Positions 1 through 64,000 of a stretch of 64,000 nucleotides of DNA are shown one piece after another (positions within the stretch are counted from its first letter, which is position 1; each line of letters starts with the position of its first letter). The position numbers and the translations under genes are program-made. Origin of the DNA: Parahoeflea alexandrii (GTDB taxonomy: Bacteria > Pseudomonadota > Alphaproteobacteria > Rhizobiales > Rhizobiaceae); NCBI RefSeq assembly GCF_027214025.1, contig NZ_JAPWHB010000006.1:248001-312000 (forward strand), given 5' to 3'. The notes below the pieces were generated by a model that saw only the letters and a program-made list of their open reading frames with translations, was not told the DNA's origin and searched no databases.

Positions 1-1
1 C

Positions 2-379
2 GGCAAGCGCTCGGACCTGGGCGGCACCTTCTTCCAGCCAACTGTGCTGACCGGGGTGGCCAAGGGGATGAAGGTTCTCTCTGAAGAGACTTTCGGACCG
101 GTGGCGCCGATCATCACCTTCGACACGATCGACGAGGGCATCGCGCTCGCCAATGACACCGAGTTCGGTCTCGCCGCCTATTTCTACGCGCGCGATATCT
201 CCACCGTCTGGAAGGTGGCGGAAGAGATCGAAAGCGGCATGGTCGGCATCAACACCGGTCTGGTTTCGACCGCCGAGGCGCCGTTTGGCGGCATCAAGTC
301 CTCCGGTCTCGGACGCGAGGGCTCGAAATACGGCATCGAGGACTTCCTTGAGATCAAGTATCTCTGCATGAGTGTCTGA
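2..379 (+). CDS. gabD: NAD(P)-dependent aldehyde dehydrogenase, C-terminal part (succinate-semialdehyde dehydrogenase-like)
   Basis: The reading frame is open from the window edge and ends at 379, so only about 125 C-terminal residues are present. It contains the late conserved ALDH segments EETFGPVAP, the stretch around ANDTEFGLAAYFYARD, and the oligomerisation tail APFGGIKSSGLGREG. This pattern, with the terminal IEDFLEIKYLCM, is typical of class I succinate-semialdehyde dehydrogenases (GabD), which oxidise succinate semialdehyde to succinate. The catalytic cysteine lies upstream of the window, so substrate class cannot be confirmed. About 200 bp of empty sequence separate it from the IS630-type element. 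Confidence 0.85.
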   Translation, partial: GKRSDLGGTFFQPTVLTGVAKGMKVLSEETFGPVAPIITFDTIDEGIALANDTEFGLAAYFYARDISTVWKVAEEIESGMVGINTGLVSTAEAPFGGIKSSGLGREGSKYGIEDFLEIKYLCMSV

Positions 380-575
380 TGGTTAAAGGCTGCCCGAAGC
401 GGTTAAGTTGCATATTTGGGATATGGTTGAGAAAGAGCCGTTTCGGATACGTTGACAGAAGGCTGCTGCCAGAGTGTGGAGTTGTTCAGCAAGCGTTATC
501 GTGGCGCTTGAGAAAGACGTGGCCCGGGGAAACGGTATAGCAGGGGGTAAATGGAGTTTCTGCCCGAATTTGGCT

Positions 576-1609
576 TAGAGCAATTCATGTTCTAACGGAA
601 GCATACCCAGCGTTGGTGAGATAATTGGCACATTCGTGTGGTTGGATTGTTTCGACCAGCCTGCCGATATGAGGCCACGTCTCGTCGATGGTTCGCTTTT
701 GTGCGAGGCGCATCCAGTGCTTGATCCTGGAAAAGGCCTGTTCGATCGGATTGAGATCGGGTGAGTACGGCGCCAGGAGCCACAGCCTCGCACCGGCGGC
801 TTTGATGCTCTGTTGGACAGCCGCGCCTTGTGGCTGCCGAGATTGTCCATGACGGCGATGTCGCCCGGCTTGAGGATGGGGACGAGTTGCTGCTCGACAT
901 AGGCTCGAAAGCACTGGCCGTTGATCGGCCCGTCGAAGACGCACGGCGCCGTCAGCCGATCGTTCCTCAGCGCCCCGAGAAATGTCAGCGTGCACCTGTG
1001 GCCGTGCGGCGCACACGCCCGCAGACGCTTGCCTTTTGGTCCCCAGCCCCTGATGGGCGTCATGTTGGTCTTGATCCAGGTCTCATCGATAAAGACGAGG
1101 CGTTAGGATCAAGATGATGTTGCAAGGCCTTCCATCACTCTCGTCGGCGCGCGCCTGTTCAAGGGCGAACAGTGTTTTTCGAAGCGCAGCCCCTCGCTGA
1201 GGATGAAGTCCCAGATCGTGTTGCGGGAGACGGCAATGCCCCGTGATGCCAGCTCAGTCTTCAGGCCATGCAGCGTCAGATGCGGGTTTTGATTGAGCCG
1301 CTCGGCAATGAAGCCGCGGTGCGGCTCAAGAATGCGCCTGCGATGGCCTCCCATCTTGCCAGGGCAAACCGATCCGGTCGCGCGATAGCGCCGCGACCAT
1401 TTCACCACCGAAGAGACGGCAATATTGAAACGAGCCGCGACAGCTCGACTGCTTTCGTCGTTCAACACCGCTGCAACCACACGCTCACGAAGATCATTCG
1501 ATCAAGGTGCGGTCATGAGATGCTGGCCTCCATCCAGCCAGCATCGGTCAATCAGTACAAAGCTGATCTGGGAATCCGGTCCGACTAAGAAAAGGACGGA
1601 AATGCTCTA
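576..1609 (-). mobile_element. IS630-family insertion sequence, decayed
   Basis: A TA dinucleotide at 576-577 and another at 1608-1609 bound about 1.03 kb. Just inside them the two ends begin with the same sequence in inverted orientation (GAGCA, then a TT-rich stretch; left end from 578, right end read inward from 1607). IS630/Tc1 elements insert at TA and duplicate it, and the size fits. The interior encodes a transposase on the minus strand in several frames. Beyond the first 5-8 bases the terminal repeats match only weakly, so the outer ends are likely rather than certain. Confidence 0.75.
585..1480 (-). pseudogene. IS630-type transposase, frameshifted remnant
   Basis: The N-terminal part (1480 to about 1109) reads as a helix-turn-helix domain (VAARFNIAVSSVVKWSRRYR) followed by a linker with LTLHGLKTELASRGI. 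The DDE catalytic part continues as RLVFIDETWIKTNM, GWGPKGKRL and DIAVMDNLGSHK down to about 825, then shifts frame to YSPDLNPIEQAFSRIKHW and ends at 585. At least two frame changes and in-frame stops near 1105-1115 lie between these blocks. IS630 elements sometimes use one programmed frameshift, and an A-run near 1175 could have served. The additional breaks and the apparently shortened linker before FIDETW argue for a dead copy. Confidence 0.75.
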
Positions 1610-1648
1610 GATTGATGTTTTATCGATATCCTTGGAAGTGGCGCTGCA

Positions 1649-2710
1649 TCAATCCCCTTTCACCGCCGCATGGTACGCCTCGACCAGAAGGGCGACGTTT
1701 TCGCTTTTCACGTCAAGCTTTCCCGCCTCGATCTCCATGGCGATCTCCACAACGCGCCGGTTTACCGGAGCATCGCGCCCTTTCTCGCGCAATGTCTCGA
1801 CAACCCGGCCATTGACATCGTCAACCTCGGCGCGACGTCCCTTGCGCCAGTCCTGGAGCGAAGTGGTGAGCGTGTCATCCTCGGAATAGGTGCTCAGGAC
1901 TTTTTCGAAGATCTCGTCGACATAACGCTCGGGATGGTTGCTCATCACCGGCGGCATGCCGATGATCGGCATGATGGTCGCCCCGTCCGCCAGCGCGGCC
2001 TCCATGGCCTCGTAGCCGGCCGCCCGCATCACTTCGAGCATGCCGGGAACCTTGGCCGCGCCCCGGAGCTCGGTGTTGATTATGGCGGAGGGGATCAGCT
2101 CGGCGGCGTTGACGACAAGCTTCATCCACTTGGCGGAGTGGATGTCCTCATGCACCTCGACGGTTCCCGAATGCCTGAGAAGCTCGGCGAGGCCTTCGAC
2201 GCGTTTCTGCGTCTCTGGATCCAGCGCGCCGAGCGCGAACCAGGACTCATCATGGTCGTTCTGACGGGTGGTAACGCCGGGCGTCCACATGTTAGAGGCG
2301 ATCTGTATCACGGCGCCGATGGTGCGGTCGCGGCCAATGACGGCGGCGATATCCTGGTGACTCATTCCGTTCTGAAGCCCGACGACAAGACCATCCGGCG
2401 CCAGGACCGGCTTGATCAGTTCGCAGGCCCAGCGCGTGTCATAGGCCTTGACCACGAGAAACACGATATCGAATTTCTCCCTTATCTCGGCGACTTCGCA
2501 GAGATGCAAGGCTGGCACTTTGGCATTGATCGTGCGGGTGGGAAGATTGACCGTGATCCCCTTCTCGCGAATCGCTTCGACATGGGCCGGCCATTGATCG
2601 ATGAATGTGACATCGAGCCCGGCAAGGGCGAAGTCGGCGGCGATCGATGCTCCCTGCGCGCCCGTTCCGAGGAATGCGATCCGGGGCCTTTGGGTCGTTT
2701 CCGGGGTCAT
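1649..2710 (-). CDS. Ketopantoate reductase family (PanE/ApbA) dehydrogenase
   Basis: Predicted NADP-dependent 2-oxoacid reductase of the 2-dehydropantoate 2-reductase family, 353 residues. The N-terminus has the nucleotide-binding motif FLGTGAQGASIA. The central part has LVVKAYDT and GLQNGM, and the C-terminal domain carries the family lysine in AKWMKLVVNAA. I place the start at 2710, preceded by an AAAGGAAAAG ribosome-binding site, rather than 36 bases upstream. It is the last gene of a minus-strand group with two SDRs, 120 bp after the nearer one. In a catabolic locus this family member more likely reduces or oxidises a pathway intermediate than makes pantoate, but the substrate is unknown. 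Confidence 0.8.
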   Translation of the reverse strand: MTPETTQRPRIAFLGTGAQGASIAADFALAGLDVTFIDQWPAHVEAIREKGITVNLPTRTINAKVPALHLCEVAEIREKFDIVFLVVKAYDTRWACELIKPVLAPDGLVVGLQNGMSHQDIAAVIGRDRTIGAVIQIASNMWTPGVTTRQNDHDESWFALGALDPETQKRVEGLAELLRHSGTVEVHEDIHSAKWMKLVVNAAELIPSAIINTELRGAAKVPGMLEVMRAAGYEAMEAALADGATIMPIIGMPPVMSNHPERYVDEIFEKVLSTYSEDDTLTTSLQDWRKGRRAEVDDVNGRVVETLREKGRDAPVNRRVVEIAMEIEAGKLDVKSENVALLVEAYHAAVKGD

Positions 2711-2831
2711 GCTTTCTTTTCCTTTCTGTGGAGCGGGGCGCAGCAAACGGACGGAATCCTCCGCTCAGGTCGCTGCAAGCGCCTGCCCATACTGTTTCAA
2801 GCTTTTGAATTTACGTTCTTTTGTAGAATCC

Positions 2832-3605
2832 CTAGTAGAATCCGCAGCCTCCGTTCACATCGAGCACCGCTCCGGTGAGATAGGAGGATTCCGGTGAAGC
2901 AAGAAAATGAAACGCGGCCGCGATTTCGGCGGGTTCGGCGGGGCGCCCGAGCGGGATCTTGGCCCATTCGATTTCCTGCATCTCCGCGACCGGGATACGG
3001 CGTTCCCTGGCTTCGACTTCAAGCGCATCGTAGTGCATCGGGGTGCCGACATTGCCCGGGGCGACCGAGTTTACCCTGATGTGCGGCGCCAGTTCTCCGG
3101 CGGCGCTCTGGGTTAGTGCGATGACACCCGCCTTGGAGGCGCAATAGGCGCTGAAATATGGGTGCGCGGCCCGCCCCCACCAGCTCGAAGTTGTAGCGAT
3201 CGCGCCTCCCCCCGACTTGCGCAGCAACGGCACGCAGTGCTTCATCATCAGGACGTTGGCCCTGAGATTTATCGAAAGGACCCGATCCCAAACATTCATA
3301 TCGATCTGGTCAACCGGGGCCGCTTCGTGATTGATACCCGCGATCAAGCCGAGGAAGGTGACTGGCACCCCGGTTCCCTCTGCAGCAGCCGTCACCTCCA
3401 TGACGCCCTCTTCAGCTGCAATGTCCGCCTGGACGCCGATGACGGTGGTCCCGTGTTTCCCGGCCGCTGTGCTGGCGATCTCGTCCACCGCCGCCGACAC
3501 GTCCGTGATCACCAGCGACCATCCGGTCGCAGCGAATTTTTCCACGGTCGCACGCCCGATATGGCCGGCGGCGCCTGTCAATATTGCAAGCCTCGCCCCA
3601 CTCAT
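2832..3605 (-). CDS. SDR family oxidoreductase
   Basis: Classical short-chain dehydrogenase/reductase of 257 residues. It has the cofactor motif TGAAGHIGRA, a serine in the TTSSWWG stretch, the active-site block SAYCASKA (Tyr and Lys) and the C-terminal LTGAVLDVNGG signature. The start ATG at 3605 overlaps the stop of the upstream SDR as ATGA, so the two are translationally coupled. The longer frame to 3638 lies inside the upstream gene. It probably interconverts an alcohol and a ketone in the same pathway as its neighbours; the substrate cannot be read from sequence. Confidence 0.88.
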   Translation of the reverse strand: MSGARLAILTGAAGHIGRATVEKFAATGWSLVITDVSAAVDEIASTAAGKHGTTVIGVQADIAAEEGVMEVTAAAEGTGVPVTFLGLIAGINHEAAPVDQIDMNVWDRVLSINLRANVLMMKHCVPLLRKSGGGAIATTSSWWGRAAHPYFSAYCASKAGVIALTQSAAGELAPHIRVNSVAPGNVGTPMHYDALEVEARERRIPVAEMQEIEWAKIPLGRPAEPAEIAAAFHFLASPESSYLTGAVLDVNGGCGFY

Positions 3606-4387
3606 TGCATGATCATCCCGCCATCGATCATCAGGCACTGACCGGTCATGTAGTTGGAAGCCGGAGAAATCAGGAATGCGACGGTTCCCACCACGTCTTG
3701 CGGCGTCGAGGTGCGACCGAGAGGAATGTTCTGGGAGAAGTTTTGCATCGCTTCACCCGGTCTGGAGGAAATGCCCATGTCCATCAGGTCCTTGTCGAGC
3801 TGTGTCCACAAATCGGTCTGCACGACGCCGGGGGCGAAAGCGTTGACGTTGATTCCGTGCTGCGCCAGCGCCTTGGCGCCCGCCTGCGTCATGCTCACGA
3901 CGGCGGCTTTGCTTGCGCAGTAGGGTACCCATTCCGCGTCACCGCTGCGGCTGGCGATGGAGGCGGTATTGACGATCTTGCCCTTGTGGCCGGCCGCGAT
4001 CATGGCCTTGGCCGCTTCCTGCATCCCGATCAATACGCCGAGGCCGTTGATCGTCATGATTTTGTTCCAGTTGTCCTCGGTAGTCTCCAGAAAATGCTGT
4101 GGCCGGTTGAAGCCGGCATTGTTGACGATGGCGTGAATGAAGCCGAATGCCTCTTCGCAGGCCATGACCGCCGCAGCGACCGATTTGCGGTCCGCCACGT
4201 TCACATGGCGGAATAACGCATTGCCGCCGGCTTTTTGGATTTCAGCGGCGGCTCTGGTCCCCGCCGATTCATCCAGATCTGCAATGACGATACCGTAGCC
4301 GGTTTGGGCAAGATGATCCGCGATCGCACGGCCGATGCCGCGCGCCGACCCTGTGATGATCACTCCGCCAAGATTTTCAGAACTCAT
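3602..4387 (-). CDS. SDR family oxidoreductase
   Basis: A 261-residue classical SDR with cofactor motif TGSARGIGRA, VNNAGFN, serine in NTASIASRSG, catalytic VPYCASKAA and the C-terminal MTGQCLMIDGG. It is the first gene of the minus-strand group and is preceded by a good ribosome-binding site (GAGGGA). It overlaps the next SDR by four bases. The divergent neighbour is a GntR regulator, and the intervening 567 bp carries repeated TTTTCC motifs, so that regulator plausibly controls this group. Closest families are 2,3-butanediol, gluconate or 3-oxoacyl dehydrogenase types; substrate is undetermined. Confidence 0.88.
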   Translation of the reverse strand: MSSENLGGVIITGSARGIGRAIADHLAQTGYGIVIADLDESAGTRAAAEIQKAGGNALFRHVNVADRKSVAAAVMACEEAFGFIHAIVNNAGFNRPQHFLETTEDNWNKIMTINGLGVLIGMQEAAKAMIAAGHKGKIVNTASIASRSGDAEWVPYCASKAAVVSMTQAGAKALAQHGINVNAFAPGVVQTDLWTQLDKDLMDMGISSRPGEAMQNFSQNIPLGRTSTPQDVVGTVAFLISPASNYMTGQCLMIDGGMIMQ

Positions 4388-4954
4388 GTTCGCTCCCTCG
4401 TTTGAAATCTAACAATCATCGCATGTACTGCGGCTGTTTCTCTCGTGGACAATAGGGCGCAGGTGAATCAAGCTGAAGCTTTTCCGGCGCTAGGCGCGTC
4501 CGACGCCTTGCGATTGCGGCTCCACCGAGATGGTCAGTTTAAACCAGCAATTCCCCGCATCTGTCTGGCTTCACCGGCTATGGCGAGACCGCTCTCGCAT
4601 AGTTATTTTCCATAAAATAATCGTAGTCAATATATTTTCCACAAAAAATCGTTCGGCTATTGCGTCCATTCGTTGCAATCCCTGGACTTCGCTGATGTGA
4701 AGAACGGACTCCTTCCAACGAAGGGAGGGGGTGAACCAAGCGCCGATCGGGAATGGCCCGGAACTCCTGAACCTCAAACAAAGTAGGTAGAAACTTTCCA
4801 AAATATTTGCCTATTTGATGATTCCTACCTATCGTGATGCTATTGCGCACCGTGTGGATGCGGCTGATCTTGCGGCGCAAGCGCGACCGGGCAATGCTTG
4901 AGGTTTCCTCGGATTGGTCTGCCGCGCCCGATTACAGTTTCCGGAGTAGATAGA
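4388..4954. promoter_or_regulatory. Divergent control region with three TTTTCC-type motifs
   Basis: This AT-richer stretch between the SDR pair and the GntR gene has no credible coding frame. It contains similar AT-rich sites centred near 4612 (ATTTTCCATAAAAT), 4640 (ATTTTCCACAAAAAAT) and 4800 (CTTTCCAAAATAT). Matching sites recur downstream of the GntR gene. They are the likely binding sites of that regulator, acting on its own gene and on the divergent SDRs. The regulator assignment is inference. Confidence 0.5.
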
Positions 4955-5623
4955 TTGAAAGACAGTGAAACAGCTCTGACACGCGCCAGTTCGGTTTATG
5001 AAACGATCCGTCGGGACATCATGAACGGAGAGATTCCGCCCGGCGGCAAGCTGTTGTTCGACAATCTGAGGGCGAAGTATGACATCGGAATCAGCCCGCT
5101 CAGGGAAGCGTTGAACCGGCTCGACTCGGAGGGCTGGGTATTGCGCGAAGAACGCAAGGGCTTTCGTGCCGCGCCGATTTCCGAGGCGGAACTGCGCGAG
5201 ATCGTGCGGTCGCGTATCCTGATTGAGGGCGCAGCCATCGCGGCGGGTATAGAGCGAAAGGATGTCGAGGCGGAAGAACGGATTGTTCTAGCCTATCACC
5301 GGCTCAGCAAGGAGAGGCGTTTTACCGATGGTAAACTCTCTATTTTATGGGAAAAGCTGCACAAGAACTTTCACATGTCACTGATAGAGTCCGGCGGACT
5401 GGCGCCGGTCACCGCTTTCTGCTCGAAGTTGTTCGATCGGGCGGAGCGCTATCGGATTCTTTGCGCCTCGACTTATCCAGAGCGCAATGAACGAGACGAG
5501 CACGCCAGGATTTTCAACGCGTTCGTCGATGGCGATGCGGCTCGCACAACCGAATTGCTGTCCGCGCACTATCAGGTGACCGTCGACATGATACTCGAAA
5601 GCGGGCTCCAGCGAGGCCGGTAA
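4955..5623 (+). CDS. GntR family transcriptional regulator (FCD domain)
   Basis: A FadR-subfamily repressor of about 222 residues. The N-terminal winged helix includes YETIRRDIMNGEIPPGGKL and ISPLREALNRLDSEGWV; the C-terminal all-helical FCD ligand domain includes LIEGAAIAAGIE, HKNFHMSLI and HARIFNAFVDGD, with the usual metal-binding histidines. I favour a TTG start at 4955, eight bases after GGAG (4943-4946), because it gives the typical short N-terminus; a longer frame from TTG 4898 has no clear ribosome-binding site. It lies between the minus-strand SDR group and the plus-strand ring-cleavage genes and probably senses an intermediate of that pathway. Confidence 0.85.
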   Translation: MKDSETALTRASSVYETIRRDIMNGEIPPGGKLLFDNLRAKYDIGISPLREALNRLDSEGWVLREERKGFRAAPISEAELREIVRSRILIEGAAIAAGIERKDVEAEERIVLAYHRLSKERRFTDGKLSILWEKLHKNFHMSLIESGGLAPVTAFCSKLFDRAERYRILCASTYPERNERDEHARIFNAFVDGDAARTTELLSAHYQVTVDMILESGLQRGR

Positions 5624-6016
5624 CGTTCTGCTGCCAAGGCGCCGGTCGACGCGTGTACTCCGCCAGCCGTATTACACAAGTCCTCATGCTTAAAGCTCTC
5701 GGGATACACAGTTTTCACGTGTGCTGGACCCGGCATTCCTGATGGGTCCCCGTGGCCGGTAATGTCGGCGCTCCGGGCTGCACTGATCCTTCCTCCATAC
5801 CACCGCAGGCTTGGGTGGGGCGCCTGAGTTTTCCGAAAAATTCCCACAATATGAAAATCAGACTTTCCAAAATAAAATATGGATGGTACATTTTTGGAAA
5901 TTATAGGTGACGCGCCCCGATAAGCTATCCAAACGGACTATTCTGGCGCTACCTCGTCACAAGGTTCCGACGCCGAGGCGGCGGGTCCGCGAATGAGAAC
6001 AAGGGGGACTCCGGAC
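5624..6016. promoter_or_regulatory. Control region upstream of the YciI/dioxygenase genes
   Basis: Noncoding. Three sites resemble those upstream of the GntR gene: GTTTTCCGAAAAAT (5828-5841), CTTTCCAAAATAAAAT (5863-5878) and, inverted, ATTTTTGGAAATT (5890-5902). The last two face each other about 15 bases apart. They are candidate operators of the neighbouring GntR regulator on the YciI-dioxygenase-ABC genes. The rest of the interval shows nothing I recognise. Confidence 0.5.
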
Positions 6017-6304
6017 ATGTATTTTGTTGTGCATTGCCTCGATCATGAGAATGCCGCTGACAAGCGTCTCGCTCACTATGATGCGCACAAGGCCTATCTT
6101 GCCGCAGCCTCTGTCAGGACGGTGATTTCCGGCCCACTGCTCGCTGACGACAATAAAACCATGATCGGCTCGATGTTCCTGCTCGAGGCCGATCACAGGG
6201 AGGCTGCGGTTGCATTCAACCGGGCCGATCCTTTCAGCCAGGCGAATGTCTGGAAGACGGTCAACATCCATTCCTTTGAGAAACGTGTCGACAATCGCGG
6301 ATGA
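6017..6304 (+). CDS. YciI family protein
   Basis: A 95-residue YciI-like protein: ferredoxin-like fold with the N-terminal VVHCLD strand, RLAHYDAHKAYL helix containing the family histidine and aspartate, SGPLLADD turn and the terminal DPFSQANVW block. The family is distantly related to muconolactone isomerase, but few members have known reactions. The start at 6017 follows AAGGGGG; an upstream ATG at 5993 is poorly spaced. It precedes a hydroxyquinol-type dioxygenase, and a second YciI gene sits in the extradiol locus at 37574, which suggests a small isomerase or hydrolase role in ring-cleavage pathways (inference). Confidence 0.8.
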   Translation: MYFVVHCLDHENAADKRLAHYDAHKAYLAAASVRTVISGPLLADDNKTMIGSMFLLEADHREAAVAFNRADPFSQANVWKTVNIHSFEKRVDNRG

Positions 6305-6692
6305 TGCGCCAAAGCACCTGTTCTGGCGAACGCCGGATCGGGGCGATAAGCAACAAGGAAATCAAAAATGTGTTTTCAGCCCAGCTTCCAGATACCAGGG
6401 TTCGCGGGGACACGCTGTGTTCGGCCTGTCGAACCGCTGTCAGGCCGGGGAGAAGTTCGACTATTCGGGACTTCGCCGCGTGTTTTCGTGGTGTATCGGT
6501 GTTCACGCGGCACTGACGTCATTCGGCCACGATGAAGTCGATATCCGGCGCGCAATCGCGACCGGGCTCGCAACACCATGCTGCAATCCGCGCCCTTTCT
6601 TTCGCAGAATAGCGGCCAAACGCGCTTTTCCGCGCGCTTATCGTGGATAGCCCGGCTCCCCTGTTGCCGGACAAGGAAAAGGAGATAGCCAC
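6305..6692. other. Noncoding interval, no recognised feature
   Basis: About 390 bp between the YciI gene and the dioxygenase. Short open frames on both strands show no family motif and have no good ribosome-binding site. The last 20 bases carry the dioxygenase ribosome-binding site (AAAAGGAGAT). Confidence 0.5.
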
Positions 6693-7532
6693 ATGAAGTC
6701 CCACTTCTCGGAAGCCCGTTCGGCTGAGATCGCCATCGAGCGCATGGGTCCGGATGCACCCCCCCGCCTTGTCGAGGTGATGTCCAGTCTCGTGCGCCAC
6801 ATGCATGCCTTTGTGAAGGAAACCGAGTTGACGCCGGAGGAATGGGAAATCGGCGTCGACTTCCTCACGAAGACCGGGCAGATCTGCTCCCAGGAACGCC
6901 AGGAATACATACTCCTGTCGGACGTGCTCGGCGTGTCGATGTTGGTCGACGCGGTGAACAACCGACGTCCCGAAGGCGCGACCGAGAATACGGTCTTCGG
7001 ACCGTTCCACGTGGCGGACGCTCCGGTTCGCGCTATGGGCGACACCATTTGCCTTGACGGCAAAGGCGAGCCTTGTCTCTTCGAGGGCAAAGTGCTCGAT
7101 CTGGATGGGCAGCCGATTCAGGGCGCCTGTGTCGACGTTTGGTCGGACAATGCTGAGGGCTTCTACGATGTTCAGCAGCCCGGAATTCAACCGAAGTGGA
7201 ACAATCGCGGCCGGTTCTTGACGAACGAGGACGGGCGCTATGCGTTCAGGGGCATCAAGCCGACATCCTACCCGATTCCCGACGATGGCCCTGTCGGCAA
7301 GATGCTCGAAAGCATGGGACGGCACCCCTATCGGCCCGCCCACATGCATTTCCTCGTCACCAAACCAGGGTATCAGCGGCTGGTAACGCACACCTTTGTT
7401 GAGGCGGACCCATATCTCGAGTCGGATGCCGTTTTCGGCGTCAAGGAATCCCTGATTGCCCGATACGAACGCACCGATGCCGAAGATGCCGCATGGCGGT
7501 CGACCTTCGATTTCGTGCTCGCGCCACTCTGA
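6693..7532 (+). CDS. Intradiol ring-cleavage dioxygenase, hydroxyquinol 1,2-dioxygenase-like
   Basis: A 279-residue Fe(III) dioxygenase that inserts O2 between adjacent ring hydroxyls, giving a cis,cis-muconate (maleylacetate from hydroxyquinol). An N-terminal helical dimerisation domain (about 1-105) is followed by a beta-sandwich. The four iron ligands are visible: Tyr158 (EGFYDV), Tyr193 (TSYPIP), His217 and His219 (RPAHMHF), with spacing like that of catechol 1,2-dioxygenases. TENTVFGPFHVADAP and the longer N-terminus favour the hydroxyquinol subgroup over catechol. There is no maleylacetate reductase nearby, but the adjacent SDR and reductase genes could serve downstream. Substrate subgroup is inferred from motifs. 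Confidence 0.9.
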   Translation: MKSHFSEARSAEIAIERMGPDAPPRLVEVMSSLVRHMHAFVKETELTPEEWEIGVDFLTKTGQICSQERQEYILLSDVLGVSMLVDAVNNRRPEGATENTVFGPFHVADAPVRAMGDTICLDGKGEPCLFEGKVLDLDGQPIQGACVDVWSDNAEGFYDVQQPGIQPKWNNRGRFLTNEDGRYAFRGIKPTSYPIPDDGPVGKMLESMGRHPYRPAHMHFLVTKPGYQRLVTHTFVEADPYLESDAVFGVKESLIARYERTDAEDAAWRSTFDFVLAPL

Positions 7533-7788
7533 GGGAGACGATTTTGCCGGATCGATACGGGCTCACACACGGACAGCTCAAACACCGGGAATGGCCGGAA
7601 GTCCCGCGCTTCGGTCCGAAGCGGGTCTGTCTGGCCCGCAGCAAACAGGCCCCAATCCCACAGCTTGACCATCCCAGGCGTGCCTGTGGCTCAATTGGCG
7701 CAGCTTCTTTGTCCGTAACCCGGATGGAGACGACCGCAATTTCCCCGGCGGTGTCGAAGTGGGGAAGACATTTACGGAGGAGAAGACA

Positions 7789-8733
7789 TTGAAACTGAAC
7801 TTGAGAAAGATGGTACTAGCCGCAGCTGCGGCATTCACCCTTACTGCAGCACCCGCATCCGCCGAGGGCGAACACTTCGTGTTCATCTATCATTCGCCTG
7901 ATTCGGACTCGTGGTGGAACGTCATCAAGAACGCGATCAGCGATACCGAGGCCCAGATGGGCGTGACGGTCGACATTCGCAATCCCCCCAACGGCGACCT
8001 CGGCGACATGGCCCGCATTATCGAACAGAGCGCAGCCTCGAACCCCGACGGAATTGTCGTCACCATTCCGGATTATGACGTGGTCTCAGGCCCGATCAAG
8101 GACGCCATTGCCAAGGGCATCCCAACGATCACGGTAAACTCCGGCACACAGGAGCAATCGGCGGAACTGGGCGCGCTCATGCATGTGGGGCAGCCCGAAT
8201 ATGATGCGGGCTTTGCCGCCGGCAAGCGTGCGGCCGGCGAGGGCGCCACCAACTTCGTCTGCGTGAACCATCAGATCAACAATGCTCCGCTGACTGAACG
8301 TTGCCGTGGGTTCGCCGAGGGCATGGGACAGGAGTTCACGGATCAGATGATCGATGTCGGGTCCGATCCCGCCGAAGTGAAGAGCCGCGTTGAAGCCTAT
8401 CTTCGCGTCAACCAGGATATCGACGCCATTCTTGCCGTCGGCCCGAATGCCGCGGAACCGACCATTCTCGCGCTGGAAGAAATGGGGCTGGCTGGCGAAA
8501 TCAATTTCGGCACCTTCGACAACTCGCAAGCAATCGCCGGCGCAATCAAGAGCGGGACGATCAACTACGCGATCGACCAGCAACCCTTCCTTCAGGGCCA
8601 GATTCCGGTCATCGCGCTTGCAAATTATGTCCGCTATGGGATCCGGATCCCGCACAATGTGAACTCGGGACCCGGCTTCATCACCAAGGACAACATCGAT
8701 CAGATCGCCCAATTTGCGGGTAAATATCGCTAA
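7789..8733 (+). CDS. Ribose-type ABC transporter, periplasmic substrate-binding protein
   Basis: A type I periplasmic binding protein of the sugar (RbsB-like) family, about 314 residues. I place the start at the TTG at 7789, eight bases after GGAGG (7776-7780). This gives a classical signal peptide (KLNLRKMVLAAAAAF ... APASA); the ATG at 7759 lies before the ribosome-binding site. Family segments include HSPDSDSWWN, AASNPDGIVVTIPD, FGTFDN and DQQPFLQGQ. It heads a binding protein, permease, ATPase set. Ligand is unknown; the genetic context suggests a compound catabolised by the ring-cleavage/SDR genes, possibly a cyclitol or aromatic glycoside rather than a simple sugar. Confidence 0.9.
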   Translation: MKLNLRKMVLAAAAAFTLTAAPASAEGEHFVFIYHSPDSDSWWNVIKNAISDTEAQMGVTVDIRNPPNGDLGDMARIIEQSAASNPDGIVVTIPDYDVVSGPIKDAIAKGIPTITVNSGTQEQSAELGALMHVGQPEYDAGFAAGKRAAGEGATNFVCVNHQINNAPLTERCRGFAEGMGQEFTDQMIDVGSDPAEVKSRVEAYLRVNQDIDAILAVGPNAAEPTILALEEMGLAGEINFGTFDNSQAIAGAIKSGTINYAIDQQPFLQGQIPVIALANYVRYGIRIPHNVNSGPGFITKDNIDQIAQFAGKYR

Positions 8734-8798
8734 CCAAGGATTGTCCGCGGCAACGAATCCCGTTGCCTCGGACTCCTCGCATTGGAGGTAACGTTTTC

Positions 8799-9896
8799 AT
8801 GACTGACGAGAGGCTTAAAAAGACCTCGGCACTTCGAAAGGCCATGATCCGGCCGGAGCTCGGCGCGCTTGCCGGGGTGGTCCTGGTGTTCGCCTTTTTC
8901 CTGATCGTCGCCGGAGACAGCGGCATGTTCGCTGCCGACGGCATCATGAACTGGGGGATCGTTTCCGCGCAATTTGCCATCATTGCGGTCGGCGCGTGCT
9001 TGCTGATGATTGCGGGCGAATTTGATCTCTCGGTGGGGTCGATGATCGGCTTCGCGGGGATCATCATCGCCATCCTGTCGGTTCAGCTCGGTTGGCCGAT
9101 GTGGTTGTCTATAATCGCCGCCTTTGTCGTTTGCATGTCTATCGGCGCACTCAACGGCATCCTTGTCATCAAGACCGGGCTTCCGTCGTTCATCGTGACG
9201 CTGGCATTTCTGTATATCCTTCGCGGCATGACGATCTTTCTCGCCGTCGCCACCACCCGCCAGACGATTATCGGCGGCGTGCGCGATGCAAGCGAAGGCG
9301 ACTGGATCGCTTTCATTTTCGGCGGCGTCATCCTGAAGCCGGTGTTTCAGTTCCTTGCCGATATCGGCCTGATCGACACCTATGTGCGGGGCACCAAGAT
9401 CGGGCAACCGGTTGTCGAGGGGCTGCCAATGCTGATGGTCTGGGCCATCGGGCTGATTGTTTTCGGGCACTGGCTTCTGTCGAGAACCAGGTTCGGCAAC
9501 TGGATCTTTGCTTCCGGGGGCGACCCGGTCGCGGCGCGTTACGTCGGTGTACCCGTCAATCGCGTCAAGATCACCATGTTCGTATTTTCGGCATTCTGCG
9601 CAACAGTCCTGGCCACCAGCCAGGTAATGGAGTTCGGATCCGCCGCCGCCGACCGCGGCATCCTCAAGGAATTCGAGGCGATCATCTGCGTGGTCATCGG
9701 CGGCGCGTTGCTTACCGGCGGGTACGGATCCGTCGTCGGCGCGGCGCTGGGCGCGCTGATCTTCGGCGTCGTGCAGCAGGGGCTGTTCTTCTCGGGCGCC
9801 GAGAGTTCGCTGTTCCGGGTGTTCCTCGGCACAATCCTGATCTTGGCGGTTGTCCTGAACACCTATATTCGACGCATGATCACGGGGGAGCGTTGA
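8799..9896 (+). CDS. Ribose-type ABC transporter permease
   Basis: Inner-membrane permease of the RbsC/BPD_transp_2 family, 365 residues, with about ten hydrophobic segments (first near residues 27-45, last near 335-352). Conserved blocks include LLMIAGEFDLSVGSMIG, KTGLPSFIVTLAFLYILRG and the cytoplasmic coupling region VAARYVGVPVNRVK. The start at 8799 follows GGAGGTAA. It lies 65 bp after the binding protein and almost touches the ATPase gene. The transmembrane pore partners with the next gene product. Confidence 0.93.
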   Translation: MTDERLKKTSALRKAMIRPELGALAGVVLVFAFFLIVAGDSGMFAADGIMNWGIVSAQFAIIAVGACLLMIAGEFDLSVGSMIGFAGIIIAILSVQLGWPMWLSIIAAFVVCMSIGALNGILVIKTGLPSFIVTLAFLYILRGMTIFLAVATTRQTIIGGVRDASEGDWIAFIFGGVILKPVFQFLADIGLIDTYVRGTKIGQPVVEGLPMLMVWAIGLIVFGHWLLSRTRFGNWIFASGGDPVAARYVGVPVNRVKITMFVFSAFCATVLATSQVMEFGSAAADRGILKEFEAIICVVIGGALLTGGYGSVVGAALGALIFGVVQQGLFFSGAESSLFRVFLGTILILAVVLNTYIRRMITGER

Positions 9897-9897
9897 G

Positions 9898-10716
9898 ATG
9901 ACCCAGGATACCAGGTTCCACCATGGCCATGCGACCAGCAGGCAACCGCTCCTCGAAATGACGGACATCGAAAAGCACTTCGGTCCGGTCATCGCCCTGG
10001 CCGGCGTGAGTTTCGACATCCATCCCGGCGAGTGCCATTGTCTTCTGGGTGACAATGGCGCTGGCAAGTCGACTTTCATCAAGACGATGGCCGGCGTCCA
10101 CAAGCCGACGCACGGTTCGATCCGGTTCGAGGGAAAGGAGATGAAGTTCGAGTCCCCGCGCGATGCGATGGAGGCCGGAATCGCCACTGTCTATCAGGAC
10201 CTTGCCATGATTCCACTGATGTCGGTGACCCGAAACTTCTGGATGGGACGCGAACCGGAACGCGGTCGTGGCATCTTCAAGTCAATGGACTTCAAGCATG
10301 CAAACGAGATCACTATGGAAGAGATGCGGAAGATGGGCATCAATCTTCGCGGCCCGGATCAGGCGGTCGGCACCCTGTCAGGCGGCGAGCGCCAAACCGT
10401 CGCGATTGCACGAGCCGTCTATTTCGGCGCCAAGGTGCTCATCCTCGATGAGCCGACTTCGGCGCTTGGCGTGCGCCAGACAGCCAAGGTGCTGGCGACC
10501 ATCGACAAGGTGCGCAGCCAGGGCATCGGGGTTGTCTTCATCACACACAATGTGCGCCATTCCATGGCGGTTGGTGACAGGTTCACTGTTCTGAACCGGG
10601 GCAAGACGCTGGGTACCGCGGTTCGCGACGAGATCACCGCCGGGGAACTGCAGGACCTGATGGCCGGTGGCCAGGAGCTTGTCGAGCTTGAGGGTAGCCT
10701 CGGCGGCACCGTCTGA
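9898..10716 (+). CDS. Ribose-type ABC transporter ATP-binding protein
   Basis: A 272-residue single-domain ATPase with Walker A GDNGAGKST, signature LSGGERQ, Walker B VLILDEPT and switch histidine in VVFITHN. Classical RbsA proteins have two ATPase domains (about 500 residues), so this is the shorter FrcA-like type that must homodimerise. It starts one base after the permease stop. An inverted repeat follows immediately after its stop codon, marking the likely end of the transporter operon. Confidence 0.93.
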   Translation: MTQDTRFHHGHATSRQPLLEMTDIEKHFGPVIALAGVSFDIHPGECHCLLGDNGAGKSTFIKTMAGVHKPTHGSIRFEGKEMKFESPRDAMEAGIATVYQDLAMIPLMSVTRNFWMGREPERGRGIFKSMDFKHANEITMEEMRKMGINLRGPDQAVGTLSGGERQTVAIARAVYFGAKVLILDEPTSALGVRQTAKVLATIDKVRSQGIGVVFITHNVRHSMAVGDRFTVLNRGKTLGTAVRDEITAGELQDLMAGGQELVELEGSLGGTV

Positions 10717-10720
10717 GCGC

Positions 10721-10753
10721 GCGACCTCCGCGGGCGCCGCCCGCGAAGGTCGC
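10721..10753 (+). terminator. Stem-loop after ABC ATPase gene
   Basis: A 15-base arm (10721-10735) and its complement (10739-10753) with one mismatch and a three-base loop form a very GC-rich hairpin five bases after the ATPase stop. No T-run follows, so it may act as an RNA 3-prime-end stabiliser or a weak or Rho-assisted terminator. Confidence 0.55.
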
Positions 10754-10859
10754 CACCGGAATGCGCTGGATGGCATCGTCTTGATCGGGTCCAGGGCGAA
10801 GATCTGCGTGGTGATTTCCACTGAGAAATGGCCCGTCTTTGTTTCTGGTCTGGTGTTGC

Positions 10860-11062
10860 AGTCAAGTTCCAGTTTCGAGGATGCGGCAGTGACGGGTGAG
10901 CCGATCGAGGAGCGCAGTGCTCATCTTGGCGGTCGCCAAACCCGCTGGCCCACGCGCTGAAGCGGAGATTGGTGGTGATGATGCTGCTGGTGCGCTCATG
11001 GAGCTTGCTCTGCAGATGGAACAGCAAAGCACCGCTGACAACCGCCGACGTCTACTCCAGAC
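10860..11062 (-). pseudogene. istB: IS21-type istB fragment
   Basis: Reading the minus strand from 11062 gives SGALLFHLQSKLHERTSSI and TTNLRFSAWASGFGD, then after a frameshift near 10930 ALLDRLTRHCRILETG. These are successive conserved segments of the IstB transposition helper ATPase C-terminal half. No N-terminal Walker region and no istA are present, so this is a decayed scrap of an IS21-family element. The sequence 5-prime to it (11062-11165, minus strand) stays open in another frame but I do not recognise it. Confidence 0.7.
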
Positions 11063-11069
11063 GCGGCCA

Positions 11070-11479
11070 TACCGTCCTGCTGGAGCGCGAAAGGGTTGAA
11101 CGCGGACATGTCCCGGATCAACATGAAAACGGTCAAGAACACCTCGAAAAAGCCCATTCATTCACCGCCGTCGATGGAGTAGTGACTTCTGCCGGGCAGG
11201 CCAGAATCGAAATCGGCCTATGGACGCTTGATACCAATGTCGACATCCGCGACGTCCGCATGCCAGGTGATAAGACAAGCTCGGCTTACCATTCCTCGCA
11301 ATGCCCAAGCTCGCATGCCTCAGGCTCCGTATGCGCCATTATGAGACTACGGCCTACTGAGAATTCGCGTTAATGCGTCTGAATATACTTACACGGCAGC
11401 AGATAACTATCTCAGGGCAAGCGAAGTAAACCCCCGGATATTCGGATAGGCGCGACACAAACGTATTTCTATTTAAGAT
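11070..11479. other. Noncoding/degenerate interval between gene fragments
   Basis: The interval shows no intact gene. It joins an istB scrap to an amidohydrolase scrap and looks like a scar of past insertions or deletions. A minus-strand open stretch at 11090-11160 has no family resemblance that I can name. Confidence 0.4.
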
Positions 11480-11665
11480 ATCAGAATTTGCGGCTATTCG
11501 ATCGGCTGCATCGGCAAGCGTCAGGAGCCCCTTCACCAAGTGTTCTCGTGCCGTATCTGCATCAGGAGTATGGTATATGCCGTCGATTGACCGAACACAC
11601 ATAATCCCCACTGGTAGAACTCGCGCCACGTTGGAGGCATCATGAAGTGCCCCTGATGCGTTATG
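11480..11665 (-). pseudogene. C-terminal fragment of an M20-type amidohydrolase (N-carbamoyl-amino-acid hydrolase family)
   Basis: The minus strand encodes SGALHDASNVARVLPVGIM, CVRSIDGIYHTPDADT and a helix ending LADAADRIA. This matches the last about 60 residues of hydantoinase/carbamoylase-type M20 hydrolases (consensus SGAGHDA ... IFVPS..GISH.P.E). Nothing of the rest of the protein is present and the 5-prime end runs into the 3-prime end of the IclR gene. It was probably once part of the neighbouring cyclic-amide catabolic locus. Confidence 0.6.
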
Positions 11666-12422
11666 TCGATATTGAGCGCGCCGCCTGGATGGCCAGAGGA
11701 GCATTGCGTTCTTCGAACGCCTCAACAGTCCAGTCGGCGAGGGATCCGGAGATGTGGATTGCGCCGAGTGGCGTGCCGTCGCTTTGCAGAATTGGGGAGG
11801 CCAGAACGATTTCGCCCAGCATCATTTCCTCCATGCACAGCGCATAGCCCTTCTCGCGGGCCTGATCGACTCGCTCAAGGATTTCGGCTTTATCGATGAT
11901 CGTCTTTGGGGTGATCTTCCTCAGGTTCGAGCGCTCCAGGATATCTTCACGCTGCTGGCGGTCGAGATGGGCCAGCACGACCCGTCCGCCGGTGCTGGCG
12001 AAGGTGGGAACCTGCCGGCCGATCAGAGTTGCGTAGAAGGTCTGACGTTTCGTCTGACGCCGCAGCACGTAGATCATCGTCAGGTCGTTGAAGAGGCTTA
12101 CGTCCACTCGCTCGCCTGTCTCGGCCTGAAGCTGCATCAGGACCGGGCTGGCGCGCTGGACTACCGGCGAATTGCGCAGGAACTCGAAGGCGTGTTCCAG
12201 GAACTTACGTCCGATCCCATAGGTCCGGTTCGAGCCCCGCTCGAGATAGCCCAGCTGGACCAGGGTGTAGGAGAGCCGCTGGACCGTGCTGGAATCTAGG
12301 CCGGAGGCCTTCTGCATCTCCTTGTGCGTCATGTGTCCGCCATTGGAATGGTCGTTGAAAGCCTGAAGCAGCACGAATGCCTTCTCCAGCGATTTCATAT
12401 AGAGAGAATTGTTTTCATTCAT
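11661..12422 (-). CDS. IclR family transcriptional regulator
   Basis: A 253-residue regulator: winged helix at about residues 10-65 (SLEKAFVLLQAF, KASGLDSSTVQRL) and a GAF-like effector domain (LIGRQVPTFASTGGRVVLA, GEIVLASPI, GAIHISG). The start follows GAGGAGGA. It is divergent from a Liv-type ABC operon; the shared 110 bp contains a strong promoter and an inverted repeat between its -35 and -10 boxes. It most likely controls that operon in response to the transported compound. Confidence 0.92.
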   Translation of the reverse strand: MNENNSLYMKSLEKAFVLLQAFNDHSNGGHMTHKEMQKASGLDSSTVQRLSYTLVQLGYLERGSNRTYGIGRKFLEHAFEFLRNSPVVQRASPVLMQLQAETGERVDVSLFNDLTMIYVLRRQTKRQTFYATLIGRQVPTFASTGGRVVLAHLDRQQREDILERSNLRKITPKTIIDKAEILERVDQAREKGYALCMEEMMLGEIVLASPILQSDGTPLGAIHISGSLADWTVEAFEERNAPLAIQAARSIST

Positions 12423-12457
12423 GATTTGTCCTCCTCACCGGCGCCCGTCCGCCGGTC

Positions 12458-12487
12458 TTGACATGATACACAATATCAAATTAAGAT
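12458..12487 (+). promoter_or_regulatory. Promoter and operator of the Liv-type operon
   Basis: TTGACA (12458-12463) and TAAGAT (12482-12487) are 18 bases apart, a good sigma70-type promoter reading toward the binding-protein gene. Between them lies the inverted repeat TGATA-N5-TATCA (12464-12478), well placed for repression by the adjacent IclR protein. Confidence 0.6.
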
Positions 12488-12532
12488 TTATCATATTACA
12501 ATGCAATATAAAAGATCAACTAGGAGTTTGTA

Positions 12533-13684
12533 ATGCGATCCATCGTTTCACTGAGCGCAATGGCTGTGGCTATCTCCGTTTCCGTCTTTGCAGGGTCCTC
12601 GTTCGCGCAGGACAAACCGGTCAAGCTGGGAGTCATGCTTCCGCTCTCGGGCCCCGCGGCGCTGGCAGGGACCTCCATCCTCGAGGGCATCCAGTTCGCG
12701 GCAGAAGAGAACAACGCCAAGGGCGGCGTCCTCGGACAACAAGTCGAACTTGTCATTGAGGACGACGAAGGTAATGCGACCAAGGGCGTGACGGCTGTCC
12801 GCAAGCTGATCGAGCAGGAGGGCGTGGCCGCCATCAGCGGAACCTATGTCAGCGGCGTGGCGCTTGCTGCGACGAAGGTCGCGCGGGAATTCAAGGTTCC
12901 GATGATCTCCGCAGGCTCGACGTCGTCCGACGTGACCGATTACAACGAGGCAGGCGATCCCTGGTTCTTCCGCGCCTTCCCCGGCAGCCGCGAACAGGCG
13001 CGTCAGTCGGCCGTCGACATGGTGAAAAAGTTGGATGCGACCAAGGTCGCCGTGCTGCACGAAAATTCGGTTTACGGAAAGTCGCTGTCCGACTCGCTTG
13101 CCGCCAACCTTGCGGAAGTGGGGGGAGCTATCATCCTCACCGAAACCTACAACCCCGATGAGCGCGATTTCTTTTCGGTCCTGACGAAGGTGCGCGCGGC
13201 CCAGCCGGACGCGGTCTACATCGCCGGGCTGATGGATGCAGGTGCGCAGATCATCAAGCAGTCAGCGGAACTGGGTGTCGAGACGCAGATCATGGGCTCC
13301 GGCTCGATGATGAGCGACAAGCTGATTGAACTCGCCGGTCCCGCATCGGAGGGCTTTGCTGTCTCCTCAATGTTTGAACCCAGCACGCCCAACGAATTCG
13401 GCGCTGCCTTTACCGAACGCTTCCGCGCCAAGTTCAACAAGGAGCCGGACGTCTACAGCGCGCTTGGCTATGACTCCATGAACGTCCTGATCGAGGCCGT
13501 GCGCCGGGCCGGCGTTGCCGACGGCGCCGCCATCCAGGCCGCACTGAAAGGCATGGACGACGTCCCGCTGGTGCAGGGGCCGCAGGGCACCGTCGCCGAC
13601 TTTGACGAGCAAGGCAGCGTGCCCTTCAAGATCGGTCTCGCGATCGTCCGCAACGGCAAGCGCGAATGGCTTCCTTTCGACTAA
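12533..13684 (+). CDS. Branched-chain-amino-acid-type ABC transporter, substrate-binding protein
   Basis: A LivK-like periplasmic binding protein of 383 residues with signal peptide ending SVFAGSSFAQ. It has the family start VKLGVMLPLSGPAALAG, then AAEENNAKGGVLG, the SAGSTSSDVTD ligand-site region and YGKSLSDSLAAN. The ABC genes livH, livM, livG and livF follow directly. The Liv family transports many things besides amino acids, including amides, urea and aromatic acids. Here the downstream amidase and NodB-fold hydrolase point to an amide or cyclic imide ligand (inference). Confidence 0.92.
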   Translation: MRSIVSLSAMAVAISVSVFAGSSFAQDKPVKLGVMLPLSGPAALAGTSILEGIQFAAEENNAKGGVLGQQVELVIEDDEGNATKGVTAVRKLIEQEGVAAISGTYVSGVALAATKVAREFKVPMISAGSTSSDVTDYNEAGDPWFFRAFPGSREQARQSAVDMVKKLDATKVAVLHENSVYGKSLSDSLAANLAEVGGAIILTETYNPDERDFFSVLTKVRAAQPDAVYIAGLMDAGAQIIKQSAELGVETQIMGSGSMMSDKLIELAGPASEGFAVSSMFEPSTPNEFGAAFTERFRAKFNKEPDVYSALGYDSMNVLIEAVRRAGVADGAAIQAALKGMDDVPLVQGPQGTVADFDEQGSVPFKIGLAIVRNGKREWLPFD

Positions 13685-13696
13685 GGCCCGGAGCAC

Positions 13697-14581
13697 ATGG
13701 TGTCTGATCTCGTATTATTGCCACAATTTCTGACGAACGGGCTGGTCATCGGATCGGGCTATGTGCTCGTCGCGGTGGGGCTGACCCTTATCTTCGGAAT
13801 TCTTCACATCGTGAACTTTGCCCACGGCGAGTTCTACATGCTGGGGGGCTTCGCAGCGGTTCTCGGCTCGCAGCTGCTTGGCTTGCCTGCCCTCCCCACC
13901 CTTCTGGTCGTCGCGGTAGTGATGGCGGCATTCGGACTGGTTGTGGAACGAGTGGTTTTCAGACCCCTGGGCGGAAAGGACCCGACCAATGCAATCATTG
14001 CATCGTTCGGCCTTTCCGTCCTGCTTCAAAACCTGATGCTGAAGACTGTGGGCGCAGAGCCCATGGCCGTAAAAAGCGGATTTGCTCCCGGGGCGATCCA
14101 GATCGGCAATGTCTTCATCACCGCCGAACGGATCGCCATCGTGGCTGCGATGGCCGTCATCGTGGCCGCCCTGCTGTTGGTCCTGCGCTACACCTGGACC
14201 GGCAGGGCCTTGCGGTCCCTGTCTGAAAACCCGACCGTAGCTCTCATCAGCGGAGTGAATGTCCGCCGCGTCTCGCTGATCACCTTCGTGATAGGAAGCG
14301 TTCTGGCGGGCCTTTCGGGCGCGTTGATGTCGACCGTCTTCATGGTGCAGCCCAATTCAGGGGCCCTGATTGTGATGAAGGCCTTCATCATCGTGGTTGT
14401 TGCTGGCATGGGAAGCATAGAGGGCGCCATCATCGTGGGGCTTGCGCTCGGGCTCATCGAGTCGCTCGTGGCGGGATACATGGGCAACGAACTCCGCGAC
14501 ATAGTTGGCTTCCTGATCGTGATCCTTGTTCTGGCGGTCCGCCCGCAAGGACTATTCGGTCTGAAGACTGAAAGATCCTGA
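13697..14581 (+). CDS. Liv-type ABC transporter permease (LivH family)
   Basis: A 294-residue inner-membrane permease with about eight hydrophobic segments. It has the hallmark GLTLIFGILHIVNFAHGEFYMLG near the N-terminus and SENPTVALISGVNV plus VAGMGSIEGAI toward the C-terminus. The gene lies 12 bp after the binding protein and one base before livM. It forms the heterodimeric pore with LivM. Confidence 0.94.
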   Translation: MVSDLVLLPQFLTNGLVIGSGYVLVAVGLTLIFGILHIVNFAHGEFYMLGGFAAVLGSQLLGLPALPTLLVVAVVMAAFGLVVERVVFRPLGGKDPTNAIIASFGLSVLLQNLMLKTVGAEPMAVKSGFAPGAIQIGNVFITAERIAIVAAMAVIVAALLLVLRYTWTGRALRSLSENPTVALISGVNVRRVSLITFVIGSVLAGLSGALMSTVFMVQPNSGALIVMKAFIIVVVAGMGSIEGAIIVGLALGLIESLVAGYMGNELRDIVGFLIVILVLAVRPQGLFGLKTERS

Positions 14582-14582
14582 C

Positions 14583-15491
14583 ATGCGAACTCCTCTGATC
14601 CTTCTGCTGACAACGGCGATCGCCTGTGCGCTGCCCGCCGTCCTGGAAAGCGGTTACTTCATCAACGTCGCGATCATCGCCTTGATCTACGTGATCCTGG
14701 CATCCAGCCTTGACATCATGATGGGCTGGACCGGCAAGTTCTCCTTCGCCCACGCGGCCTTTTTCGGGATAGGCGCCTACACCGCGGCGATGATGCAACG
14801 CAGCTTCGGCACTGACCTATGGGCGCACCTGCCGGCGGGCATGGCCGCGGCCGCATTGTTCGGCGTGCTTCTCGGGCTGCCATCACTCCGCCTCCAGGGA
14901 CATTTTCTGGCAATCATGTCCATAGCATTCCAGACGGTTGTCTATCTGGTGCTGGCGCAATGGACGGACCTCACCGGGGGGCATTACGGCCTGCCCGTCG
15001 AGGTGAGCCCGGAGCTTGGCAATGTCTCGACCTTCTACTTCGTGACGCTAGGCTGCACCCTTGTCGCTTGCCTGTTCGTCTGGTTCCTGACCCAGTCCCG
15101 GTTCGGCGATACTCTGACCGCGATCCGCGACGACGAGACACTCGCCCGCACCATCGGCATGGACACGAATGTCATCAAGATCGTCGCCTTCGCGATTTCC
15201 TCGGCCCTGGCCGGTGGCGCAGGCGTCCTCATGGCGCACCACATCCGTGGCGTCACGCCCAACGATTACACCGTCATGACTTCGGCCACCATCGTTGCCA
15301 TGGTCGTGCTCGGCGGGCGCGGCAAGTTCTGGGGACCCATCGTGGGGGCACTGATCCTGACCATCCTCCCCGAGGTGCTGTCTGACCTCGCCGAATACAA
15401 GCACATTATGTACGGCGCTCTCCTGATCTTCATGATCATGGTTATGCCGCAAGGCGTAGTCGGAGCCCTGACTGGAAGGAAAGCGAAATGA
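14583..15491 (+). CDS. Liv-type ABC transporter permease (LivM family)
   Basis: A 302-residue permease with the LivM motifs SLDIMMGWTGKFSFAHAAFFGIGAY, IRDDETLARTIGMD and VVLGGRGKFWGPIVGA. It is a short LivM without the N-terminal extension of some homologues. Its stop overlaps the livG start (ATGA). Confidence 0.94.
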   Translation: MRTPLILLLTTAIACALPAVLESGYFINVAIIALIYVILASSLDIMMGWTGKFSFAHAAFFGIGAYTAAMMQRSFGTDLWAHLPAGMAAAALFGVLLGLPSLRLQGHFLAIMSIAFQTVVYLVLAQWTDLTGGHYGLPVEVSPELGNVSTFYFVTLGCTLVACLFVWFLTQSRFGDTLTAIRDDETLARTIGMDTNVIKIVAFAISSALAGGAGVLMAHHIRGVTPNDYTVMTSATIVAMVVLGGRGKFWGPIVGALILTILPEVLSDLAEYKHIMYGALLIFMIMVMPQGVVGALTGRKAK

Positions 15492-16270
15492 CCCCGCCGA
15501 TTCTTGAGGCGAGAGGGCTGAGCAAGTCGTTCGCCGGCATGGTGGCTCTCGACAATCTGTCGTTCTCGGTGAACGAGGGAGAGATCGCAGGACTGATTGG
15601 CCCGAACGGGTCGGGCAAGTCGACGGTGGTCAATCTGATTTCCGGGGTCCTGGTTCCCACTTCCGGCCAGGTGGTGATGCGCGGACAGGATGTCACGGGT
15701 GCGCCTGCCCACCAGATGGCCCGCCGGGGTGTCGCCCGCACCTTCCAGATGATCCGGCTGTTCGGAACTCTCTCCGTCGAAGACAACATCGCGTTGGCCC
15801 TGCAGCAGAAGGAGGGGCCAGGTTACGTTTCCTCGTTCTTTCGAACGCCAGCCGCGCGGCGGCAGCGCGCCGCAGCGGGCGTTACGGCACGCGAAATGCT
15901 GAAACTCTTTGATCTGGAGGAGAAAGCCTCAGATTTGGCCGCGGACCTGTCAATCGGACAGCGTCGCATGGTCGAACTGGCCCGCGGCCTGGCCTCCGAA
16001 CCGACGGTTTTCATTCTGGACGAGCCCGCGGCTGGGCTTGCGCCCCACAATGTCGACCGCCTCATCGAGATGATACGCCGCATGCGGGATGAGTTCGGCG
16101 TCACCATTCTCCTGGTCGAGCACGTCATGCGCGTCGTCCAATCGGTCTGTGACCGGGTGGTGGTGCTCGATTACGGCCAGAAGATTGCGGACGGCCCCCC
16201 GGCGGAGGTTGTCAACCAGCCCGAGGTCATTGAAGCTTACATCGGATTGGGGCGCGGAAAAAATGCTTGA
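15488..16270 (+). CDS. Liv-type ABC transporter ATP-binding protein (LivG family)
   Basis: A 260-residue ATPase with Walker A GPNGSGKST, the LivG-specific region RTFQMIRLFGTLSVEDN, a degenerate signature LSIGQRRMVELARGL and Walker B VFILDEPAAGL. It ends with the BCA ATP-binding tail EVIEAYIG. It overlaps livM by four bases and livF by eight. Confidence 0.94.
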   Translation: MTPPILEARGLSKSFAGMVALDNLSFSVNEGEIAGLIGPNGSGKSTVVNLISGVLVPTSGQVVMRGQDVTGAPAHQMARRGVARTFQMIRLFGTLSVEDNIALALQQKEGPGYVSSFFRTPAARRQRAAAGVTAREMLKLFDLEEKASDLAADLSIGQRRMVELARGLASEPTVFILDEPAAGLAPHNVDRLIEMIRRMRDEFGVTILLVEHVMRVVQSVCDRVVVLDYGQKIADGPPAEVVNQPEVIEAYIGLGRGKNA

Positions 16271-16976
16271 ATGCACGAATGTGGACGCGGGCTACGGCAA
16301 AGTCATGATCCTGCACGATCTCAATCTCACGGTGCGGCAAGGCCAGCTCAGCGCCATCCTGGGCAGTAACGGCTCGGGCAAGTCGACCGCGTTGAAGACC
16401 TTGGCGGGCCTCGTCACCCCTGTCAAAGGCCAGATCACCCTCGACGGCAAGAGGATCGACGGACTGCCGGCGAATGCAATGACCGAGCACGGAATGTGCC
16501 TTGTGCCGCAAGGCAAGGAAGTCCTGGCGGGGATGTCGGTCGAGGAGAACATCCTCATCGGCGCCTTTCACCGGCGCAAGGACAAGAGCGGAATCGCAGA
16601 GGACCTGGACCGGGTCTACTCCCAGTTTCCGCGACTCAAGGTTCGCCGCAAGGCCGCGGCGGGCGTCTTGTCGGGTGGCGAACGCCAGATGCTCTCCCTG
16701 GGCAGGGCTCTGATGTCGCGCCCCAAGCTTCTGCTGTTGGACGAGCCATCCGCCGCTCTGGCCCCAAAGGTCGTGGGTGAGATTTCGGACATCCTTCGTG
16801 GTCTCCGGGAGACAGGCCTGACCATGCTGCTGGTGGAGCAGAACGTGTCCATGGCCGTGGAACTCGCCGAGGAGATTCACATACTCAGGGAAGGCCGCAT
16901 TGCCCATTCTCGCCTCAATGGGCCTGATTTCGATACAAGTGACCTCAAGGCCTATTACCTGGGAAGCGGGGCATGA
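16263..16976 (+). CDS. Liv-type ABC transporter ATP-binding protein (LivF family)
   Basis: A 237-residue ATPase with the N-terminal YGKVMILHDLNL, Walker A GSNGSGKST, LVPQGKEV, signature LSGGERQMLSLGRALM and Walker B LLLLDEPSAAL. The start at 16263 overlaps the livG stop by eight bases; the longer open frame upstream is internal to livG. It pairs with LivG to energise the transporter. Confidence 0.93.
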   Translation: MLECTNVDAGYGKVMILHDLNLTVRQGQLSAILGSNGSGKSTALKTLAGLVTPVKGQITLDGKRIDGLPANAMTEHGMCLVPQGKEVLAGMSVEENILIGAFHRRKDKSGIAEDLDRVYSQFPRLKVRRKAAAGVLSGGERQMLSLGRALMSRPKLLLLDEPSAALAPKVVGEISDILRGLRETGLTMLLVEQNVSMAVELAEEIHILREGRIAHSRLNGPDFDTSDLKAYYLGSGA

Positions 16977-17713
16977 GCTGGAGCGATGACTTTGAGGGCC
17001 GGTCTGTGGTCTTGACCGGCGCAAACAGCGGGATCGGATTGGCGACGCTGGATGGTTTTGTCGCTGCCGGCGCGCATGTGCTTGCCGTTGACCTCAATGA
17101 CGATGTCATGTCGACCCGCAAGTGCACCGCAATCCGGCTGGATGTGGCATCGCAGGAAGCGCCATCTGTGATCAGGGATGCCGCCGAGCGAATGAACGGC
17201 CTGGATATACTGGCCAATTGCGCGGGCATCGGCGGCTCCCGCTCGCTGGCCGATAGCGATGACGCCTTGATCGACCGGATCCTCGGGGTCAACCTCCGAT
17301 CGGTGATGCGGATTACTCGGGACCTGATTCCTCATATGCGTTCCGGTTCATCAGTGGTCAACGTGACTTCGGTCTTTGGCCATGTCGGCCGTGCCGGCAC
17401 CGCCGCCTATGCGGCAAGCAAAGGCGCAGTGTCGCAACTCACCCGCCAATTGTGCGCCGATCTCGGCCCGCACGGCATTCGGGTGAATGCCGTGGCGCCA
17501 GGCGTGATCCTGACGGCCATGACGCGCGACAAGATCGAGAATGACGAGGAATACCAGCGCACAATGATCGGCGGAACACCGCTCAAGCGGATCGGATCGG
17601 CCGAGGACGTGGCCGACGTTATCCTCTTTCTTGCCTCGGATCGCGCGCGCTTCGTCTCGGGCCAGATTCTCGCGGTCGATGGCGGATGGCTGGCGGTCCG
17701 CGGACCCAACTGA
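16973..17713 (+). CDS. SDR family oxidoreductase
   Basis: A 246-residue classical SDR with TGANSGIG cofactor motif, NCAGIGG, serine in NVTSVFG, AYAASKGA active site and terminal SGQILAVDGGWLA. Start overlaps livF as ATGA, so it belongs to the transporter operon. It probably oxidises or reduces the imported compound or its hydrolysis product. Confidence 0.9.
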   Translation: MSWSDDFEGRSVVLTGANSGIGLATLDGFVAAGAHVLAVDLNDDVMSTRKCTAIRLDVASQEAPSVIRDAAERMNGLDILANCAGIGGSRSLADSDDALIDRILGVNLRSVMRITRDLIPHMRSGSSVVNVTSVFGHVGRAGTAAYAASKGAVSQLTRQLCADLGPHGIRVNAVAPGVILTAMTRDKIENDEEYQRTMIGGTPLKRIGSAEDVADVILFLASDRARFVSGQILAVDGGWLAVRGPN

Positions 17714-17732
17714 ATTCATGAAAGGGACTACC

Positions 17733-18572
17733 ATGCACGAATTCGCTCCAGTTACGTGGCCCGGCGGCAAACGGGTCGCCGTCATGCTCACTTTCGATTT
17801 CGACGCCGATACGCTTTGGTTGTCCCGCGACCCTGAAAATGCGTTGCGGCCCGGGACGTTGTCCCAGGGCCAGTATGGCGCGAAGGTGGGCGTTCCGAAA
17901 ATCCTCGAAACCCTCAAGGCGGCCGGTGTTCCGGCGACGTTCTTCGTCCCGGGCTGGACGGCTGAAACCTATCCGGATCGAACCGACGCCATCCTGAAGG
18001 ACGGCCATGAGATCGGCCATCACGGCTATCTCCACGAATGGATCGATCCGCGGGAACCGGAAAAGGAAGAAGAAGCGTTCGTGCGCGGGCTCGAGGCGCT
18101 GCGGGCCAAGGGAATCGAGCCCCGGGGATTTCGCTCGCCGGCCTGGGAAACCAGCCCCAACATGATCTCGCTCCTGGCAAAATACGGGCTTCACTACGAC
18201 AGTTCCTTAATGGACACGGTGCACCCCTATCTGCATTCGACAACCGGCAGGTCGGTGGTTGAGATACCCGTGCACTGGAGCCTGGACGACGCCCCGTTCA
18301 CCATGTTTTCCACCCGGACTCCCCGGACAATCATGACCAATTCCCACCTATTGGAGATCTGGCAGGCGGAATTTGAGGAAATCCGTGAGTGGGGCGGTGT
18401 GTTCAATCTCACGATGCACCCCCAGTTTACTGGTCGTCCTTCGCGGATACGGCTTTTGCGGGAAATGATCGAATGGCTCCAGCAGTTCCCCGATGTCTGG
18501 TTTGCCCGTGGTCATGAAGTATGTGATGCATGGCTGAGCAGCAGCGGCTCGGCACTGGCGGCCTCGGAATGA
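17733..18572 (+). CDS. NodB-fold (polysaccharide deacetylase family) hydrolase, cyclic imide hydrolase/PuuE-like
   Basis: About 279 residues. The metal-dependent NodB motifs are present: TFDFDADT (Asp), GHEIGHHGYLHEW (H-x3-H-type ligands) and RSPAWE. The N-terminal WPGGKRVAVMLTFDFDAD and the PENALRPG region resemble the subgroup with allantoinase PuuE and cyclic imide hydrolase, which open amide rings instead of deacetylating sugars. With a Liv transporter before it and an amidase after it, hydrolysis of a cyclic amide or imide is the best guess. A start at 17718 is possible, but GAAAGGG fits 17733 better. Confidence 0.8.
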   Translation: MHEFAPVTWPGGKRVAVMLTFDFDADTLWLSRDPENALRPGTLSQGQYGAKVGVPKILETLKAAGVPATFFVPGWTAETYPDRTDAILKDGHEIGHHGYLHEWIDPREPEKEEEAFVRGLEALRAKGIEPRGFRSPAWETSPNMISLLAKYGLHYDSSLMDTVHPYLHSTTGRSVVEIPVHWSLDDAPFTMFSTRTPRTIMTNSHLLEIWQAEFEEIREWGGVFNLTMHPQFTGRPSRIRLLREMIEWLQQFPDVWFARGHEVCDAWLSSSGSALAASE

Positions 18573-20035
18573 ACTTCTCGGAATACCGGAGCATGGATGG
18601 CATCGCCCTCGCGGCTGCGCTGTCCAAGGGCGAACTGCTTCCTAAGGACGCCATGCGGCTGGCGCAGGATGCGGCCGAAGTCGTGGACCGCGTCTGCAAT
18701 GCGATCACTTATCGCAGGTACGCGGCGGCGATGGTCGACGCGGAAAAATGCACCCCCGGCGGGGAACGCTTCGACGGGGTGCCCTTCCTGTTGAAGGATT
18801 CGGGACTTGCCTCTACGGACCTGCAGTCGAGCACGGGCTCTCGCTTGCTTAAAAACACAAGCTTTGCCCGAGACGCTACGCTGACAGAGCGTTTCCGGAA
18901 GGCTGGATTCATCAGCTTTGCGCGAACCGCCGTGCCCGAATTCTGCATGGCTCCGACCACGGAGGCGCTCTGCAATGGCGGGCCGACCAGAAATCCGTTT
19001 GATCTGACCCGTTCCTCAGGCGGGTCGTCAGGCGGGGCAGCGGTCGCGGTTGCAGCTGGCGTAGTACCGATTGCCCATGGCAGCGACGGTGGCGGCTCTA
19101 TACGGGTTCCCGCAGCCAGCTGCGGAATCTTCGGCCTCAAACCGTCCCGCGGCCTTGTGCCCATGGGTCCATTCCGTGGAGAGGGCTGGGGGGGGCTGGC
19201 ATGCGACGGCGTTCTGTCCCGCAGTGTTCGGGATACAGCGCGCGTCATGGATCTCGTCGGCGGCATGGAACCTGGCGCGCCTTATGCCAGTCCGTCATTT
19301 CGCGGCGGCTTTGAAGATGCCGTTCGGAATGGTTCCGTACCACCCCTGCGTATCGGGCTCTGGACTGACCCGTGGGGACTGGATGTGGACGCGCCTTGTC
19401 TGGCCGCGGCGGAGGCAACCGCCGAGGCTTGTCGTTCGCTCGGTCATTATGTTGTCCGGCTGCAGCCCCCCGTTTTTGATTATCCCGCCTTCATTGCGGC
19501 AATCATCACGATCATGTCGGTGAATATTGCTGCCTCGGTGGACAAGAAATTGGCCGGCAGCGGGCGTATGGTGACGGAAGATGACTTGGAGCCTGCGATC
19601 CTCGACGGCTATAATCTAGGCCGTTCCACCTTGGGAGGAAGCTATGTCCAGGCGATAAACCTGCTTCATGCCACTGGACGAATGATGGTGGAGATGATGT
19701 CGGAATGCGACATCATCATAAGCCCCACGCTCACGTCCTTGCCGGTGAAGCTCGGGACTATTTCGACCGAAGTACGGAGCTTCAAGGAGTTCCGTGAAAA
19801 TGCCGGCAAGCTGACCGCTTTTCTGGCGATTATAAACGCCTCCGGCCAGCCGGCAGCGAGCCTGCCAATGTGGCGTCATGAGGGGCTGCCGGTCGGGGTT
19901 CAACTGATCGGGCATTTCGGCCGCGATGACATCGTCCTGGCGCTTTCGGGCCAATTGGAGAAAAGCCGCCTGTGGAAGGACGCCGCACAATTCCCGCGAT
20001 TGGCGGAAATGGAGAGAACAAGCAGGGGTGCATGA
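18569..20035 (+). CDS. Amidase signature family enzyme
   Basis: A 488-residue amidase with the Ser-cisSer-Lys triad visible: Lys in PFLLKDSGL, cis-Ser in the glycine-serine stretch RSSGGSSGGAAVAVA, and nucleophile Ser in GSDGGGSIRVPA. KPSRGLVPMGP and the C-terminal GQPAASLPMW and LPVGVQLIG also fit. It hydrolyses a linear amide to acid plus ammonia. The start overlaps the preceding hydrolase stop as ATGA, supporting sequential action: ring opening, then hydrolysis of the resulting half-amide (inference). Confidence 0.92.
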   Translation: MNFSEYRSMDGIALAAALSKGELLPKDAMRLAQDAAEVVDRVCNAITYRRYAAAMVDAEKCTPGGERFDGVPFLLKDSGLASTDLQSSTGSRLLKNTSFARDATLTERFRKAGFISFARTAVPEFCMAPTTEALCNGGPTRNPFDLTRSSGGSSGGAAVAVAAGVVPIAHGSDGGGSIRVPAASCGIFGLKPSRGLVPMGPFRGEGWGGLACDGVLSRSVRDTARVMDLVGGMEPGAPYASPSFRGGFEDAVRNGSVPPLRIGLWTDPWGLDVDAPCLAAAEATAEACRSLGHYVVRLQPPVFDYPAFIAAIITIMSVNIAASVDKKLAGSGRMVTEDDLEPAILDGYNLGRSTLGGSYVQAINLLHATGRMMVEMMSECDIIISPTLTSLPVKLGTISTEVRSFKEFRENAGKLTAFLAIINASGQPAASLPMWRHEGLPVGVQLIGHFGRDDIVLALSGQLEKSRLWKDAAQFPRLAEMERTSRGA

Positions 20036-20799
20036 TGGATTTTGCCGGCAGAACCGTGCTCATCACGGGAGCAGGAGGGGCACTGGCGAGGGCCACTGCC
20101 GTGGTGTTGGCGAAACAGGGCGCGGATCTAGTTCTGGCCGACATCGATCAGGAAAGCCTCGATCGGACGCTTGCCCTTTGTCCGCGCTCACGAGGCCGAT
20201 GTCTTGATGTGACCGTCGCCACTGAAGTCCAAGCCCTGGCCGATTATGCGCGCGAAGCGTTCGAACGTCCGGTCTACGGGCTCGTCGGGGCCGCCGGGAT
20301 GCTGGGGCCTGTAAAGAAGCTGATGGATGTCACAGAGGAGGAATACGACATGACGTTTTCTCTCAACACCCGGGCCCTCTGGCTTCTGTGCCGCGCGGTT
20401 CTGCCGCAAATGCAGGCCGCCAAAGAGGGCTCCGTGGTCCTCTTGTCATCCACGGCAGGACTGGAAGCTTCACGCAGCCTCAATCTCTACTCCGTTACGA
20501 AGGCGGCGGTGATAATGCTCTCGCGGAACCTGGCGCTTAATCACGCAGCCGACAACATACGAATCAACAGCATCTGCCCCGGGACCATAGAAGGCCCCAT
20601 GACGGACCGGTCGATTGCACTGCCCGGCCTTGATGAGAAGGCCCGGCAAGATCGGCGGAAGAACGTCATTGCGGCCCATCCGATGGGGCGGCTGGGCACA
20701 CCGGAAGAAGTTGCGCAAAGTATTGTCTTCTTACTGAGCGACATGGCGCGTTTTACCACCGGTGTCGCGTTGCCGGTGGATGGCGGTCGCCTAGCGTAA
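20032..20799 (+). CDS. SDR family oxidoreductase
   Basis: A 255-residue classical SDR: TGAGGALARA, VGAAGMLG, LLSSTAG, YSVTKAA and TTGVALPVDGG. It overlaps the amidase stop (ATGATG; the second ATG at 20035 is equally possible). It is the last gene of the IclR-controlled operon and is followed by a small hairpin. Substrate unknown. Confidence 0.9.
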   Translation: MMDFAGRTVLITGAGGALARATAVVLAKQGADLVLADIDQESLDRTLALCPRSRGRCLDVTVATEVQALADYAREAFERPVYGLVGAAGMLGPVKKLMDVTEEEYDMTFSLNTRALWLLCRAVLPQMQAAKEGSVVLLSSTAGLEASRSLNLYSVTKAAVIMLSRNLALNHAADNIRINSICPGTIEGPMTDRSIALPGLDEKARQDRRKNVIAAHPMGRLGTPEEVAQSIVFLLSDMARFTTGVALPVDGGRLA

Positions 20800-21122
20800 G
20801 CTTCGATAAATTTCGGCCAACGCTTGGGCGTTTTCCTAAGGATTGGCTGTCCGACGCTTCAGCAGCATCACTATGCAATGGACCTCTCAAGAGAATTTGG
20901 TGTTGTGAGCATAAGACCTGTTAATCCTGATGGTGTGTCTGCCCGGTTTCTTTAGGCGGGAAAAATCGAAGTTGCTTATGTCGATCCCCATTCGGTGCAT
21001 TGCCATAAAAGATAACTAAACCGACCTCGGCCGCCGCCGACGGGCTCATACCGTCGCCGTTGTGGAAGACTGCCGCAATACTCCTTGGGGCAATCCACCG
21101 CCCATCGTGCATGCGGAAGCGT
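20800..21122. other. Intergenic region between convergent operons
   Basis: No gene. A small hairpin AACGC-TTGG-GCGTT followed by TT (20819-20834) may terminate the upstream operon; it is weak. Nothing else recognised. Confidence 0.4.
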
Positions 21123-21926
21123 TCAGTTGCAAACCTCGTAGGCGCCGTCTATCGGTTGATTGACGCCGCAGATGATCCCGCCCCACTGGTATCCGACACC
21201 GTCGCCGAACCTGATCTGAAACCACGGATACCCATTCATGATATCGCCGGTTCTGGCGAGAATTTCGATTGGAGTACGTTCGGCCACGCTTCCCAGCTTG
21301 TCGTATTCGAGACCGGGTCCCGAGCGGACGATACCACCCCATGATTTTGCCGGCGGGAATGATCCTCTGTCGCCTTGCCGCGGATTGAGTGGCGTCGGCT
21401 GCGTGACAATCACGGGTGCGATAACAGGACCGGAGTTGGCCATGGCTGGCTGACCGGACTGGTCGGGTTGCTGCACCTGGGACGCGCTGCCGATCGTCAC
21501 GGTCTGTTGCGGGGCCGCGCTAGCGACATAGCGCTGGACTTCGCTCTGATTGACGCCGAATACCCAGACCTGATTCTGCCGGACATCGTATTCCTGGGAT
21601 GCGCCCGGCGCAATTGTGGCGACCGACACCATCTGCTGGGCCGTGTCGTCGAAACGGTAGCTGTCGACCGGTTGAGCGAGCGAGTTTGTCACTCGCAGCT
21701 TTGCCGCTCCGACCGGCTGCATGGCCGGGGTTGACGAGCCGCCCTGCGACAACCTCTGGGATTGCGATGTTCCGATTTGTCCTCCAACCACGCCTGGTTG
21801 CCCGTGGCCGAGCGGTTGCTGCTTGCCAAGCGGCTGCTGGGTTCCCAGCGGTTGCTGCTGGGCGTCGGCCGGAAGCGCAATGGCAAACGCTGCCAGGATC
21901 ATGCATGGGATACGAAGGTACATCAT
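21123..21926 (-). CDS. Exported protein: PLG repeats, VHL-beta-like domain and SH3b domain
   Basis: A 267-residue predicted secreted protein with signal peptide MMYLRIPCMILAAFAIAL ... ADAQ. A low-complexity stretch follows with four QQPLG/GQPG-type repeats (about 24-45). Residues about 72-140 form a beta-rich module (LRVTNSLAQPVDSYRF ... YDVRQNQVWVFGVNQ) resembling the VHL beta domain and paralogous to one in the next gene. The C-terminal about 65 residues look like a bacterial SH3 domain (GIVRSGPGLEYDKLGSV, GYPWFQIRF, GYQWGGIICGV). Its function is unknown. It belongs to a seven-gene group of exported proteins. Confidence 0.75.
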   Translation of the reverse strand: MMYLRIPCMILAAFAIALPADAQQQPLGTQQPLGKQQPLGHGQPGVVGGQIGTSQSQRLSQGGSSTPAMQPVGAAKLRVTNSLAQPVDSYRFDDTAQQMVSVATIAPGASQEYDVRQNQVWVFGVNQSEVQRYVASAAPQQTVTIGSASQVQQPDQSGQPAMANSGPVIAPVIVTQPTPLNPRQGDRGSFPPAKSWGGIVRSGPGLEYDKLGSVAERTPIEILARTGDIMNGYPWFQIRFGDGVGYQWGGIICGVNQPIDGAYEVCN

Positions 21927-21975
21927 AATTGGTTTCCTTGCCTTTCCCTGCGGGACGTCAAGCGCTCAGGCACGG

Positions 21976-23160
21976 TCATTCCGGCCCAAAGCCAGGACTT
22001 TGCCGTGTCATGGTGTAAGTGGCTTGACCCTGCTTGGGCCTGAACGCCTCGATGCAGTTCCCCGGACCATCGGTGAAATCCCAGACATGGCCGGTCGATG
22101 TCTGCACTTCCAGATACTCGCCGTCATTGAGTTGTGAAATCTGCACGAATTGCCCATTGCCATCCACCCAGTATAGAGCCCGGTACTCGCCCGTCGCATT
22201 GATGAGCCTGAGCGTCAGGGGTTGCCCTCCGGTCGAGCGCCGGGTGCCCTGATAGCCGCAGAACGGATCCAACTGGGCGGCGCGCGCCGGATCGGCAGCT
22301 TCGTCCGCAAATGTCGCGCAATCGCGAATGAAGGCGTCGAGAGGCTGCACAATGCCCGTGGTTCGGATGTTGACGAGTTCGCCGCCTTGAATCCCGTACC
22401 GTACCTCGGCCGCTTCGCGGAAAAGGTTCCAGACCGGCGCCCGAGTATCGGACTGGAACCCGTAGCCGGTGAAAGCTTCGCTTGATTCTGGGACGAGGAT
22501 AACTCCGTTCACAGTCGTGGATCGTTTGTCGGAGGAGAATGCCACGCTGACCTCGGACCCTGCGGTGGCGGGGTTGACCCGGGCGGCGATCGTCATATCG
22601 ATCATTCCGCCGCTGCCGCGGCTGCAGGTGGCGCCAAACTGCGCATTGTCGGTTTCGGGAACCGAAAATGACAGCGTCGCGGTGGGGCCGAAATTGGTAT
22701 AATCGTCGATATACCGGGCATATGTCCAACTGAAGCCATCACCGAACGCAGGGCTTGACAGCGATGTCGGCTGCAGCATCGGGTCCGCACCGGGCGGGCC
22801 GCGGCCGCCAGCGTCTTCTACCGGTGTGACAGCGCCGCCGTTCGCACCAATGGTGAATGCTTGCCGGGCGTCGGCGGTTGTCTGGTACCGGGTTATTTCC
22901 GCTTGGTTCTGTCCGAAGACCCAGACCTGTCCCTCCCAGGATTCCTGATCAACCGAGCCGCCGGCGACTATCGTGGAGTAAGGCTTGATCGAGCCATCGG
23001 CAGGATCGATCAGATAGTAATCCACAGGTTGCCCGGTAGCGTTGATGAACCGCACGCTCACCAGTTCCGGCCTGACAATCGACAACGCCATTGACGGCTT
23101 CGCGGGAAGTAATGAAGTGAACCCAAGGAAAACGGCCAGTATGAACATGCGCATTTGCAT
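21976..23160 (-). CDS. Exported protein with two VHL-beta-like domains
   Basis: A 394-residue protein with signal peptide (MRMFILAVFLGFTSLL). Residues about 34-112 form one module: VRFINATGQPVDYYLID, a PYSTI strand, and WEGQVWVFGQNQAE. The C-terminal about 70 residues form a second: LRLINATGEYRALYWVDGNG and TSTGHVWDFTDG. Both follow the VHL beta-domain pattern (R-x-x-N-x-S/T, YW-x-D-x-x-G, ...GHVW-x-F), the second very clearly. The central 200 residues (around DGFSWTYARYIDDY) are beta-rich and unfamiliar. The gene ends 50 bp before its minus-strand neighbour and is divergent from the giant protein gene. Confidence 0.78.
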   Translation of the reverse strand: MQMRMFILAVFLGFTSLLPAKPSMALSIVRPELVSVRFINATGQPVDYYLIDPADGSIKPYSTIVAGGSVDQESWEGQVWVFGQNQAEITRYQTTADARQAFTIGANGGAVTPVEDAGGRGPPGADPMLQPTSLSSPAFGDGFSWTYARYIDDYTNFGPTATLSFSVPETDNAQFGATCSRGSGGMIDMTIAARVNPATAGSEVSVAFSSDKRSTTVNGVILVPESSEAFTGYGFQSDTRAPVWNLFREAAEVRYGIQGGELVNIRTTGIVQPLDAFIRDCATFADEAADPARAAQLDPFCGYQGTRRSTGGQPLTLRLINATGEYRALYWVDGNGQFVQISQLNDGEYLEVQTSTGHVWDFTDGPGNCIEAFRPKQGQATYTMTRQSPGFGPE

Positions 23161-23551
23161 AGGGCTCCCGAGACGAAGATTACGGAACGGCCACGGCCCC
23201 GATTTGATGTGTCATTCGCAATCCAGCGCGGTGCGGTCCGTGAACGGAACCGCCGAATTTGATGGATGAGCGAAGATGAAAAGCCATCAATAAGCATTCG
23301 TCAAGCGAATATCACGCAAGCAATACTCCGCGGGAAAACTATTTGACTCAAGACGGAAACTCCCCTCTACTTTCACTTGCATTTAGAAGCTGCATGCTTG
23401 TGTTCCGATATTGCTGCGGCTTGATCTGGATTGAAATCTCATGGCTCAGTGGGCTTTCTGTAGCTGGACCAGGGACATAGGATCATCATAAGTCTGCGGC
23501 GCAGCAAGCTTTCGGAGCCGAACGACTGATAACTGGAAAAGGTTGGTCTGC
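23161..23551 (+). promoter_or_regulatory. Divergent intergenic region; candidate promoter for the giant protein
   Basis: Noncoding. TTGACT (23343-23348) and TCTACT (23366-23371) are 17 bases apart and could drive the plus-strand gene about 180 bp downstream. I see no inverted repeat or other operator. Confidence 0.3.
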
Positions 23552-26500
23552 GTGATAAACTGGTTTTCCAAGCGCCTTGTGGCCCTTTGCCTCTCGCTTC
23601 TTGCAACTTTCCTCATTGTGGCTCCGCAGTCTTTCGCGCAGCAGCAAGACCGTGTGTTGCGCGTGGAAAACCCGACAGCGCAATCCCTGCGTATTTTCGC
23701 ATTCAGCTCGGTGGACAGGCAGCCAGATCAGATAGGGCAGGTTGATAGCGGTTATTTTGTTAATGTTGAGGTCAGGCAAGGGTGGCGTATCCAACTGGCA
23801 AACCAGAATGAATGGGTGGGAAGCCCCTACGATGTAACCGACGCCCCGGAACAAGTGCTCTCTCCTTCAATCGCGGACAACGGCAACTCGGGTCCGGACA
23901 ACTCACAGGTCGCTGGCGACGATGCTCAGCAGGCGCCGCAGATCGGCGACGGCTCGGTGATTGTCCGCTTTGAAAACCCGTCCGACCGGGTATTGCGCAT
24001 CCATCACATCCTGCCCGACCGAAGCGGTGCGCCTCTGGTTGCAGAAGTCGATTCCGGTTTCTTCATCGACATCCCGGCCCAGGCTGGCGCGGAGATCGGC
24101 ATCGCCGATGACACCGGCTGGGTGGGGGAAACCTATCAGGTCACCGGCGTCGCCCCGGAAGTGGTGAGCTTGCCTGTCCAGAGCGACGGGCAGATCACGA
24201 ACGATGGCGCTGACCAGGAAGGCGGTGCGGTCTCCCAGGCGCCGCGGATCGGCGACGGGTCGGTGATTGTCCGCTTTGAAAATCCGTCCGACCGGGTCTT
24301 GCGCATCCATCACATCCTGCCCGACCGAAGCAGCGCGCCTCTGGTTGCAGAAGTCGATTCCGGTTTCTTCATCGACATCCCGGCCCAGGCTGGCGCGGAG
24401 ATCGGCATCGCCGATGACACCGGCTGGGTGGGGGAAACCTATCAGGTCACCGGCATCGCCCCGGAAGTGGTGAGCCTACCCGTTGCGGCCGCGCGACAGA
24501 ATGCTGACGGTACGGCTGAGCAACCGCCGCAGATCGGCGACGGATCGGCCGTGGTGCGGCTTGAGAACCCGACGCCGACGACCCTGTTCATTCACTATAT
24601 TCTGGACGACGGCAGCGATGCGCCGCTGGTTGCGGAAATCGCGTCAGGCTCGGCTCTTGACATCCGGGCGCAGGCTGGCGCCATCATCGGCGTGTCGGAC
24701 GGAAACGACTGGACCGGCGGCCAATACGTGGTGAACGGGAGTGGTTCGGAAACCCTGTCTCTGCCGTTGCCGGTCAGTCAGGTCGCCTTGGCGGGGCAGG
24801 TAGGGAACGGATCGATCCTGGTTAACATCGCCAATCCGGCAAATGAGGCGATGGGGGTCTACATCGTCCCCCCTGACGGCGTCGAAAGCCAGCTGGTTGC
24901 CGCGATCGAGCCTGGCGAAACCTTGGTTCTGCCGGCCCAGAGCGGATACCAGATCGGCTTCTCACCGGGCGGTGACTGGTACGGCGGACTGTATACGATC
25001 GGGTCCGCTGCCAACCAGAGCATTTCCCTGCCGCTGCAAAAGAGCTTCCGTGCCGGAAATGGCGCGATTGCGTCCAGCATCACCAATTCCGGCGCGGTAG
25101 AGCTCGGCATCTACAGGATCGCGGATGGTCAGTCCGAAGCAGTCGGCTCGGTAACGTCCGGCGAAACGGTGCGGCTCGATGCGGATCCGGGAATGATCTT
25201 CGCATTCTCGCCGGGCGGCCCCTATGTCGGCGGCAATCTGACCATATCGCAAACCTCGGGGCAGTCGTTTCAGGTGCCGCTGCCGTTGAGGACCGGAAAC
25301 GGGCAATTCACGGTGCGCGTCGCCAACCAGTCAGGGCGATCCCTCGCAGTGCTTGCCTTGTCGCACGACGTGTCGCAGCCTCCGGAATTCCTTGGAACCC
25401 TGCCAGCGGGCGGTTCGGTGGATGTGCTGGCGGGTGCCGGAAACAAGATCGGCTTTTCGGATGAGAATGGCCTGATCGTCGGCGGCAGTTACACCGTTCT
25501 GGCTCAGAACGGGCAGCAGATCTCGGCGCCGCTGCCGCTGATCTATGGCGAAACCAATGGAGCAGTGACCACGCGCATCACCAACACCAGCGGCGAGCCG
25601 CTCGAAATCAGCGTCGTGGATTCCAGCAGCGCCTCGGTGATCGGCGGGGTCGCCGCCGGTGAAACGATTGTCTTTCAATCCCCGCCCTGCACAATGCTCG
25701 GCTTCTCGTCGCCGGAGACACGCGAATGGGTCGGCGGCATGTTCCAGACGTCCCGCGATGCGCAGCAATCCGTCCGCGCTCCGACAGGCGCGGACAGCGA
25801 TCCCGGAAAATGCATGCTGCTGACAAATGCGCAGTTGCAGGCGGTCATGGCAAAGATCGCGGTAGAAAACGTCCGCCTCGCTGAAGAGGAAAAATCGAAG
25901 ACCCGGTTCTGCTGGAAAGCGACCTATGGACGCGGCGTCGGCACGGTGCCGCGAAACTGCCCTCCTGGTCAGTCGGAAGACACCGCCGGCCTTTGCTACG
26001 ACAATTGCAAGCCCGGCTACAAGCCCTTCGTCACGATGTGCATTCCGAATGCGTGTCCGGCCGGTTTTACCGATACCGGCTTGCACTGCCTCAAGCCCGC
26101 GCCCGTGGAGCGCGCTGCGTTTCCCTGGAAATTGGGTGATACGCCGTTCAGCCTTGACGATGCGCGCGCGCGGTGCCGCAAGAGCAGCTACGGCAAGAAA
26201 TACGGATGCGGGACATACAATTCCAACACCATCGTCTATTCGAAATGCCCGAGCGGCTACAAGACGGCGCCGCTTCTCACCAACCTGTGCACGCCCGTCT
26301 GCCCGCCTTCCATGATCGATATCGGCGTTTCCTGCCAGAAGGTCACCTATGACCGCGGCGTCGGCAACCTGATGTCCTGCAGCGGCGGAAAGGAGCGCGA
26401 CGCCGGACTTTGCTACGACAAGTGCGAGGCCGGTTATACCGGCGTCGGCCCTGTGTGCTGGAACAGCTGCCCGGCCAAGTTGCCGGTCAATTGCGGCGCG

Positions 26501-27085
26501 GCCTGCGCTGCCTCGTCCAATGACTGCGCTTTGACTGTTACCGACCAGGTGACAGGCCCGATCATGACCGCTGCAAGTGTGGCGCTGATTGCCGTCACCG
26601 CGGGTGCCGCCTCCGGCGCGACGGCTGCCGCGAACTCTGCCAAGACGGCCGCCACGACCGCAGGCAAGGCAGGCGGACAGTTGGCGGCCAAATCCACGAG
26701 CCGTGTCGCAGCGCAGGCGGCATTCAGGCAACAGGTGGTCGCGGCCCTGTCCAAGGCTGCGACGAACGCCGCGACCAAGGCAGTGGTCAAGGACCTTACG
26801 CTTGACATCGCCCTTTCGGCTGTGATTTCCGGCGCGATCTACGCCGATTACTCCGCCGAAGCGAAGGCAGCCATGCGCCAGCAGGTAAGGGATGCATTCG
26901 ATGGATCCTATACAGTCGGCGGTGAAATCGACCCGAAGGTCATCGATGCCGCTGTCGCCGCAGCGATCGAGGGGGCCGAACAGAGCAATCCGGCTGAAGA
27001 TTTCCCCTGGACGTCGCTCGACCCGACAGGCGTGGCAGACATCGTGGTGGCGTACAATCATCCGATCTGCTCGGACGTAAAATAA
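23552..27085 (+). CDS. Giant exported protein: eight tandem VHL-beta-like modules, Cys-rich region, Ala-rich helical tail
   Basis: About 1177 residues. A signal peptide (LVALCLSLLATFLIV ... SFAQ) is followed by eight modules of about 75-100 residues beginning near residues 36, 135, 237, 333, 420, 506, 587 and 670. Each starts VRxENPS-like, has an xxSGxxxDI strand, then an IG-x5-6-WVG turn and ends near SLP. Modules 2 and 3 are almost identical. Residues about 785-995 hold 21 cysteines, with CPPGQSEDTAGLCYDNC echoed by CSGGKERDAGLCYDKC. A long Ala-rich helical, partly hydrophobic stretch follows (about 1005-1115), then a conserved-looking tail (SLDPTGVADIVVAYNHPIC). GTG 23552 is preferred over TTG 23543, because GGAAAAGG ends at 23542. 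Function unknown; an adhesin or membrane-active secreted protein is plausible. Confidence 0.75.
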   Translation: MINWFSKRLVALCLSLLATFLIVAPQSFAQQQDRVLRVENPTAQSLRIFAFSSVDRQPDQIGQVDSGYFVNVEVRQGWRIQLANQNEWVGSPYDVTDAPEQVLSPSIADNGNSGPDNSQVAGDDAQQAPQIGDGSVIVRFENPSDRVLRIHHILPDRSGAPLVAEVDSGFFIDIPAQAGAEIGIADDTGWVGETYQVTGVAPEVVSLPVQSDGQITNDGADQEGGAVSQAPRIGDGSVIVRFENPSDRVLRIHHILPDRSSAPLVAEVDSGFFIDIPAQAGAEIGIADDTGWVGETYQVTGIAPEVVSLPVAAARQNADGTAEQPPQIGDGSAVVRLENPTPTTLFIHYILDDGSDAPLVAEIASGSALDIRAQAGAIIGVSDGNDWTGGQYVVNGSGSETLSLPLPVSQVALAGQVGNGSILVNIANPANEAMGVYIVPPDGVESQLVAAIEPGETLVLPAQSGYQIGFSPGGDWYGGLYTIGSAANQSISLPLQKSFRAGNGAIASSITNSGAVELGIYRIADGQSEAVGSVTSGETVRLDADPGMIFAFSPGGPYVGGNLTISQTSGQSFQVPLPLRTGNGQFTVRVANQSGRSLAVLALSHDVSQPPEFLGTLPAGGSVDVLAGAGNKIGFSDENGLIVGGSYTVLAQNGQQISAPLPLIYGETNGAVTTRITNTSGEPLEISVVDSSSASVIGGVAAGETIVFQSPPCTMLGFSSPETREWVGGMFQTSRDAQQSVRAPTGADSDPGKCMLLTNAQLQAVMAKIAVENVRLAEEEKSKTRFCWKATYGRGVGTVPRNCPPGQSEDTAGLCYDNCKPGYKPFVTMCIPNACPAGFTDTGLHCLKPAPVERAAFPWKLGDTPFSLDDARARCRKSSYGKKYGCGTYNSNTIVYSKCPSGYKTAPLLTNLCTPVCPPSMIDIGVSCQKVTYDRGVGNLMSCSGGKERDAGLCYDKCEAGYTGVGPVCWNSCPAKLPVNCGAACAASSNDCALTVTDQVTGPIMTAASVALIAVTAGAASGATAAANSAKTAATTAGKAGGQLAAKSTSRVAAQAAFRQQVVAALSKAATNAATKAVVKDLTLDIALSAVISGAIYADYSAEAKAAMRQQVRDAFDGSYTVGGEIDPKVIDAAVAAAIEGAEQSNPAEDFPWTSLDPTGVADIVVAYNHPICSDVK
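23941..24481 (+). repeat. Near-identical direct repeat inside the giant gene
   Basis: Bases 23941-24175 recur at 24247-24481, offset 306 bp (102 codons), with only about eight differences. They encode modules 2 and 3. Other modules are much more diverged, so this is a recent in-frame duplication or gene conversion. Confidence 0.85.
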
Positions 27086-27124
27086 TGGGTGGAACCTCTC
27101 GCAGGTTCTGGAAGGAGTATGAAG

Positions 27125-27913
27125 ATGATTGATCCGCTCGACTGGCTCAAGAGAGGCATGGCAATAGCGCTCGTGCTCCTGGCGACCGTGGCGCAGGCCT
27201 GGTCCGACGCCGCGACGATCCAGAATCGATGGACCTCCGGCTACCTGTTGGCGGGGAACGGATTCCAGCTGTCGCCGGATGTCGCGTCTCCCAATTCGGG
27301 CTGGGACTTCGAGCAACTCCCCGGTGAGCCATTCGTACGCCTTCGCAGCCTTGCGACCGGGCAATACCTGCATGTCGAAAACGGCCCCTTGCAGGAAGGC
27401 CAGATCGAACCGGGCTGGTGGTCGGCGATGTGGGCGCTGGAGAACGTCGAGGGACAGTTCTATCGCTTGCAGAACCGTTGGAAGCCGGATCAGTACATCA
27501 TGACCGATGAGGCCGGGCGCGTTTCCGTTGGATCGATCGAACCGGGTTGGTGGTCGGCGATGTGGTCGTTTCAGGCGACCCAGGCGGCACAGCGCTCGCT
27601 GCCGGTGGTCAACGCGCCAACGACTTTGCCCCCGTCCAACACGCAGCCGGCCTCGGTCACGATCGAGCAGGCGACAGGTCAGCCAGCCGTCGAGCTTTAC
27701 GTGCAGAATTTCTCGGCGGCGCCACTGGATGTGTTCATCGACATTCCGGGCAATGATCCCGCCTATGTGCAGACTGTTGGACCGGGCCAGCAGCTTCGCC
27801 AGAAGTCACCGGCCGGAGCGACATGGAGCCTGGCTCAGAACGACCAGTGGGTCGGGGATTACCAGTTGTCGGGGCAGAACCTGCAGGTGATAAGATATCC
27901 CGACGGGCGCTGA
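27125..27913 (+). CDS. Exported beta-trefoil-like protein with C-terminal VHL-beta-like module
   Basis: About 262 residues. The start at ATG 27125 sits seven bases after GGAG; an ATG at 27119 is too close to it. After the signal peptide (LKRGMAIALVLLATVAQAW), residues about 28-155 contain repeated TIQNRWTSGYLLAGNG / YRLQNRWKPDQYIMTD blocks and two copies of EPGWWSAMW. These fit a ricin/fascin-type beta-trefoil. The last about 75 residues (LYVQNFSAAPLDVFID ... WSLAQNDQWVGDY) are a single module like those of the preceding giant protein, 39 bp upstream. Likely co-transcribed; the trefoil could bind carbohydrate, but ligand residues cannot be assigned. Confidence 0.72.
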   Translation: MIDPLDWLKRGMAIALVLLATVAQAWSDAATIQNRWTSGYLLAGNGFQLSPDVASPNSGWDFEQLPGEPFVRLRSLATGQYLHVENGPLQEGQIEPGWWSAMWALENVEGQFYRLQNRWKPDQYIMTDEAGRVSVGSIEPGWWSAMWSFQATQAAQRSLPVVNAPTTLPPSNTQPASVTIEQATGQPAVELYVQNFSAAPLDVFIDIPGNDPAYVQTVGPGQQLRQKSPAGATWSLAQNDQWVGDYQLSGQNLQVIRYPDGR

Positions 27914-27966
27914 TCGCTGGCGAAAACCGCGACCGCTGGGCAAGACAACGAGAAGGAACAGAAGGC

Positions 27967-29139
27967 ATGATTGATCGGGTTCTTTACACTGCGAGCGCCA
28001 TCATTCTCGTTGCGCTCCATTCCGGCGCGTCCCACGCCATGCTGCCGGGTGATCCCGCAGGCGCGGCAGTGGATCGGGAGCCGTCCATATCAAGCCTGAC
28101 CGACGACGGCAGCTACATGGTAGCCGACGGTCTGGGCAAGAAGATCAGGAATGTCTTCAGAAAGAAGCCCTCCGCGCCGGGGCAATTGCCGCAACCGGGT
28201 ATCCCGTTGCGCAACAACACCTATGGCCCCGCGCCGAATCTGGGTCCTAACGCGCTGCCGCCGGCCCAGGCGCTGCCTGCACCCACTGGCCAGTACGGAC
28301 CGGCCCCTGCGCCAAGTGGGCCGAACCTGCCTGCGCCGGGACAGTACACGGCCGCGCCTGCCGCGCCTGTGGGAGGCGGATTGCCGCCTCCGGGCGGCGT
28401 ATACGGGCCAGCGCCTGTCGGGGGGGCGAATTTGCCTCCGCCCGGCGGCAATTATGATCTCGCGCCGGGCGCGCCGGGAGTTGGCCGCCCGGTCGGCCCC
28501 AATCAGAACGCGGGCGCCCTGCCTCCGCCCGGTGGCCCGGCAAATCCGGCGCCCAACAACAATGGCATCTACGAGAGCGCGAACCAGCCATTGGACGGCA
28601 ATGCCGTGCCGTTCGGGGGCGTGGGCAACAATGGAGGCGGCCTCAGGCCGAACGATCCCGGTGTTTTGCCGCCCAGGAACCAGAATGCGAATATCTACGA
28701 CCGGGTCGATATGCCGCCGCCTGGCACCCTGCCGCCGTTCGGGGGCGTGGGAAATAACGGCAACGGCCTGCAGGCCGGCGTCAATGGCGGCCGGCTTCCG
28801 CCACGTAACCAGAACAATCTGGGCGGCAACCAGTTGCCACCTGCCAGGCAGGCGAATGCCGGCGCGCAAGGCGGTGTTCCTCTCCGGCGCAATGACGACG
28901 CCATCGTCGTGGAAGGTGATTTCTACGTTCCCGAACGCGCGCAGATGCGTCCGAAAAAGAGCACCCCCAAGGCGCTCAAGGTCGTCGTCGGGACCGCTGC
29001 GACGACGCTCGTTCTCTTGGCCGGAGCGGGCACTGTTTTCGGGCTGGAACGCGGCGAGGTGGTCGATATGGGCGATGACGTCAAGAACGCGTTCGACGAA
29101 GTCGAGTCGAGCATCATGGGCCTTGTGAACGGAAACTGA
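27967..29139 (+). CDS. Exported Pro/Gly/Asn-rich protein with C-terminal membrane segment
   Basis: A 390-residue protein; start at 27967 after AGAAGG. The signal peptide (VLYTASAIILVALHS ... ASHA) is followed by a basic KKIRNVFRKK stretch. About 220 low-complexity residues come next, built of LPPPGG, YGPAP and PFGGVGNNG repeats. A hydrophobic segment lies near residues 335-360 (VVVGTAATTLVLLAGAGTVFG) before an acidic tail. The middle resembles extended cell-wall or cell-surface spacers. With two hydrophobic ends it may be anchored in the inner membrane and span the periplasm. No enzymatic domain seen. Lies 53 bp after the trefoil gene, in the same direction. Confidence 0.7.
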   Translation: MIDRVLYTASAIILVALHSGASHAMLPGDPAGAAVDREPSISSLTDDGSYMVADGLGKKIRNVFRKKPSAPGQLPQPGIPLRNNTYGPAPNLGPNALPPAQALPAPTGQYGPAPAPSGPNLPAPGQYTAAPAAPVGGGLPPPGGVYGPAPVGGANLPPPGGNYDLAPGAPGVGRPVGPNQNAGALPPPGGPANPAPNNNGIYESANQPLDGNAVPFGGVGNNGGGLRPNDPGVLPPRNQNANIYDRVDMPPPGTLPPFGGVGNNGNGLQAGVNGGRLPPRNQNNLGGNQLPPARQANAGAQGGVPLRRNDDAIVVEGDFYVPERAQMRPKKSTPKALKVVVGTAATTLVLLAGAGTVFGLERGEVVDMGDDVKNAFDEVESSIMGLVNGN

Positions 29140-29215
29140 GAAGCAGTACGGCATCACGCCGGTAGCGCCTCCCGATTTGACCGGCATCCCGGGCGGAACA
29201 TTTGAAAGGGCCAGA

Positions 29216-29788
29216 ATGCGATCGAGATATCTCCTGTTCGTGCTGCTGCCACTGATTGGCGGCCCTTCGATTGCTTCGGCTGCGTTGCCAAAGATCGGCC
29301 CGGCGGACACGGCTGCAACGCAAACGCATGTTTCTACATTGTCGGTCGATGTGCCCGCGATGGGACCGCGCCTCGCGCTTGGTGGCCAGGGCGGCTATCA
29401 GGTCGCCCAGGCAAGCGCGCTCAAATTCCTGCGCAATGTTCCGACGCCGCGTCTCAGGATGCCCAAGCCCTCCGCGTTCCCGAGACTGGGCAGTGTGACC
29501 ACAGCGCTCAAGGCTGTTCCGCCCCCCAGGCCGGGCGCCCTTGCGAAGGTCGGCCCCAAGGCGGCCAGCTTCAACCTGCTGCCCAAGGGACTTCGCAAAT
29601 TACCGAAGCCATCCTACAAGAAGCTGACAACCGCGGCCGCAAGGTTACGGCCAAATCCGCGGGAACTCATGAAGGACTTGGCCATCTCCGGATCGATGTT
29701 CGCACTGGGAATTGTCCCGGGTGAAATCATCGAGCAAATCTATCCGGTTGAAGACGCTGCGCCGGTGGCGCGGACCGACACGCAGTGA
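29216..29788 (+). CDS. Exported basic protein of unknown function
   Basis: A 190-residue predicted secreted protein. Start at 29216 after GAAAGGG; signal peptide SRYLLFVLLPLIGG ... IASA. The mature part is rich in Pro, Lys and Arg (VPTPRLRMPKPSAFPRL, GLRKLPKPSYKKL) and ends with a hydrophobic stretch (DLAISGSMFALGIVPGEIIEQI). I recognise no family. It is the last of four same-direction genes in the exported-protein group. Confidence 0.65.
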   Translation: MRSRYLLFVLLPLIGGPSIASAALPKIGPADTAATQTHVSTLSVDVPAMGPRLALGGQGGYQVAQASALKFLRNVPTPRLRMPKPSAFPRLGSVTTALKAVPPPRPGALAKVGPKAASFNLLPKGLRKLPKPSYKKLTTAAARLRPNPRELMKDLAISGSMFALGIVPGEIIEQIYPVEDAAPVARTDTQ

Positions 29789-29894
29789 TGAAGTGACGGC
29801 GGCAAGCCCTGCGTGAGCGCCACAGCCAATCTGGTCTGCATCCGTCAACCCGTTTTCAAAGCGACCTCGGGCTATCTCTTTCCAATCAGAACAG

Positions 29895-30797
29895 TCAATT
29901 CACGCTTCTGCATGCCTGGATGCTGCTGTACCAATCGGCGCCGTGGGCAATCTGGATGTTGAAGCATTGAATGCGCGCGCCGATATCCGTGCTCTGGCTG
30001 CACAGATCGGCCGCATTGGCGGGCTGCCAGGCCGCATTGCCCTGGCGGTCCCAGGCGACATTGCCGCTCATCACGTAGTGCATGCAGTTCGCCGGCCGAA
30101 CATCCATGCGCATGTCGCCGCACACCCTGTCAATGATGCCCGGCTCATAGGTCACGGACTGGTTTCCCGCATACTGGTTGGGACCGTTCAGGAAATCTCG
30201 ACAGGCGTAGGGTGGCTCGGCGTTCATGACGGTCTGGGAACTGCCCGCGCCGTAGTTGGTGCAGGTTTGCAGGAATGCGCCAATCCTCTCCCGATCTCTG
30301 TCGGTTACCCGCAACGGAACTCCGCCATTTCCCGGATCCGCGTCGATGCGCAGTTCGTAGCGTGAGCCAGGTTGCATCAGGGTCCGGAAAAAGACCGAAT
30401 CCACTGGGATTGAAACGCCGTATCGGGTCAATTGATCGCCGGCGTTGACGGTCGCGATCTGATCGATGTTGCCAAGAAGAAACATGTAGTTTCCGTCCTC
30501 GAGGCGGACTTTCAGGTTCTGGCTGGGATAGAGCGTTTCGCCGCCGCGGGGCTGGATAACCGTGGTTATGTAAGGCGTGGGTTGGTTGGGGTTGCAAATG
30601 GCGGAAAACAATTGCTTGCGGCTGACCTCCTCGCTGCCGAGAAACGAGGCGGAATGGATATAGTTGAGCCGGGCCCCTTCGGACGAAACATAGACGTTCC
30701 AGATCGTGCTGCTGCTACTGGCGGAGGCGGGCGCGGTTCCACCTGACAAGAGCAATGCCAAGACCATGAGTGCGGATTTGCGTTTTCGAACAGGCAT
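29895..30797 (-). CDS. Exported two-domain protein of unknown function
   Basis: A 300-residue protein. I place the start at 30797 (GGGAGAG just upstream) with signal peptide SALMVLALLLSGG ... ASASA; the longer frame lacks this. The first part (about 30-190) is beta-rich: IWNVYVSSEGARLNYI and LEDGNYMFLLGN. The last about 100 residues hold six cysteines and the segment ANAADLCSQSTD ... IQCFNIQIAHGADWYSSIQAC. This looks like a small disulfide-linked domain of secreted proteobacterial proteins; I cannot name it. Convergent with the preceding gene and the right edge of the exported-protein group. Confidence 0.68.
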   Translation of the reverse strand: MPVRKRKSALMVLALLLSGGTAPASASSSSTIWNVYVSSEGARLNYIHSASFLGSEEVSRKQLFSAICNPNQPTPYITTVIQPRGGETLYPSQNLKVRLEDGNYMFLLGNIDQIATVNAGDQLTRYGVSIPVDSVFFRTLMQPGSRYELRIDADPGNGGVPLRVTDRDRERIGAFLQTCTNYGAGSSQTVMNAEPPYACRDFLNGPNQYAGNQSVTYEPGIIDRVCGDMRMDVRPANCMHYVMSGNVAWDRQGNAAWQPANAADLCSQSTDIGARIQCFNIQIAHGADWYSSIQACRSVN

Positions 30798-31652
30798 TTT
30801 TCTCTCCCGTTTACGTTCAGGCTGATTTGTCTTCCCGATACGTGACAACGCCGGGAATACGCTCGAAAGCAACACGTGGACTCTGCGGAAGCCAAGAATA
30901 TCTGGCGCAACCGACGGCAGATCAGCTTGCCGTATCTGGAAAGCCACTGAACATATAATTGCCTATTGTTGTGATGTTCTCAAGAGTTATGTCCCTTGGC
31001 GGATGGGGCGTCGCCGTCCATCCCTAAAGGCATGGCGATGTGCCAAGGTGATGTGCTGTCGCTTGGCAGGGCGTTGTCACGTAAACGGCATGCAATTGGC
31101 ACGGCTTCGGATTGGACGTAGATTTCGGCGATGCAGGCTGAACGGATGGAGTGAATTCGGAAAGAAATGCTCATCAGAGAGCCGCCTTGATTGATCTATT
31201 GCCTGCGATATTATCGATATATGTCAATGACATAAATGTTCGTGTATTTATCCTCAGAAGTGCGCCATTTTTTCCTGCCCGTTCCGGGTGCACAGCTTCC
31301 TGCAATCTGCATGGCATTCACATCCCGCGTCCACCTGCGGTCGGGCGGGTGCTTGTGCGGGTTCGAAGCGTGCTTGCGGGGTAAGGGCTGGCCGCGGGCG
31401 GGGCAGTGATCATGGGGGACGAAAACGCATTGCCGAATGCGGCGCCATTCAAACGCTTCTCTGCCCCTTTCCCGGTGTTCGCCGGCCCCTCACGCGCTGC
31501 AGATGCTGGTTGAGATGACGGCAACAACCGACCGGAGGCAGCGACCGGGATTGGCGTTTGCAGGGACGCCGGCAGCCGGGATTGTCTGAGAACCAAGGGG
31601 TTCCGGGTCTGCCGACAGGGGTGAGGGAGATTGGTCCGGTTCATGCAAATGC
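30798..31652. other. Long noncoding interval
   Basis: About 850 bp between the exported-protein group and the extradiol locus with no credible gene. The short open frames lack family motifs and ribosome-binding sites. The first part is AT-richer than its surroundings and should hold the promoter of the gene at 30797. Confidence 0.5.
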
Positions 31653-31693
31653 GCTCGCCCCCCCCCCCCGCGGATTTTGTCCGGGGGGCGAGC
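31653..31693 (-). terminator. GC-rich hairpin with a 12-base C-run after the ligBA genes
   Basis: GCTCGCCCCCC (31653-31663) pairs with GGGGGGCGAGC (31683-31693), with an inner CGGA/TCCG stem around a TTTTG loop. It lies about 20 bp past the stop of the ligA-like gene, in the right place to end that minus-strand transcript. No T-run follows. The homopolymer makes this spot prone to slippage or sequencing error. Confidence 0.5.
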
Positions 31694-31714
31694 CGGAGGC
31701 GTTGGGCCGGTCGT

Positions 31715-32080
31715 TCAGGTTTCCACGCTCGGATAATCCTTGTCGCGCCAGTGCTGCAGCTTGGCGGCAAACTCCCGCTGGAACGACAGCGGCCCCGACC
31801 GGGTCATATAGGGTTCGTCATAGATGCCGATATACATGGTCAGGTTGAGGAAGAAATGTGCGCCCATTTCGAACAGGGCGACATAGTCGTGATTGACCAG
31901 CGCTTCCCGCTCGGCATCGGTCAGGCTGTTGACGGTGGAACGCTCCGCATCGTTGAGCTTGGGCCCGATCGACTGTTCCCACGTGGCGACGAAGGACTTC
32001 GGATCCTCGATGTAGCGCTTGAGGTATTCCGGGTCCCGGTCGACGGTGAAGAGGAACTTGTTGACATAATACTTGCTCAT
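31715..32080 (-). CDS. Extradiol dioxygenase small (LigA-like) subunit
   Basis: A 121-residue all-helical protein of the protocatechuate 4,5-dioxygenase alpha-subunit family: VNKFLFTVDRDPEYLKRYIED, NSLTDAEREALVNHDYVAL and FEMGAHFFLN. In LigAB this subunit forms a lid on the active site of the beta subunit. Its start overlaps the ligB-like stop (ATGA). It ends the minus-strand operon. Confidence 0.88.
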   Translation of the reverse strand: MSKYYVNKFLFTVDRDPEYLKRYIEDPKSFVATWEQSIGPKLNDAERSTVNSLTDAEREALVNHDYVALFEMGAHFFLNLTMYIGIYDEPYMTRSGPLSFQREFAAKLQHWRDKDYPSVET

Positions 32081-32937
32081 GCGGCCTGCTCCTTCGGATA
32101 CCAGGTGAAATAGGCTTCCATGGTGTGGAAAAGGTCGAGATTGTCGACATAGTCTGCATTTTCCGGCCCGGCCACGCCCAGCATCAGGATGAAGTTGAGG
32201 AAGCCCTGGGTGGCGTTGCCGCTCTTGATCATGCTCTCGTGGGTGACGTTGTCGAGGATCGCCTCAATGTCGCCGTTGCGCAGCCACTCGATCGCCTGAC
32301 GGTCGAAGACCGGGTCCGGGCCGGTCTCCATGAACTGGCGCGGTCCGCCGAGCTCGAGCGACAGGTGGCCGGTTCCGATCGCGGCGACGCGGCTGTCGGA
32401 CGGGTAATCGTCGATCGCCTTCCGGATGGCGCGGCCGAGATTGTAGAAACGGCGCGGGCTCGGCAGCGGCGGGGCGAAGATGTTGGTGTAGATCGGCACC
32501 ACCGGCAGGTCGTTCTGCGGCCTGACCGTGATGATCGGGCAGATGATTGAATGGTCGATCTTCAGCTCGTTGGAAAAGGCGAAGTCGAAATCCTGGTCCA
32601 TCAGGTGCTGGTGCATGAAGCGCGACATCGCCTCGTCACCCTCGAGCACGTATTTCGGAATGCCGAACTCGCGCTCCTCGTTGTAGAAGGTGGCGTCGTA
32701 GCGCGGCGCCTTGCCGATCAGGAACTGCGGGCAGTTGTCGAGAAAGATCTGGTGGAAATGGTCCGACCCGATCATCACCAGTATGTCCGGCTTGGTCTTG
32801 GCCAGGGTTTCCCGGTAGGCCTCGACCTTGCGCTTCCACTCCGGCGCCTGCGGCATCTGCTGCTCGGGCGGCATGGTTGTCGCCTTGAGGTAGAACGGGT
32901 GATGTGTGGAGGCCAAAGTGGCAACGAGCTGAGCCAA
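32077..32937 (-). CDS. Extradiol dioxygenase catalytic (LigB-like) subunit
   Basis: A 286-residue class III Fe(II) extradiol dioxygenase. It has THHPFYL near residue 12, SDHFHQ near residue 60 (metal-binding histidines), IDHSIICPI and GTGHLSLEL with the catalytic-acid histidine, and a Glu in NVTHESM. These match LigB of protocatechuate 4,5-dioxygenase and relatives acting on gallate or 2,3-dihydroxyphenylpropionate. The start is TTG at 32937, seven bases after AGGAG. No ligC, ligI, ligJ or ligK is near, so the physiological substrate may not be protocatechuate. Confidence 0.88.
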   Translation of the reverse strand: MAQLVATLASTHHPFYLKATTMPPEQQMPQAPEWKRKVEAYRETLAKTKPDILVMIGSDHFHQIFLDNCPQFLIGKAPRYDATFYNEEREFGIPKYVLEGDEAMSRFMHQHLMDQDFDFAFSNELKIDHSIICPIITVRPQNDLPVVPIYTNIFAPPLPSPRRFYNLGRAIRKAIDDYPSDSRVAAIGTGHLSLELGGPRQFMETGPDPVFDRQAIEWLRNGDIEAILDNVTHESMIKSGNATQGFLNFILMLGVAGPENADYVDNLDLFHTMEAYFTWYPKEQAA

Positions 32938-33033
32938 GGTCCTACTCCTCTTCTTGATCTTTGCGGTAAGCCCGCAGGCGTGGTTGTCTTGCTGCGGTCC
33001 CGGCAGGCTGCCGGGACCGGGATTTGATCAGCC

Positions 33034-34545
33034 TCAGGCGAACAGGTTGCGTTCGATCTTGGCGGCTTCGAAAATGTAGTCGCGGCTTGCTTCGAGCTCG
33101 CTGCGCAGGCGGTCCATGTCGAAGCCCATGATCTGGCCCCGCCATTTCTTCACCTGGCCGGCGACCATGACCGTGTCGACATTGGTCCGCTCCATCAGCG
33201 TGACCACCGCGCCGGGCACGTTGTTGAGCGGCGCGACGTTGATGGCCTCGGCGTCGAGAAGGATGATGTCCGCCTCCTTGCCCGGGGTCAGCGATCCGAT
33301 CTTGCGGTCGAGCTTCAGCCCCCTGGCGCCGCCTATGGTTGCCTGGCGGATCGCCTGCATGGTGGTCATCAGTTCCGGGTACTCCTGGCCGGCAAGGGCC
33401 TTTTCGTTCACGAACATCCGCTGCAGAGTCACAAGGCTGCGCATCTGCGTGAAGAAGTCGGCGGTCATGGTGCATTCGACGTCGGTGGACAGCGACATCT
33501 CCATGCCGAGATCGATGGCCTTCTGGATCGGCGGCGTGCCGTGGCGCATCTGCATTTCGATCGGCACCGACAGGGAAACATGGGCGCCGGCATCCGAGGC
33601 ATATTTCCAGCCGGCATCCGACATGCCGGTCATGTGAATGAAGATGTTGTCTTCGCCAAACATGCCGGCCGCACCCAGCTCGTCGAAGGTCGGTTGCATG
33701 CCGAAAGTGCCCACGACGTGAAGCGCGATCGGCAGGCCCAGTTCGCGCCCAATCTTCCACGCTTCCTCGTAACCGGGAAGATAGATCTCGCCGCCCATGA
33801 CCATCGTGGTCAGCTGGTCGTCCGAGGAGAAATACTGGCTCTTGATGCGTGCGGCATCCTGCGGGTACTTGGCCCGGTCGCCCCAGCCCTCGAAATAGCC
33901 GAAGACGCCGCGGCGTCCCGCATCCCGAAGCCCCTCGATCGCGGCATCCGAATGCTCCGGCGAATGGTGGATCTGGCTCACATCCATCACCGTGGTGACG
34001 CCCGCATCCAGTTGCGCGATGCCGCCATAGAGTTCGTTGATGTAGACGTCCTCGGGCCGGTAGACCATCGAGAAGCCCTGCAGCACCGTCTCGTAATAGT
34101 TCGAGGCGTTGGCCGGGCGACCGTCATTGATCAGGATGCCGTTGGCGAGCTGGCTGCGCAGCGCCGTTTCGAACTGGTGGTGATGGGTGTCGACAAAGCC
34201 CGGCATCACAATCTTGCCGGTTGCATCTATCAAAACCGCGTCGGGTGCATCGATGTTCGCACCCACCTCGACGATGGTCTTTCCGTCAATGAGCACGTCG
34301 CCCACCGGGAAGTTGCCGACGGCATCATCGACGGAAAGAACAGCCCCGCCCTTGATCAGAACCCGGCGCCCCGGCGTGCCGAGGCCTTCGGGCAGCGTGG
34401 CTGCCGCCGCTTCCTGAGCCCGTGCCGTTGCGGTCGATCCCATCCCCAAGGTTGCGGCGGCTCCGCCGACGGCGCTCACGGTGAGAAAATCCCGCCGCGT
34501 GGGGCAGGGCAGCTGAGGTCGTTTCGGATCGCAAAGTCGGCACAT
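33034..34545 (-). CDS. Tat-exported amidohydrolase (metal-dependent hydrolase)
   Basis: A 503-residue amidohydrolase-superfamily enzyme. A twin-arginine signal (TRRDFLTVSAVGG, cleavage near TARAQ) precedes a composite beta domain and a TIM barrel. Metal-site residues are visible in GFVDTHHHQF, ALHVVG, FIHMTG and the Asp of LSTDVE. The pattern resembles the chlorohydrolase/deaminase (TrzN/AtzA-like) branch. It precedes the ring-cleavage genes, so a periplasmic deaminating, dehalogenating or deacylating step before ring cleavage is plausible. Periplasmic members of this branch are uncommon. Substrate unknown. Confidence 0.85.
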   Translation of the reverse strand: MCRLCDPKRPQLPCPTRRDFLTVSAVGGAAATLGMGSTATARAQEAAAATLPEGLGTPGRRVLIKGGAVLSVDDAVGNFPVGDVLIDGKTIVEVGANIDAPDAVLIDATGKIVMPGFVDTHHHQFETALRSQLANGILINDGRPANASNYYETVLQGFSMVYRPEDVYINELYGGIAQLDAGVTTVMDVSQIHHSPEHSDAAIEGLRDAGRRGVFGYFEGWGDRAKYPQDAARIKSQYFSSDDQLTTMVMGGEIYLPGYEEAWKIGRELGLPIALHVVGTFGMQPTFDELGAAGMFGEDNIFIHMTGMSDAGWKYASDAGAHVSLSVPIEMQMRHGTPPIQKAIDLGMEMSLSTDVECTMTADFFTQMRSLVTLQRMFVNEKALAGQEYPELMTTMQAIRQATIGGARGLKLDRKIGSLTPGKEADIILLDAEAINVAPLNNVPGAVVTLMERTNVDTVMVAGQVKKWRGQIMGFDMDRLRSELEASRDYIFEAAKIERNLFA

Positions 34546-34579
34546 TCTGGTTTCTCCTCCCGTGAGTATTCTCGTGGAT

Positions 34580-35431
34580 TCAGGATCCGATGATGGAAAC
34601 GAGCATCGGATATCGCGTCAGTGCATTGGCAATTCGGGATGCTGTGGCCCGCAGTTCGGGCAGGCGGTTGGCGATCAGGAAATCGGCGTCGACCATGCCG
34701 CTGTAGCCTGACGTGTTGAGCGCCGCGATCGTGCGGCCATCGAGCGCCCGTATCGGCACGGCCAGCGCGGTGATGCCGTAATCGAGCTGATCGACGGTGG
34801 TCGAATAGCCGTCCCGGCGCACCTGCTCGATTTCCTCACGCAGCTGCACGGGGTCGACGATCGTCTTGGATGTCAGCGGCTCGATGACGAGACCGTCGAA
34901 ATAGCGGTCGAGCTCGCCATCGCTCAGCCCGGCAAGCAGCACGCGTCCGAGCGATGTCGCGCAAGCCGGATAGCGGGCACCGACCACGGCTGCGGCACGG
35001 CGCGCGCGCTGCACCGAATTGTGGGCGATGTAGATGACGTCGCGCTGCTCGAGCGTGCCGACCGAGGAGGCGTCGCCGAATTTCGCCACCAGTTCGCGCA
35101 GATGCGGCTGGAGAACCTCGTCGATCTGGGCGGAATAATAGAACCCGGAACTCAGCGCCATAATTTTCGGGCGCAGGTGGAAGCGCTTGTTGGTCTGGCC
35201 GACGTAACCGAGCGCCATTAGCGTGATCAGGCTGCGCCGCGCCGCGGCGGGCGAATACCCCACCTTTCTGGCAATTTCGCTCAGCGTCATTTCCGGATTA
35301 GCGGCGTCGAAGCTCTCGAGGATCGAAATCCCCTTGGCCAGAGCCTCGACGAACTCGTCGGGCTTGGCCGGCTTGGAGTCTCCCCCGGGTGCGGCGGAGA
35401 TCTGCAGGTTTGCGGACGGATGATCAGTCAT
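34580..35431 (-). CDS. IclR family regulator (PcaR/PobR-like)
   Basis: A 283-residue regulator with an N-terminal extension, winged helix (EALAKGISILESF, TLSEIARKVGYSPAAARRSL) and effector domain (VVGARYPACATSLGRVLLAGL, GITALAVPIRAL). The RYPA(C/A)TS..GR.LLA signature is that of PcaR/PobR/PcaU-type regulators of aromatic acid catabolism. It lies upstream of the amidohydrolase-ligB-ligA genes and divergent from the citryl-CoA-lyase operon, and probably controls both. Confidence 0.9.
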   Translation of the reverse strand: MTDHPSANLQISAAPGGDSKPAKPDEFVEALAKGISILESFDAANPEMTLSEIARKVGYSPAAARRSLITLMALGYVGQTNKRFHLRPKIMALSSGFYYSAQIDEVLQPHLRELVAKFGDASSVGTLEQRDVIYIAHNSVQRARRAAAVVGARYPACATSLGRVLLAGLSDGELDRYFDGLVIEPLTSKTIVDPVQLREEIEQVRRDGYSTTVDQLDYGITALAVPIRALDGRTIAALNTSGYSGMVDADFLIANRLPELRATASRIANALTRYPMLVSIIGS

Positions 35432-35558
35432 GGGGAAGTGGAACCTTTTTCATTGCTGCGATGCTCCCTTCCTACGGCTTGACCGGCCATTTTCACAGAT
35501 CCCGGCGGTGACTTGACGGGACGATAAATCAGTGCAATCTTTTCGGCAAGAGGAAATA

Positions 35559-35575
35559 TTTTCGGTATGCGAAAA
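35559..35575. promoter_or_regulatory. Candidate IclR operator
   Basis: Inverted repeat TTTTCG-N5-CGAAAA directly upstream of the 35587 start, in the divergent region with the IclR gene. Its position over the ribosome-binding site or transcription start would suit repression of the CoA-transferase operon. Confidence 0.4.
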
Positions 35576-35586
35576 AAGGACCCGAA

Positions 35587-36396
35587 ATGCGCATTGGAAA
35601 ACAGGATCAGGCATTCACGGCGATCGCCACGTCGGACGCCGACTCGATCACGGTACGGGGGTATGACCTGTGCAACGACCTGATCGGCAAGATCGATTTT
35701 ACCGACTACTTCTGGCTTCTGGTCGTGGGCGAAAAGCCGACTGCTGCCCAGCGCAAAATGATGGATGCCTGCCTGGTGGCGATTGCCGAGCACGGCCTCG
35801 TGCCGAGCGTGCAGGCAGCGCGCATGACGCTCGCGGCCGGTCCTGACGCCTGGCAGGGAGCGATGGCGGCAGGCCTTCTCGGCATGGGCAGCGTCGTCGC
35901 CGGCAGTTCGGAAATCGCCGGGCAGTATCTTGCCGAGGTTCTGGCCGATGCCGAGAAAAACGGCACCGATGTCGAGACAGCGGCGATTGCCAGCCTGAAA
36001 GAACTCAAGGCTCAGCGCCGCAAGGTGCCGGGTCTCGGCCATCCGCAGCACAATGCCGGCGACCCGCGCGCCGACCGCCTGCTCGAGATTGCCGACGAAC
36101 TGGGCATTTCGGGCCGCTACATTTCAACCCTGCGGACCCTGGCCGAACATGCGCCCGGCATCATCGAGCGGCCCCTGCCGATCAATGTCTCCGGCGCCAT
36201 TCCGGCCGCGATCCTCGATGCCGGCTGGCCGCTCGAGGCGATCAAGGCGGTGCCGCTGCTGGCGCGCACGGCCGGCCTCGCCGCCCACCTCTACGAGGAA
36301 TCGCTGCGCTCGATCGGGTTCATCATGTCGCACAAGGCTGATCTCGCCATCGGCTATGACGGCGCCCCCTCATCGCATCCGAAGTCAAAGGCATAG
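35587..36396 (+). CDS. Citryl-CoA lyase-like / short citrate synthase family protein
   Basis: A 269-residue member of the citrate-synthase fold family, far shorter than citrate synthase (about 430) and like stand-alone citryl-CoA lyases. The core motif VPGLGHPQHNAGDPRADRL carries the catalytic histidine region; LPINVSGAIPAAILDAGW and AHLYEESLR follow. It would cleave (or form) a citryl-CoA-type thioester. Paired with the CaiB-type CoA transferase ten bases downstream, it suggests a route in which a tricarboxylic ring-cleavage product is activated as a CoA ester and then cleaved (inference). Confidence 0.82.
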   Translation: MRIGKQDQAFTAIATSDADSITVRGYDLCNDLIGKIDFTDYFWLLVVGEKPTAAQRKMMDACLVAIAEHGLVPSVQAARMTLAAGPDAWQGAMAAGLLGMGSVVAGSSEIAGQYLAEVLADAEKNGTDVETAAIASLKELKAQRRKVPGLGHPQHNAGDPRADRLLEIADELGISGRYISTLRTLAEHAPGIIERPLPINVSGAIPAAILDAGWPLEAIKAVPLLARTAGLAAHLYEESLRSIGFIMSHKADLAIGYDGAPSSHPKSKA

Positions 36397-36405
36397 GGCG
36401 CACCC

Positions 36406-37551
36406 ATGGTCAAGATTCTCAAGGACATCCGGGTGGTTGAGCTCGGCACCTACATCACCGGACCCGCCGCCGCCCTGCATCTGGCCGATCTCGGTGCCGA
36501 TGTGATCAAGGTCGAGCGTCCCGGCACGGGCGATCCGTTCCGCGCCTTCAAGGGCGGGCTCTACTCCCCGCACTACCAGACCTACAACCGCAACAAGCGC
36601 TCGATCGCCCTCGACACCAAGGATCAGGCTGATCTCGACACGCTTTACCAGCTGATCGCCACCGCCGACGTGTTCATCCAGAATTTCCGTCCCGGCGTTG
36701 CCGAGAAGCTCGGCGTCGGCGAAGATGATCTGCGCAAGATCAATCCGAAGCTGATCTATTGTGCGATCTCCGGTTTCGGCCAGTCAGGCCCCTCGCGCGA
36801 CCGGCCCGCCTTCGACACCGTGGCGCAGGCTGCAAGCGGCTATCTCAGGCTGCTGACGCCGCCGACCAACCCGCGCGTCATCGGGCCGGCGATTGCCGAT
36901 GCCGTCACCGGGCAATACGCGGCAACGGCAATCCTCGCGGCACTTCTCGAGCGCAGCAAGAGCGGCAAGGGGAGGCGCATCGACATCTCCATGCTGGAGG
37001 CGATGGCGCATTTCAACCTCGACAGTTTCACGCACTATTTCTCGGAAGGCGAAATCATGGGGCCGCTGTCGCGCCCGGTGGTGTCGCAGAGCTACACCTT
37101 CGAATGCAGCGACGGAAAGTGGATCGCCATCCACATGTCCTCGCCGCCGAAATTCTGGGAAGGCTTCCTGGAGGCCACCGGCCAGCAGGCGCTGGCGACC
37201 GATCCCCGGTTTGCGGATCGTCTCGACCGCATCCGGCATCAGGATGACATGATCGAGATCTTTACGCCGATCTTCAAGACCAGGACCCGCGACGAATGGT
37301 GCGAAAAGCTGCTCGCACTCGAGGTGCCGCATTCGCCGGCCTACGATTCCAACGAGGCGCTCGAGGATCCGCAGGCGCTGCATCTGCAGCTAGCGGTCAA
37401 GACCAGCCATCCCGAAATGGGCGAATCCAAAACCGTTCGGCCTCCCTACAGCTTCGACGGTGAGCCTGATCTCGACATGACGCCGCCGCCGACACTGGAT
37501 CAGCATGGCGCCGAACTGCGTGCCGAACTGGCGGCAGGCAAATCGAAATGA
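36406..37551 (+). CDS. Family III (CaiB/BaiF) CoA transferase
   Basis: A 381-residue transferase with N-terminal RVVELGTYITGPAAALHLADLGADVIKVE, NRNKRSIALD, the catalytic aspartate in RRIDISMLEAM and the nearby GPLSRP. Moves CoA between carboxylic acids. Tightly linked to the citryl-CoA-lyase-like gene, whose product would act on the CoA ester formed here. Substrate pair is not readable from sequence. Confidence 0.92.
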   Translation: MVKILKDIRVVELGTYITGPAAALHLADLGADVIKVERPGTGDPFRAFKGGLYSPHYQTYNRNKRSIALDTKDQADLDTLYQLIATADVFIQNFRPGVAEKLGVGEDDLRKINPKLIYCAISGFGQSGPSRDRPAFDTVAQAASGYLRLLTPPTNPRVIGPAIADAVTGQYAATAILAALLERSKSGKGRRIDISMLEAMAHFNLDSFTHYFSEGEIMGPLSRPVVSQSYTFECSDGKWIAIHMSSPPKFWEGFLEATGQQALATDPRFADRLDRIRHQDDMIEIFTPIFKTRTRDEWCEKLLALEVPHSPAYDSNEALEDPQALHLQLAVKTSHPEMGESKTVRPPYSFDGEPDLDMTPPPTLDQHGAELRAELAAGKSK

Positions 37552-37573
37552 GCTGCAACAGGGGGAGGAAAGC

Positions 37574-37978
37574 ATGAGCAATGAGGAAATGGTCACGTCG
37601 GTGCCCGCCGCCGGCGTGATGGAAGCAAGCAAGGCCATGCTGCAGAAGCAGCTCTACGCCATCTTCACCAAACCGGTGAACGGCATGGGCCCGGTCTTCG
37701 ACAATCTGGAAGCGCATCTCGAATTCCAGGTCGGCCTTGAGCGCGACGGCATCATGTTCGCCGCCGGTCCGATGTGGAGCGACGACGAGCAGAGCTGGGA
37801 GGGCGAAGGAATGGTCGTGGTGCGGGCGGCCTCACGGCAGGAAGCAATCGCCATTGCCGAACGCGACCCGATGCATGCGAGCGGCGCCCGCAGCTTTCAC
37901 GTCCGCCCCTGGCTCATCAATGAGGGAACGATCACCGTCCGGCTCGACTATTCCAGCCAGACTTTCACTTTGGCCTGA
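37574..37978 (+). CDS. YciI family protein
   Basis: A 134-residue YciI-like protein. Start at 37574 follows GGGGGAGG. Segments YAIFTKPVNG, EAHLEFQVGLERDGIMFAAGPM and AIAERDPMHASGARSF match the family: histidine helix, GP turn and DP motif. Slightly longer than usual at the N-terminus. Second YciI gene in this window beside a ring-cleavage dioxygenase locus. Confidence 0.85.
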   Translation: MSNEEMVTSVPAAGVMEASKAMLQKQLYAIFTKPVNGMGPVFDNLEAHLEFQVGLERDGIMFAAGPMWSDDEQSWEGEGMVVVRAASRQEAIAIAERDPMHASGARSFHVRPWLINEGTITVRLDYSSQTFTLA

Positions 37979-37999
37979 AGCACAATTGGGAGAGAGAAA

Positions 38000-39076
38000 A
38001 TGAAAAAGCTATTGGGAATGATGACGGCAGGCATGCTGCTGCTGCCGCATGCCGCTTCGGCGCAGGAAGTAATCAACCTCACGGTGGCCTCGAGCCACCC
38101 GACGGTGGTGCCGTGGGTGGGGATGATCAAAACCCACTTCATGGCGCGCACGGATGAAATCCTCGCTGAAAAGGGCGATTACAAGATCGAGTGGAACGAA
38201 GCCTTCGGCGGCACGCTCTACAAGGCGAACGCCACGCTGAGCTCGGTTGAGGAAGGCATCACCGATGTGGGTTGGGTGTTTTCCTTCCTTGAGGCGGCAA
38301 AGCTGCCGCTGAGCCAGGTTTCCACCAACACCCCGTTCGCCACGGCCAACCCGCCGGTTCTGCTCGAAGTCATGGAGAAGCTTCTCGAAACCAACGAAGC
38401 CTTCCGCAGCGAGTGGGAAGACCACAACCTCAAGGTCCTCGGCCTGACCGCGACCGACCTCTATGACATCTACACCAAGAAGCCGCTGACCGGCATTGCC
38501 GACATCAACGGCATGAAGCTGTCTGCCCCCGGCGTGCTGGGAAGCTGGCTGCGCGGCACCGGCGCCAATGCGGTCGACGGCGCGCTGACGACATTCTACA
38601 CCGACGTGCAGACCGGCGTGTCCGACGGCGCGCTGACCCTGGCGCTCGGCGCGATGCCGATCAAGCTTTACGAAGTGGCGCCCTACATCAACCGCTTTGA
38701 TGCCGGCGCTGCCTTCTCTGGCGCGGTCGCCATCAACAAGGACAGCTGGGATGGCCTTCCCGAGGAAGTGCAGGCGGCGATGATCGAAGCCGGCAAGTAC
38801 TACACCAGGTCGCACGGACAGGACCTGGTGGATCGCCACGAGCTGATGCTCAACCTCATGGTCAAGAACGGCGCCGAACAGTCGCCGCCGGTTACCATCG
38901 TGCCGATGCCTGCGAGCGAACGCCAGAAATGGGTCGACATGCTGCCTGATCTAGCCGGCGAATGGGCCGCAAGCATCGACGCGCAGGGCGGCCAGGGTAC
39001 CGCGTTTCTCGGAGAATACATGAACGCCCTGCGGGCCGCCGGCGAAACCCCGGCGCGCGACTGGGACAAGAAGTAA
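38000..39076 (+). CDS. TRAP transporter substrate-binding protein (DctP family)
   Basis: A 358-residue periplasmic binding protein with signal peptide (LLGMMTAGMLLLPHAASAQ). DctP features include the SSHPT start, WNEAFGGTLYK, the specificity region IADINGMKLSAPG and TDVQTGVSDGAL. The conserved Arg that binds ligand carboxylate is often in the segment aligned with GMKLSAPG, where no Arg is seen. Carboxylate coordination may therefore differ. It heads a complete P-Q-M TRAP set. Confidence 0.9.
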   Translation: MKKLLGMMTAGMLLLPHAASAQEVINLTVASSHPTVVPWVGMIKTHFMARTDEILAEKGDYKIEWNEAFGGTLYKANATLSSVEEGITDVGWVFSFLEAAKLPLSQVSTNTPFATANPPVLLEVMEKLLETNEAFRSEWEDHNLKVLGLTATDLYDIYTKKPLTGIADINGMKLSAPGVLGSWLRGTGANAVDGALTTFYTDVQTGVSDGALTLALGAMPIKLYEVAPYINRFDAGAAFSGAVAINKDSWDGLPEEVQAAMIEAGKYYTRSHGQDLVDRHELMLNLMVKNGAEQSPPVTIVPMPASERQKWVDMLPDLAGEWAASIDAQGGQGTAFLGEYMNALRAAGETPARDWDKK

Positions 39077-39094
39077 CCGGGCGCGGGCGGGATC

Positions 39095-39664
39095 ATGCAA
39101 TCAAACCATCAAGACGGGCATGATCCTGCCCGACCGCAGCGCCCCGGCGCTGCGGTCGGGCGCGCCTGGCAATGGCTGGTCGAGGGCTTCGCCGCCCTCG
39201 GAACCGTGCTGATCGGTGTGCTGATGGTTATCATCTGCGCCGACATCGTCGCCCGCAACCTGATGGGGGCGTCCTTGCCTCTGGTTTCGGAACTCGGGGC
39301 GCTGCTCTTGGTCATGATCGTCAGCCTTCAGCTTGCGGCTGCGATCCATGCCGACCGTCTCGCCCGCACCGACCTGTTTCTCGTCGGGCTGAAACGCTCC
39401 CGTCCAAGGACCGCGGCCTTGCTGTCGGCAGTCTTCAATCTGGTCGGAGCGGCCATCATCGGCCTCATCGCCTACGCATCGATCCGCATTCTCGGCAAGG
39501 ACTGGTCGTCGGGCGACTACATCGGGATCATCGGGATCGCGACCTTGCCGACATGGCCCTTTCGCGCGCTGATCCTGGCCGGCATGACGATCGCTTCGCT
39601 CGAATTCCTGGTCCGGATGATCGCCGATCTCCGTTCGATCGTGACCCGTGAGGCAAGGCCATGA
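39095..39664 (+). CDS. TRAP transporter small membrane subunit (DctQ family)
   Basis: A 189-residue protein with four hydrophobic segments: VLIGVLMVIICADIVAR, ALLLVMIVSLQLAAAIH, LVGAAIIGLIAYAS and LPTWPFRALILAGM. The SELGALLLV and adjacent histidine are DctQ-like. Overlaps the large subunit by four bases. Confidence 0.88.
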   Translation: MQSNHQDGHDPARPQRPGAAVGRAWQWLVEGFAALGTVLIGVLMVIICADIVARNLMGASLPLVSELGALLLVMIVSLQLAAAIHADRLARTDLFLVGLKRSRPRTAALLSAVFNLVGAAIIGLIAYASIRILGKDWSSGDYIGIIGIATLPTWPFRALILAGMTIASLEFLVRMIADLRSIVTREARP

Positions 39665-40974
39665 GCCCAATCGAAATCGGAGCCCTGGCAACCCTGGCCC
39701 TGCTGGTCCTGATCTATCTCGGCATGCCCATCGGGATCGGCATGCTGACGGTGTCCTTTTTGGGTGTCGCGGCGATCCGCGGAGACGTCGTCTCGCTCAG
39801 GATGATGGGCCAGGTCGCCAACGATTCCCTGCGCGAATATCTCTTCGCCGTCGTGCCGCTGTTCGTGCTGATGGGCTTGCTGGTGACGGTCTCGAGGGTC
39901 GGCAAGGACACGTTCGATGTGTTCCAGCAACTGCTGGGACGCGTGACCGCCGGTCTGGGCATCGCCACCGTCTTTGCCAATGCGGTGTTTGCAGCCATCA
40001 CCGGCATATCGATCGCGTCCGCCACCGTGTTCAGCCGCGTGGCGGTGCCGGAAATGGTCCGCCATGGCTACACCCGCAAGTTTGCCACCGGCGTGGTTGC
40101 CGGATCGTCGGTGCTGGGCATGCTGATCCCGCCCTCGCTGCTGATGATCGTCTATGCCGTATTGGCCGAGGAATCGGTCGGCCGCATGTTCCTGGCCGGC
40201 ATCGGTCCGGGCATCCTGCTCGCGGTCACCTTCTCCATCACAATCATCCTGCTTGCCCGGTTCCGGCGGGATTTCGTCTTCGCAGCGGCTGATACCGGCC
40301 CGGCCGATGAGCCGATGAGTGGCTTTGCGATTGCAACCAAGTCGGTGCCCATCCTGCTGCTGATGCTGGTGGTCCTCGGAGGCCTCTATGGCGGCTTCCT
40401 TAACCCAACCGAAGCCGGTGCAGCGGGTGCGCTGGGTGCCCTCGTCATTGCGCTCAAGCGGCGCTCGCTGGATGCGAGGTCGTTCTGGCGGTTGTTGCTC
40501 GAGGCGGGGCAGATCACGGTCTCCGTCCTGTTCCTGATCCTGGCCGCCACCTTCTTCAGCCGCATGCTGGCGCTTTCGGGCGTGCCGCGCGGGCTGGCCG
40601 AATTCCTGCTGGAGGGTTCCATCGGGCCTTATGGCTTCCTGATCATCTATCTGCTGCTGATCATCGTGCTGGGCTGCCTGATCGATTCGATCTCGATCAT
40701 GCTGATCCTGCTGCCCATCGCCCTGCCGGTCGCCGAAGCGGCAGGCTTCGATCTGGTCTGGTTCGGCGTGCTGACGGTGGTCACGGTCGAGGTCGGGCTG
40801 CTGACCCCGCCCTTCGGGCTCTCGGTCTACATCATCAAATCGGCAATGGACGATCCCGACCTCAAGGTTGGCGAGATATTTCGCGGCACGCTGCCCTTCG
40901 TCGGCGCCATGCTGGTCTCGATTGCGATCATCATCGCGTTTCCGCAAATCGCCACATGGCTGGCGCGTCTCTAG
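39661..40974 (+). CDS. TRAP transporter large permease subunit (DctM family)
   Basis: A 437-residue permease with about 12 hydrophobic segments and the DctM hallmarks PLFVLMGLLV, GSSVLGMLIPPSLLMIVYAVLAEESVGRMFLAG (split by loops), NPTEAGAAGALGAL and LTPPFGLSVYII. It completes the TRAP system that probably imports the acid degraded by the adjacent operon genes, using a sodium gradient. Confidence 0.94.
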   Translation: MSPIEIGALATLALLVLIYLGMPIGIGMLTVSFLGVAAIRGDVVSLRMMGQVANDSLREYLFAVVPLFVLMGLLVTVSRVGKDTFDVFQQLLGRVTAGLGIATVFANAVFAAITGISIASATVFSRVAVPEMVRHGYTRKFATGVVAGSSVLGMLIPPSLLMIVYAVLAEESVGRMFLAGIGPGILLAVTFSITIILLARFRRDFVFAAADTGPADEPMSGFAIATKSVPILLLMLVVLGGLYGGFLNPTEAGAAGALGALVIALKRRSLDARSFWRLLLEAGQITVSVLFLILAATFFSRMLALSGVPRGLAEFLLEGSIGPYGFLIIYLLLIIVLGCLIDSISIMLILLPIALPVAEAAGFDLVWFGVLTVVTVEVGLLTPPFGLSVYIIKSAMDDPDLKVGEIFRGTLPFVGAMLVSIAIIIAFPQIATWLARL

Positions 40975-40986
40975 ACAGGTGACTTC

Positions 40987-41511
40987 ATGACACAGCTTCT
41001 CTTCATTCCCGGCAGCCTGCGGGAGGCATCCTCATCCCGCGCCACGGTGCGGGCGCTTGTCAGCCGCCTCGAAGCCGGCGTCACCTGCCAGGTCGCCGAT
41101 CCCGGCCTGTTGCCGCACTACAATGCCGACCTTGACAAGGATCCGGCGGTTGAACGCTTCCTTGCGGACGTGGCCGCGGCCGACGGCGTGGTTTTCGTCA
41201 CGCCCGAGTACAATTACAGCGTTCCGGGCTTGCTCAAGAACGCCATCGACTGGGCCTCGCGGCCGGCCTACAATTCTGTGTTCAAGGACAAGCCCTGCTT
41301 CATCGTCAGTGTCTCCGGCGGAGCGCTCGGCGGCGTGCGCGCCCAGGCGCACCTCAAATACATTCTCAACGGCATGCTGGCCCGACCGTTCACCTGCCAG
41401 GAAATCGTCATTCCGCAGGCCAACGCCAAGGTGGCCGATGGGCATCTCGCCGACGAGGCGATCTTGGATTTCGCCGAACTCAATCTCAAGGCCTTCATCG
41501 CCAGTCTTTGA
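40987..41511 (+). CDS. NADPH-dependent FMN reductase
   Basis: A 174-residue flavodoxin-fold reductase: FIPGSLREASSSRATVRAL (phosphate loop), TPEYNYSVPGLLKNAIDWASRP (the family signature) and SVSGGALGGVRAQ. It would supply reduced FMN or reduce quinones. It ends the plus-strand operon and faces the matR gene. It could support an FMNH2-dependent monooxygenase, though none is visible here. Confidence 0.92.
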   Translation: MTQLLFIPGSLREASSSRATVRALVSRLEAGVTCQVADPGLLPHYNADLDKDPAVERFLADVAAADGVVFVTPEYNYSVPGLLKNAIDWASRPAYNSVFKDKPCFIVSVSGGALGGVRAQAHLKYILNGMLARPFTCQEIVIPQANAKVADGHLADEAILDFAELNLKAFIASL

Positions 41512-41551
41512 AGCCTGGTGTCGTGGTCGCGGTTAGAGACGCCGAGTCGGC

Positions 41552-42232
41552 TCAGCCGGCCTTGCGCGGCGCCATCTGGCGGTAGCTGGCCATCAGGTCG
41601 TTGAAGCGTTCGCCCTGAATGGAAACGTGCTGGCGCAGCATGGCGGCGGCGGCTTTCGGGTCGGATTTCTCCAGCGCCGCATAGATCGCCCGGTGCTCCC
41701 GCATCGACTGCGGCATGCGGCCGTTGACGCGCAACTGCATGCGCCGGTAGGGCTTGAGCCGCTTGTGCAGCCGCGCCGCCTCGCGCGCCAGGAAGCTGTT
41801 GCCGCTGGCCTCGTAGAGCAGGTGGTGAAAGGTCTCGTTCTCGCGGTAGTATTCGTCAGAATCGCCCTGCGCGATCGCCGCTTCGCAGGCCTCGATGGTG
41901 CGGCCGATATCGCGCATCTGCTGCTCGCTCACCCGCCGCGCGGCGCGGAAGCCGCACATCGCCTCCAGCTCCGCCATCACTTCGAACATCTCGACCAGTT
42001 CGACGAAATCCGGATGCCGGATGAAGGCGCCGCGGCGGGCTTCCAGCGTCAGCAGACCGGAGGCTGCGAGCGACTGGAACGCCTCGCGCAACGGGGTCCG
42101 CGACACGCCGAACTGCTCGGCGAGCTTGACCTCGTCGAGACGCTCGCCGTCGGCGAATTCGCCGGTGACGATCATCTGTTCGATGCGTTCGCGAATGGTG
42201 TCTGCGATGCGTGTGCCCATGCTCCGCATCAT
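41552..42232 (-). CDS. matR: GntR/FCD regulator of the malonate operon
   Basis: A 226-residue FadR-type repressor. The winged helix has RERIEQMIVTGEFADGERLDEVKLAEQFGVSRTPLREAFQ in pieces; the FCD domain has the metal-site residues in ENETFHHLLYEASGN and MREHRAIYAAL. Start taken at 42232; a longer frame continues through the operator and is unlikely. It is divergent from a TRAP-malonyl-CoA decarboxylase-malonyl-CoA synthetase operon, and a perfect TTGTATACAA-type palindrome lies between. The same arrangement and operator type are known for rhizobial MatR, which malonate relieves. Confidence 0.88.
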   Translation of the reverse strand: MMRSMGTRIADTIRERIEQMIVTGEFADGERLDEVKLAEQFGVSRTPLREAFQSLAASGLLTLEARRGAFIRHPDFVELVEMFEVMAELEAMCGFRAARRVSEQQMRDIGRTIEACEAAIAQGDSDEYYRENETFHHLLYEASGNSFLAREAARLHKRLKPYRRMQLRVNGRMPQSMREHRAIYAALEKSDPKAAAAMLRQHVSIQGERFNDLMASYRQMAPRKAG

Positions 42233-42265
42233 GCTCAATCCGCCCGGAAATGCAAATTCATTCTT

Positions 42266-42277
42266 CTTGTATACAAG
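42266..42277. promoter_or_regulatory. MatR-type operator CTTGTATACAAG
   Basis: A perfect 12-base palindrome between matR (start 42232) and the TRAP gene (start 42367). It contains the TTGTATACAA core I recall as the MatR target in Rhizobium. Confidence 0.75.
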
Positions 42278-42366
42278 AGATTTGACATTGCATTCAGAAA
42301 ATGGTCCCATTGATCCGCGCCAGGACCGGAGGAGGTTCTGCGACGAAAATCTTCTGGGAGGTAGAC

Positions 42367-43362
42367 ATGAAACTAGGATTATCTGCGTTCGCGGGCATGC
42401 TCGCCGCATCCATCGCCATGACGGGCCTTGCTCAGGCCGAGACATTGAAGGCATCGCACCAGTTTCCGGGCGGCAAGGGCGACGCGCGCGACGAAATGGT
42501 TCAGCTCTTCGCCAAGGAATTGGCTGCCGCCAATGTGGGGCTGGATGTTCAGGTCTATCCGGGCCAGTCGCTCTACAAGGCCAAGGAGCAGTGGGGCGCA
42601 CTGACCAAGGGCCAGCTCGACATCACCTCGTTCCCGCTCGACTATGCTTCGGGCCGCGTGCCGCAATTCTCGGCCACCCTGATGCCGGGCCTGGTGCGCA
42701 ACCATGAGCGCGCCAAGCGGCTCAATGCCTCACCCTTCATGGATGAGATCAAGAAATTGGTCGAGGACAATGGCGCCATCGTCATTGCCGACGCCTGGCT
42801 CGGCGGCGCCTTCGCCTCGAAGAAGAACTGCATCACTTCGCCCGACACGATCAAGGGTCAGGTGACCCGCGCTGCCGGACCTGCCTTCGAGCAGATGCTG
42901 GTTGGCGCCGGTGCATCGATTTCCTCGATGGCGTCTTCGGAAATCTACACCGGCATGCAGACCGGCGTTCTCGATGCTACCAACACCTCGTCGGGGTCCT
43001 TCGTCTCCTACCGGCTTTACGAGCAGGTCAAGTGCCTGACCGAGCCGGGCGAGAACTCGCTCTGGTTCATGTACGAACCGATGCTGATCTCCAAGGAAAC
43101 CTACGAGCGTCTGACGCCGGAACAGCAGGCAGCCGTCATGGCCGCCGGCAAGAAGGCCGAGGAGTATTTCGACAAGGAGGCTGCAGGCCTCGACGACAAG
43201 ATGGTCGAAACCTTCAAGAAGGCCGGCGTTGAAGTGGTGTCGATGTCCAAGGACGATTATGACGCCTGGCTGGCGATCGCCAAGGAAACGGCCTACAAGC
43301 AGTTCGCCGAAAAGGTGGATGGTGGCCAGAAGCTGATCGACGCAGCACTCGCAGTCGAATAA
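42367..43362 (+). CDS. TRAP transporter substrate-binding protein for malonate (DctP family)
   Basis: A 331-residue binding protein. Start at 42367 follows GGGAGGTAG; signal peptide LGLSAFAGMLAASIAMTGLAQA. Family features include KASHQFPGGKGDARDEM, YPGQSLYKAKEQWGAL, GQVTRAAGP with the carboxylate-binding arginine, and GMQTGVLDATN. As first gene of the MatR-controlled operon with matA and matB it is most likely the malonate receptor. Confidence 0.9.
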   Translation: MKLGLSAFAGMLAASIAMTGLAQAETLKASHQFPGGKGDARDEMVQLFAKELAAANVGLDVQVYPGQSLYKAKEQWGALTKGQLDITSFPLDYASGRVPQFSATLMPGLVRNHERAKRLNASPFMDEIKKLVEDNGAIVIADAWLGGAFASKKNCITSPDTIKGQVTRAAGPAFEQMLVGAGASISSMASSEIYTGMQTGVLDATNTSSGSFVSYRLYEQVKCLTEPGENSLWFMYEPMLISKETYERLTPEQQAAVMAAGKKAEEYFDKEAAGLDDKMVETFKKAGVEVVSMSKDDYDAWLAIAKETAYKQFAEKVDGGQKLIDAALAVE

Positions 43363-43439
43363 GCGGCGGACCGGGGGGAGGTTCGCCTCCCCCTTTCCGT
43401 CCTGCCTGTCCTGTTTTCAAATTCGAGGATTGCCCGGAG

Positions 43440-43937
43440 ATGAAACGCTTTGTTTCGGTCGTCGAGACGGTGTCGCGGCTGTGCGGCCTGGTGTCGATGC
43501 TGCTGATCGCCGCTTCCACGCTCGTGGTCTCGCATATGGTGTTCATGCGCTATTTCCTCGGCGCTTCCACCGTTTGGCAGACCGAATTCGTGGTCTACGC
43601 CATGATCGCCTCCACCTTCATCGGCGCGCCCTACGTGCTGATGCTCAAGGGGCATGTCTCGGTCGATCTCCTGCCCAACCTGATGGGTGGAACGGCCAAG
43701 CGTCTGCTTGATGTCCTGGCTGCGGTTCTGAGCCTGGCGTTCTGCGGCCTGCTCGCCTGGTCGGGCTGGCATTATTTCTACGAGGCGCTGTCGAAGGGCT
43801 GGACCACCGATACCGTCTGGGCGCTGCCCCTGTGGATTCCGCTCCTGCCCTTGCCGCTCGGCATCATCATCCTGTGCCTTCAATACATCGCCGAGATCTA
43901 CAAGAACTGGACCGGAACCGGGGAGACCCTCGCATGA
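43440..43937 (+). CDS. TRAP transporter small membrane subunit, malonate (DctQ family)
   Basis: A 165-residue protein with four hydrophobic segments (LVSMLLIAASTLVVSHMVFM, EFVVYAMIASTFIGAPYVLM, VLSLAFCGLLAWSGW, IPLLPLPLGIIILCL). The WQTEFVVY and LMLKGHVSVDLLP motifs are DctQ-like. Overlaps the large subunit by four bases. Confidence 0.9.
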   Translation: MKRFVSVVETVSRLCGLVSMLLIAASTLVVSHMVFMRYFLGASTVWQTEFVVYAMIASTFIGAPYVLMLKGHVSVDLLPNLMGGTAKRLLDVLAAVLSLAFCGLLAWSGWHYFYEALSKGWTTDTVWALPLWIPLLPLPLGIIILCLQYIAEIYKNWTGTGETLA

Positions 43938-45250
43938 GCCCGCTCGAAATCGGCCTTCTCATTCTTCTGGTTCTGGTCGCCCTGTTTGCCATCGGCATGC
44001 CGATCGCCTTTGCGCTCGGCGCCGTCTCCATCGGAACGCTGCTGCTGATCGACGGGTTCCGCTCGCTCGACATTCTCGGCGAGACATTCTTTTCCGGGTT
44101 GAATTCGTTCACCCTGGTCTCGATCCCGATGTTCATCCTGATGGGCGCCGCGGTCTCCAATTCGCCGGCCGGCAAGGATCTCTACGAGGCGCTCGACCGC
44201 TGGCTCAACCGCGTGCCGGGCGGCCTGGTTCTCTCCAATCTGGGCGCATGCTCGATCTTCTCGGCGCTGTCCGGTTCGTCGCCCGCAACCTGCGCCGCCA
44301 TCGGCAAGATGGGCATTCCGGAAATGCGCAAGCGCGGCTATCCCGACGAGATCTCCGCGGGATCGATTGCCGCCGGCGGCACGCTCGGCATTCTCATTCC
44401 GCCCTCGATCACCATGATCGTCTACGGCATCTCGACCGAAACCTCGATCGGCCGGTTGTTTCTCGCCGGCGTCATCCCGGGGCTGATGCTGACGGCCATC
44501 TTCATGGCCTGGACGCTGTTTTCCTGCTGGCGCAGCGGTCTGAAGCTGTCGGATGTGACGCAGCACTATTCGCTGAAACAGAAATTCGAGATCCTGCCGC
44601 GCGTGCTGCCGTTCCTGGCCATCGTCGCCGGCATCCTGTTCGTGCTCTATGGCGGGGTCGCGACCCCGTCCGAAGCCGCCGGCGTCGGCGCGCTGTTCTG
44701 CCTGGTGCTGGTGGTCGTGGTCTACAGGATGTTCTCGGCCAGGCCGTTTTTCGACATGTTCCGGGATTCCACCCGCGAGTCGGTGATGATCATGATGATC
44801 ATCGCCGCCTCCGAGTTGTTCGCCTTCACCCTGTCCTCGACCTTCGTCACCCAGTCCATTGCCGGCTGGATCTCCGACCTCGAGGTCAATCGCTGGGTGT
44901 TGATGGCGATCATCAACGTCTTCCTGTTGATCGCCGGGTTCTTCCTGCCTCCGGTGGCGGTGATCCTGATGACGGCGCCGATCCTGCTGCCGATCATCAC
45001 TTCGGCCGGCTTCGATCCCTACTGGTTCGCGGTCGTGCTGACCATCAACATGGAAATCGGCCTGATCACCCCGCCCGTCGGCCTCAATCTTTATGTCATC
45101 AATTCGATCGCGCCGGATATCTCGCTCGGCACCATCCTGCGCGGCTCGCTGCCCTACGTGATGTGCATGGTCTTCGCCATCGTGCTTCTGTGCATCTTCC
45201 CCTCGATCGCCACCTTCCTGCCCAATCTGGTGATGGGGGCAGGGTTTTGA
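43934..45250 (+). CDS. TRAP transporter large permease, malonate (DctM family)
   Basis: A 438-residue DctM permease with SIPMFILMGAAVSNSPAGKDLY, LSGSSPATCAAIGKMGIPEM, TLGILIPPSITMIVYG, TPSEAAGVGALFCL and LITPPVGLNLYVIN. The start overlaps DctQ (ATGA) and its stop overlaps the TTG start of matA (TTGA). The TRAP system replaces the single-protein MatC carrier of the R. leguminosarum operon. Confidence 0.94.
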   Translation: MSPLEIGLLILLVLVALFAIGMPIAFALGAVSIGTLLLIDGFRSLDILGETFFSGLNSFTLVSIPMFILMGAAVSNSPAGKDLYEALDRWLNRVPGGLVLSNLGACSIFSALSGSSPATCAAIGKMGIPEMRKRGYPDEISAGSIAAGGTLGILIPPSITMIVYGISTETSIGRLFLAGVIPGLMLTAIFMAWTLFSCWRSGLKLSDVTQHYSLKQKFEILPRVLPFLAIVAGILFVLYGGVATPSEAAGVGALFCLVLVVVVYRMFSARPFFDMFRDSTRESVMIMMIIAASELFAFTLSSTFVTQSIAGWISDLEVNRWVLMAIINVFLLIAGFFLPPVAVILMTAPILLPIITSAGFDPYWFAVVLTINMEIGLITPPVGLNLYVINSIAPDISLGTILRGSLPYVMCMVFAIVLLCIFPSIATFLPNLVMGAGF

Positions 45251-46569
45251 ACCGGTCGGGCTTCTTCTACGATCTGCTCTCGACGCTGTTCGAGCGGCCC
45301 AACCTTGCCCGGGTCAAGGGCGACGGGCGTACGATCACCGCACTCTGCGAGGCGTTGATTGCCAGTTCGAGCGAGGGAGCCTCTCACAGTATGGGCCAGC
45401 AGATCCTGTCGCGCTTCAGCGAACTGACGCCCGAGGCCGAAGTCGATTTCTTCCGCTATCTCACCGAGGAACTGGATATCGACACCGAGCGGCTGCAGGC
45501 GCTGACCGCAGCCTACCAGGCAGACCGGTCGCCCGAAAATTTTGCCGGCCTGCTCGAGACTGCCGAACCCGGGCGGCAGGAACTGCTGCGCCGCATCAAC
45601 CGGGTTCCCGGCGCCACCGGCGAACTGGTGAAGATGCGGGCCCGGTTGCTCCCGCTGCTCAAGGACAATCCGTCCTTCGGGCGAACCGATCTCGATTTTC
45701 AGCACCTGTTCGGCTCCTGGTTCAACCGTGGCTTCCTGGTGCCGCGCCGCATCCACTGGCAGAGCCCCGCCAATATTCTCGAGAAGATCATCAGATACGA
45801 AGCCGTCCACGCCATCGATGATTGGGACGATCTGCGCCGCCGGGTCGAGCCCGCCGACCGGCGCTGCTATGCCTTCTTCCATCCCGCCATGCCGGACGAC
45901 CCGCTGATCTTCGTCGAGGTGGCGCTGGTCAAGGGCGTACCGGGCTCGGTGCAGGACATCCTGGCGGAAAACCGCGAGCCCCTCGATCCCGCAAGCGCCG
46001 ATACGGCGGTGTTCTACTCCATATCCAACTGCCAGGCTGGCCTGCGCGGCGTCTCCTTCGGCAATTCGCTGATCAAGCAGGTGGTCGAGGACCTGCAGGC
46101 CGAGGTGAAGTCGATCACCACCTTCGTCACCCTGTCGCCGATCCCGGGATTCTGCCGCTGGCTCCGCCAGTCGCTCGCCGGAGAGCCGGATGCGGGCACT
46201 GTTGCCGACGCTGTCAGGGTTGCCACGCAAACCGGTGATCTGGCCGGGCTGAAGGACCAGGCGCAATGGCTGCGCCGCCAGGCAGCCCACTACCTGATCA
46301 ACCAGAAGGATCGCAACGGCTTGCCGCTGGATCCGGTGGCGCGCTTTCACCTCAACAACGGTGCCATGGTGCACGACATCCACGCCGGCGCCGACCTGTC
46401 GGAAAACGGGGTGCGGCAGTCCTGCGGCTTGATGGTGAACTACCTTTATGATCTCAGGAAGATCGGTCAATTCCACGAGGGCTTCGCCGAGAACCACACG
46501 GTGGTGGCTTCGCGGGAGGTCAAGTCGCTGGCAGACGCAGCGGCCGCAAACAGCAATGGCAGGAAATGA
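45247..46569 (+). CDS. matA: Malonyl-CoA decarboxylase
   Basis: Converts malonyl-CoA to acetyl-CoA and CO2. About 440 residues from a TTG start at 45247 overlapping the dctM stop; a much longer open frame upstream only shadows dctM. Helical N-terminal domain (EVDFFRYLTEELDIDTERL), then the acetyltransferase-like catalytic domain with YEAVHAIDDWDDLRRR, RRCYAFFHPAMPDDPLIFVEVAL (His), ISNCQAGLRGVSFGN and FHLNNGAMVHDIHAGADLSENG. Length and motifs match rhizobial MatA. Followed by matB with a four-base overlap. Confidence 0.93.
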   Translation: MNRSGFFYDLLSTLFERPNLARVKGDGRTITALCEALIASSSEGASHSMGQQILSRFSELTPEAEVDFFRYLTEELDIDTERLQALTAAYQADRSPENFAGLLETAEPGRQELLRRINRVPGATGELVKMRARLLPLLKDNPSFGRTDLDFQHLFGSWFNRGFLVPRRIHWQSPANILEKIIRYEAVHAIDDWDDLRRRVEPADRRCYAFFHPAMPDDPLIFVEVALVKGVPGSVQDILAENREPLDPASADTAVFYSISNCQAGLRGVSFGNSLIKQVVEDLQAEVKSITTFVTLSPIPGFCRWLRQSLAGEPDAGTVADAVRVATQTGDLAGLKDQAQWLRRQAAHYLINQKDRNGLPLDPVARFHLNNGAMVHDIHAGADLSENGVRQSCGLMVNYLYDLRKIGQFHEGFAENHTVVASREVKSLADAAAANSNGRK

Positions 46570-48119
46570 AAATGGCTGACAATTATCTCTTTGACGGACT
46601 GCTCGCCGACAAGCTGTCGACGCCCGAAGGCCGCAACGCGCTGTTTGCGACTCTGCCGGAAGACGGTCGACGCTTCACCTATGGCGATGTCGAGGATGTC
46701 TCCGGCCGGTTTGTCAACGTTCTTGTCGATCTCGGGGTCAAGCCCGGTGACCGCGTCGCCGTGCAGGTGCCGAAATCCATCGAAGCCATCATGCTTTATC
46801 TTGCCGTTGTCCGCGCCGGCGCGGTCTTCCTGCCGCTCAACACCGGATACACGCCGGCGGAGATCGAATACTTTCTCGGCAACGCCACGCCGCGGATCTT
46901 CGTCTGCGATCCGAAGAAGCGCGCCGACTACGAGGCGCTGACCGCGAGCCTCGGCATCGGGCTCGAGACCATGGGCGTCTGGCAGAACCACGAGACTTCT
47001 GCCGGCTCGCTCAATGACGCCGGTCTTGCCGCACCCACCGCTTTCGAAACGATCGCGCGCAGCGCCGATGATTTGGCCGCCATTCTCTATACCTCCGGCA
47101 CCACCGGCCGCTCCAAGGGCGCCATGCTGAGCCACGCCAACCTTCTGTCGAATGCTCAGACCCTGGTCGATGTCTGGCGCTTCACCAGCGACGACGTGCT
47201 TCTGCACGCGCTGCCGATCTTCCACACCCACGGCCTGTTCGTCGCCACCAACGTGACCTTGAGCGCAGGCGCGTCGCTGATCTTCCTGCCCGGTTTTTCC
47301 GCCGAGGCGATTATCGCCAATATCCCTGAGGCAACCGCGCTGATGGGGGTTCCGACCTTCTACACGCGGCTGCTCGACGAGCCTGCCTTCACCGGTGACC
47401 TGGTCAGGCACATGCGCCTGTTCGTCTCCGGCAGCGCGCCGCTGCTGGCCGAAACCCATGTGCTCTTCGAGCAGCGCACCGGTCACCGCATTCTCGAGCG
47501 CTACGGCATGACCGAGACCAACATGAACACCTCCAACCCCTATGACGGCGAACGCCGCGCCGGCACCGTCGGCTTCCCGCTGCCGGGCGTCGACCTGCGC
47601 ATAGTCGACGCCGAGAGCGGCAAGGTCTTGCCGCAGGGCGAAATCGGCATCATCGAGGTCAAGGGCCCCAACGTCTTTTCCGGCTACTGGCAGATGCCGG
47701 AGAAGACCAAGGAGGAATTCCGCGACGACGGCTTCTTCATCACCGGCGATGTCGGCGTCATCGATGCCGACGGCTATGTCCAGATCGTCGGCCGCTCCAA
47801 GGACCTGATCATCTCCGGCGGCTACAACATCTATCCCAAAGAGCTGGAACTGTTGCTCGACGAGGAAGAGGGCGTACTCGAATCCGCCGTCATCGGTGTG
47901 CCCCATGCCGATTTCGGCGAGGGTGTGGTGGCCGTGCTGGTGCCCCGGCCCGGCGCGAAGCTCGACGAGGCCACGATCCTGGACAGCATCAAGCCGAAGA
48001 TCGCCCGCTTCAAGCAGCCCAAGCGCATCGTCGTGCTCGATGAACTGCCGCGCAACACCATGGGCAAGGTGCAGAAGAACGTGCTGCGCGATGCCTACCG
48101 GACATTGCTGGCCGAATGA
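46566..48119 (+). CDS. matB: Malonyl-CoA synthetase (acyl-adenylate-forming)
   Basis: A 517-residue AMP-forming ligase that makes malonyl-CoA from malonate, CoA and ATP. It has the P-loop LYTSGTTGRSKGAMLSHANL, ERYGMTETNMN (A5), FFITGDVGVIDADGY and GRSKDLIISGGYNIYPKE, and the catalytic lysine near the C-terminus (RNTMGKVQKNVL). The start overlaps matA (ATGA). With matA it converts imported malonate to acetyl-CoA. Confidence 0.95.
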   Translation: MKMADNYLFDGLLADKLSTPEGRNALFATLPEDGRRFTYGDVEDVSGRFVNVLVDLGVKPGDRVAVQVPKSIEAIMLYLAVVRAGAVFLPLNTGYTPAEIEYFLGNATPRIFVCDPKKRADYEALTASLGIGLETMGVWQNHETSAGSLNDAGLAAPTAFETIARSADDLAAILYTSGTTGRSKGAMLSHANLLSNAQTLVDVWRFTSDDVLLHALPIFHTHGLFVATNVTLSAGASLIFLPGFSAEAIIANIPEATALMGVPTFYTRLLDEPAFTGDLVRHMRLFVSGSAPLLAETHVLFEQRTGHRILERYGMTETNMNTSNPYDGERRAGTVGFPLPGVDLRIVDAESGKVLPQGEIGIIEVKGPNVFSGYWQMPEKTKEEFRDDGFFITGDVGVIDADGYVQIVGRSKDLIISGGYNIYPKELELLLDEEEGVLESAVIGVPHADFGEGVVAVLVPRPGAKLDEATILDSIKPKIARFKQPKRIVVLDELPRNTMGKVQKNVLRDAYRTLLAE

Positions 48120-48395
48120 ACCGCAGATAGACGCGGCCTCGCCACGGTCGGGACACGTCCGGAGAGGGGCTGCGCGCCACGAGCTTCCAGGCTTGCCTTG
48201 CCTTCTCGCAAGGGCAGTGATCGCGATGCCCGTACCCGGCGGCGCCCAATCCATCTATTGCCGTTGATGGCGCCAACCAATATACCGGCTCCCGAACGGC
48301 TTTGAACTTGGGGCTTGCCGCGTCAGCGGCTGCAGCGTGCGTCACCGGATTGGATCGCACCGGTCAGGGCTTGCCCTCAACCGGAAGAACTGACG
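48120..48395. other. Intergenic region
   Basis: About 275 bp after matB without a credible gene; end of the mat operon and probable promoter region of the glycosyltransferase set. No clear terminator hairpin seen. Confidence 0.4.
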
Positions 48396-48776
48396 ATGCT
48401 CAGGAAATTCTCCCTATTCGCCAGCGGATCGGTCATCGGTGCTGCCATCGACTATCTGGTGACCCTTGCGCTGGCCCGCTGGACGAGCCTTGATCCGGCC
48501 ATCGCCCTCGCGCTCACGATGATCGTCAGTGCGACCGTGGTGTTCCGCTTTCACAGCCGCATCACCTTTCAAGAAGCCAACGACAATCTGCTGCGGCGCT
48601 ATCTGATGTTCATGGCCTGGAGCGGTTTGGTCTTTCTTCTGCGCGCCCTGGTGTTAAAACTCTCGCTTTACGCCGGTCTGCCCCTGGCCATGGCGCTGCT
48701 TGTGGCGATCGGTCTGGCGTCGATCATCAATTTCGCTGTCTCGTCAGCAGTTATTTTCGCAAAGAAGCAGTCATGA
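48396..48776 (+). CDS. GtrA-like membrane protein
   Basis: A 126-residue protein with four hydrophobic helices, beginning LRKFSLFASGSVIGAAIDYLVTLAL and containing VVFRFHSRITF, the GtrA-family pattern. GtrA proteins are thought to flip polyprenyl-phosphate sugars across the inner membrane. The start at 48396 follows GGAAG; the longer frame lacks membrane-protein character. Overlaps the glycosyltransferase gene by four bases. Confidence 0.85.
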   Translation: MLRKFSLFASGSVIGAAIDYLVTLALARWTSLDPAIALALTMIVSATVVFRFHSRITFQEANDNLLRRYLMFMAWSGLVFLLRALVLKLSLYAGLPLAMALLVAIGLASIINFAVSSAVIFAKKQS

Positions 48777-49750
48777 CCGGAAAAACCCTGTCGATTGTCG
48801 TTCCAGTCTACAACGAGGCCAAGGTTTTGCCCGAGCTGCTCGACCGGCTGGAAGCCATTGCCGGCACTCTGGCGGCCGAGTTCAAGCTGGCGGTCGGGTT
48901 CATTTTCATTGACGACGGCAGCGGCGACGACAGTTTTTCCATTCTGAACACCCATGATTTCGGTCCGCGCCCGGTCCGTCTGCTGCAGTTCTCCCGCAAT
49001 TTTGGCAAGGAGGCCGCCCTGTCGGCAGGCATAGACGCCGCGCAATCCGCCGATGCGGCGGTGCTGATGGACGCCGATCTTCAGCATCCGCCGGAAATGA
49101 TCACCGAGTTTGTCCGCATCTGGCTCAACGAGGGCGCCGACAGCGTCTATGCCTACAAGGCCAGCCGCCGGTCCTCGGAAGGATATCTCAAGGCTGCCGC
49201 CTCCAGGCTGTTCTTCTGGGTCATCAACCGCAACATCCGCTATCAGATCCCGCCGGGCGCCGGCGATTTCCGCCTGATCAACCATCGCTTCATGAAGGCC
49301 CTGTGCTCGCTTCCCGAGAGCGACCGGTTCATGAAGGGGCTCTACGGATGGGTCGGCTTCCGCCAGACCGGCCTGCCGCTTGATCCGCCGGTGCGCGAGC
49401 ATGGCAAGAGCAGCTTCGGGGCGTTCCGTCTGTTGTCGATGACGATCGACGCCATCACCAGTTTCACCACCACGCCGCTGCGGCTGATGGCCATGGCAGG
49501 CATCGTCATAGCCATGTTCAGCGCGGCTTACGGTCTGTATGTCGTCATCGAGACCCTGTTCTTCACCGGGGTGACCAACGGCATTGCCTCGGTCCTGACG
49601 TTGATCGCGTTCTTCGGCGGCGTCCAGATGATCTTCCTCGGGCTGCTTGGCGAGTATATCGGCAAGTCCGTCCTCGAGGCCAAGAAGCGCCCCCCCTACA
49701 TCCTGGCGGAAGACATCAGCCGCAAGGGGGATGCAGTTGAGGATCGCTGA
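48773..49750 (+). CDS. Polyprenyl-phosphate glycosyltransferase (GT2, ArnC/FlmF2-like)
   Basis: A 325-residue GT2 enzyme: LSIVVPVYNEAKVLPELL, DDGSGDDS, SRNFGKEAALSAGID, the DAD metal motif in LMDADLQHPPEM, and GDFRLINHRFMKAL. Two C-terminal hydrophobic segments (around 240-260 and 275-300) anchor it in the membrane. It would load a sugar from a nucleotide donor onto undecaprenyl phosphate. Its neighbours suggest the sugar is an N-acetylhexosamine later deacetylated. Confidence 0.92.
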   Translation: MTGKTLSIVVPVYNEAKVLPELLDRLEAIAGTLAAEFKLAVGFIFIDDGSGDDSFSILNTHDFGPRPVRLLQFSRNFGKEAALSAGIDAAQSADAAVLMDADLQHPPEMITEFVRIWLNEGADSVYAYKASRRSSEGYLKAAASRLFFWVINRNIRYQIPPGAGDFRLINHRFMKALCSLPESDRFMKGLYGWVGFRQTGLPLDPPVREHGKSSFGAFRLLSMTIDAITSFTTTPLRLMAMAGIVIAMFSAAYGLYVVIETLFFTGVTNGIASVLTLIAFFGGVQMIFLGLLGEYIGKSVLEAKKRPPYILAEDISRKGDAVEDR

Positions 49751-50486
49751 CGATTTCGGGCTTGGCCGCAAGCACGACCGGGTCATCCTGTCCCTGATGC
49801 AAGCCCGGCGGCTCGATGCAACCTCCGTCATGGTCAACGATGCCATCGACGCCGGTGACGTTGCGCGGCTCAAGGCATTGAGGGATGCTGGCGCAGAGGT
49901 CGGTCTGCATCTCAATCTCACCCAGGCGCTGCCAGGACATGCCGATGTCTGGCCGCTCTCGACGCTGCTGCGGCCGCGGTTGCCTTCCCGGGTGCGCGCC
50001 GCCGCCGCGGCCTCGCTAAATCGGCAGACGGACGAATTCATTTCCCTCTTCGGCAGCTTTCCCGATTATTATGATGGCCACCAGCATTGCCACTGCATTC
50101 CGTGGATCGCGCCGCTGGTCGCGCAATTGCCTTCGGGGCCGAAGACCTGGATCAGGGTTCCGCTGCCTGCCACATGGACGGGGCGGTGGCGCAACCTTCG
50201 CGCCGGTGGCGCAAAGGGCGTGCTGATCATGGCGCTGGCTGCGCGGGCGCGGCGGGTCTTCCGGCAAGCGGGACACGAGGTCAACGAGGATTTCTCCGGC
50301 TTCCTCCGTCTTGACGATCCGGCCAGTGTTCGGCACTGGTTACCTCGCCTGCTGGCAGCGGCGGGCCCGGACTGCCTGATGATGGTGCACCCCGGGGATG
50401 CCGATGACGAGATGCAATGCGCCGGCCATGCTCCGGAGAGCCGCGACTGCGAGACAAACATCCTGCTTCAAGGGACAGTGAATTGA
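49731..50486 (+). CDS. YdjC/ChbG/HpnK-family carbohydrate deacetylase (NaxD-like)
   Basis: A 251-residue metal-dependent deacetylase: LRIADDFGLGRKHDRVI (metal aspartates), ATSVMVND, VGLHLNLTQALPG, DGHQHCH (metal histidines) and MMVHPGDADDE. Start at 49731 after GGGGG, overlapping the glycosyltransferase by 20 bases. In Francisella NaxD and Bordetella LgmC, members of this family deacetylate a polyprenyl-phosphate N-acetylhexosamine before transfer to lipid A; the gene order here fits that role. HpnK of hopanoid pathways is the alternative, but no hopanoid genes are nearby. Confidence 0.85.
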   Translation: MQLRIADDFGLGRKHDRVILSLMQARRLDATSVMVNDAIDAGDVARLKALRDAGAEVGLHLNLTQALPGHADVWPLSTLLRPRLPSRVRAAAAASLNRQTDEFISLFGSFPDYYDGHQHCHCIPWIAPLVAQLPSGPKTWIRVPLPATWTGRWRNLRAGGAKGVLIMALAARARRVFRQAGHEVNEDFSGFLRLDDPASVRHWLPRLLAAAGPDCLMMVHPGDADDEMQCAGHAPESRDCETNILLQGTVN

Positions 50487-51880
50487 CCAAAAGCCGTGCC
50501 ATCCTCTGGGGTTTGTTCCTGCTGCTCGCCGTGCGTGTGGCGGCGATGATCTGGGTGCCGCTGACCGACCCGACCGAGGCGCGCTACGCCGAAATCGCCC
50601 GCAAGATGGTCGAAACCGGCAACTGGATCACCCCGCAGTTCGACTACGGCGTGCCGTTCTGGGCCAAGCCGCCGCTGCACACCTGGCTTTCGGCAATGGG
50701 CATCGCCGCCTTCGGCGTGACGCCTTTTGCGGTCAGGCTCGGGATCTTACTGTCGGCGCTGGCGACGCTGGCGATCCTGTGGTTCTGGGCCCGCACCCTC
50801 ACCGACCGAATCACCGCCGGCGTTGCCGTGCTGGTGGCGGCGAGTTCGGCGCTGTTCTTCGTCGCGTTGGGGTTCGTTCAGACCGACATGGCGCTCACGC
50901 TTGGCGTGACCGCCTGCATGGCCGGCTTTTATGGCGGGCTGCAGGGAGACCGCCGCTGGGGCTGGCTGTTCTTTCTCGGGCTGGCTATCGGGCTTCTGGC
51001 CAAGGGGCCGGTGGCGACGGTTCTGTCGATGATGCCGATCACGGCCTTCATGATCTGGCGCGGCAACTGGAAGGATCTCTTGCAACTGCCATGGCTCGGC
51101 GGAACCGTGCTGGTCGCGGTTCTGGTCATCCCCTGGTATCTGGCTGCTGAAATCGCCACGCCCGGCTATCTCTATTATTTCATTGTCGGCGAGCACATCC
51201 AGCGCTTCCTCCAGCCGGGCTGGTCGGGAGATCTCTACGGCGCCGGGCGTGCCCATCCCAAGGGAATGATCTGGCTGTTCTGGATCCTGGCCACGCTTCC
51301 CTGGAGCCCGCTGCTGCCGATCCTGCTCTGGCGGCTGCGCGGGGGCATTCCGCGCGAACGGCCCGGCGACGGTGGTCTCTATCTCTACCTTCTCATGTTC
51401 GCGTTGGCGCCGCTGGCGCTGTTCACGCCCGCGGCGAACATCATTGTCACTTACGTCCTGCCGGGCGTGCCGGCTGCAGCGCTTCTCTCGGTGATGCTCT
51501 GGGCCCGAAGCGGACCCATGCAGACCAAATGGGTGCATCTCGGCGTGTCCGAAGTCCTGATCGTTTCCGCAGCTCTTACCCTTGCTGCGTTCCTCGGTCT
51601 CGGCCGCTCGGCGGTGCCGTCAGAGGCACAGCTGATCGAGGCCTTCCAGGGTTCGGGCCGTCTCGCCATCCTCGACGCGCGAAGCTTCTCGGCCGAGTTT
51701 TACACGCAAGGCCGGATCAAGCGGCTGAAGACAATCGAGGATGTGGGCACCTGGCTTGCTCCCGGCGACGGCGTCCTGGTGCCCAAGCACTATCAGGACC
51801 AGTTCCTGGCCCGCTTCGGCGACACCGTCACGGCGGTCGCGGAAAACCGCAAGTATCTGCTCTATGTTCCCGCGACCTGA
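50483..51880 (+). CDS. ArnT-like lipid A glycosyltransferase (GT83/GT39 family)
   Basis: About 465 residues from a TTG start at 50483 overlapping the deacetylase stop. Multi-pass membrane protein with the ArnT-type first-loop motif DPTEARYAEIARKMVETGNW (catalytic Asp/Glu), PFWAKPPLHTWL, LAKGPVATVLSMMP and GEHIQRFLQPGW. It would transfer the polyprenyl-linked sugar to lipid A at the outer face of the inner membrane. Completes a GtrA, ArnC-like, deacetylase, ArnT-like set. Confidence 0.9.
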   Translation: MTKSRAILWGLFLLLAVRVAAMIWVPLTDPTEARYAEIARKMVETGNWITPQFDYGVPFWAKPPLHTWLSAMGIAAFGVTPFAVRLGILLSALATLAILWFWARTLTDRITAGVAVLVAASSALFFVALGFVQTDMALTLGVTACMAGFYGGLQGDRRWGWLFFLGLAIGLLAKGPVATVLSMMPITAFMIWRGNWKDLLQLPWLGGTVLVAVLVIPWYLAAEIATPGYLYYFIVGEHIQRFLQPGWSGDLYGAGRAHPKGMIWLFWILATLPWSPLLPILLWRLRGGIPRERPGDGGLYLYLLMFALAPLALFTPAANIIVTYVLPGVPAAALLSVMLWARSGPMQTKWVHLGVSEVLIVSAALTLAAFLGLGRSAVPSEAQLIEAFQGSGRLAILDARSFSAEFYTQGRIKRLKTIEDVGTWLAPGDGVLVPKHYQDQFLARFGDTVTAVAENRKYLLYVPAT

Positions 51881-51947
51881 ACGGGCTCAAGCGATGCGAG
51901 CAGCCCTTGCCGTCTAAGCGTGGTCTGACGCGTAATGTGCCCCGTTC

Positions 51948-52400
51948 CTAAGCGTCCGGCGGGATGACGCCCTTGCGCAGCATGAAGCAGCCGTAGAACC
52001 GCCGTTCGCCGGTCTGGATCACCGCATAAGCCTGCTTGGCCGTGTCGTAGAAGGCGAACCGTTCGATGCCGACCATCGGCCGGTGCCTGCCCTCCGCGGC
52101 ATCGATCACCGCCTGGACTTCCGCCTGTACCGGGGCGATTTCATCCGGACTGCCGACGATTTCCATCCGGCCGGCGAAATCATCAACGAAGGTGTCGAGC
52201 GGCAGCACCGACAGCACGGCTTCCGCTGCCTGGGCCGAGGTCAGGTTGTCCATCCTCAGCAACTCCCCCAGCACCGTCTGGCGGGCCAGCGTGTCAGACG
52301 GAAAGTTCGTGTCCGCGATGATCAGCGTGTCGCCGTGTCCCATGGCGCGAAGCGCGTAAAGCACCTCGGCATTGAGCCGCGGATCCAGTCCCTTGAGCAT
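51948..52400 (-). CDS. RbsD/FucU family sugar mutarotase
   Basis: A 150-residue mutarotase: MLKGLDPRLNAEVLYALRAMGHGDTLIIADTNFP, with the catalytic His in RAMGHGD, and FAFYDTAKQAYAVIQTGERRFYGCFMLRKGV at the C-terminus. The tail (F/Y-x-x-x-K-A, GERR) is FucU-like. It interconverts anomers of fucose-type sugars. It is divergent from an aldo-keto reductase of the sugar-dehydrogenase type. Confidence 0.9.
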   Translation of the reverse strand: MLKGLDPRLNAEVLYALRAMGHGDTLIIADTNFPSDTLARQTVLGELLRMDNLTSAQAAEAVLSVLPLDTFVDDFAGRMEIVGSPDEIAPVQAEVQAVIDAAEGRHRPMVGIERFAFYDTAKQAYAVIQTGERRFYGCFMLRKGVIPPDA

Positions 52401-52602
52401 GAAGTCCTCCCGATAACATCCTGCGGACCGTTACCGGAGCCGCGCTTTGCCCCGATCCTGCAGCCGGACAGCTTGCCATTCAAGCCCAATCGGCTGGTGC
52501 TGGTGTTCTCCCACTGCAAATTGTGGCCCACGCTCACGCGGGGGATGCGAGCGGCGGGAGGATCGGCTAGGTTGCCGGGCCGACAGGGAGGAGCTTTTGC
52601 AG

Positions 52603-53631
52603 ATGAAGACACGTCACTGGGACCGCACCGGCAATGGCGGGCTGACATTCACCGAGCTCGGTTTCGGCACGGCGCCGCTCGGCAATCTCTACCGCGCCAT
52701 CTCCGACGATGAGGCCCATGCTGTGCTGACGAAGGCCTGGGATCTCGGCGTGCGCTATTTCGACACCGCGCCGCTTTATGGCTTAGGTCTTGCCGAGACC
52801 CGGCTCAACCGGTTCCTGCGCGTCAAGCAGCGCGGCGACTACGTGCTCTCGACCAAGATCGGACGCCTGTTGCGCCGCTGTGAACCCGGCGAGCAACGCA
52901 CCGGCGAGGGCAAGTTCTTCGACGTGCCCCGGCGCCGGGAAGTCTACGACTACAGCTATGACGGCGTCATGCGCTCGCTCGAATTCTCGCTGGAGCGGCT
53001 CGGCGTCGACAGCATCGACATCCTCTACGCTCACGATCTCGATGTCTTCACCCATGGCAGCGAGGCCGCGCGTGACGGAAAACTCGCAGAGCTGATGGCC
53101 GGCGGTTACAGGGCGCTCGTGTCCTTGCGCGATCAGGGCGTCATCAAGGCCTTCGGCGCAGGCGTCAACGAATGGCAGGCCTGCCAGTGGCTGACCGAGC
53201 GCGGCGATTTCGACCTGTTCCTGCTCGCCGGCCGCTACACGCTGCTGGAGCAGGAAGCGCTTGAGACATTCCTGCCGCTGGCCGCGCAGCGCGGCATTGG
53301 CATTGTCATCGGCGGCCCCTACAATTCGGGCATTCTGGCGACGGGGCCGAAGCCGGGGGCTTTCTACAATTACGACCCCGCGCCGCAGCCGATCCTGGAT
53401 CGCGTTGCCCGCATTCAGGCGGTCTGCGAGCGCCATACCACGCGTATGGTCGATGCGGCGTTCCAGTTTCCGCTGCGCCATCCTTCGGTCGTCTCCGTGA
53501 TTCCGGGCGGGCAGGGGGTGGCGGAGATGGAAGCCAACGCGGTGGCCGCAAGCGCGGAAATCCCGCCGGCGCTCTGGTCGGACCTGAAAGCCGAGGGGTT
53601 GATGCGGCAGGATGCGCCCATCGGGAGGTGA
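52603..53631 (+). CDS. Aldo/keto reductase, L-fucose (D-threo-aldose) 1-dehydrogenase-like
   Basis: A 342-residue AKR. Start at 52603 follows GGGAGGAG. The tetrad is visible: Asp and Tyr in YFDTAPLYGLGLAETRLNRFL, Lys in LSTKIGRLL and His in LYAHDLD. The RKxGR..R-type insert (LRRCEPGEQRTGEGKFFD) and DYSYDGVMRSLEFSLERLG are typical of the D-threo-aldose/L-fucose dehydrogenase group, which oxidises the sugar to a lactone. It is next to a FucU-type mutarotase. Confidence 0.87.
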   Translation: MKTRHWDRTGNGGLTFTELGFGTAPLGNLYRAISDDEAHAVLTKAWDLGVRYFDTAPLYGLGLAETRLNRFLRVKQRGDYVLSTKIGRLLRRCEPGEQRTGEGKFFDVPRRREVYDYSYDGVMRSLEFSLERLGVDSIDILYAHDLDVFTHGSEAARDGKLAELMAGGYRALVSLRDQGVIKAFGAGVNEWQACQWLTERGDFDLFLLAGRYTLLEQEALETFLPLAAQRGIGIVIGGPYNSGILATGPKPGAFYNYDPAPQPILDRVARIQAVCERHTTRMVDAAFQFPLRHPSVVSVIPGGQGVAEMEANAVAASAEIPPALWSDLKAEGLMRQDAPIGR

Positions 53632-53662
53632 AGGATACGCAGCCATACCTCGTGTATGGCCG

Positions 53663-54397
53663 CTAACCGCTGGTGAAAAGCTCCGGCCGCTCGATGACCA
53701 GCGGCTCCAACAGCAGGATCAACTGGCTCAGATGATGCCGCGTTGCCTTGCGCGCGGCTTCCGGATCGCGTGCCTCGAGCGCGGCGACGATGGCCTTGTG
53801 TTCTTCGAGTGTGGCCTGCATCCGGCCCGGCATCGGCAGGTTGAGCTGGCGCGCGCGGTTGACGTGAATCCAGGCCGTTTCCGCCAGCGATGCCAGCCGC
53901 CGGTAGCCGGTAAAGGACAGGATCATCTCGTGCAGTTCGGCGTCCATCTGGTGAAAGCCGGCCGTGTCGCCGTCCTCCATCAGCGCTTCCTGGATGCGCA
54001 GGTTACGCTTGAGCGAGACCAGTTGCTCTTCCGTGATCGTGGCGGCGACTGCCTCCACCGCCGCCAGTTCCAGCGCTTCGCGCAGGAACGCGCCCTCGCG
54101 GATCTCCGCCATCGAGAACCGCGTCACATAGGTTCCCGCCTGCGGCACGATGTCGGCCAGTCCCTCGCTCGCAAGCCGCGCCATGGCCTCCGTCACCGGC
54201 GAGCGCGAGACACCGAGCTGTTTGCAGATCTCGGACTTTTGCATCAGTTCGCCGGGCCGGAAGGCCAGCGACAGGATCGCCTGCTTCAGCGACATGTAGA
54301 CTTTCTGGGAAAGCGAGCCGGGAAAGTCATCCAGAGGCTGAAGCGCGGGCACGGATTTTTTCGCATCTCGCAGTGGACTATCCTCGCTGACTGGCAT
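53663..54397 (-). CDS. GntR family transcriptional regulator (FCD domain)
   Basis: A 244-residue FadR-type regulator: winged helix VYMSLKQAILSLAFRPGELMQ, KSEICKQLGVSRSPVTEAMARLASEGL; FCD domain with MDAELHEMILSFTGYRRL and LEEHKAIVAALEARDPEAA. A 12-base palindrome sits two bases upstream of the assigned ATG, so either the message is nearly leaderless or translation starts at the GTG around 54352 (inside the frame). It is divergent from the UxaA-type dehydratase and likely represses it. Confidence 0.87.
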   Translation of the reverse strand: MPVSEDSPLRDAKKSVPALQPLDDFPGSLSQKVYMSLKQAILSLAFRPGELMQKSEICKQLGVSRSPVTEAMARLASEGLADIVPQAGTYVTRFSMAEIREGAFLREALELAAVEAVAATITEEQLVSLKRNLRIQEALMEDGDTAGFHQMDAELHEMILSFTGYRRLASLAETAWIHVNRARQLNLPMPGRMQATLEEHKAIVAALEARDPEAARKATRHHLSQLILLLEPLVIERPELFTSG

Positions 54398-54398
54398 A

Positions 54399-54410
54399 CT
54401 AACATGTTAG
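54399..54410. promoter_or_regulatory. Palindromic operator CTAACATGTTAG
   Basis: A perfect 12-base palindrome between the divergent GntR and UxaA-type genes. FadR-family proteins bind short palindromes of this kind; autoregulation plus control of the dehydratase is the simplest reading. Confidence 0.6.
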
Positions 54411-54493
54411 ATAGAGTTATCCTCCTGTCAAGCCACGATCCGGCCCGAGATCCGGCGCCGTCCCGGCTTTGCAACCACGAAGCACTCTGACCG

Positions 54494-56020
54494 ATGACAA
54501 GAGATCTCCCGCAGACCATCCGCCTCAACGCAGCCGACAATGTGATCATTGCCCTCAAGGACCTTGCCGGCGGCACAACCGTATCCGGGCTCGATGTGCC
54601 GCTTGCCGAAGCGATCGCGCGCGGCCACAAGATTGCCGTGCGCCCGATTGCCGAAGGCGAGAAGGTTCTCCGGTACGGCCAGACCATCGGCATCGCCACC
54701 CGTGCGATTGCGCCTGGCGAACATGTTCATGTCCACAATCTGGGCATGGGCGGCCATGCCGAGGCAAAGGAATTCTCAACCGAAGTCAGGGCGCTGCCCG
54801 CCCCGTCGGAGCAGCGGCATTTCATGGGCTACCACAGGGCCGACGGAAGTGTCGGCACCCGCAATTATCTCGGCATTCTCACCTCGGTGAACTGCTCGGG
54901 CTCCGTCGCTCGTTTCATCGCCGAGGCGGTGGAGAAGCAGGGCTGGCTCGACGGGTTCGAGAATGTCGACGGCGTCGTGCCGATCGTTCACGGCACCGGC
55001 TGCGGCATGTCAGGCAAGGACGAGGGCTACGACACCCTGTTCCGCACCCTGCAGGGCTATGCAAGAAACCCGAATTTCGCCGGCATCCTGCTATTGGGAC
55101 TCGGATGCGAGGTCATGCAGGTGCCTGATCTGATCGGCCGTGGGCGCATGCGCGCCGATGGCAATTTCCGCTACATGACGATCCAGCAGTCAGGCGGCAC
55201 CCGCAAGACCATCGAACGTGGGGTTGAGCAGCTCAAGGAAATGGCCGCGGAGGCCAACAAGATTGCGCGCGCTCCCGCCGGCCTCGAGCATCTGGTGATC
55301 GGTATGCAGTGCGGCGGCTCCGATGGTTATTCCGGCATCACCGCCAACCCGGCGCTGGGCGCCGCGTCCGATCTGCTGGTTGCCCATGGCGGCACAACCA
55401 TCCTGTCTGAGACCTCGGAAATCTACGGCGCCGAGCACCTGCTCACCCGCCGCGCGGTCACGCCCGAGGTCGGCGCCAAGATCGTCGAGCGCATTCACTG
55501 GTGGGAGGATTACGCCGCGCGCAATGGCGGCGAGATGGACAACAATCCCTCGCCCGGCAACAAGAAGGGCGGCCTGACCACCATTCTCGAGAAATCCCTC
55601 GGCGCCGTGGCCAAGGGCGGCACCGCGCCCCTGACCCAGGTCTACAAGTTCGCCGAGCCGATCACCGAGCGCGGTTTCGTGTTCATGGATAGCCCGGGCT
55701 ACGATCCCTGCTCGGTGACAGGTCAGATCGCCTCGGGCGCCAACCTCATTGTGTTCACCACCGGCCGCGGTTCGGTCTCGGGCTACAAGCCCAGCCCCTG
55801 CATCAAGCTCGCCACCAATTCGGAAATGTATGCCCGCATGTCCGAGGACATGGATGTCAATTGCGGCGACATCATCACCGATGCCGTCAGCCTCGAGGAC
55901 AAGGGACGCGAGATCTTCGAGCTGTTCCTGCGCGTGGCTTCCGGTGAGGAAACCAAGAGCGAAGAGCTTGGCTTCGGCGGCGCCGAATTCGTTCCCTGGC
56001 AGATGGGCGCGGTGATGTGA
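54494..56020 (+). CDS. UxaA family dehydratase (altronate/galactarate-type sugar-acid dehydratase)
   Basis: A 508-residue enzyme with both parts of the family: an N-terminal SAF domain (about 8-90: IRLNAADNVIIALKDL, GHKIAVRPIAEGEKV) and the catalytic UxaA/GarD domain. The latter has VGTRNYLGILTSVNCSG, HGTGCGMSGKDEGYDTL, GMQCGGSDGYSGITANPA and DSPGYDPCSVTGQIASGANL. It removes water from a sugar acid to a 2-keto-3-deoxy acid using Fe or Mg. Next to fucose-type genes, an L-fuconate- or galactonate-like substrate is possible, but altronate cannot be excluded. Confidence 0.88.
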   Translation: MTRDLPQTIRLNAADNVIIALKDLAGGTTVSGLDVPLAEAIARGHKIAVRPIAEGEKVLRYGQTIGIATRAIAPGEHVHVHNLGMGGHAEAKEFSTEVRALPAPSEQRHFMGYHRADGSVGTRNYLGILTSVNCSGSVARFIAEAVEKQGWLDGFENVDGVVPIVHGTGCGMSGKDEGYDTLFRTLQGYARNPNFAGILLLGLGCEVMQVPDLIGRGRMRADGNFRYMTIQQSGGTRKTIERGVEQLKEMAAEANKIARAPAGLEHLVIGMQCGGSDGYSGITANPALGAASDLLVAHGGTTILSETSEIYGAEHLLTRRAVTPEVGAKIVERIHWWEDYAARNGGEMDNNPSPGNKKGGLTTILEKSLGAVAKGGTAPLTQVYKFAEPITERGFVFMDSPGYDPCSVTGQIASGANLIVFTTGRGSVSGYKPSPCIKLATNSEMYARMSEDMDVNCGDIITDAVSLEDKGREIFELFLRVASGEETKSEELGFGGAEFVPWQMGAVM

Positions 56021-56249
56021 TCATCGCGGTTTGAGCCTGATTTTGATCGAGGCTGTCTGTCGGAGATGTGCCGCGAGTTTCGACATCAAGCTGTCTTTTA
56101 CCTAAAAAGACGGCTGGCAGAATATGCAACCTGAGGGAGAAGTTAACCGGATATTAATGATTATGTTAAAGGCTAAAATTCAGCGTGAAGCATTTAAATT
56201 TTAAGGCCGCCATGTGATTGCGGTCGTTATGGTTTGATAGGAAGACATC

Positions 56250-56876
56250 ATGATATCCTCCTTAAATTCTTTTCCCACCAGCTCGATTTCCTTGCTCTTC
56301 GGAGCGAGCAGCACATCTGCAACAACTCCCGTTTTAGCCGGACCGCAATTGCTAAGTGAAGCAACTGGCTACACGGACGACGTGCTCAAGACCGGGAATG
56401 CCATTGGCAACATCATCGCTATCGTTGCAGGCATGAAGAGCTCCGAGTCCGTAGGCGCTTTCACCATGGATGGCGCGCAAAGAACGGATAATGCGGACGG
56501 CAGCTATAGTCTGACGAAGACCGGAAAGGGAACAGTCTCTTCTGAGCAGGAAGCAATGAAATTTATAATTGAGAGGGCGCAAGGGACTGGAGCCGATGCC
56601 GAGCGCATGCGGTCCTATCTTGCAGCAATGAAAGACGGAACGCTTCAGGAATTTGATATGTCCACCATGGGCGTGACATCAACGATGACCCAGACCAGTT
56701 ACTATGACGCGGATGGCCGCAATAGTGGTACAAAAGGCAGCTACGATACGAAAGGTTTTGCCGAGTTTATGGAGCAATATGTGGTCGTAAAGGATGGTCA
56801 GACGTACGACAAAGCAACTGGTAAGAACGCGACTGTCAGTCAGAACGGGACGAAATTCACCTACTCCGTGTGGTGA
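56250..56876 (+). CDS. Hypothetical protein, AT-richer than neighbours
   Basis: A 208-residue protein with ribosome-binding site AGGAAGA. The N-terminus is Ser/Thr-rich (ISSLNSFPTSSISLLFGASS) with a short hydrophobic run near 65-75 (AIGNIIAIVAGMK). The C-terminal half is polar with repeated Thr/Gly/Asp (STMTQTSYYDADG, GKNATVSQNGTKFTYSVW). No signal peptide of standard type and no recognised family. The coding sequence and the 230 bp before it are lower in GC than the surroundings, and an IS3 remnant follows, so horizontal acquisition is likely. Confidence 0.6.
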   Translation: MISSLNSFPTSSISLLFGASSTSATTPVLAGPQLLSEATGYTDDVLKTGNAIGNIIAIVAGMKSSESVGAFTMDGAQRTDNADGSYSLTKTGKGTVSSEQEAMKFIIERAQGTGADAERMRSYLAAMKDGTLQEFDMSTMGVTSTMTQTSYYDADGRNSGTKGSYDTKGFAEFMEQYVVVKDGQTYDKATGKNATVSQNGTKFTYSVW

Positions 56877-56961
56877 TCAGAAGTGCTCTGATCCCTGGAA
56901 ACGGGATCGGTTTTGTTTAGGGTTTTCCGCAGTAATTTCCTGGCTGGAAACAGGCACGGTG

Positions 56962-57150
56962 ATGAAAGCGTCCAATTTTCAGACGCCCGGAAGTCGTTCA
57001 TTCTGAAGCAGTGTGACGATGGCGTGCCCGTTGCGGAAATTTCCCGCAAAGCCGACATTCAGCCCGCGAACGTATTCTAACTGGAAGAAGAAGTACGCGG
57101 GCCTGCTGTCCGGCGAGATGCTCTCGGGCACCATCCGCCGAAAACTCTGA
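56962..57150 (+). pseudogene. IS3-family transposase orfA remnant
   Basis: The plus strand reads MKASNF, then in a second frame SDARKSFILKQCDDGVPVAEI and SRKADIQPANV, then in a third frame NWKKKYAGLLSGEM. In order these are the conserved N-terminal helix-turn-helix blocks of IS3/IS407-type OrfA. Two frameshifts and absence of orfB show a dead fragment. Confidence 0.75.
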
Positions 57151-57242
57151 AGTCTGCCCGGAAGCGCAAGCTGGTCAAAATCCAATCTGTCGTTATGTAA
57201 GAATCTGCTCATTGACTCTCGCGTCGAGTCCGGTGTTTATTA

Positions 57243-57257
57243 GAACATAACAGGAAC
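57243..57257 (+). promoter_or_regulatory. LexA box (GAAC-N7-GAAC)
   Basis: GAACATAACAGGAAC matches the direct-repeat SOS box of alphaproteobacteria exactly and lies 15 bp before the imuA start, so LexA would repress imuA-imuB-dnaE2 until DNA damage. Confidence 0.85.
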
Positions 57258-57271
57258 AAGCTGGATCAAGC

Positions 57272-58171
57272 ATGAGTCTTTCGAGGCTGCAGACCGCGAC
57301 CGATATCTTGAAGGCGCGCACCCGCGCCTATGAGGCCCAGGCGTACCAGGCGCACCGGGGAATGGCGCTTGGCGACGGAAGCGAGGCTCAACCATTGCCG
57401 CTGGGCGCCAGCGCGGTCGACCATTGCCTCGATGGCGGGCTCGCCTGCGGCGGTTTGCATGAGGTGCGCAGCCCGCTGGCGCGCGACATAGGTGCTGCCA
57501 CCGGGTTTGCGCTCGGGCTCGCGGCCCGGGCCATCAAGGCTGATCGCATGGGGCGCCGCGGCATCGTCTGGGTCAGCGATCCGGCCACCCGCGTTGATGG
57601 CGGCGGGCTTTTTCCGGCGGGCCTTGCCCAGTACGGGCTCGACCCGTCATCGATCACGATTGTCGAGCCGGGCGATCTGCAGGGCGCCATGTGGGCGGCC
57701 GACGAGGCGGCGGGCTGCGCCGGGCTGGCGGCGCTGATCTTCCAGATCAAGGGCAATCCGGCGCGCTTCGACATCACCGCCACGCGGCGGCTGATGCTGC
57801 GCGCGCGGCAAAGCGGGGTACTGGCGCTGACGCTGCGCCAGAGCGGCGAGGAGGAGGCCAGTGCAGCGGCAACGCGCTGGCGGGTGAACACGGAGATATC
57901 GGGGGCGGACAACGATCTTGAACGTGGCGTGGGGGCAATGCGGCTGTTGCTCACGCTGGAACGAAACCGCGCCGGACGGACCGGCCAATGGCTTTTAGCC
58001 TGGAACCCCAAAGACAGAAGTTTCCACCATGCCGCTCCAGATCCAAGATCCCGCGCCAACCCGTCAGCGCATCCTCTCGATCGCCTTCCCCTACCTGCCG
58101 ACCGACCGGGTGCACCGGGCCAGATGGGGCAAGTCCTGGATCGCCGGCAGGATTTTGGACGCGCATCCTGA
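57272..58171 (+). CDS. imuA: ImuA, SOS mutagenesis accessory protein (RecA-like fold)
   Basis: A 299-residue member of the ImuA family: a RecA/SulA-like core with HCLDGGLACGGLHEV, GRRGIVWVSDP, GLFPAGLAQYGLD and the TATRRLMLRARQSG helix. ImuA helps recruit ImuB and DnaE2 for error-prone lesion bypass. The last about 48 residues (Pro/Arg-rich) are encoded in the region overlapping imuB by about 140 bp and are probably not conserved. First gene of a LexA-boxed operon. Confidence 0.9.
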   Translation: MSLSRLQTATDILKARTRAYEAQAYQAHRGMALGDGSEAQPLPLGASAVDHCLDGGLACGGLHEVRSPLARDIGAATGFALGLAARAIKADRMGRRGIVWVSDPATRVDGGGLFPAGLAQYGLDPSSITIVEPGDLQGAMWAADEAAGCAGLAALIFQIKGNPARFDITATRRLMLRARQSGVLALTLRQSGEEEASAAATRWRVNTEISGADNDLERGVGAMRLLLTLERNRAGRTGQWLLAWNPKDRSFHHAAPDPRSRANPSAHPLDRLPLPADRPGAPGQMGQVLDRRQDFGRAS

Positions 58172-59681
58172 CACACCGCCTGTCGTCGTCACAGATACGG
58201 TCAAGAACGCCATCCGCATCGTCGCGCTCGATCAGCGCGCCCGTTCCCGCGGCGTGCGTCTGAACCAGACGCTCAGCGATGCCCGCGCGCTGGTGCCCGA
58301 CCTCGATTGTCATTCTGCCGACGACGAGGCGAACCGGGCGCTGCTGATGAAGATCGCCGGGTGGTGCGAGCGCTACACGCCGCTGATCGCCCTCGGCTCG
58401 GACCCCGAGTCCGGGCGCGATCATGGCCTGTTCATGGACATCACCGGCTGCGCCCATCTGCTTGGTGGCGAACAGGCGCTGGTCGCCGATCTGGAGGCAA
58501 GGCTGCACGCGCAGGGCTTTCATGCCCGGCTCTGCCTCGCCGACACACCGGGCGCCGCCTGGGCCATGGCGCGTTATGGCCAGGACCGGATCATCGCCGA
58601 GGGCGCGCATGCCGAGGCGGTGCTGCCGCTGACGCTCAGCGGTCTGCGCCTGCCGCCGGACATGGTCGCCTCGCTCGGCCGCGTCGGCCTCAAGACCATC
58701 GGCTGCATCGCCAGCCTGCCGCGCGCGCCGCTGGCCGCCCGCTTCGGCGTCCGGCTGATGCAACGGCTCGACCAGGCCCTGGGCCGCGAGGCGGAGGCGA
58801 TCTCGCCGATCATGCCGGTGGCGGAGCTCTCCACCGAACGCCGTTTCGCCGAGCCGGTCACCCACCAGGACGAGATCGGCCATGTGATCGCGGCCCTCGC
58901 CGCCGGCATCATCGAGCCGCTGGAACGCCGCGGCCTCGGCCTGCGCCGCTGCCGGATCAAGCTGTTCCGGGTCGATGGCCATGTCAGCCAGCTCGATGTG
59001 CAGACCGCAAGGCCGCTGCGCGATGCCCGCGTGATCGCCCGCCTGTTCGCCGAACGCATCGCCGGCCTGCATGACGATCTCGACGCCGGTTTCGGTTTCG
59101 ACCTGATCCGGCTCGACGTGGTCCATGCCGACCCGTTCGACGGCGGGCAGACGGACATGATGGCGCACCAAGCCGCCGGGCAGGGCCATGATGCCCTGGT
59201 CGACCGGCTCGGCGCCCGGCTCGGTCTCGACCGGGTGCAGCGCTTCGTGCTTGCCGACACCCATATTCCCGAACGCAGTTTCGGCCGCCAGCCGGTGGCC
59301 CATCTTGGCGCGCCCGGCTTGGCCGCCCGGCGAGCGTCAGCCGGCAATGCCGCCCTTGCGCTTGCACCGGAGGCCCCCGGCGAGATCATCACCCGGCCAT
59401 TGATCCTGTTCGACCGGCCGGAACTGATGCAGACCATCGCCGAGGTGCCGGACGGTCCGCCGCTCAGGTTTCGCTGGCGCGGTGTCTCCTATGAGGTTGC
59501 CCGTTCCGAGGGTCCCGAGCGCATTGCCTGCGAATGGTGGCGGGATGGCCGCGGCGCCCGCACCCGCGATTACTTCCGCGTCGAGGACTGGCAGGGTTAC
59601 CGCTTCTGGATGTTCCGTCATGGCCTGTACGGCCGCGAGACCAGCGAGCCCGCCTGGTACATGCACGGGCTGTTCGCATGA
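58029..59681 (+). CDS. imuB: ImuB, inactive Y-family DNA polymerase homologue
   Basis: A 550-residue Y-family protein: LSIAFPYLPTDRVHRARWG, RARSRGVRLNQTLSDARALVPDL, LFMDITGCAHLLGGEQAL, then the helix-hairpin-helix region LGRVGLKTIGCIASLPRAPLAARFG and a little-finger domain. ImuB proteins lack catalytic acidic residues and act as adaptors between the beta clamp, ImuA and DnaE2. The start at 58029 lies within imuA; the next methionines would cut into the first conserved strand. Its stop overlaps dnaE2 (ATGA). Confidence 0.92.
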   Translation: MPLQIQDPAPTRQRILSIAFPYLPTDRVHRARWGKSWIAGRILDAHPDTPPVVVTDTVKNAIRIVALDQRARSRGVRLNQTLSDARALVPDLDCHSADDEANRALLMKIAGWCERYTPLIALGSDPESGRDHGLFMDITGCAHLLGGEQALVADLEARLHAQGFHARLCLADTPGAAWAMARYGQDRIIAEGAHAEAVLPLTLSGLRLPPDMVASLGRVGLKTIGCIASLPRAPLAARFGVRLMQRLDQALGREAEAISPIMPVAELSTERRFAEPVTHQDEIGHVIAALAAGIIEPLERRGLGLRRCRIKLFRVDGHVSQLDVQTARPLRDARVIARLFAERIAGLHDDLDAGFGFDLIRLDVVHADPFDGGQTDMMAHQAAGQGHDALVDRLGARLGLDRVQRFVLADTHIPERSFGRQPVAHLGAPGLAARRASAGNAALALAPEAPGEIITRPLILFDRPELMQTIAEVPDGPPLRFRWRGVSYEVARSEGPERIACEWWRDGRGARTRDYFRVEDWQGYRFWMFRHGLYGRETSEPAWYMHGLFA

Positions 59682-62600
59682 ACGCGCCGTCACCCGGGCC
59701 GGCCTATGTCGAACTCGCCGCCGCCAGCAATTTCTCCTTCCTGCGCGGCGCCTCGCATGCCGAGGAACTGGTGGTGCAGGCCTCCCGGCTCGGCCTTGGC
59801 GGCATCGCCATCACCGATCGCAATTCGCTGGCCGGCGTCGTCCGCGGTCACATGGCGGCGAAGGAGGCCGGCCTTGCCTACGCGCCGGGCTGCCGGCTGG
59901 TGTTCATGGACGCCACCCCCGATATTCTGGTCTGGCCCGAGGACCGCGCGGCCTGGGGCCGTCTCTGCGAATTGCTGACCACCGGAAAGCGCCGTGCGCC
60001 GAAGGGCGAATGCCATCTGACGCTCGAGGATCTGCTCACCCACGGCCAGGGCCTGCTGATGGCTGTCGTCGCGCCTGCTGCAGTCGCCGGGACGGGCCTC
60101 GCCTCCGTGCTGGAGCGGTTGCGCACGTGTTTCCCCGATCATCTGTATCTGGCCGTGTCGCGCGCCCATGGCAGCGCCGACCAGCGCCGCATGGCAGGCC
60201 TTGCGCGGCTGGCGCGCGAGCTTGATCTGCCGCTGCTGGCAATCGGCGATGTGCTCTACCACGCGCCCGAACGCCGCCCGCTGCAGGACGTGCTGAGCTG
60301 CATCCGCGAAGGCAGGACATTGGCCACCGCCGGCACAAGGCTTGAGATCAATGCCGAGCGGCACCTGAAGCCGCATGCCGAGATGCTGCATCTGTTCAGG
60401 GGCTACGAGGCAGCGGTGGCGCAGGCAGCCATTCTGTTCAGGCGCATCCGGTTTTCGCTCAATGAGTTGCGCTATCAGTACCCCGACGCGCCGCTGTTCG
60501 AGGAACTCGGGCCGGAGCCTCTGCCCGCGCAGGAGGCGCTCGAAAAGCTCACCGCCGTCGGCCTGAAGAAGCGTTATCCGGGTGGCGCGCCTGAAAAGGT
60601 GCTCAAGGCCATCGCTCATGAGACGGAGCTGATCAAAAAACTCGACTACGCACCCTATTTCCTCACCGTCTACGACATCGTCCGCTTCGCCCGTTCGCAA
60701 AAAATCCTCTGCCAGGGCCGCGGCTCGGCCGCCAATTCCGCCGTCTGCTATTGCCTCGAAATTACCGAGGTCGATCCAGGCAAGGTCGATCTCCTGTTCG
60801 AGCGTTTCATCTCCGAGGAACGCAACGAACCGCCCGACATCGATGTCGACTTCGAGCACGAGCGGCGCGAGGAGGTGATCCAGTACATATACTCGAAGTA
60901 CGGGCGCGACCGGGCAGGGCTCGCTGCCACCGTCATCACCTACCGCGCCCGCTCTGCCATCCGCGAGGTCGGCAAGGTGTTCGGCCTCTCCGACGATGCG
61001 ATCTCCGCCATATCCGGCACCAAGTGGGGCGGCTGGTCGCGTGAGGTTGATACCGAGGACGCGCGGCGCGCCGGGCTTGATCCCACCGACAAGCACCTGG
61101 CGCAGATGCTCGATCTTGCGAGCCAGATCACCGGTTTTCCGCGCCATCTGTCGCAGCATGTCGGTGGCTTCGTCATCACCCGCGACAAGCTGTCGTCGCT
61201 GATCCCGATCGAGAACGCGGCGATGGAGGACCGCACCATCGTCGAGTGGGACAAGGACGATCTGGAAAGCCTCGGCATGCTCAAGATCGACGTGCTGGCG
61301 CTCGGCATGCTGACCTGCATCCGCAAGGCGTACGATCTGCTCAAGAGCCATTACGGCCGCGCCGAAACGCTTTCCTCGCTGCCCGATGGCGATCGCGCCA
61401 CCTATGACATGATCTGCCGTGCCGACACCATCGGCGTCTTTCAGATCGAAAGCCGCGCGCAGATGTCGATGCTGCCGCGGCTTAAGCCGCGCACCTATTA
61501 TGATCTGGTCATCGAGGTGGCGATTGTCCGTCCCGGCCCGATCCAGGGCGACATGGTGCATCCTTACTTGCGCCGCAGGCAGGGCAAGGAGCAGGTCTCC
61601 TATCCGAAGGAGGAATTGCGGACAGTGCTCGGCAAGACGCTCGGCGTGCCCTTGTTTCAGGAGCAGGCGATGAACATTGCCATCGTTGCCGGCGGCTTTT
61701 CGCCGGGCGAGGCCGACAAGCTGCGCCGCGCCATGGCCACCTTCCGCCGTGTCGGCACCATCGGCTCGTTCCAGACCAAGATGGTCGAGGGCATGGTGAA
61801 CAATGGCTACGAGCGCGACTTCGCCGAACATTGCTTCCGCCAGATCGAGGGCTTTGGCGAATATGGCTTCCCCGAAAGCCACGCCGCCAGTTTCGCGTTG
61901 CTGGTCTATGTCTCGTGCTGGCTCAAATGCCATTATCCGGATGTCTTCTGCGCCGCCATCCTCAACTCCCAGCCGATGGGCTTCTACGCCCCCGCCCAGC
62001 TTGTCCGCGACGCCCGTGAGCACGGCGTCGAGATCCGGCCGGTCGACGTCAATTGCTCCGGCTGGGATTCCACCCTTGAGCCCGGCGCGGAACCGCAGCC
62101 GCTGTCGCCGCGTCACCGCGAGATGAAGCATGTCATGAAGCACGCCCACGCGGTGCGGCTGGGGCTGAGCCACGTCAAGGGATTCGGTGAAGCCGAGGCC
62201 TTGCAGCTCATGCAGAACCGCGGCCGCGGCTATGACAGCGTCCGCGATCTGTGGATGCGATCCGGCCTGCCGCGCCGTGCCATCGAACAGCTGGCCGAGG
62301 CCGATTGCTTCCGCTCGATCGGGCTCGACCGGCGTGATGCGCTGTGGGCGGTCAAGGCGCTCGATCCGCTCTCGAGCGCCGAGCGGCTGCCCCTGTTCGC
62401 CGCGGCCGACACCCAGGATCTGCAGAAGGAACCCGATGTCGACCTGCCGCCGATGCCCTTGGGCGAGCAGGTGATCAATGACTACCAGGCGCTGTCGTTT
62501 TCATTGAAGGCGCACCCGATGTCCTTCCTGCGCGAGCGACTTGCGGGCAAGGGCTGCCGGCCCAACTCCGATCTGCAGGACATCCGCTCCGGCCGGCAGG

Positions 62601-63052
62601 TCAAGGTCTCGGGCCTTGTGCTGGTCCGGCAGCGGCCGGGCTCGGCCAAGGGCGTGGTGTTCGAAACCATCGAGGACGAGACCGGCGTCGCCAACATCAT
62701 CGTCTGGCCCAAGGTGTTCGAGAAGTTCCGCGCCATCGTGCTCGGCAGCCGCTGCGTCGGCGTCCGTGGCAGGCTGCAGAACGAGGACGGCGTCATCCAT
62801 GTCGTGGCCGAGTATCTCGAGGACCTGACCCCGATGATGGCGCAGATCTCGGACATGGCGGCTGACATGGGCGGGCTTGCCAATGCCGACGAGGTCCGCC
62901 GCCCGATCGAGGACATGCGCCCGCGCACCAAGCCTGCCGCCCGCATCGTCAGGCTGATCCGCGAGGCGCCGGAACTGCGCCGGGACTATGAAGAGCTGGC
63001 GACCGCCAGGGCCGCAACCCGCGCCCTGCCGAAAGGCAGGAACTTCCACTGA
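59678..63052 (+). CDS. dnaE2: Error-prone DNA polymerase III alpha subunit (DnaE2/ImuC)
   Basis: A 1124-residue C-family polymerase. It has an N-terminal PHP domain ([23 protein letters not shown] in pieces), the catalytic aspartates in [76 protein letters not shown] and a C-terminal OB fold ([19 protein letters not shown]). It lacks the extended tail of replicative DnaE1. Works with ImuA and ImuB in SOS mutagenesis. Start overlaps imuB; no longer upstream frame is needed. Confidence 0.96.
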   Translation: [1124 protein letters not shown]

Positions 63053-63086
63053 CATGCAGGCAGGCGGGGCAGGGTAGGCGGAGTGA

Positions 63087-64000
63087 TCACGCGACCGGAT
63101 CGGCAGGCGGCGGACCGAGCGTTCCGCGCTCGACGACCTCCGTCGGAATCTCGATGCGCCGTTCCACCGGCTGCTTGCTCATCAGCTTGATCAGCATCTC
63201 GGCTGCAGCCTCGCCCATGCGGTTGTGCGGCACCCGCACGGTGGTCAGTTTCGGATCGACCACGCCGGCGAGATCGATGTCGTCGAAGCCGGTGATCGAC
63301 ACGTCCCCGGGCACCCGCAGGCCGAGCTCGCGGGCCTTTTGCAGCGCGCCCACCGCAAGCACGTCATTGCCGCACAGCACCGCAGTCGGCCGCGGCGATC
63401 GTGCCATCAGTTCCCCGAAGGCCCGCGCGCCATCGTCGAAAGTGTAGGCCGCCTCGATCACCGGCAACTGGTCCGCACCGATCCCGGCCCGCTCGGCAGC
63501 GGACCGTACGCCTTCCATCCGGTCGGCGGCGCGGTCGTTCATCTCGGTGATGCCGGCGATCATGGCGAGCCGGCGGTGCCCCTTTGCCAGGACCTTCTCG
63601 GTCAGCCCGGCCGCGGCGGCGCGGTTGTCGAAGCCGACGAAATAGCCGTCCTCGCCGCCCAGGTTCCAGGCGCCGAGAAACGGAATGCCACGGCGGCGAA
63701 GGAACTCGACGCTTGCCTCGGGTCGCGCAGAGCCGATCAGTAACAGGCCGTCGACGCCGCGGCCCGCCATCACTTCCATCTGTTCGCGTTCGCGCGCCGG
63801 CGAATAGCCCGAGCTTGCCACAAGCAGGGTCTTGCCGAAGCGCGACAGCGCTTCCTGGAACGATTGCAGCCCCCGCGCGAAGATGGCGTTGTCCATGGTG
63901 GGAATGATGGCGCCGACCGTGTTGGTCCGGCGCGAGGCCAGCGCCCGCCCGCCAAAATCCGGCGTATAGCCAAGCGCTTCGACAGCCTGCATCACCCGCT
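63087..64000 (-). CDS. LacI family transcriptional regulator, truncated at the window edge
   Basis: The frame runs off the right edge, so the start and most of the DNA-binding helix-turn-helix are missing. What remains begins at RVMQAVEALGYTPDFGGRALASRRTNTVG (hinge region in pieces) and continues as the sugar-binding periplasmic-protein-like effector domain: TMDNAIFARGLQSF, GRGVDGLLLIGSARP, DNRAAAAGLTEKVLAKGHRR, LCGNDVLAVGALQKAREL and SITGFDDIDLAG. It regulates a gene set beyond the window. Confidence 0.9.
   Translation of the reverse strand, partial: RVMQAVEALGYTPDFGGRALASRRTNTVGAIIPTMDNAIFARGLQSFQEALSRFGKTLLVASSGYSPAREREQMEVMAGRGVDGLLLIGSARPEASVEFLRRRGIPFLGAWNLGGEDGYFVGFDNRAAAAGLTEKVLAKGHRRLAMIAGITEMNDRAADRMEGVRSAAERAGIGADQLPVIEAAYTFDDGARAFGELMARSPRPTAVLCGNDVLAVGALQKARELGLRVPGDVSITGFDDIDLAGVVDPKLTTVRVPHNRMGEAAAEMLIKLMSKQPVERRIEIPTEVVERGTLGPPPADPVA

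What the first reader, a model, noticed from the sequence alone, without database searches (positions are those of the whole stretch)
21123..30797. Seven-gene cluster of exported proteins built on VHL-beta-like modules: possible undescribed secreted or surface system
Seven adjacent genes all encode proteins with N-terminal signal peptides, and no metabolic gene interrupts them. Four share a roughly 75-residue beta-rich module (NxS/T start, GxVW/WVG turn) that resembles the eukaryotic VHL beta domain. The others are trefoil-, repeat- or Cys-based with no enzyme motif. Module-sharing across four neighbours implies local duplication and a joint function. A large Cys-rich and helical protein, a lectin-like protein, a periplasm-spanning Pro-rich protein and an SH3b protein together suggest an extracellular binding apparatus or a toxin-like complex. 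That role is inference.
Basis: partly seen in the sequence, partly recalled or inferred. Interest (0 to 1): 0.88.

Follow-up and report, generated by a model that had tools for sequence, protein, structure and literature searches.

The report
Exported VHL-like protein gene cluster
A bacterium carries a block of seven neighbouring genes for proteins that carry export signals, four of them built from copies of a domain related to the human VHL tumour-suppressor protein; partly matching blocks occur in a few relatives, and the job of the block is unknown.

Summary
Seven adjacent genes (21123-30797) encode proteins with export signals; four (A, B, C, D) share one module, in 1, 2, 8 and 1 copies. 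A profile made from A/B-type modules alone recovers C (E 4.9e-10) and D (1.1e-5) among 305 ORFs. "VHL-beta-like" is right at the level of homology: the window's modules fail the Pfam VHL cut-off, but a 33-row profile, mostly of relatives in the order, finds VHL chains in the PDB at E 1.1e-9, and 25 of the 33 match PF01847 at E up to 1. Nineteen of 33 keep five residues of VHL's hydroxyproline site; none of these is from the window. Parts of the block recur: homologues of A, B-core and G lie together in a congener and in CP018226.1 of another family, with a Tyr/Pro-repeat protein, an MliC domain and an uncharacterised domain. But 20 other module loci show no such neighbours. My best reading: an exported envelope or surface assembly whose VHL-beta modules bind proline peptides, perhaps the Yxx[A/L]P repeats of E. 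That is inference; no structure could be predicted.

The parts
21123..21926 (-). Gene A, 267 aa: signal peptide, Gln/Pro-rich linker, one VHL-beta-like module, bacterial SH3 domain
   Evidence: (SH3_3 28.4 bits)
21483..21707 (-). VHL-beta-like module of A
21189..21338 (-). Bacterial SH3 (SH3_3) domain of A
21976..23160 (-). Gene B, 394 aa: signal peptide, VHL-beta-like module, Cys-containing core domain, second VHL-beta-like module
   Evidence: (VHL 13.5 bits, below cut-off 21)
22837..23064 (-). VHL-beta-like module B1
22261..22788 (-). B core domain, related to the N-terminal domain of gene H of relatives and, more weakly, of G
   Evidence: hhalign; profile search; relatives
21997..22221 (-). 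VHL-beta-like module B2, the most VHL-like of the window (W, T, H, W of the pocket kept; Ile at the Tyr98 position)
23543..27085 (+). Gene C, 1180 aa (TTG start, GGAAAAGG upstream): signal peptide, eight VHL-beta-like modules, Cys-rich region, Ala-rich C-terminus that looks helical by eye
23648..25792 (+). Eight tandem VHL-beta-like modules of C (23648-23872, 23954-24187, 24260-24493, 24545-24778, 24812-25045, 25055-25294, 25304-25546, 25559-25792)
   Evidence: 287-nt direct repeat
25808..27082 (+). Cys-rich region (to about 26557) and Ala-rich C-terminus of C; no Pfam family over cut-off
27119..27913 (+). Gene D, 264 aa: signal peptide, ricin-type beta-trefoil-like domain, VHL-beta-like module at the C-terminus
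   Evidence: (RicinB_lectin_2 19.9 bits, cut-off 25.6)
27686..27907 (+). VHL-beta-like module of D
27967..29139 (+). Gene E, 390 aa from this ATG: signal peptide, Pro/Gly/Asn-rich, five Yxx[AL]P motifs, hydrophobic segment near the C-terminus (by eye)
29216..29788 (+). Gene F, 190 aa from this ATG: signal peptide, Pro-rich, no family found
29895..30797 (-). Gene G, 300 aa: signal peptide, N-terminal core-like domain, Cys/Trp-patterned C-terminal domain; full-length relatives in three other genomes
23161..23542 (.). Divergent intergenic stretch between B/A and C/D/E/F, presumably holding the promoters
   Evidence: gene layout; promoters not tested

Best explanation
The block encodes an exported set of proteins that assembles in the periplasm or on the cell surface. 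VHL-beta modules in A, B, C and D act as small proline-peptide-binding adaptors. Their most likely partner is E, an exported protein with repeated Yxx[A/L]P motifs and a membrane segment; a repeat protein of this kind is also present in the two sister clusters. The SH3 domain of A would hold the assembly to peptidoglycan, the trefoil of D would bind glycan, and B and G add related small domains. The sister clusters also carry an MliC lysozyme-inhibitor domain, which points to protecting or docking the envelope during contact with hosts, grazers or rivals. Shown here: export signals (by rule), shared modules, VHL homology through intermediates, recurrence of part of the set, and the repeat motif. 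Inferred: assembly, proline binding by these particular modules, peptidoglycan and glycan binding, and the protective role.
For: Module shared by four neighbours. VHL homology: PDB E 1.1e-9; PF01847 in 25 of 33 members at E up to 1. At five positions of VHL's hydroxyproline site the 33 modules have W 27, Y 22, S/T 30, H 25, W 32; rank-sum p 0.0002 among 70 core columns, on the 28 rows not from the window or L045. With His110, the sixth residue that PMC9528729 names (passages), p is 0.004. Yxx[AL]P occurs 5 times in E, 16 and 14 times in its counterparts, against shuffle means of 0.30, 1.56 and 1.18. A, B-core and G homologues lie together in G150 and in CP018226.1 (the B-core of the latter by profile, E 1.7e-9). 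MliC domains occur in both sister clusters, and trefoil, LprI and MliC in one protein of locus L039.
Against: The window's own modules have lost much of the pocket: A, B1, D and all eight C repeats lack W88 and H115, and no C repeat has W at 117; only B2 keeps W, T, H, W. The motif pattern and the pocket test were chosen after I had seen the sequences; repeats in E inflate the motif count, and E does not align with its counterpart in L020 (E 0.28). His110 is not conserved (rank 51 of 70). 0 of 20 other module loci have another gene with any other domain of the set nearby. No MliC match was found in the window's seven proteins. Conserved W and H may be structural. That bacterial SH3 domains bind peptidoglycan is recalled and not general.
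Confidence: 0.33

Rival explanations
1. Host-facing adhesin or coat: the VHL-beta modules and the trefoil bind hydroxyproline-rich or glycosylated surface proteins of algae, plants or animals rather than a partner encoded in the block.
For: The five pocket residues are kept in 19 of 33 aligned modules strictly, 22 with Y, H or F at position 98; modules occur with lectin-like domains, CVNH and SH3 both just under cut-off in L063 and a sub-cut-off trefoil in D; a related stretch lies on a plasmid of Nostoc sp. C057, source listed as Phaeoceros.
Against: The window's own modules have a degraded pocket; no host is known; no secretion system to the outside was looked for.
Confidence: 0.25
2. No joint function: a neighbourhood of independently useful exported proteins built from a common pool of small domains (VHL-beta, SH3, MliC, trefoil, core).
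For: 0 of 20 module loci outside the clusters have another gene with any of eight other domains of the set; gene content and orientation differ between the copies; C, E and F found no homologue by phmmer in the sister clusters.
Against: A, B-core and G homologues recur within about 8 kb in a congener and about 4 kb in another family, with a Tyr/Pro-repeat protein in each; B-core and the module are fused in one protein in 6 of the 20 loci (four of those six had gone into the core profile).
Confidence: 0.25
3. Toxin-like exported complex: VHL modules and trefoil deliver a variable large C-terminal domain (the Cys-rich and Ala-rich part of C here, the unrelated T domain in the sister clusters).
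For: The large module-bearing protein has a different C-terminal part in different genomes: C here, a T domain in L020, L023 and L060 (L060 to the T domain by hhalign E 3.3e-6); T proteins carry a module (for L020) and a trefoil-like region (E 1.9e-6 to the trefoil of D).
Against: No toxin family over cut-off and no PDB match below E 0.1 for the T domain or the C-terminus of C; catalytic motifs and immunity genes were not searched for systematically; no comparison with toxin sequences or folds was made.
Confidence: 0.12

Closest known systems
VHL beta domain (PF01847; von Hippel-Lindau protein)
   Same: Homologous module by profile (PDB E 1.1e-9; 25 of 33 aligned modules match PF01847 at E up to 1); pocket residues often kept in relatives
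   Different: With export signals, repeated, and in bacteria; window copies below the Pfam cut-off and with a partly lost pocket
Bacterial VHL-beta protein EMK97_00595 of Litorilituus sediminis (PMC9002001; abstract and passages seen)
   Same: A bacterial protein with predicted signal peptide and VHL-beta domain
   Different: Single protein described in silico; no cluster, repeats or pocket conservation in the passages that I saw
MliC / LprI lysozyme inhibitors (PF09864, PF07007)
   Same: MliC in both sister clusters; MliC and LprI in an L039 protein
   Different: No match in the window's seven proteins
Ricin-type beta-trefoil lectins (PF14200)
   Same: D matches below cut-off; an L039 protein over cut-off
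   Different: Combined with a VHL-beta module; sugar binding not known

Membership tests
VHL beta domain, PF01847 | Direct match over the curated score cut-off by the window's proteins | tested here: not met
   B 13.5 bits against 21; A, C, D no VHL match at E up to 1; 12 window and 2 L045 modules scanned singly, no VHL match
VHL beta domain, PF01847 | Homology of the module family to VHL | tested here: met
   33-row profile finds 24 distinct VHL chains at E 1.1e-9 to 1.2e-8; 25 of 33 members match PF01847, best 7.8e-13. 28 of the 33 rows are from other loci, four from the window, one from L045; the five-row cluster profile alone reached VHL only at E 1.1
VHL beta domain, PF01847 | Hydroxyproline pocket W88, Y98, S111, H115, W117 (His110 by its backbone) | tested here: inconclusive
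   Strictly all five in 19 of 33 rows, none from the window; C repeats keep almost none
VHL beta domain, PF01847 | Beta-sandwich fold | not testable with these tools
   Job interrupted
Human-type VHL ubiquitin-ligase subunit | Alpha domain binding elongin C | tested here: inconclusive
   No alpha-domain family among Pfam matches at E up to 1 for the seven proteins; that the library holds such a model is recalled
Bacterial SH3 domain, PF08239 | Score over cut-off | tested here: met
   A, 28.4 against 27 bits
Ricin-type beta-trefoil, PF14200 | Score over cut-off | tested here: not met
   D 19.9 against 25.6 bits; hhalign links it to the trefoil-like region of T proteins
MliC lysozyme inhibitor, PF09864 | Score over cut-off in the window's proteins | tested here: not met
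   No match in the window; met in L020 and L023 cluster proteins
Polymorphic toxin system | Toxin domain plus immunity gene and delivery domain | not tested

The most novel reading that the evidence does not exclude
Bacteria use exported VHL-beta modules as general proline/hydroxyproline-peptide readers outside the cytoplasm, and this block is a dedicated assembly in which such modules decorate a Tyr/Pro-repeat scaffold (E). The hydroxyproline reader of animal oxygen sensing would then have an extracellular bacterial counterpart with the same pocket.
Probability: 0.2. Interest if true: 0.85.

Novelty: new variant of a known kind. Interest (0 to 1): 0.55.

Why it matters
An exported-looking bacterial module family (31 of 249 genomes sampled in this order, the window's own included) with the same pocket residues in many members makes a direct question testable: do bacteria read proline or hydroxyproline outside the cell, and for what? 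The gene set gives a concrete place to test it, with a candidate ligand (E) encoded next door. My literature searches (listings seen, one paper read in passages) returned no description of such a cluster or of hydroxyproline binding by bacterial VHL domains; the library holds open-licence papers only.

Tried and rejected
Searching PF01847 directly in genomes gave 0 of 1 and 0 of 200. That tool warned that its control rang nowhere, and later calls (61, 66) show that the module is present, so I treat those zeros as false negatives. Searching the whole of C found the window plus one weak module hit in 41 genomes, no plasmid match, and genome contigs patterns without a relative. The C-terminus of C gave two weak hits besides the window in 289 genomes; I followed one, G562, where the long ORF looks like a phosphoglycerate dehydrogenase by eye and so is spurious, and did not follow G465. 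PDB and Pfam searches with the T domain and the C-terminus of C found nothing convincing. A phage or plasmid origin was considered and not supported: viral contigs gave no relative of G; the plasmid collection gave no match for C, G or a T protein and for A only its SH3 part, in one Vibrio record; phage records gave no match for one VHL-beta protein. Base composition shows no anomaly: GC of the block 0.616, window 0.617, left 0.594, right 0.633. Alignability of E to its counterpart in L020 was rejected; only the shared motif remains. A draft of this report said that most module-bearing relatives are solitary before their surroundings had been read; I then fetched and scanned 20 of them and state that result instead.
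Full report
WHAT IS THERE. Between an amidase/SDR pair and a LigA-like/LigB pair lie seven genes: A and B on the minus strand, C, D, E and F on the plus strand from a divergent 382-base gap, and G on the minus strand at the far end. Short gaps between B and A and between C, D, E and F suggest two operons; this is read from the layout, and transcripts were not tested. Start codons were chosen by eye from upstream bases and signal peptides: C starts with TTG behind GGAAAAGG, E at 27967 and F at 29216. By a simple rule 7 of 7 proteins have an export signal from some early start (6 of 7 from the first), against 14 of 47 (7 of 47) other window ORFs.

THE MODULE. A profile of five modules (A, B1, B2 and the A proteins of two relatives) was searched against 305 ORFs from the window and 17 fetched loci. 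It found C at E 4.9e-10 and D at 1.1e-5; the other hits were the seed proteins and three relatives (L017, L018, L019) that had been fetched because they match B. Iteration then scored all eight modules of C. Profile-profile E-values were 3.3e-8 (C against A/B) and 1.6e-8 (C against D). When a broader profile was iterated with relatives, six of the eight C modules scored below E 0.1, so the C copies are divergent. A 287-nt stretch of C is repeated at 90% identity, so duplication inside C looks recent.

VHL. Taken alone the window gives only hints: B matches PF01847 with 13.5 bits against a cut-off of 21; the five-row profile reaches VHL chains at E 1.1, behind an unrelated chain at 0.49; 14 cluster modules (12 of the window, 2 of L045) scanned singly gave no VHL match. 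Searching 249 genomes of the order with that profile found the module in 31, the window's own included; loci were given for the best 30 places. I aligned 33 modules: 28 of the 32 module segments read from those loci (left out: two of L061 with unread bases, L066 and L057 as near-duplicates), four of the window and one of L045. The C copies, the L020 modules and L018 were not included. The profile finds 24 distinct VHL chains at E 1.1e-9 to 1.2e-8, which represent one protein, and nothing else below 0.04; 25 of 33 members match PF01847 at E up to 1, best 7.8e-13. Genome searches with PF01847 itself returned nothing, which I judge a failure of that search's first look.

THE POCKET. In VHL the central hydroxyproline site is formed by Trp88, Tyr98, His110, Ser111, His115 and Trp117, His110 making its contact through the backbone (PMC9528729, passages seen). 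At the aligned positions the 33 modules have W 27, Y 22, T/S 30, H 25 and W 32; 19 have all five strictly, 22 if H or F is allowed at 98. In the 28 rows outside the window and L045 these columns rank 5, 14, 9, 7 and 4 of 70 in conservation (random draws, p 0.0002); His110 ranks 51, and with it p is 0.004. The test was made after I had seen the alignment, rows are related to each other, and conserved aromatic residues can be structural; it is suggestive only. In the window B2 has W, I, T, H, W; B1 has L, Y, S, Q, W; A keeps only the last W; D keeps S and the last W, its Tyr depending on the alignment. In the alignment no C repeat has W at 88 or 117 or H at 115.

RELATIVES OF THE BLOCK. A full-length relative of G occurs in one congener (2 of 18 genomes of the genus, the window's own counted) and in two genomes of another family in a sample of 297; 7 of 297 match at E up to 0.001, one being the window's own genome and four matching only over the C-terminal part. 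In the congener (L020) homologues of G, B-core and A lie within 6106-14163. They come with a Tyr/Pro-repeat protein, a 769-aa 'T' protein (module, trefoil-like region, uncharacterised large domain) and a gene 'H', and lie between IS240-type transposases at 2274-2870 and 15414-16232, with an integrase-core gene at 4390-4908. In Rhizobiales bacterium IMCC20636 (CP018226.1; L023 and L045) the same kinds of genes lie in 3292-13540. Its B-core gene (11564-12595) gave no single-sequence match to B and was recognised by a profile that did not contain it (E 1.7e-9). MliC domains sit in L020 7087-7893 and L023 8172-9185. In the third genome (NVXB01000003.1, MAG NORP22) the contig ends next to G; on the visible side there is one exported-looking gene and then unrelated genes, judged by eye, so this case does not show the cluster. 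A further locus, L039, has H-like, B-core-like, trefoil, LprI, MliC and G-C-terminal domains in four proteins.

AGAINST STRICT LINKAGE. B-core relatives in L016-L019 lie among genes that look unrelated by eye, except that L018 has a neighbour with an MliC-like stretch. Twenty module loci outside the clusters were fetched, most with about 8 kb on each side, a few cut short by contig ends. With profiles of nine domains on 1224 ORFs, 0 of 20 had another gene with a different domain of the set and 1 of 20 had a second module gene; in 6 of 20 the module-bearing protein also has the B-core (four of those six had gone into the core profile) and in 1 a T domain, likewise a contributor to its profile. 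No T protein was found in the window's genome.

DOMAIN LINKS. The trefoil region of D matches that of T proteins (hhalign E 1.9e-6), B-core matches H's N-terminus (8.4e-6) and whole H (2.9e-5), and G's N-terminus (1.4e-4, probability 53%); L060's C-terminus, behind three VHL modules, matches the T domain (3.3e-6). The other eight of 13 pairs gave E of 0.12 to 0.74, among them H against G, which speaks against a link of G to this group, and E against its counterpart. These E-values are for single comparisons.

THE REPEAT PROTEIN. E has Yxx[AL]P five times (shuffle mean 0.30, maximum 3 in 1000 shuffles); its counterparts have 16 (1.56, 7) and 14 (1.18, 6). The pattern was one of six tried and was picked after reading the sequences, and tandem repeats inflate such counts; still, the same motif recurs in all three. 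A 2-oxoglutarate oxygenase of the PF13640 kind, a family that includes prolyl hydroxylases (recalled), exists once in the genome on another contig; nothing links it to the block.

HOW IT MAY WORK. I propose an exported assembly with VHL-beta modules as proline-peptide adaptors on the E scaffold, anchored by the SH3 protein, in the service of envelope protection or surface docking; sister clusters add lysozyme-inhibitor domains. The loss of the hydroxyl-contacting positions in the window would fit plain proline rather than hydroxyproline. All of this paragraph is inference.

LIMITS. No fold could be computed; the organism of the window is not known to me; genome searches used 1981 of 2000 allowed genome scans, with many genomes counted more than once; and the cluster is documented in three genomes (the window's, G150, CP018226.1) plus one rearranged locus and one truncated case.

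Noticed in passing
L060 (G036) 1003-3117: A 705-aa protein with three VHL-beta modules followed by a T domain, showing that this pairing exists outside the block.
   Followed up: partly
L042 (G286) 7384-10353: A T domain behind other N-terminal repeats; the same stretch has a Nif11-like leader and a cupin-like gene nearby (both recognised by eye).
   Followed up: no
L063 163-1713: A single protein combining CVNH-like, bacterial SH3 and VHL-beta domains (CVNH and SH3 just under their cut-offs).
   Followed up: no
L038 9564-10802, L040 3246-4268, L041 4190-5446: The Cys/Trp-patterned C-terminal domain of G occurs, in L038 more than once, in otherwise different proteins; no Pfam family over cut-off was found in the two G proteins scanned.
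   Followed up: partly
plasmids AP018275.1 and NZ_CP040290.1: VHL-beta-like stretches on cyanobacterial plasmids of Calothrix and of a Nostoc whose source is listed as Phaeoceros.
   Followed up: no
L020 5665-6009: A further small exported-looking protein (114 aa) next to the cluster in the congener, with no Pfam match at E up to 1e-4.
   Followed up: no
L018 10128-10625: An MliC-like stretch in the gene beside a B-core plus VHL-module gene, outside the clusters.
   Followed up: partly
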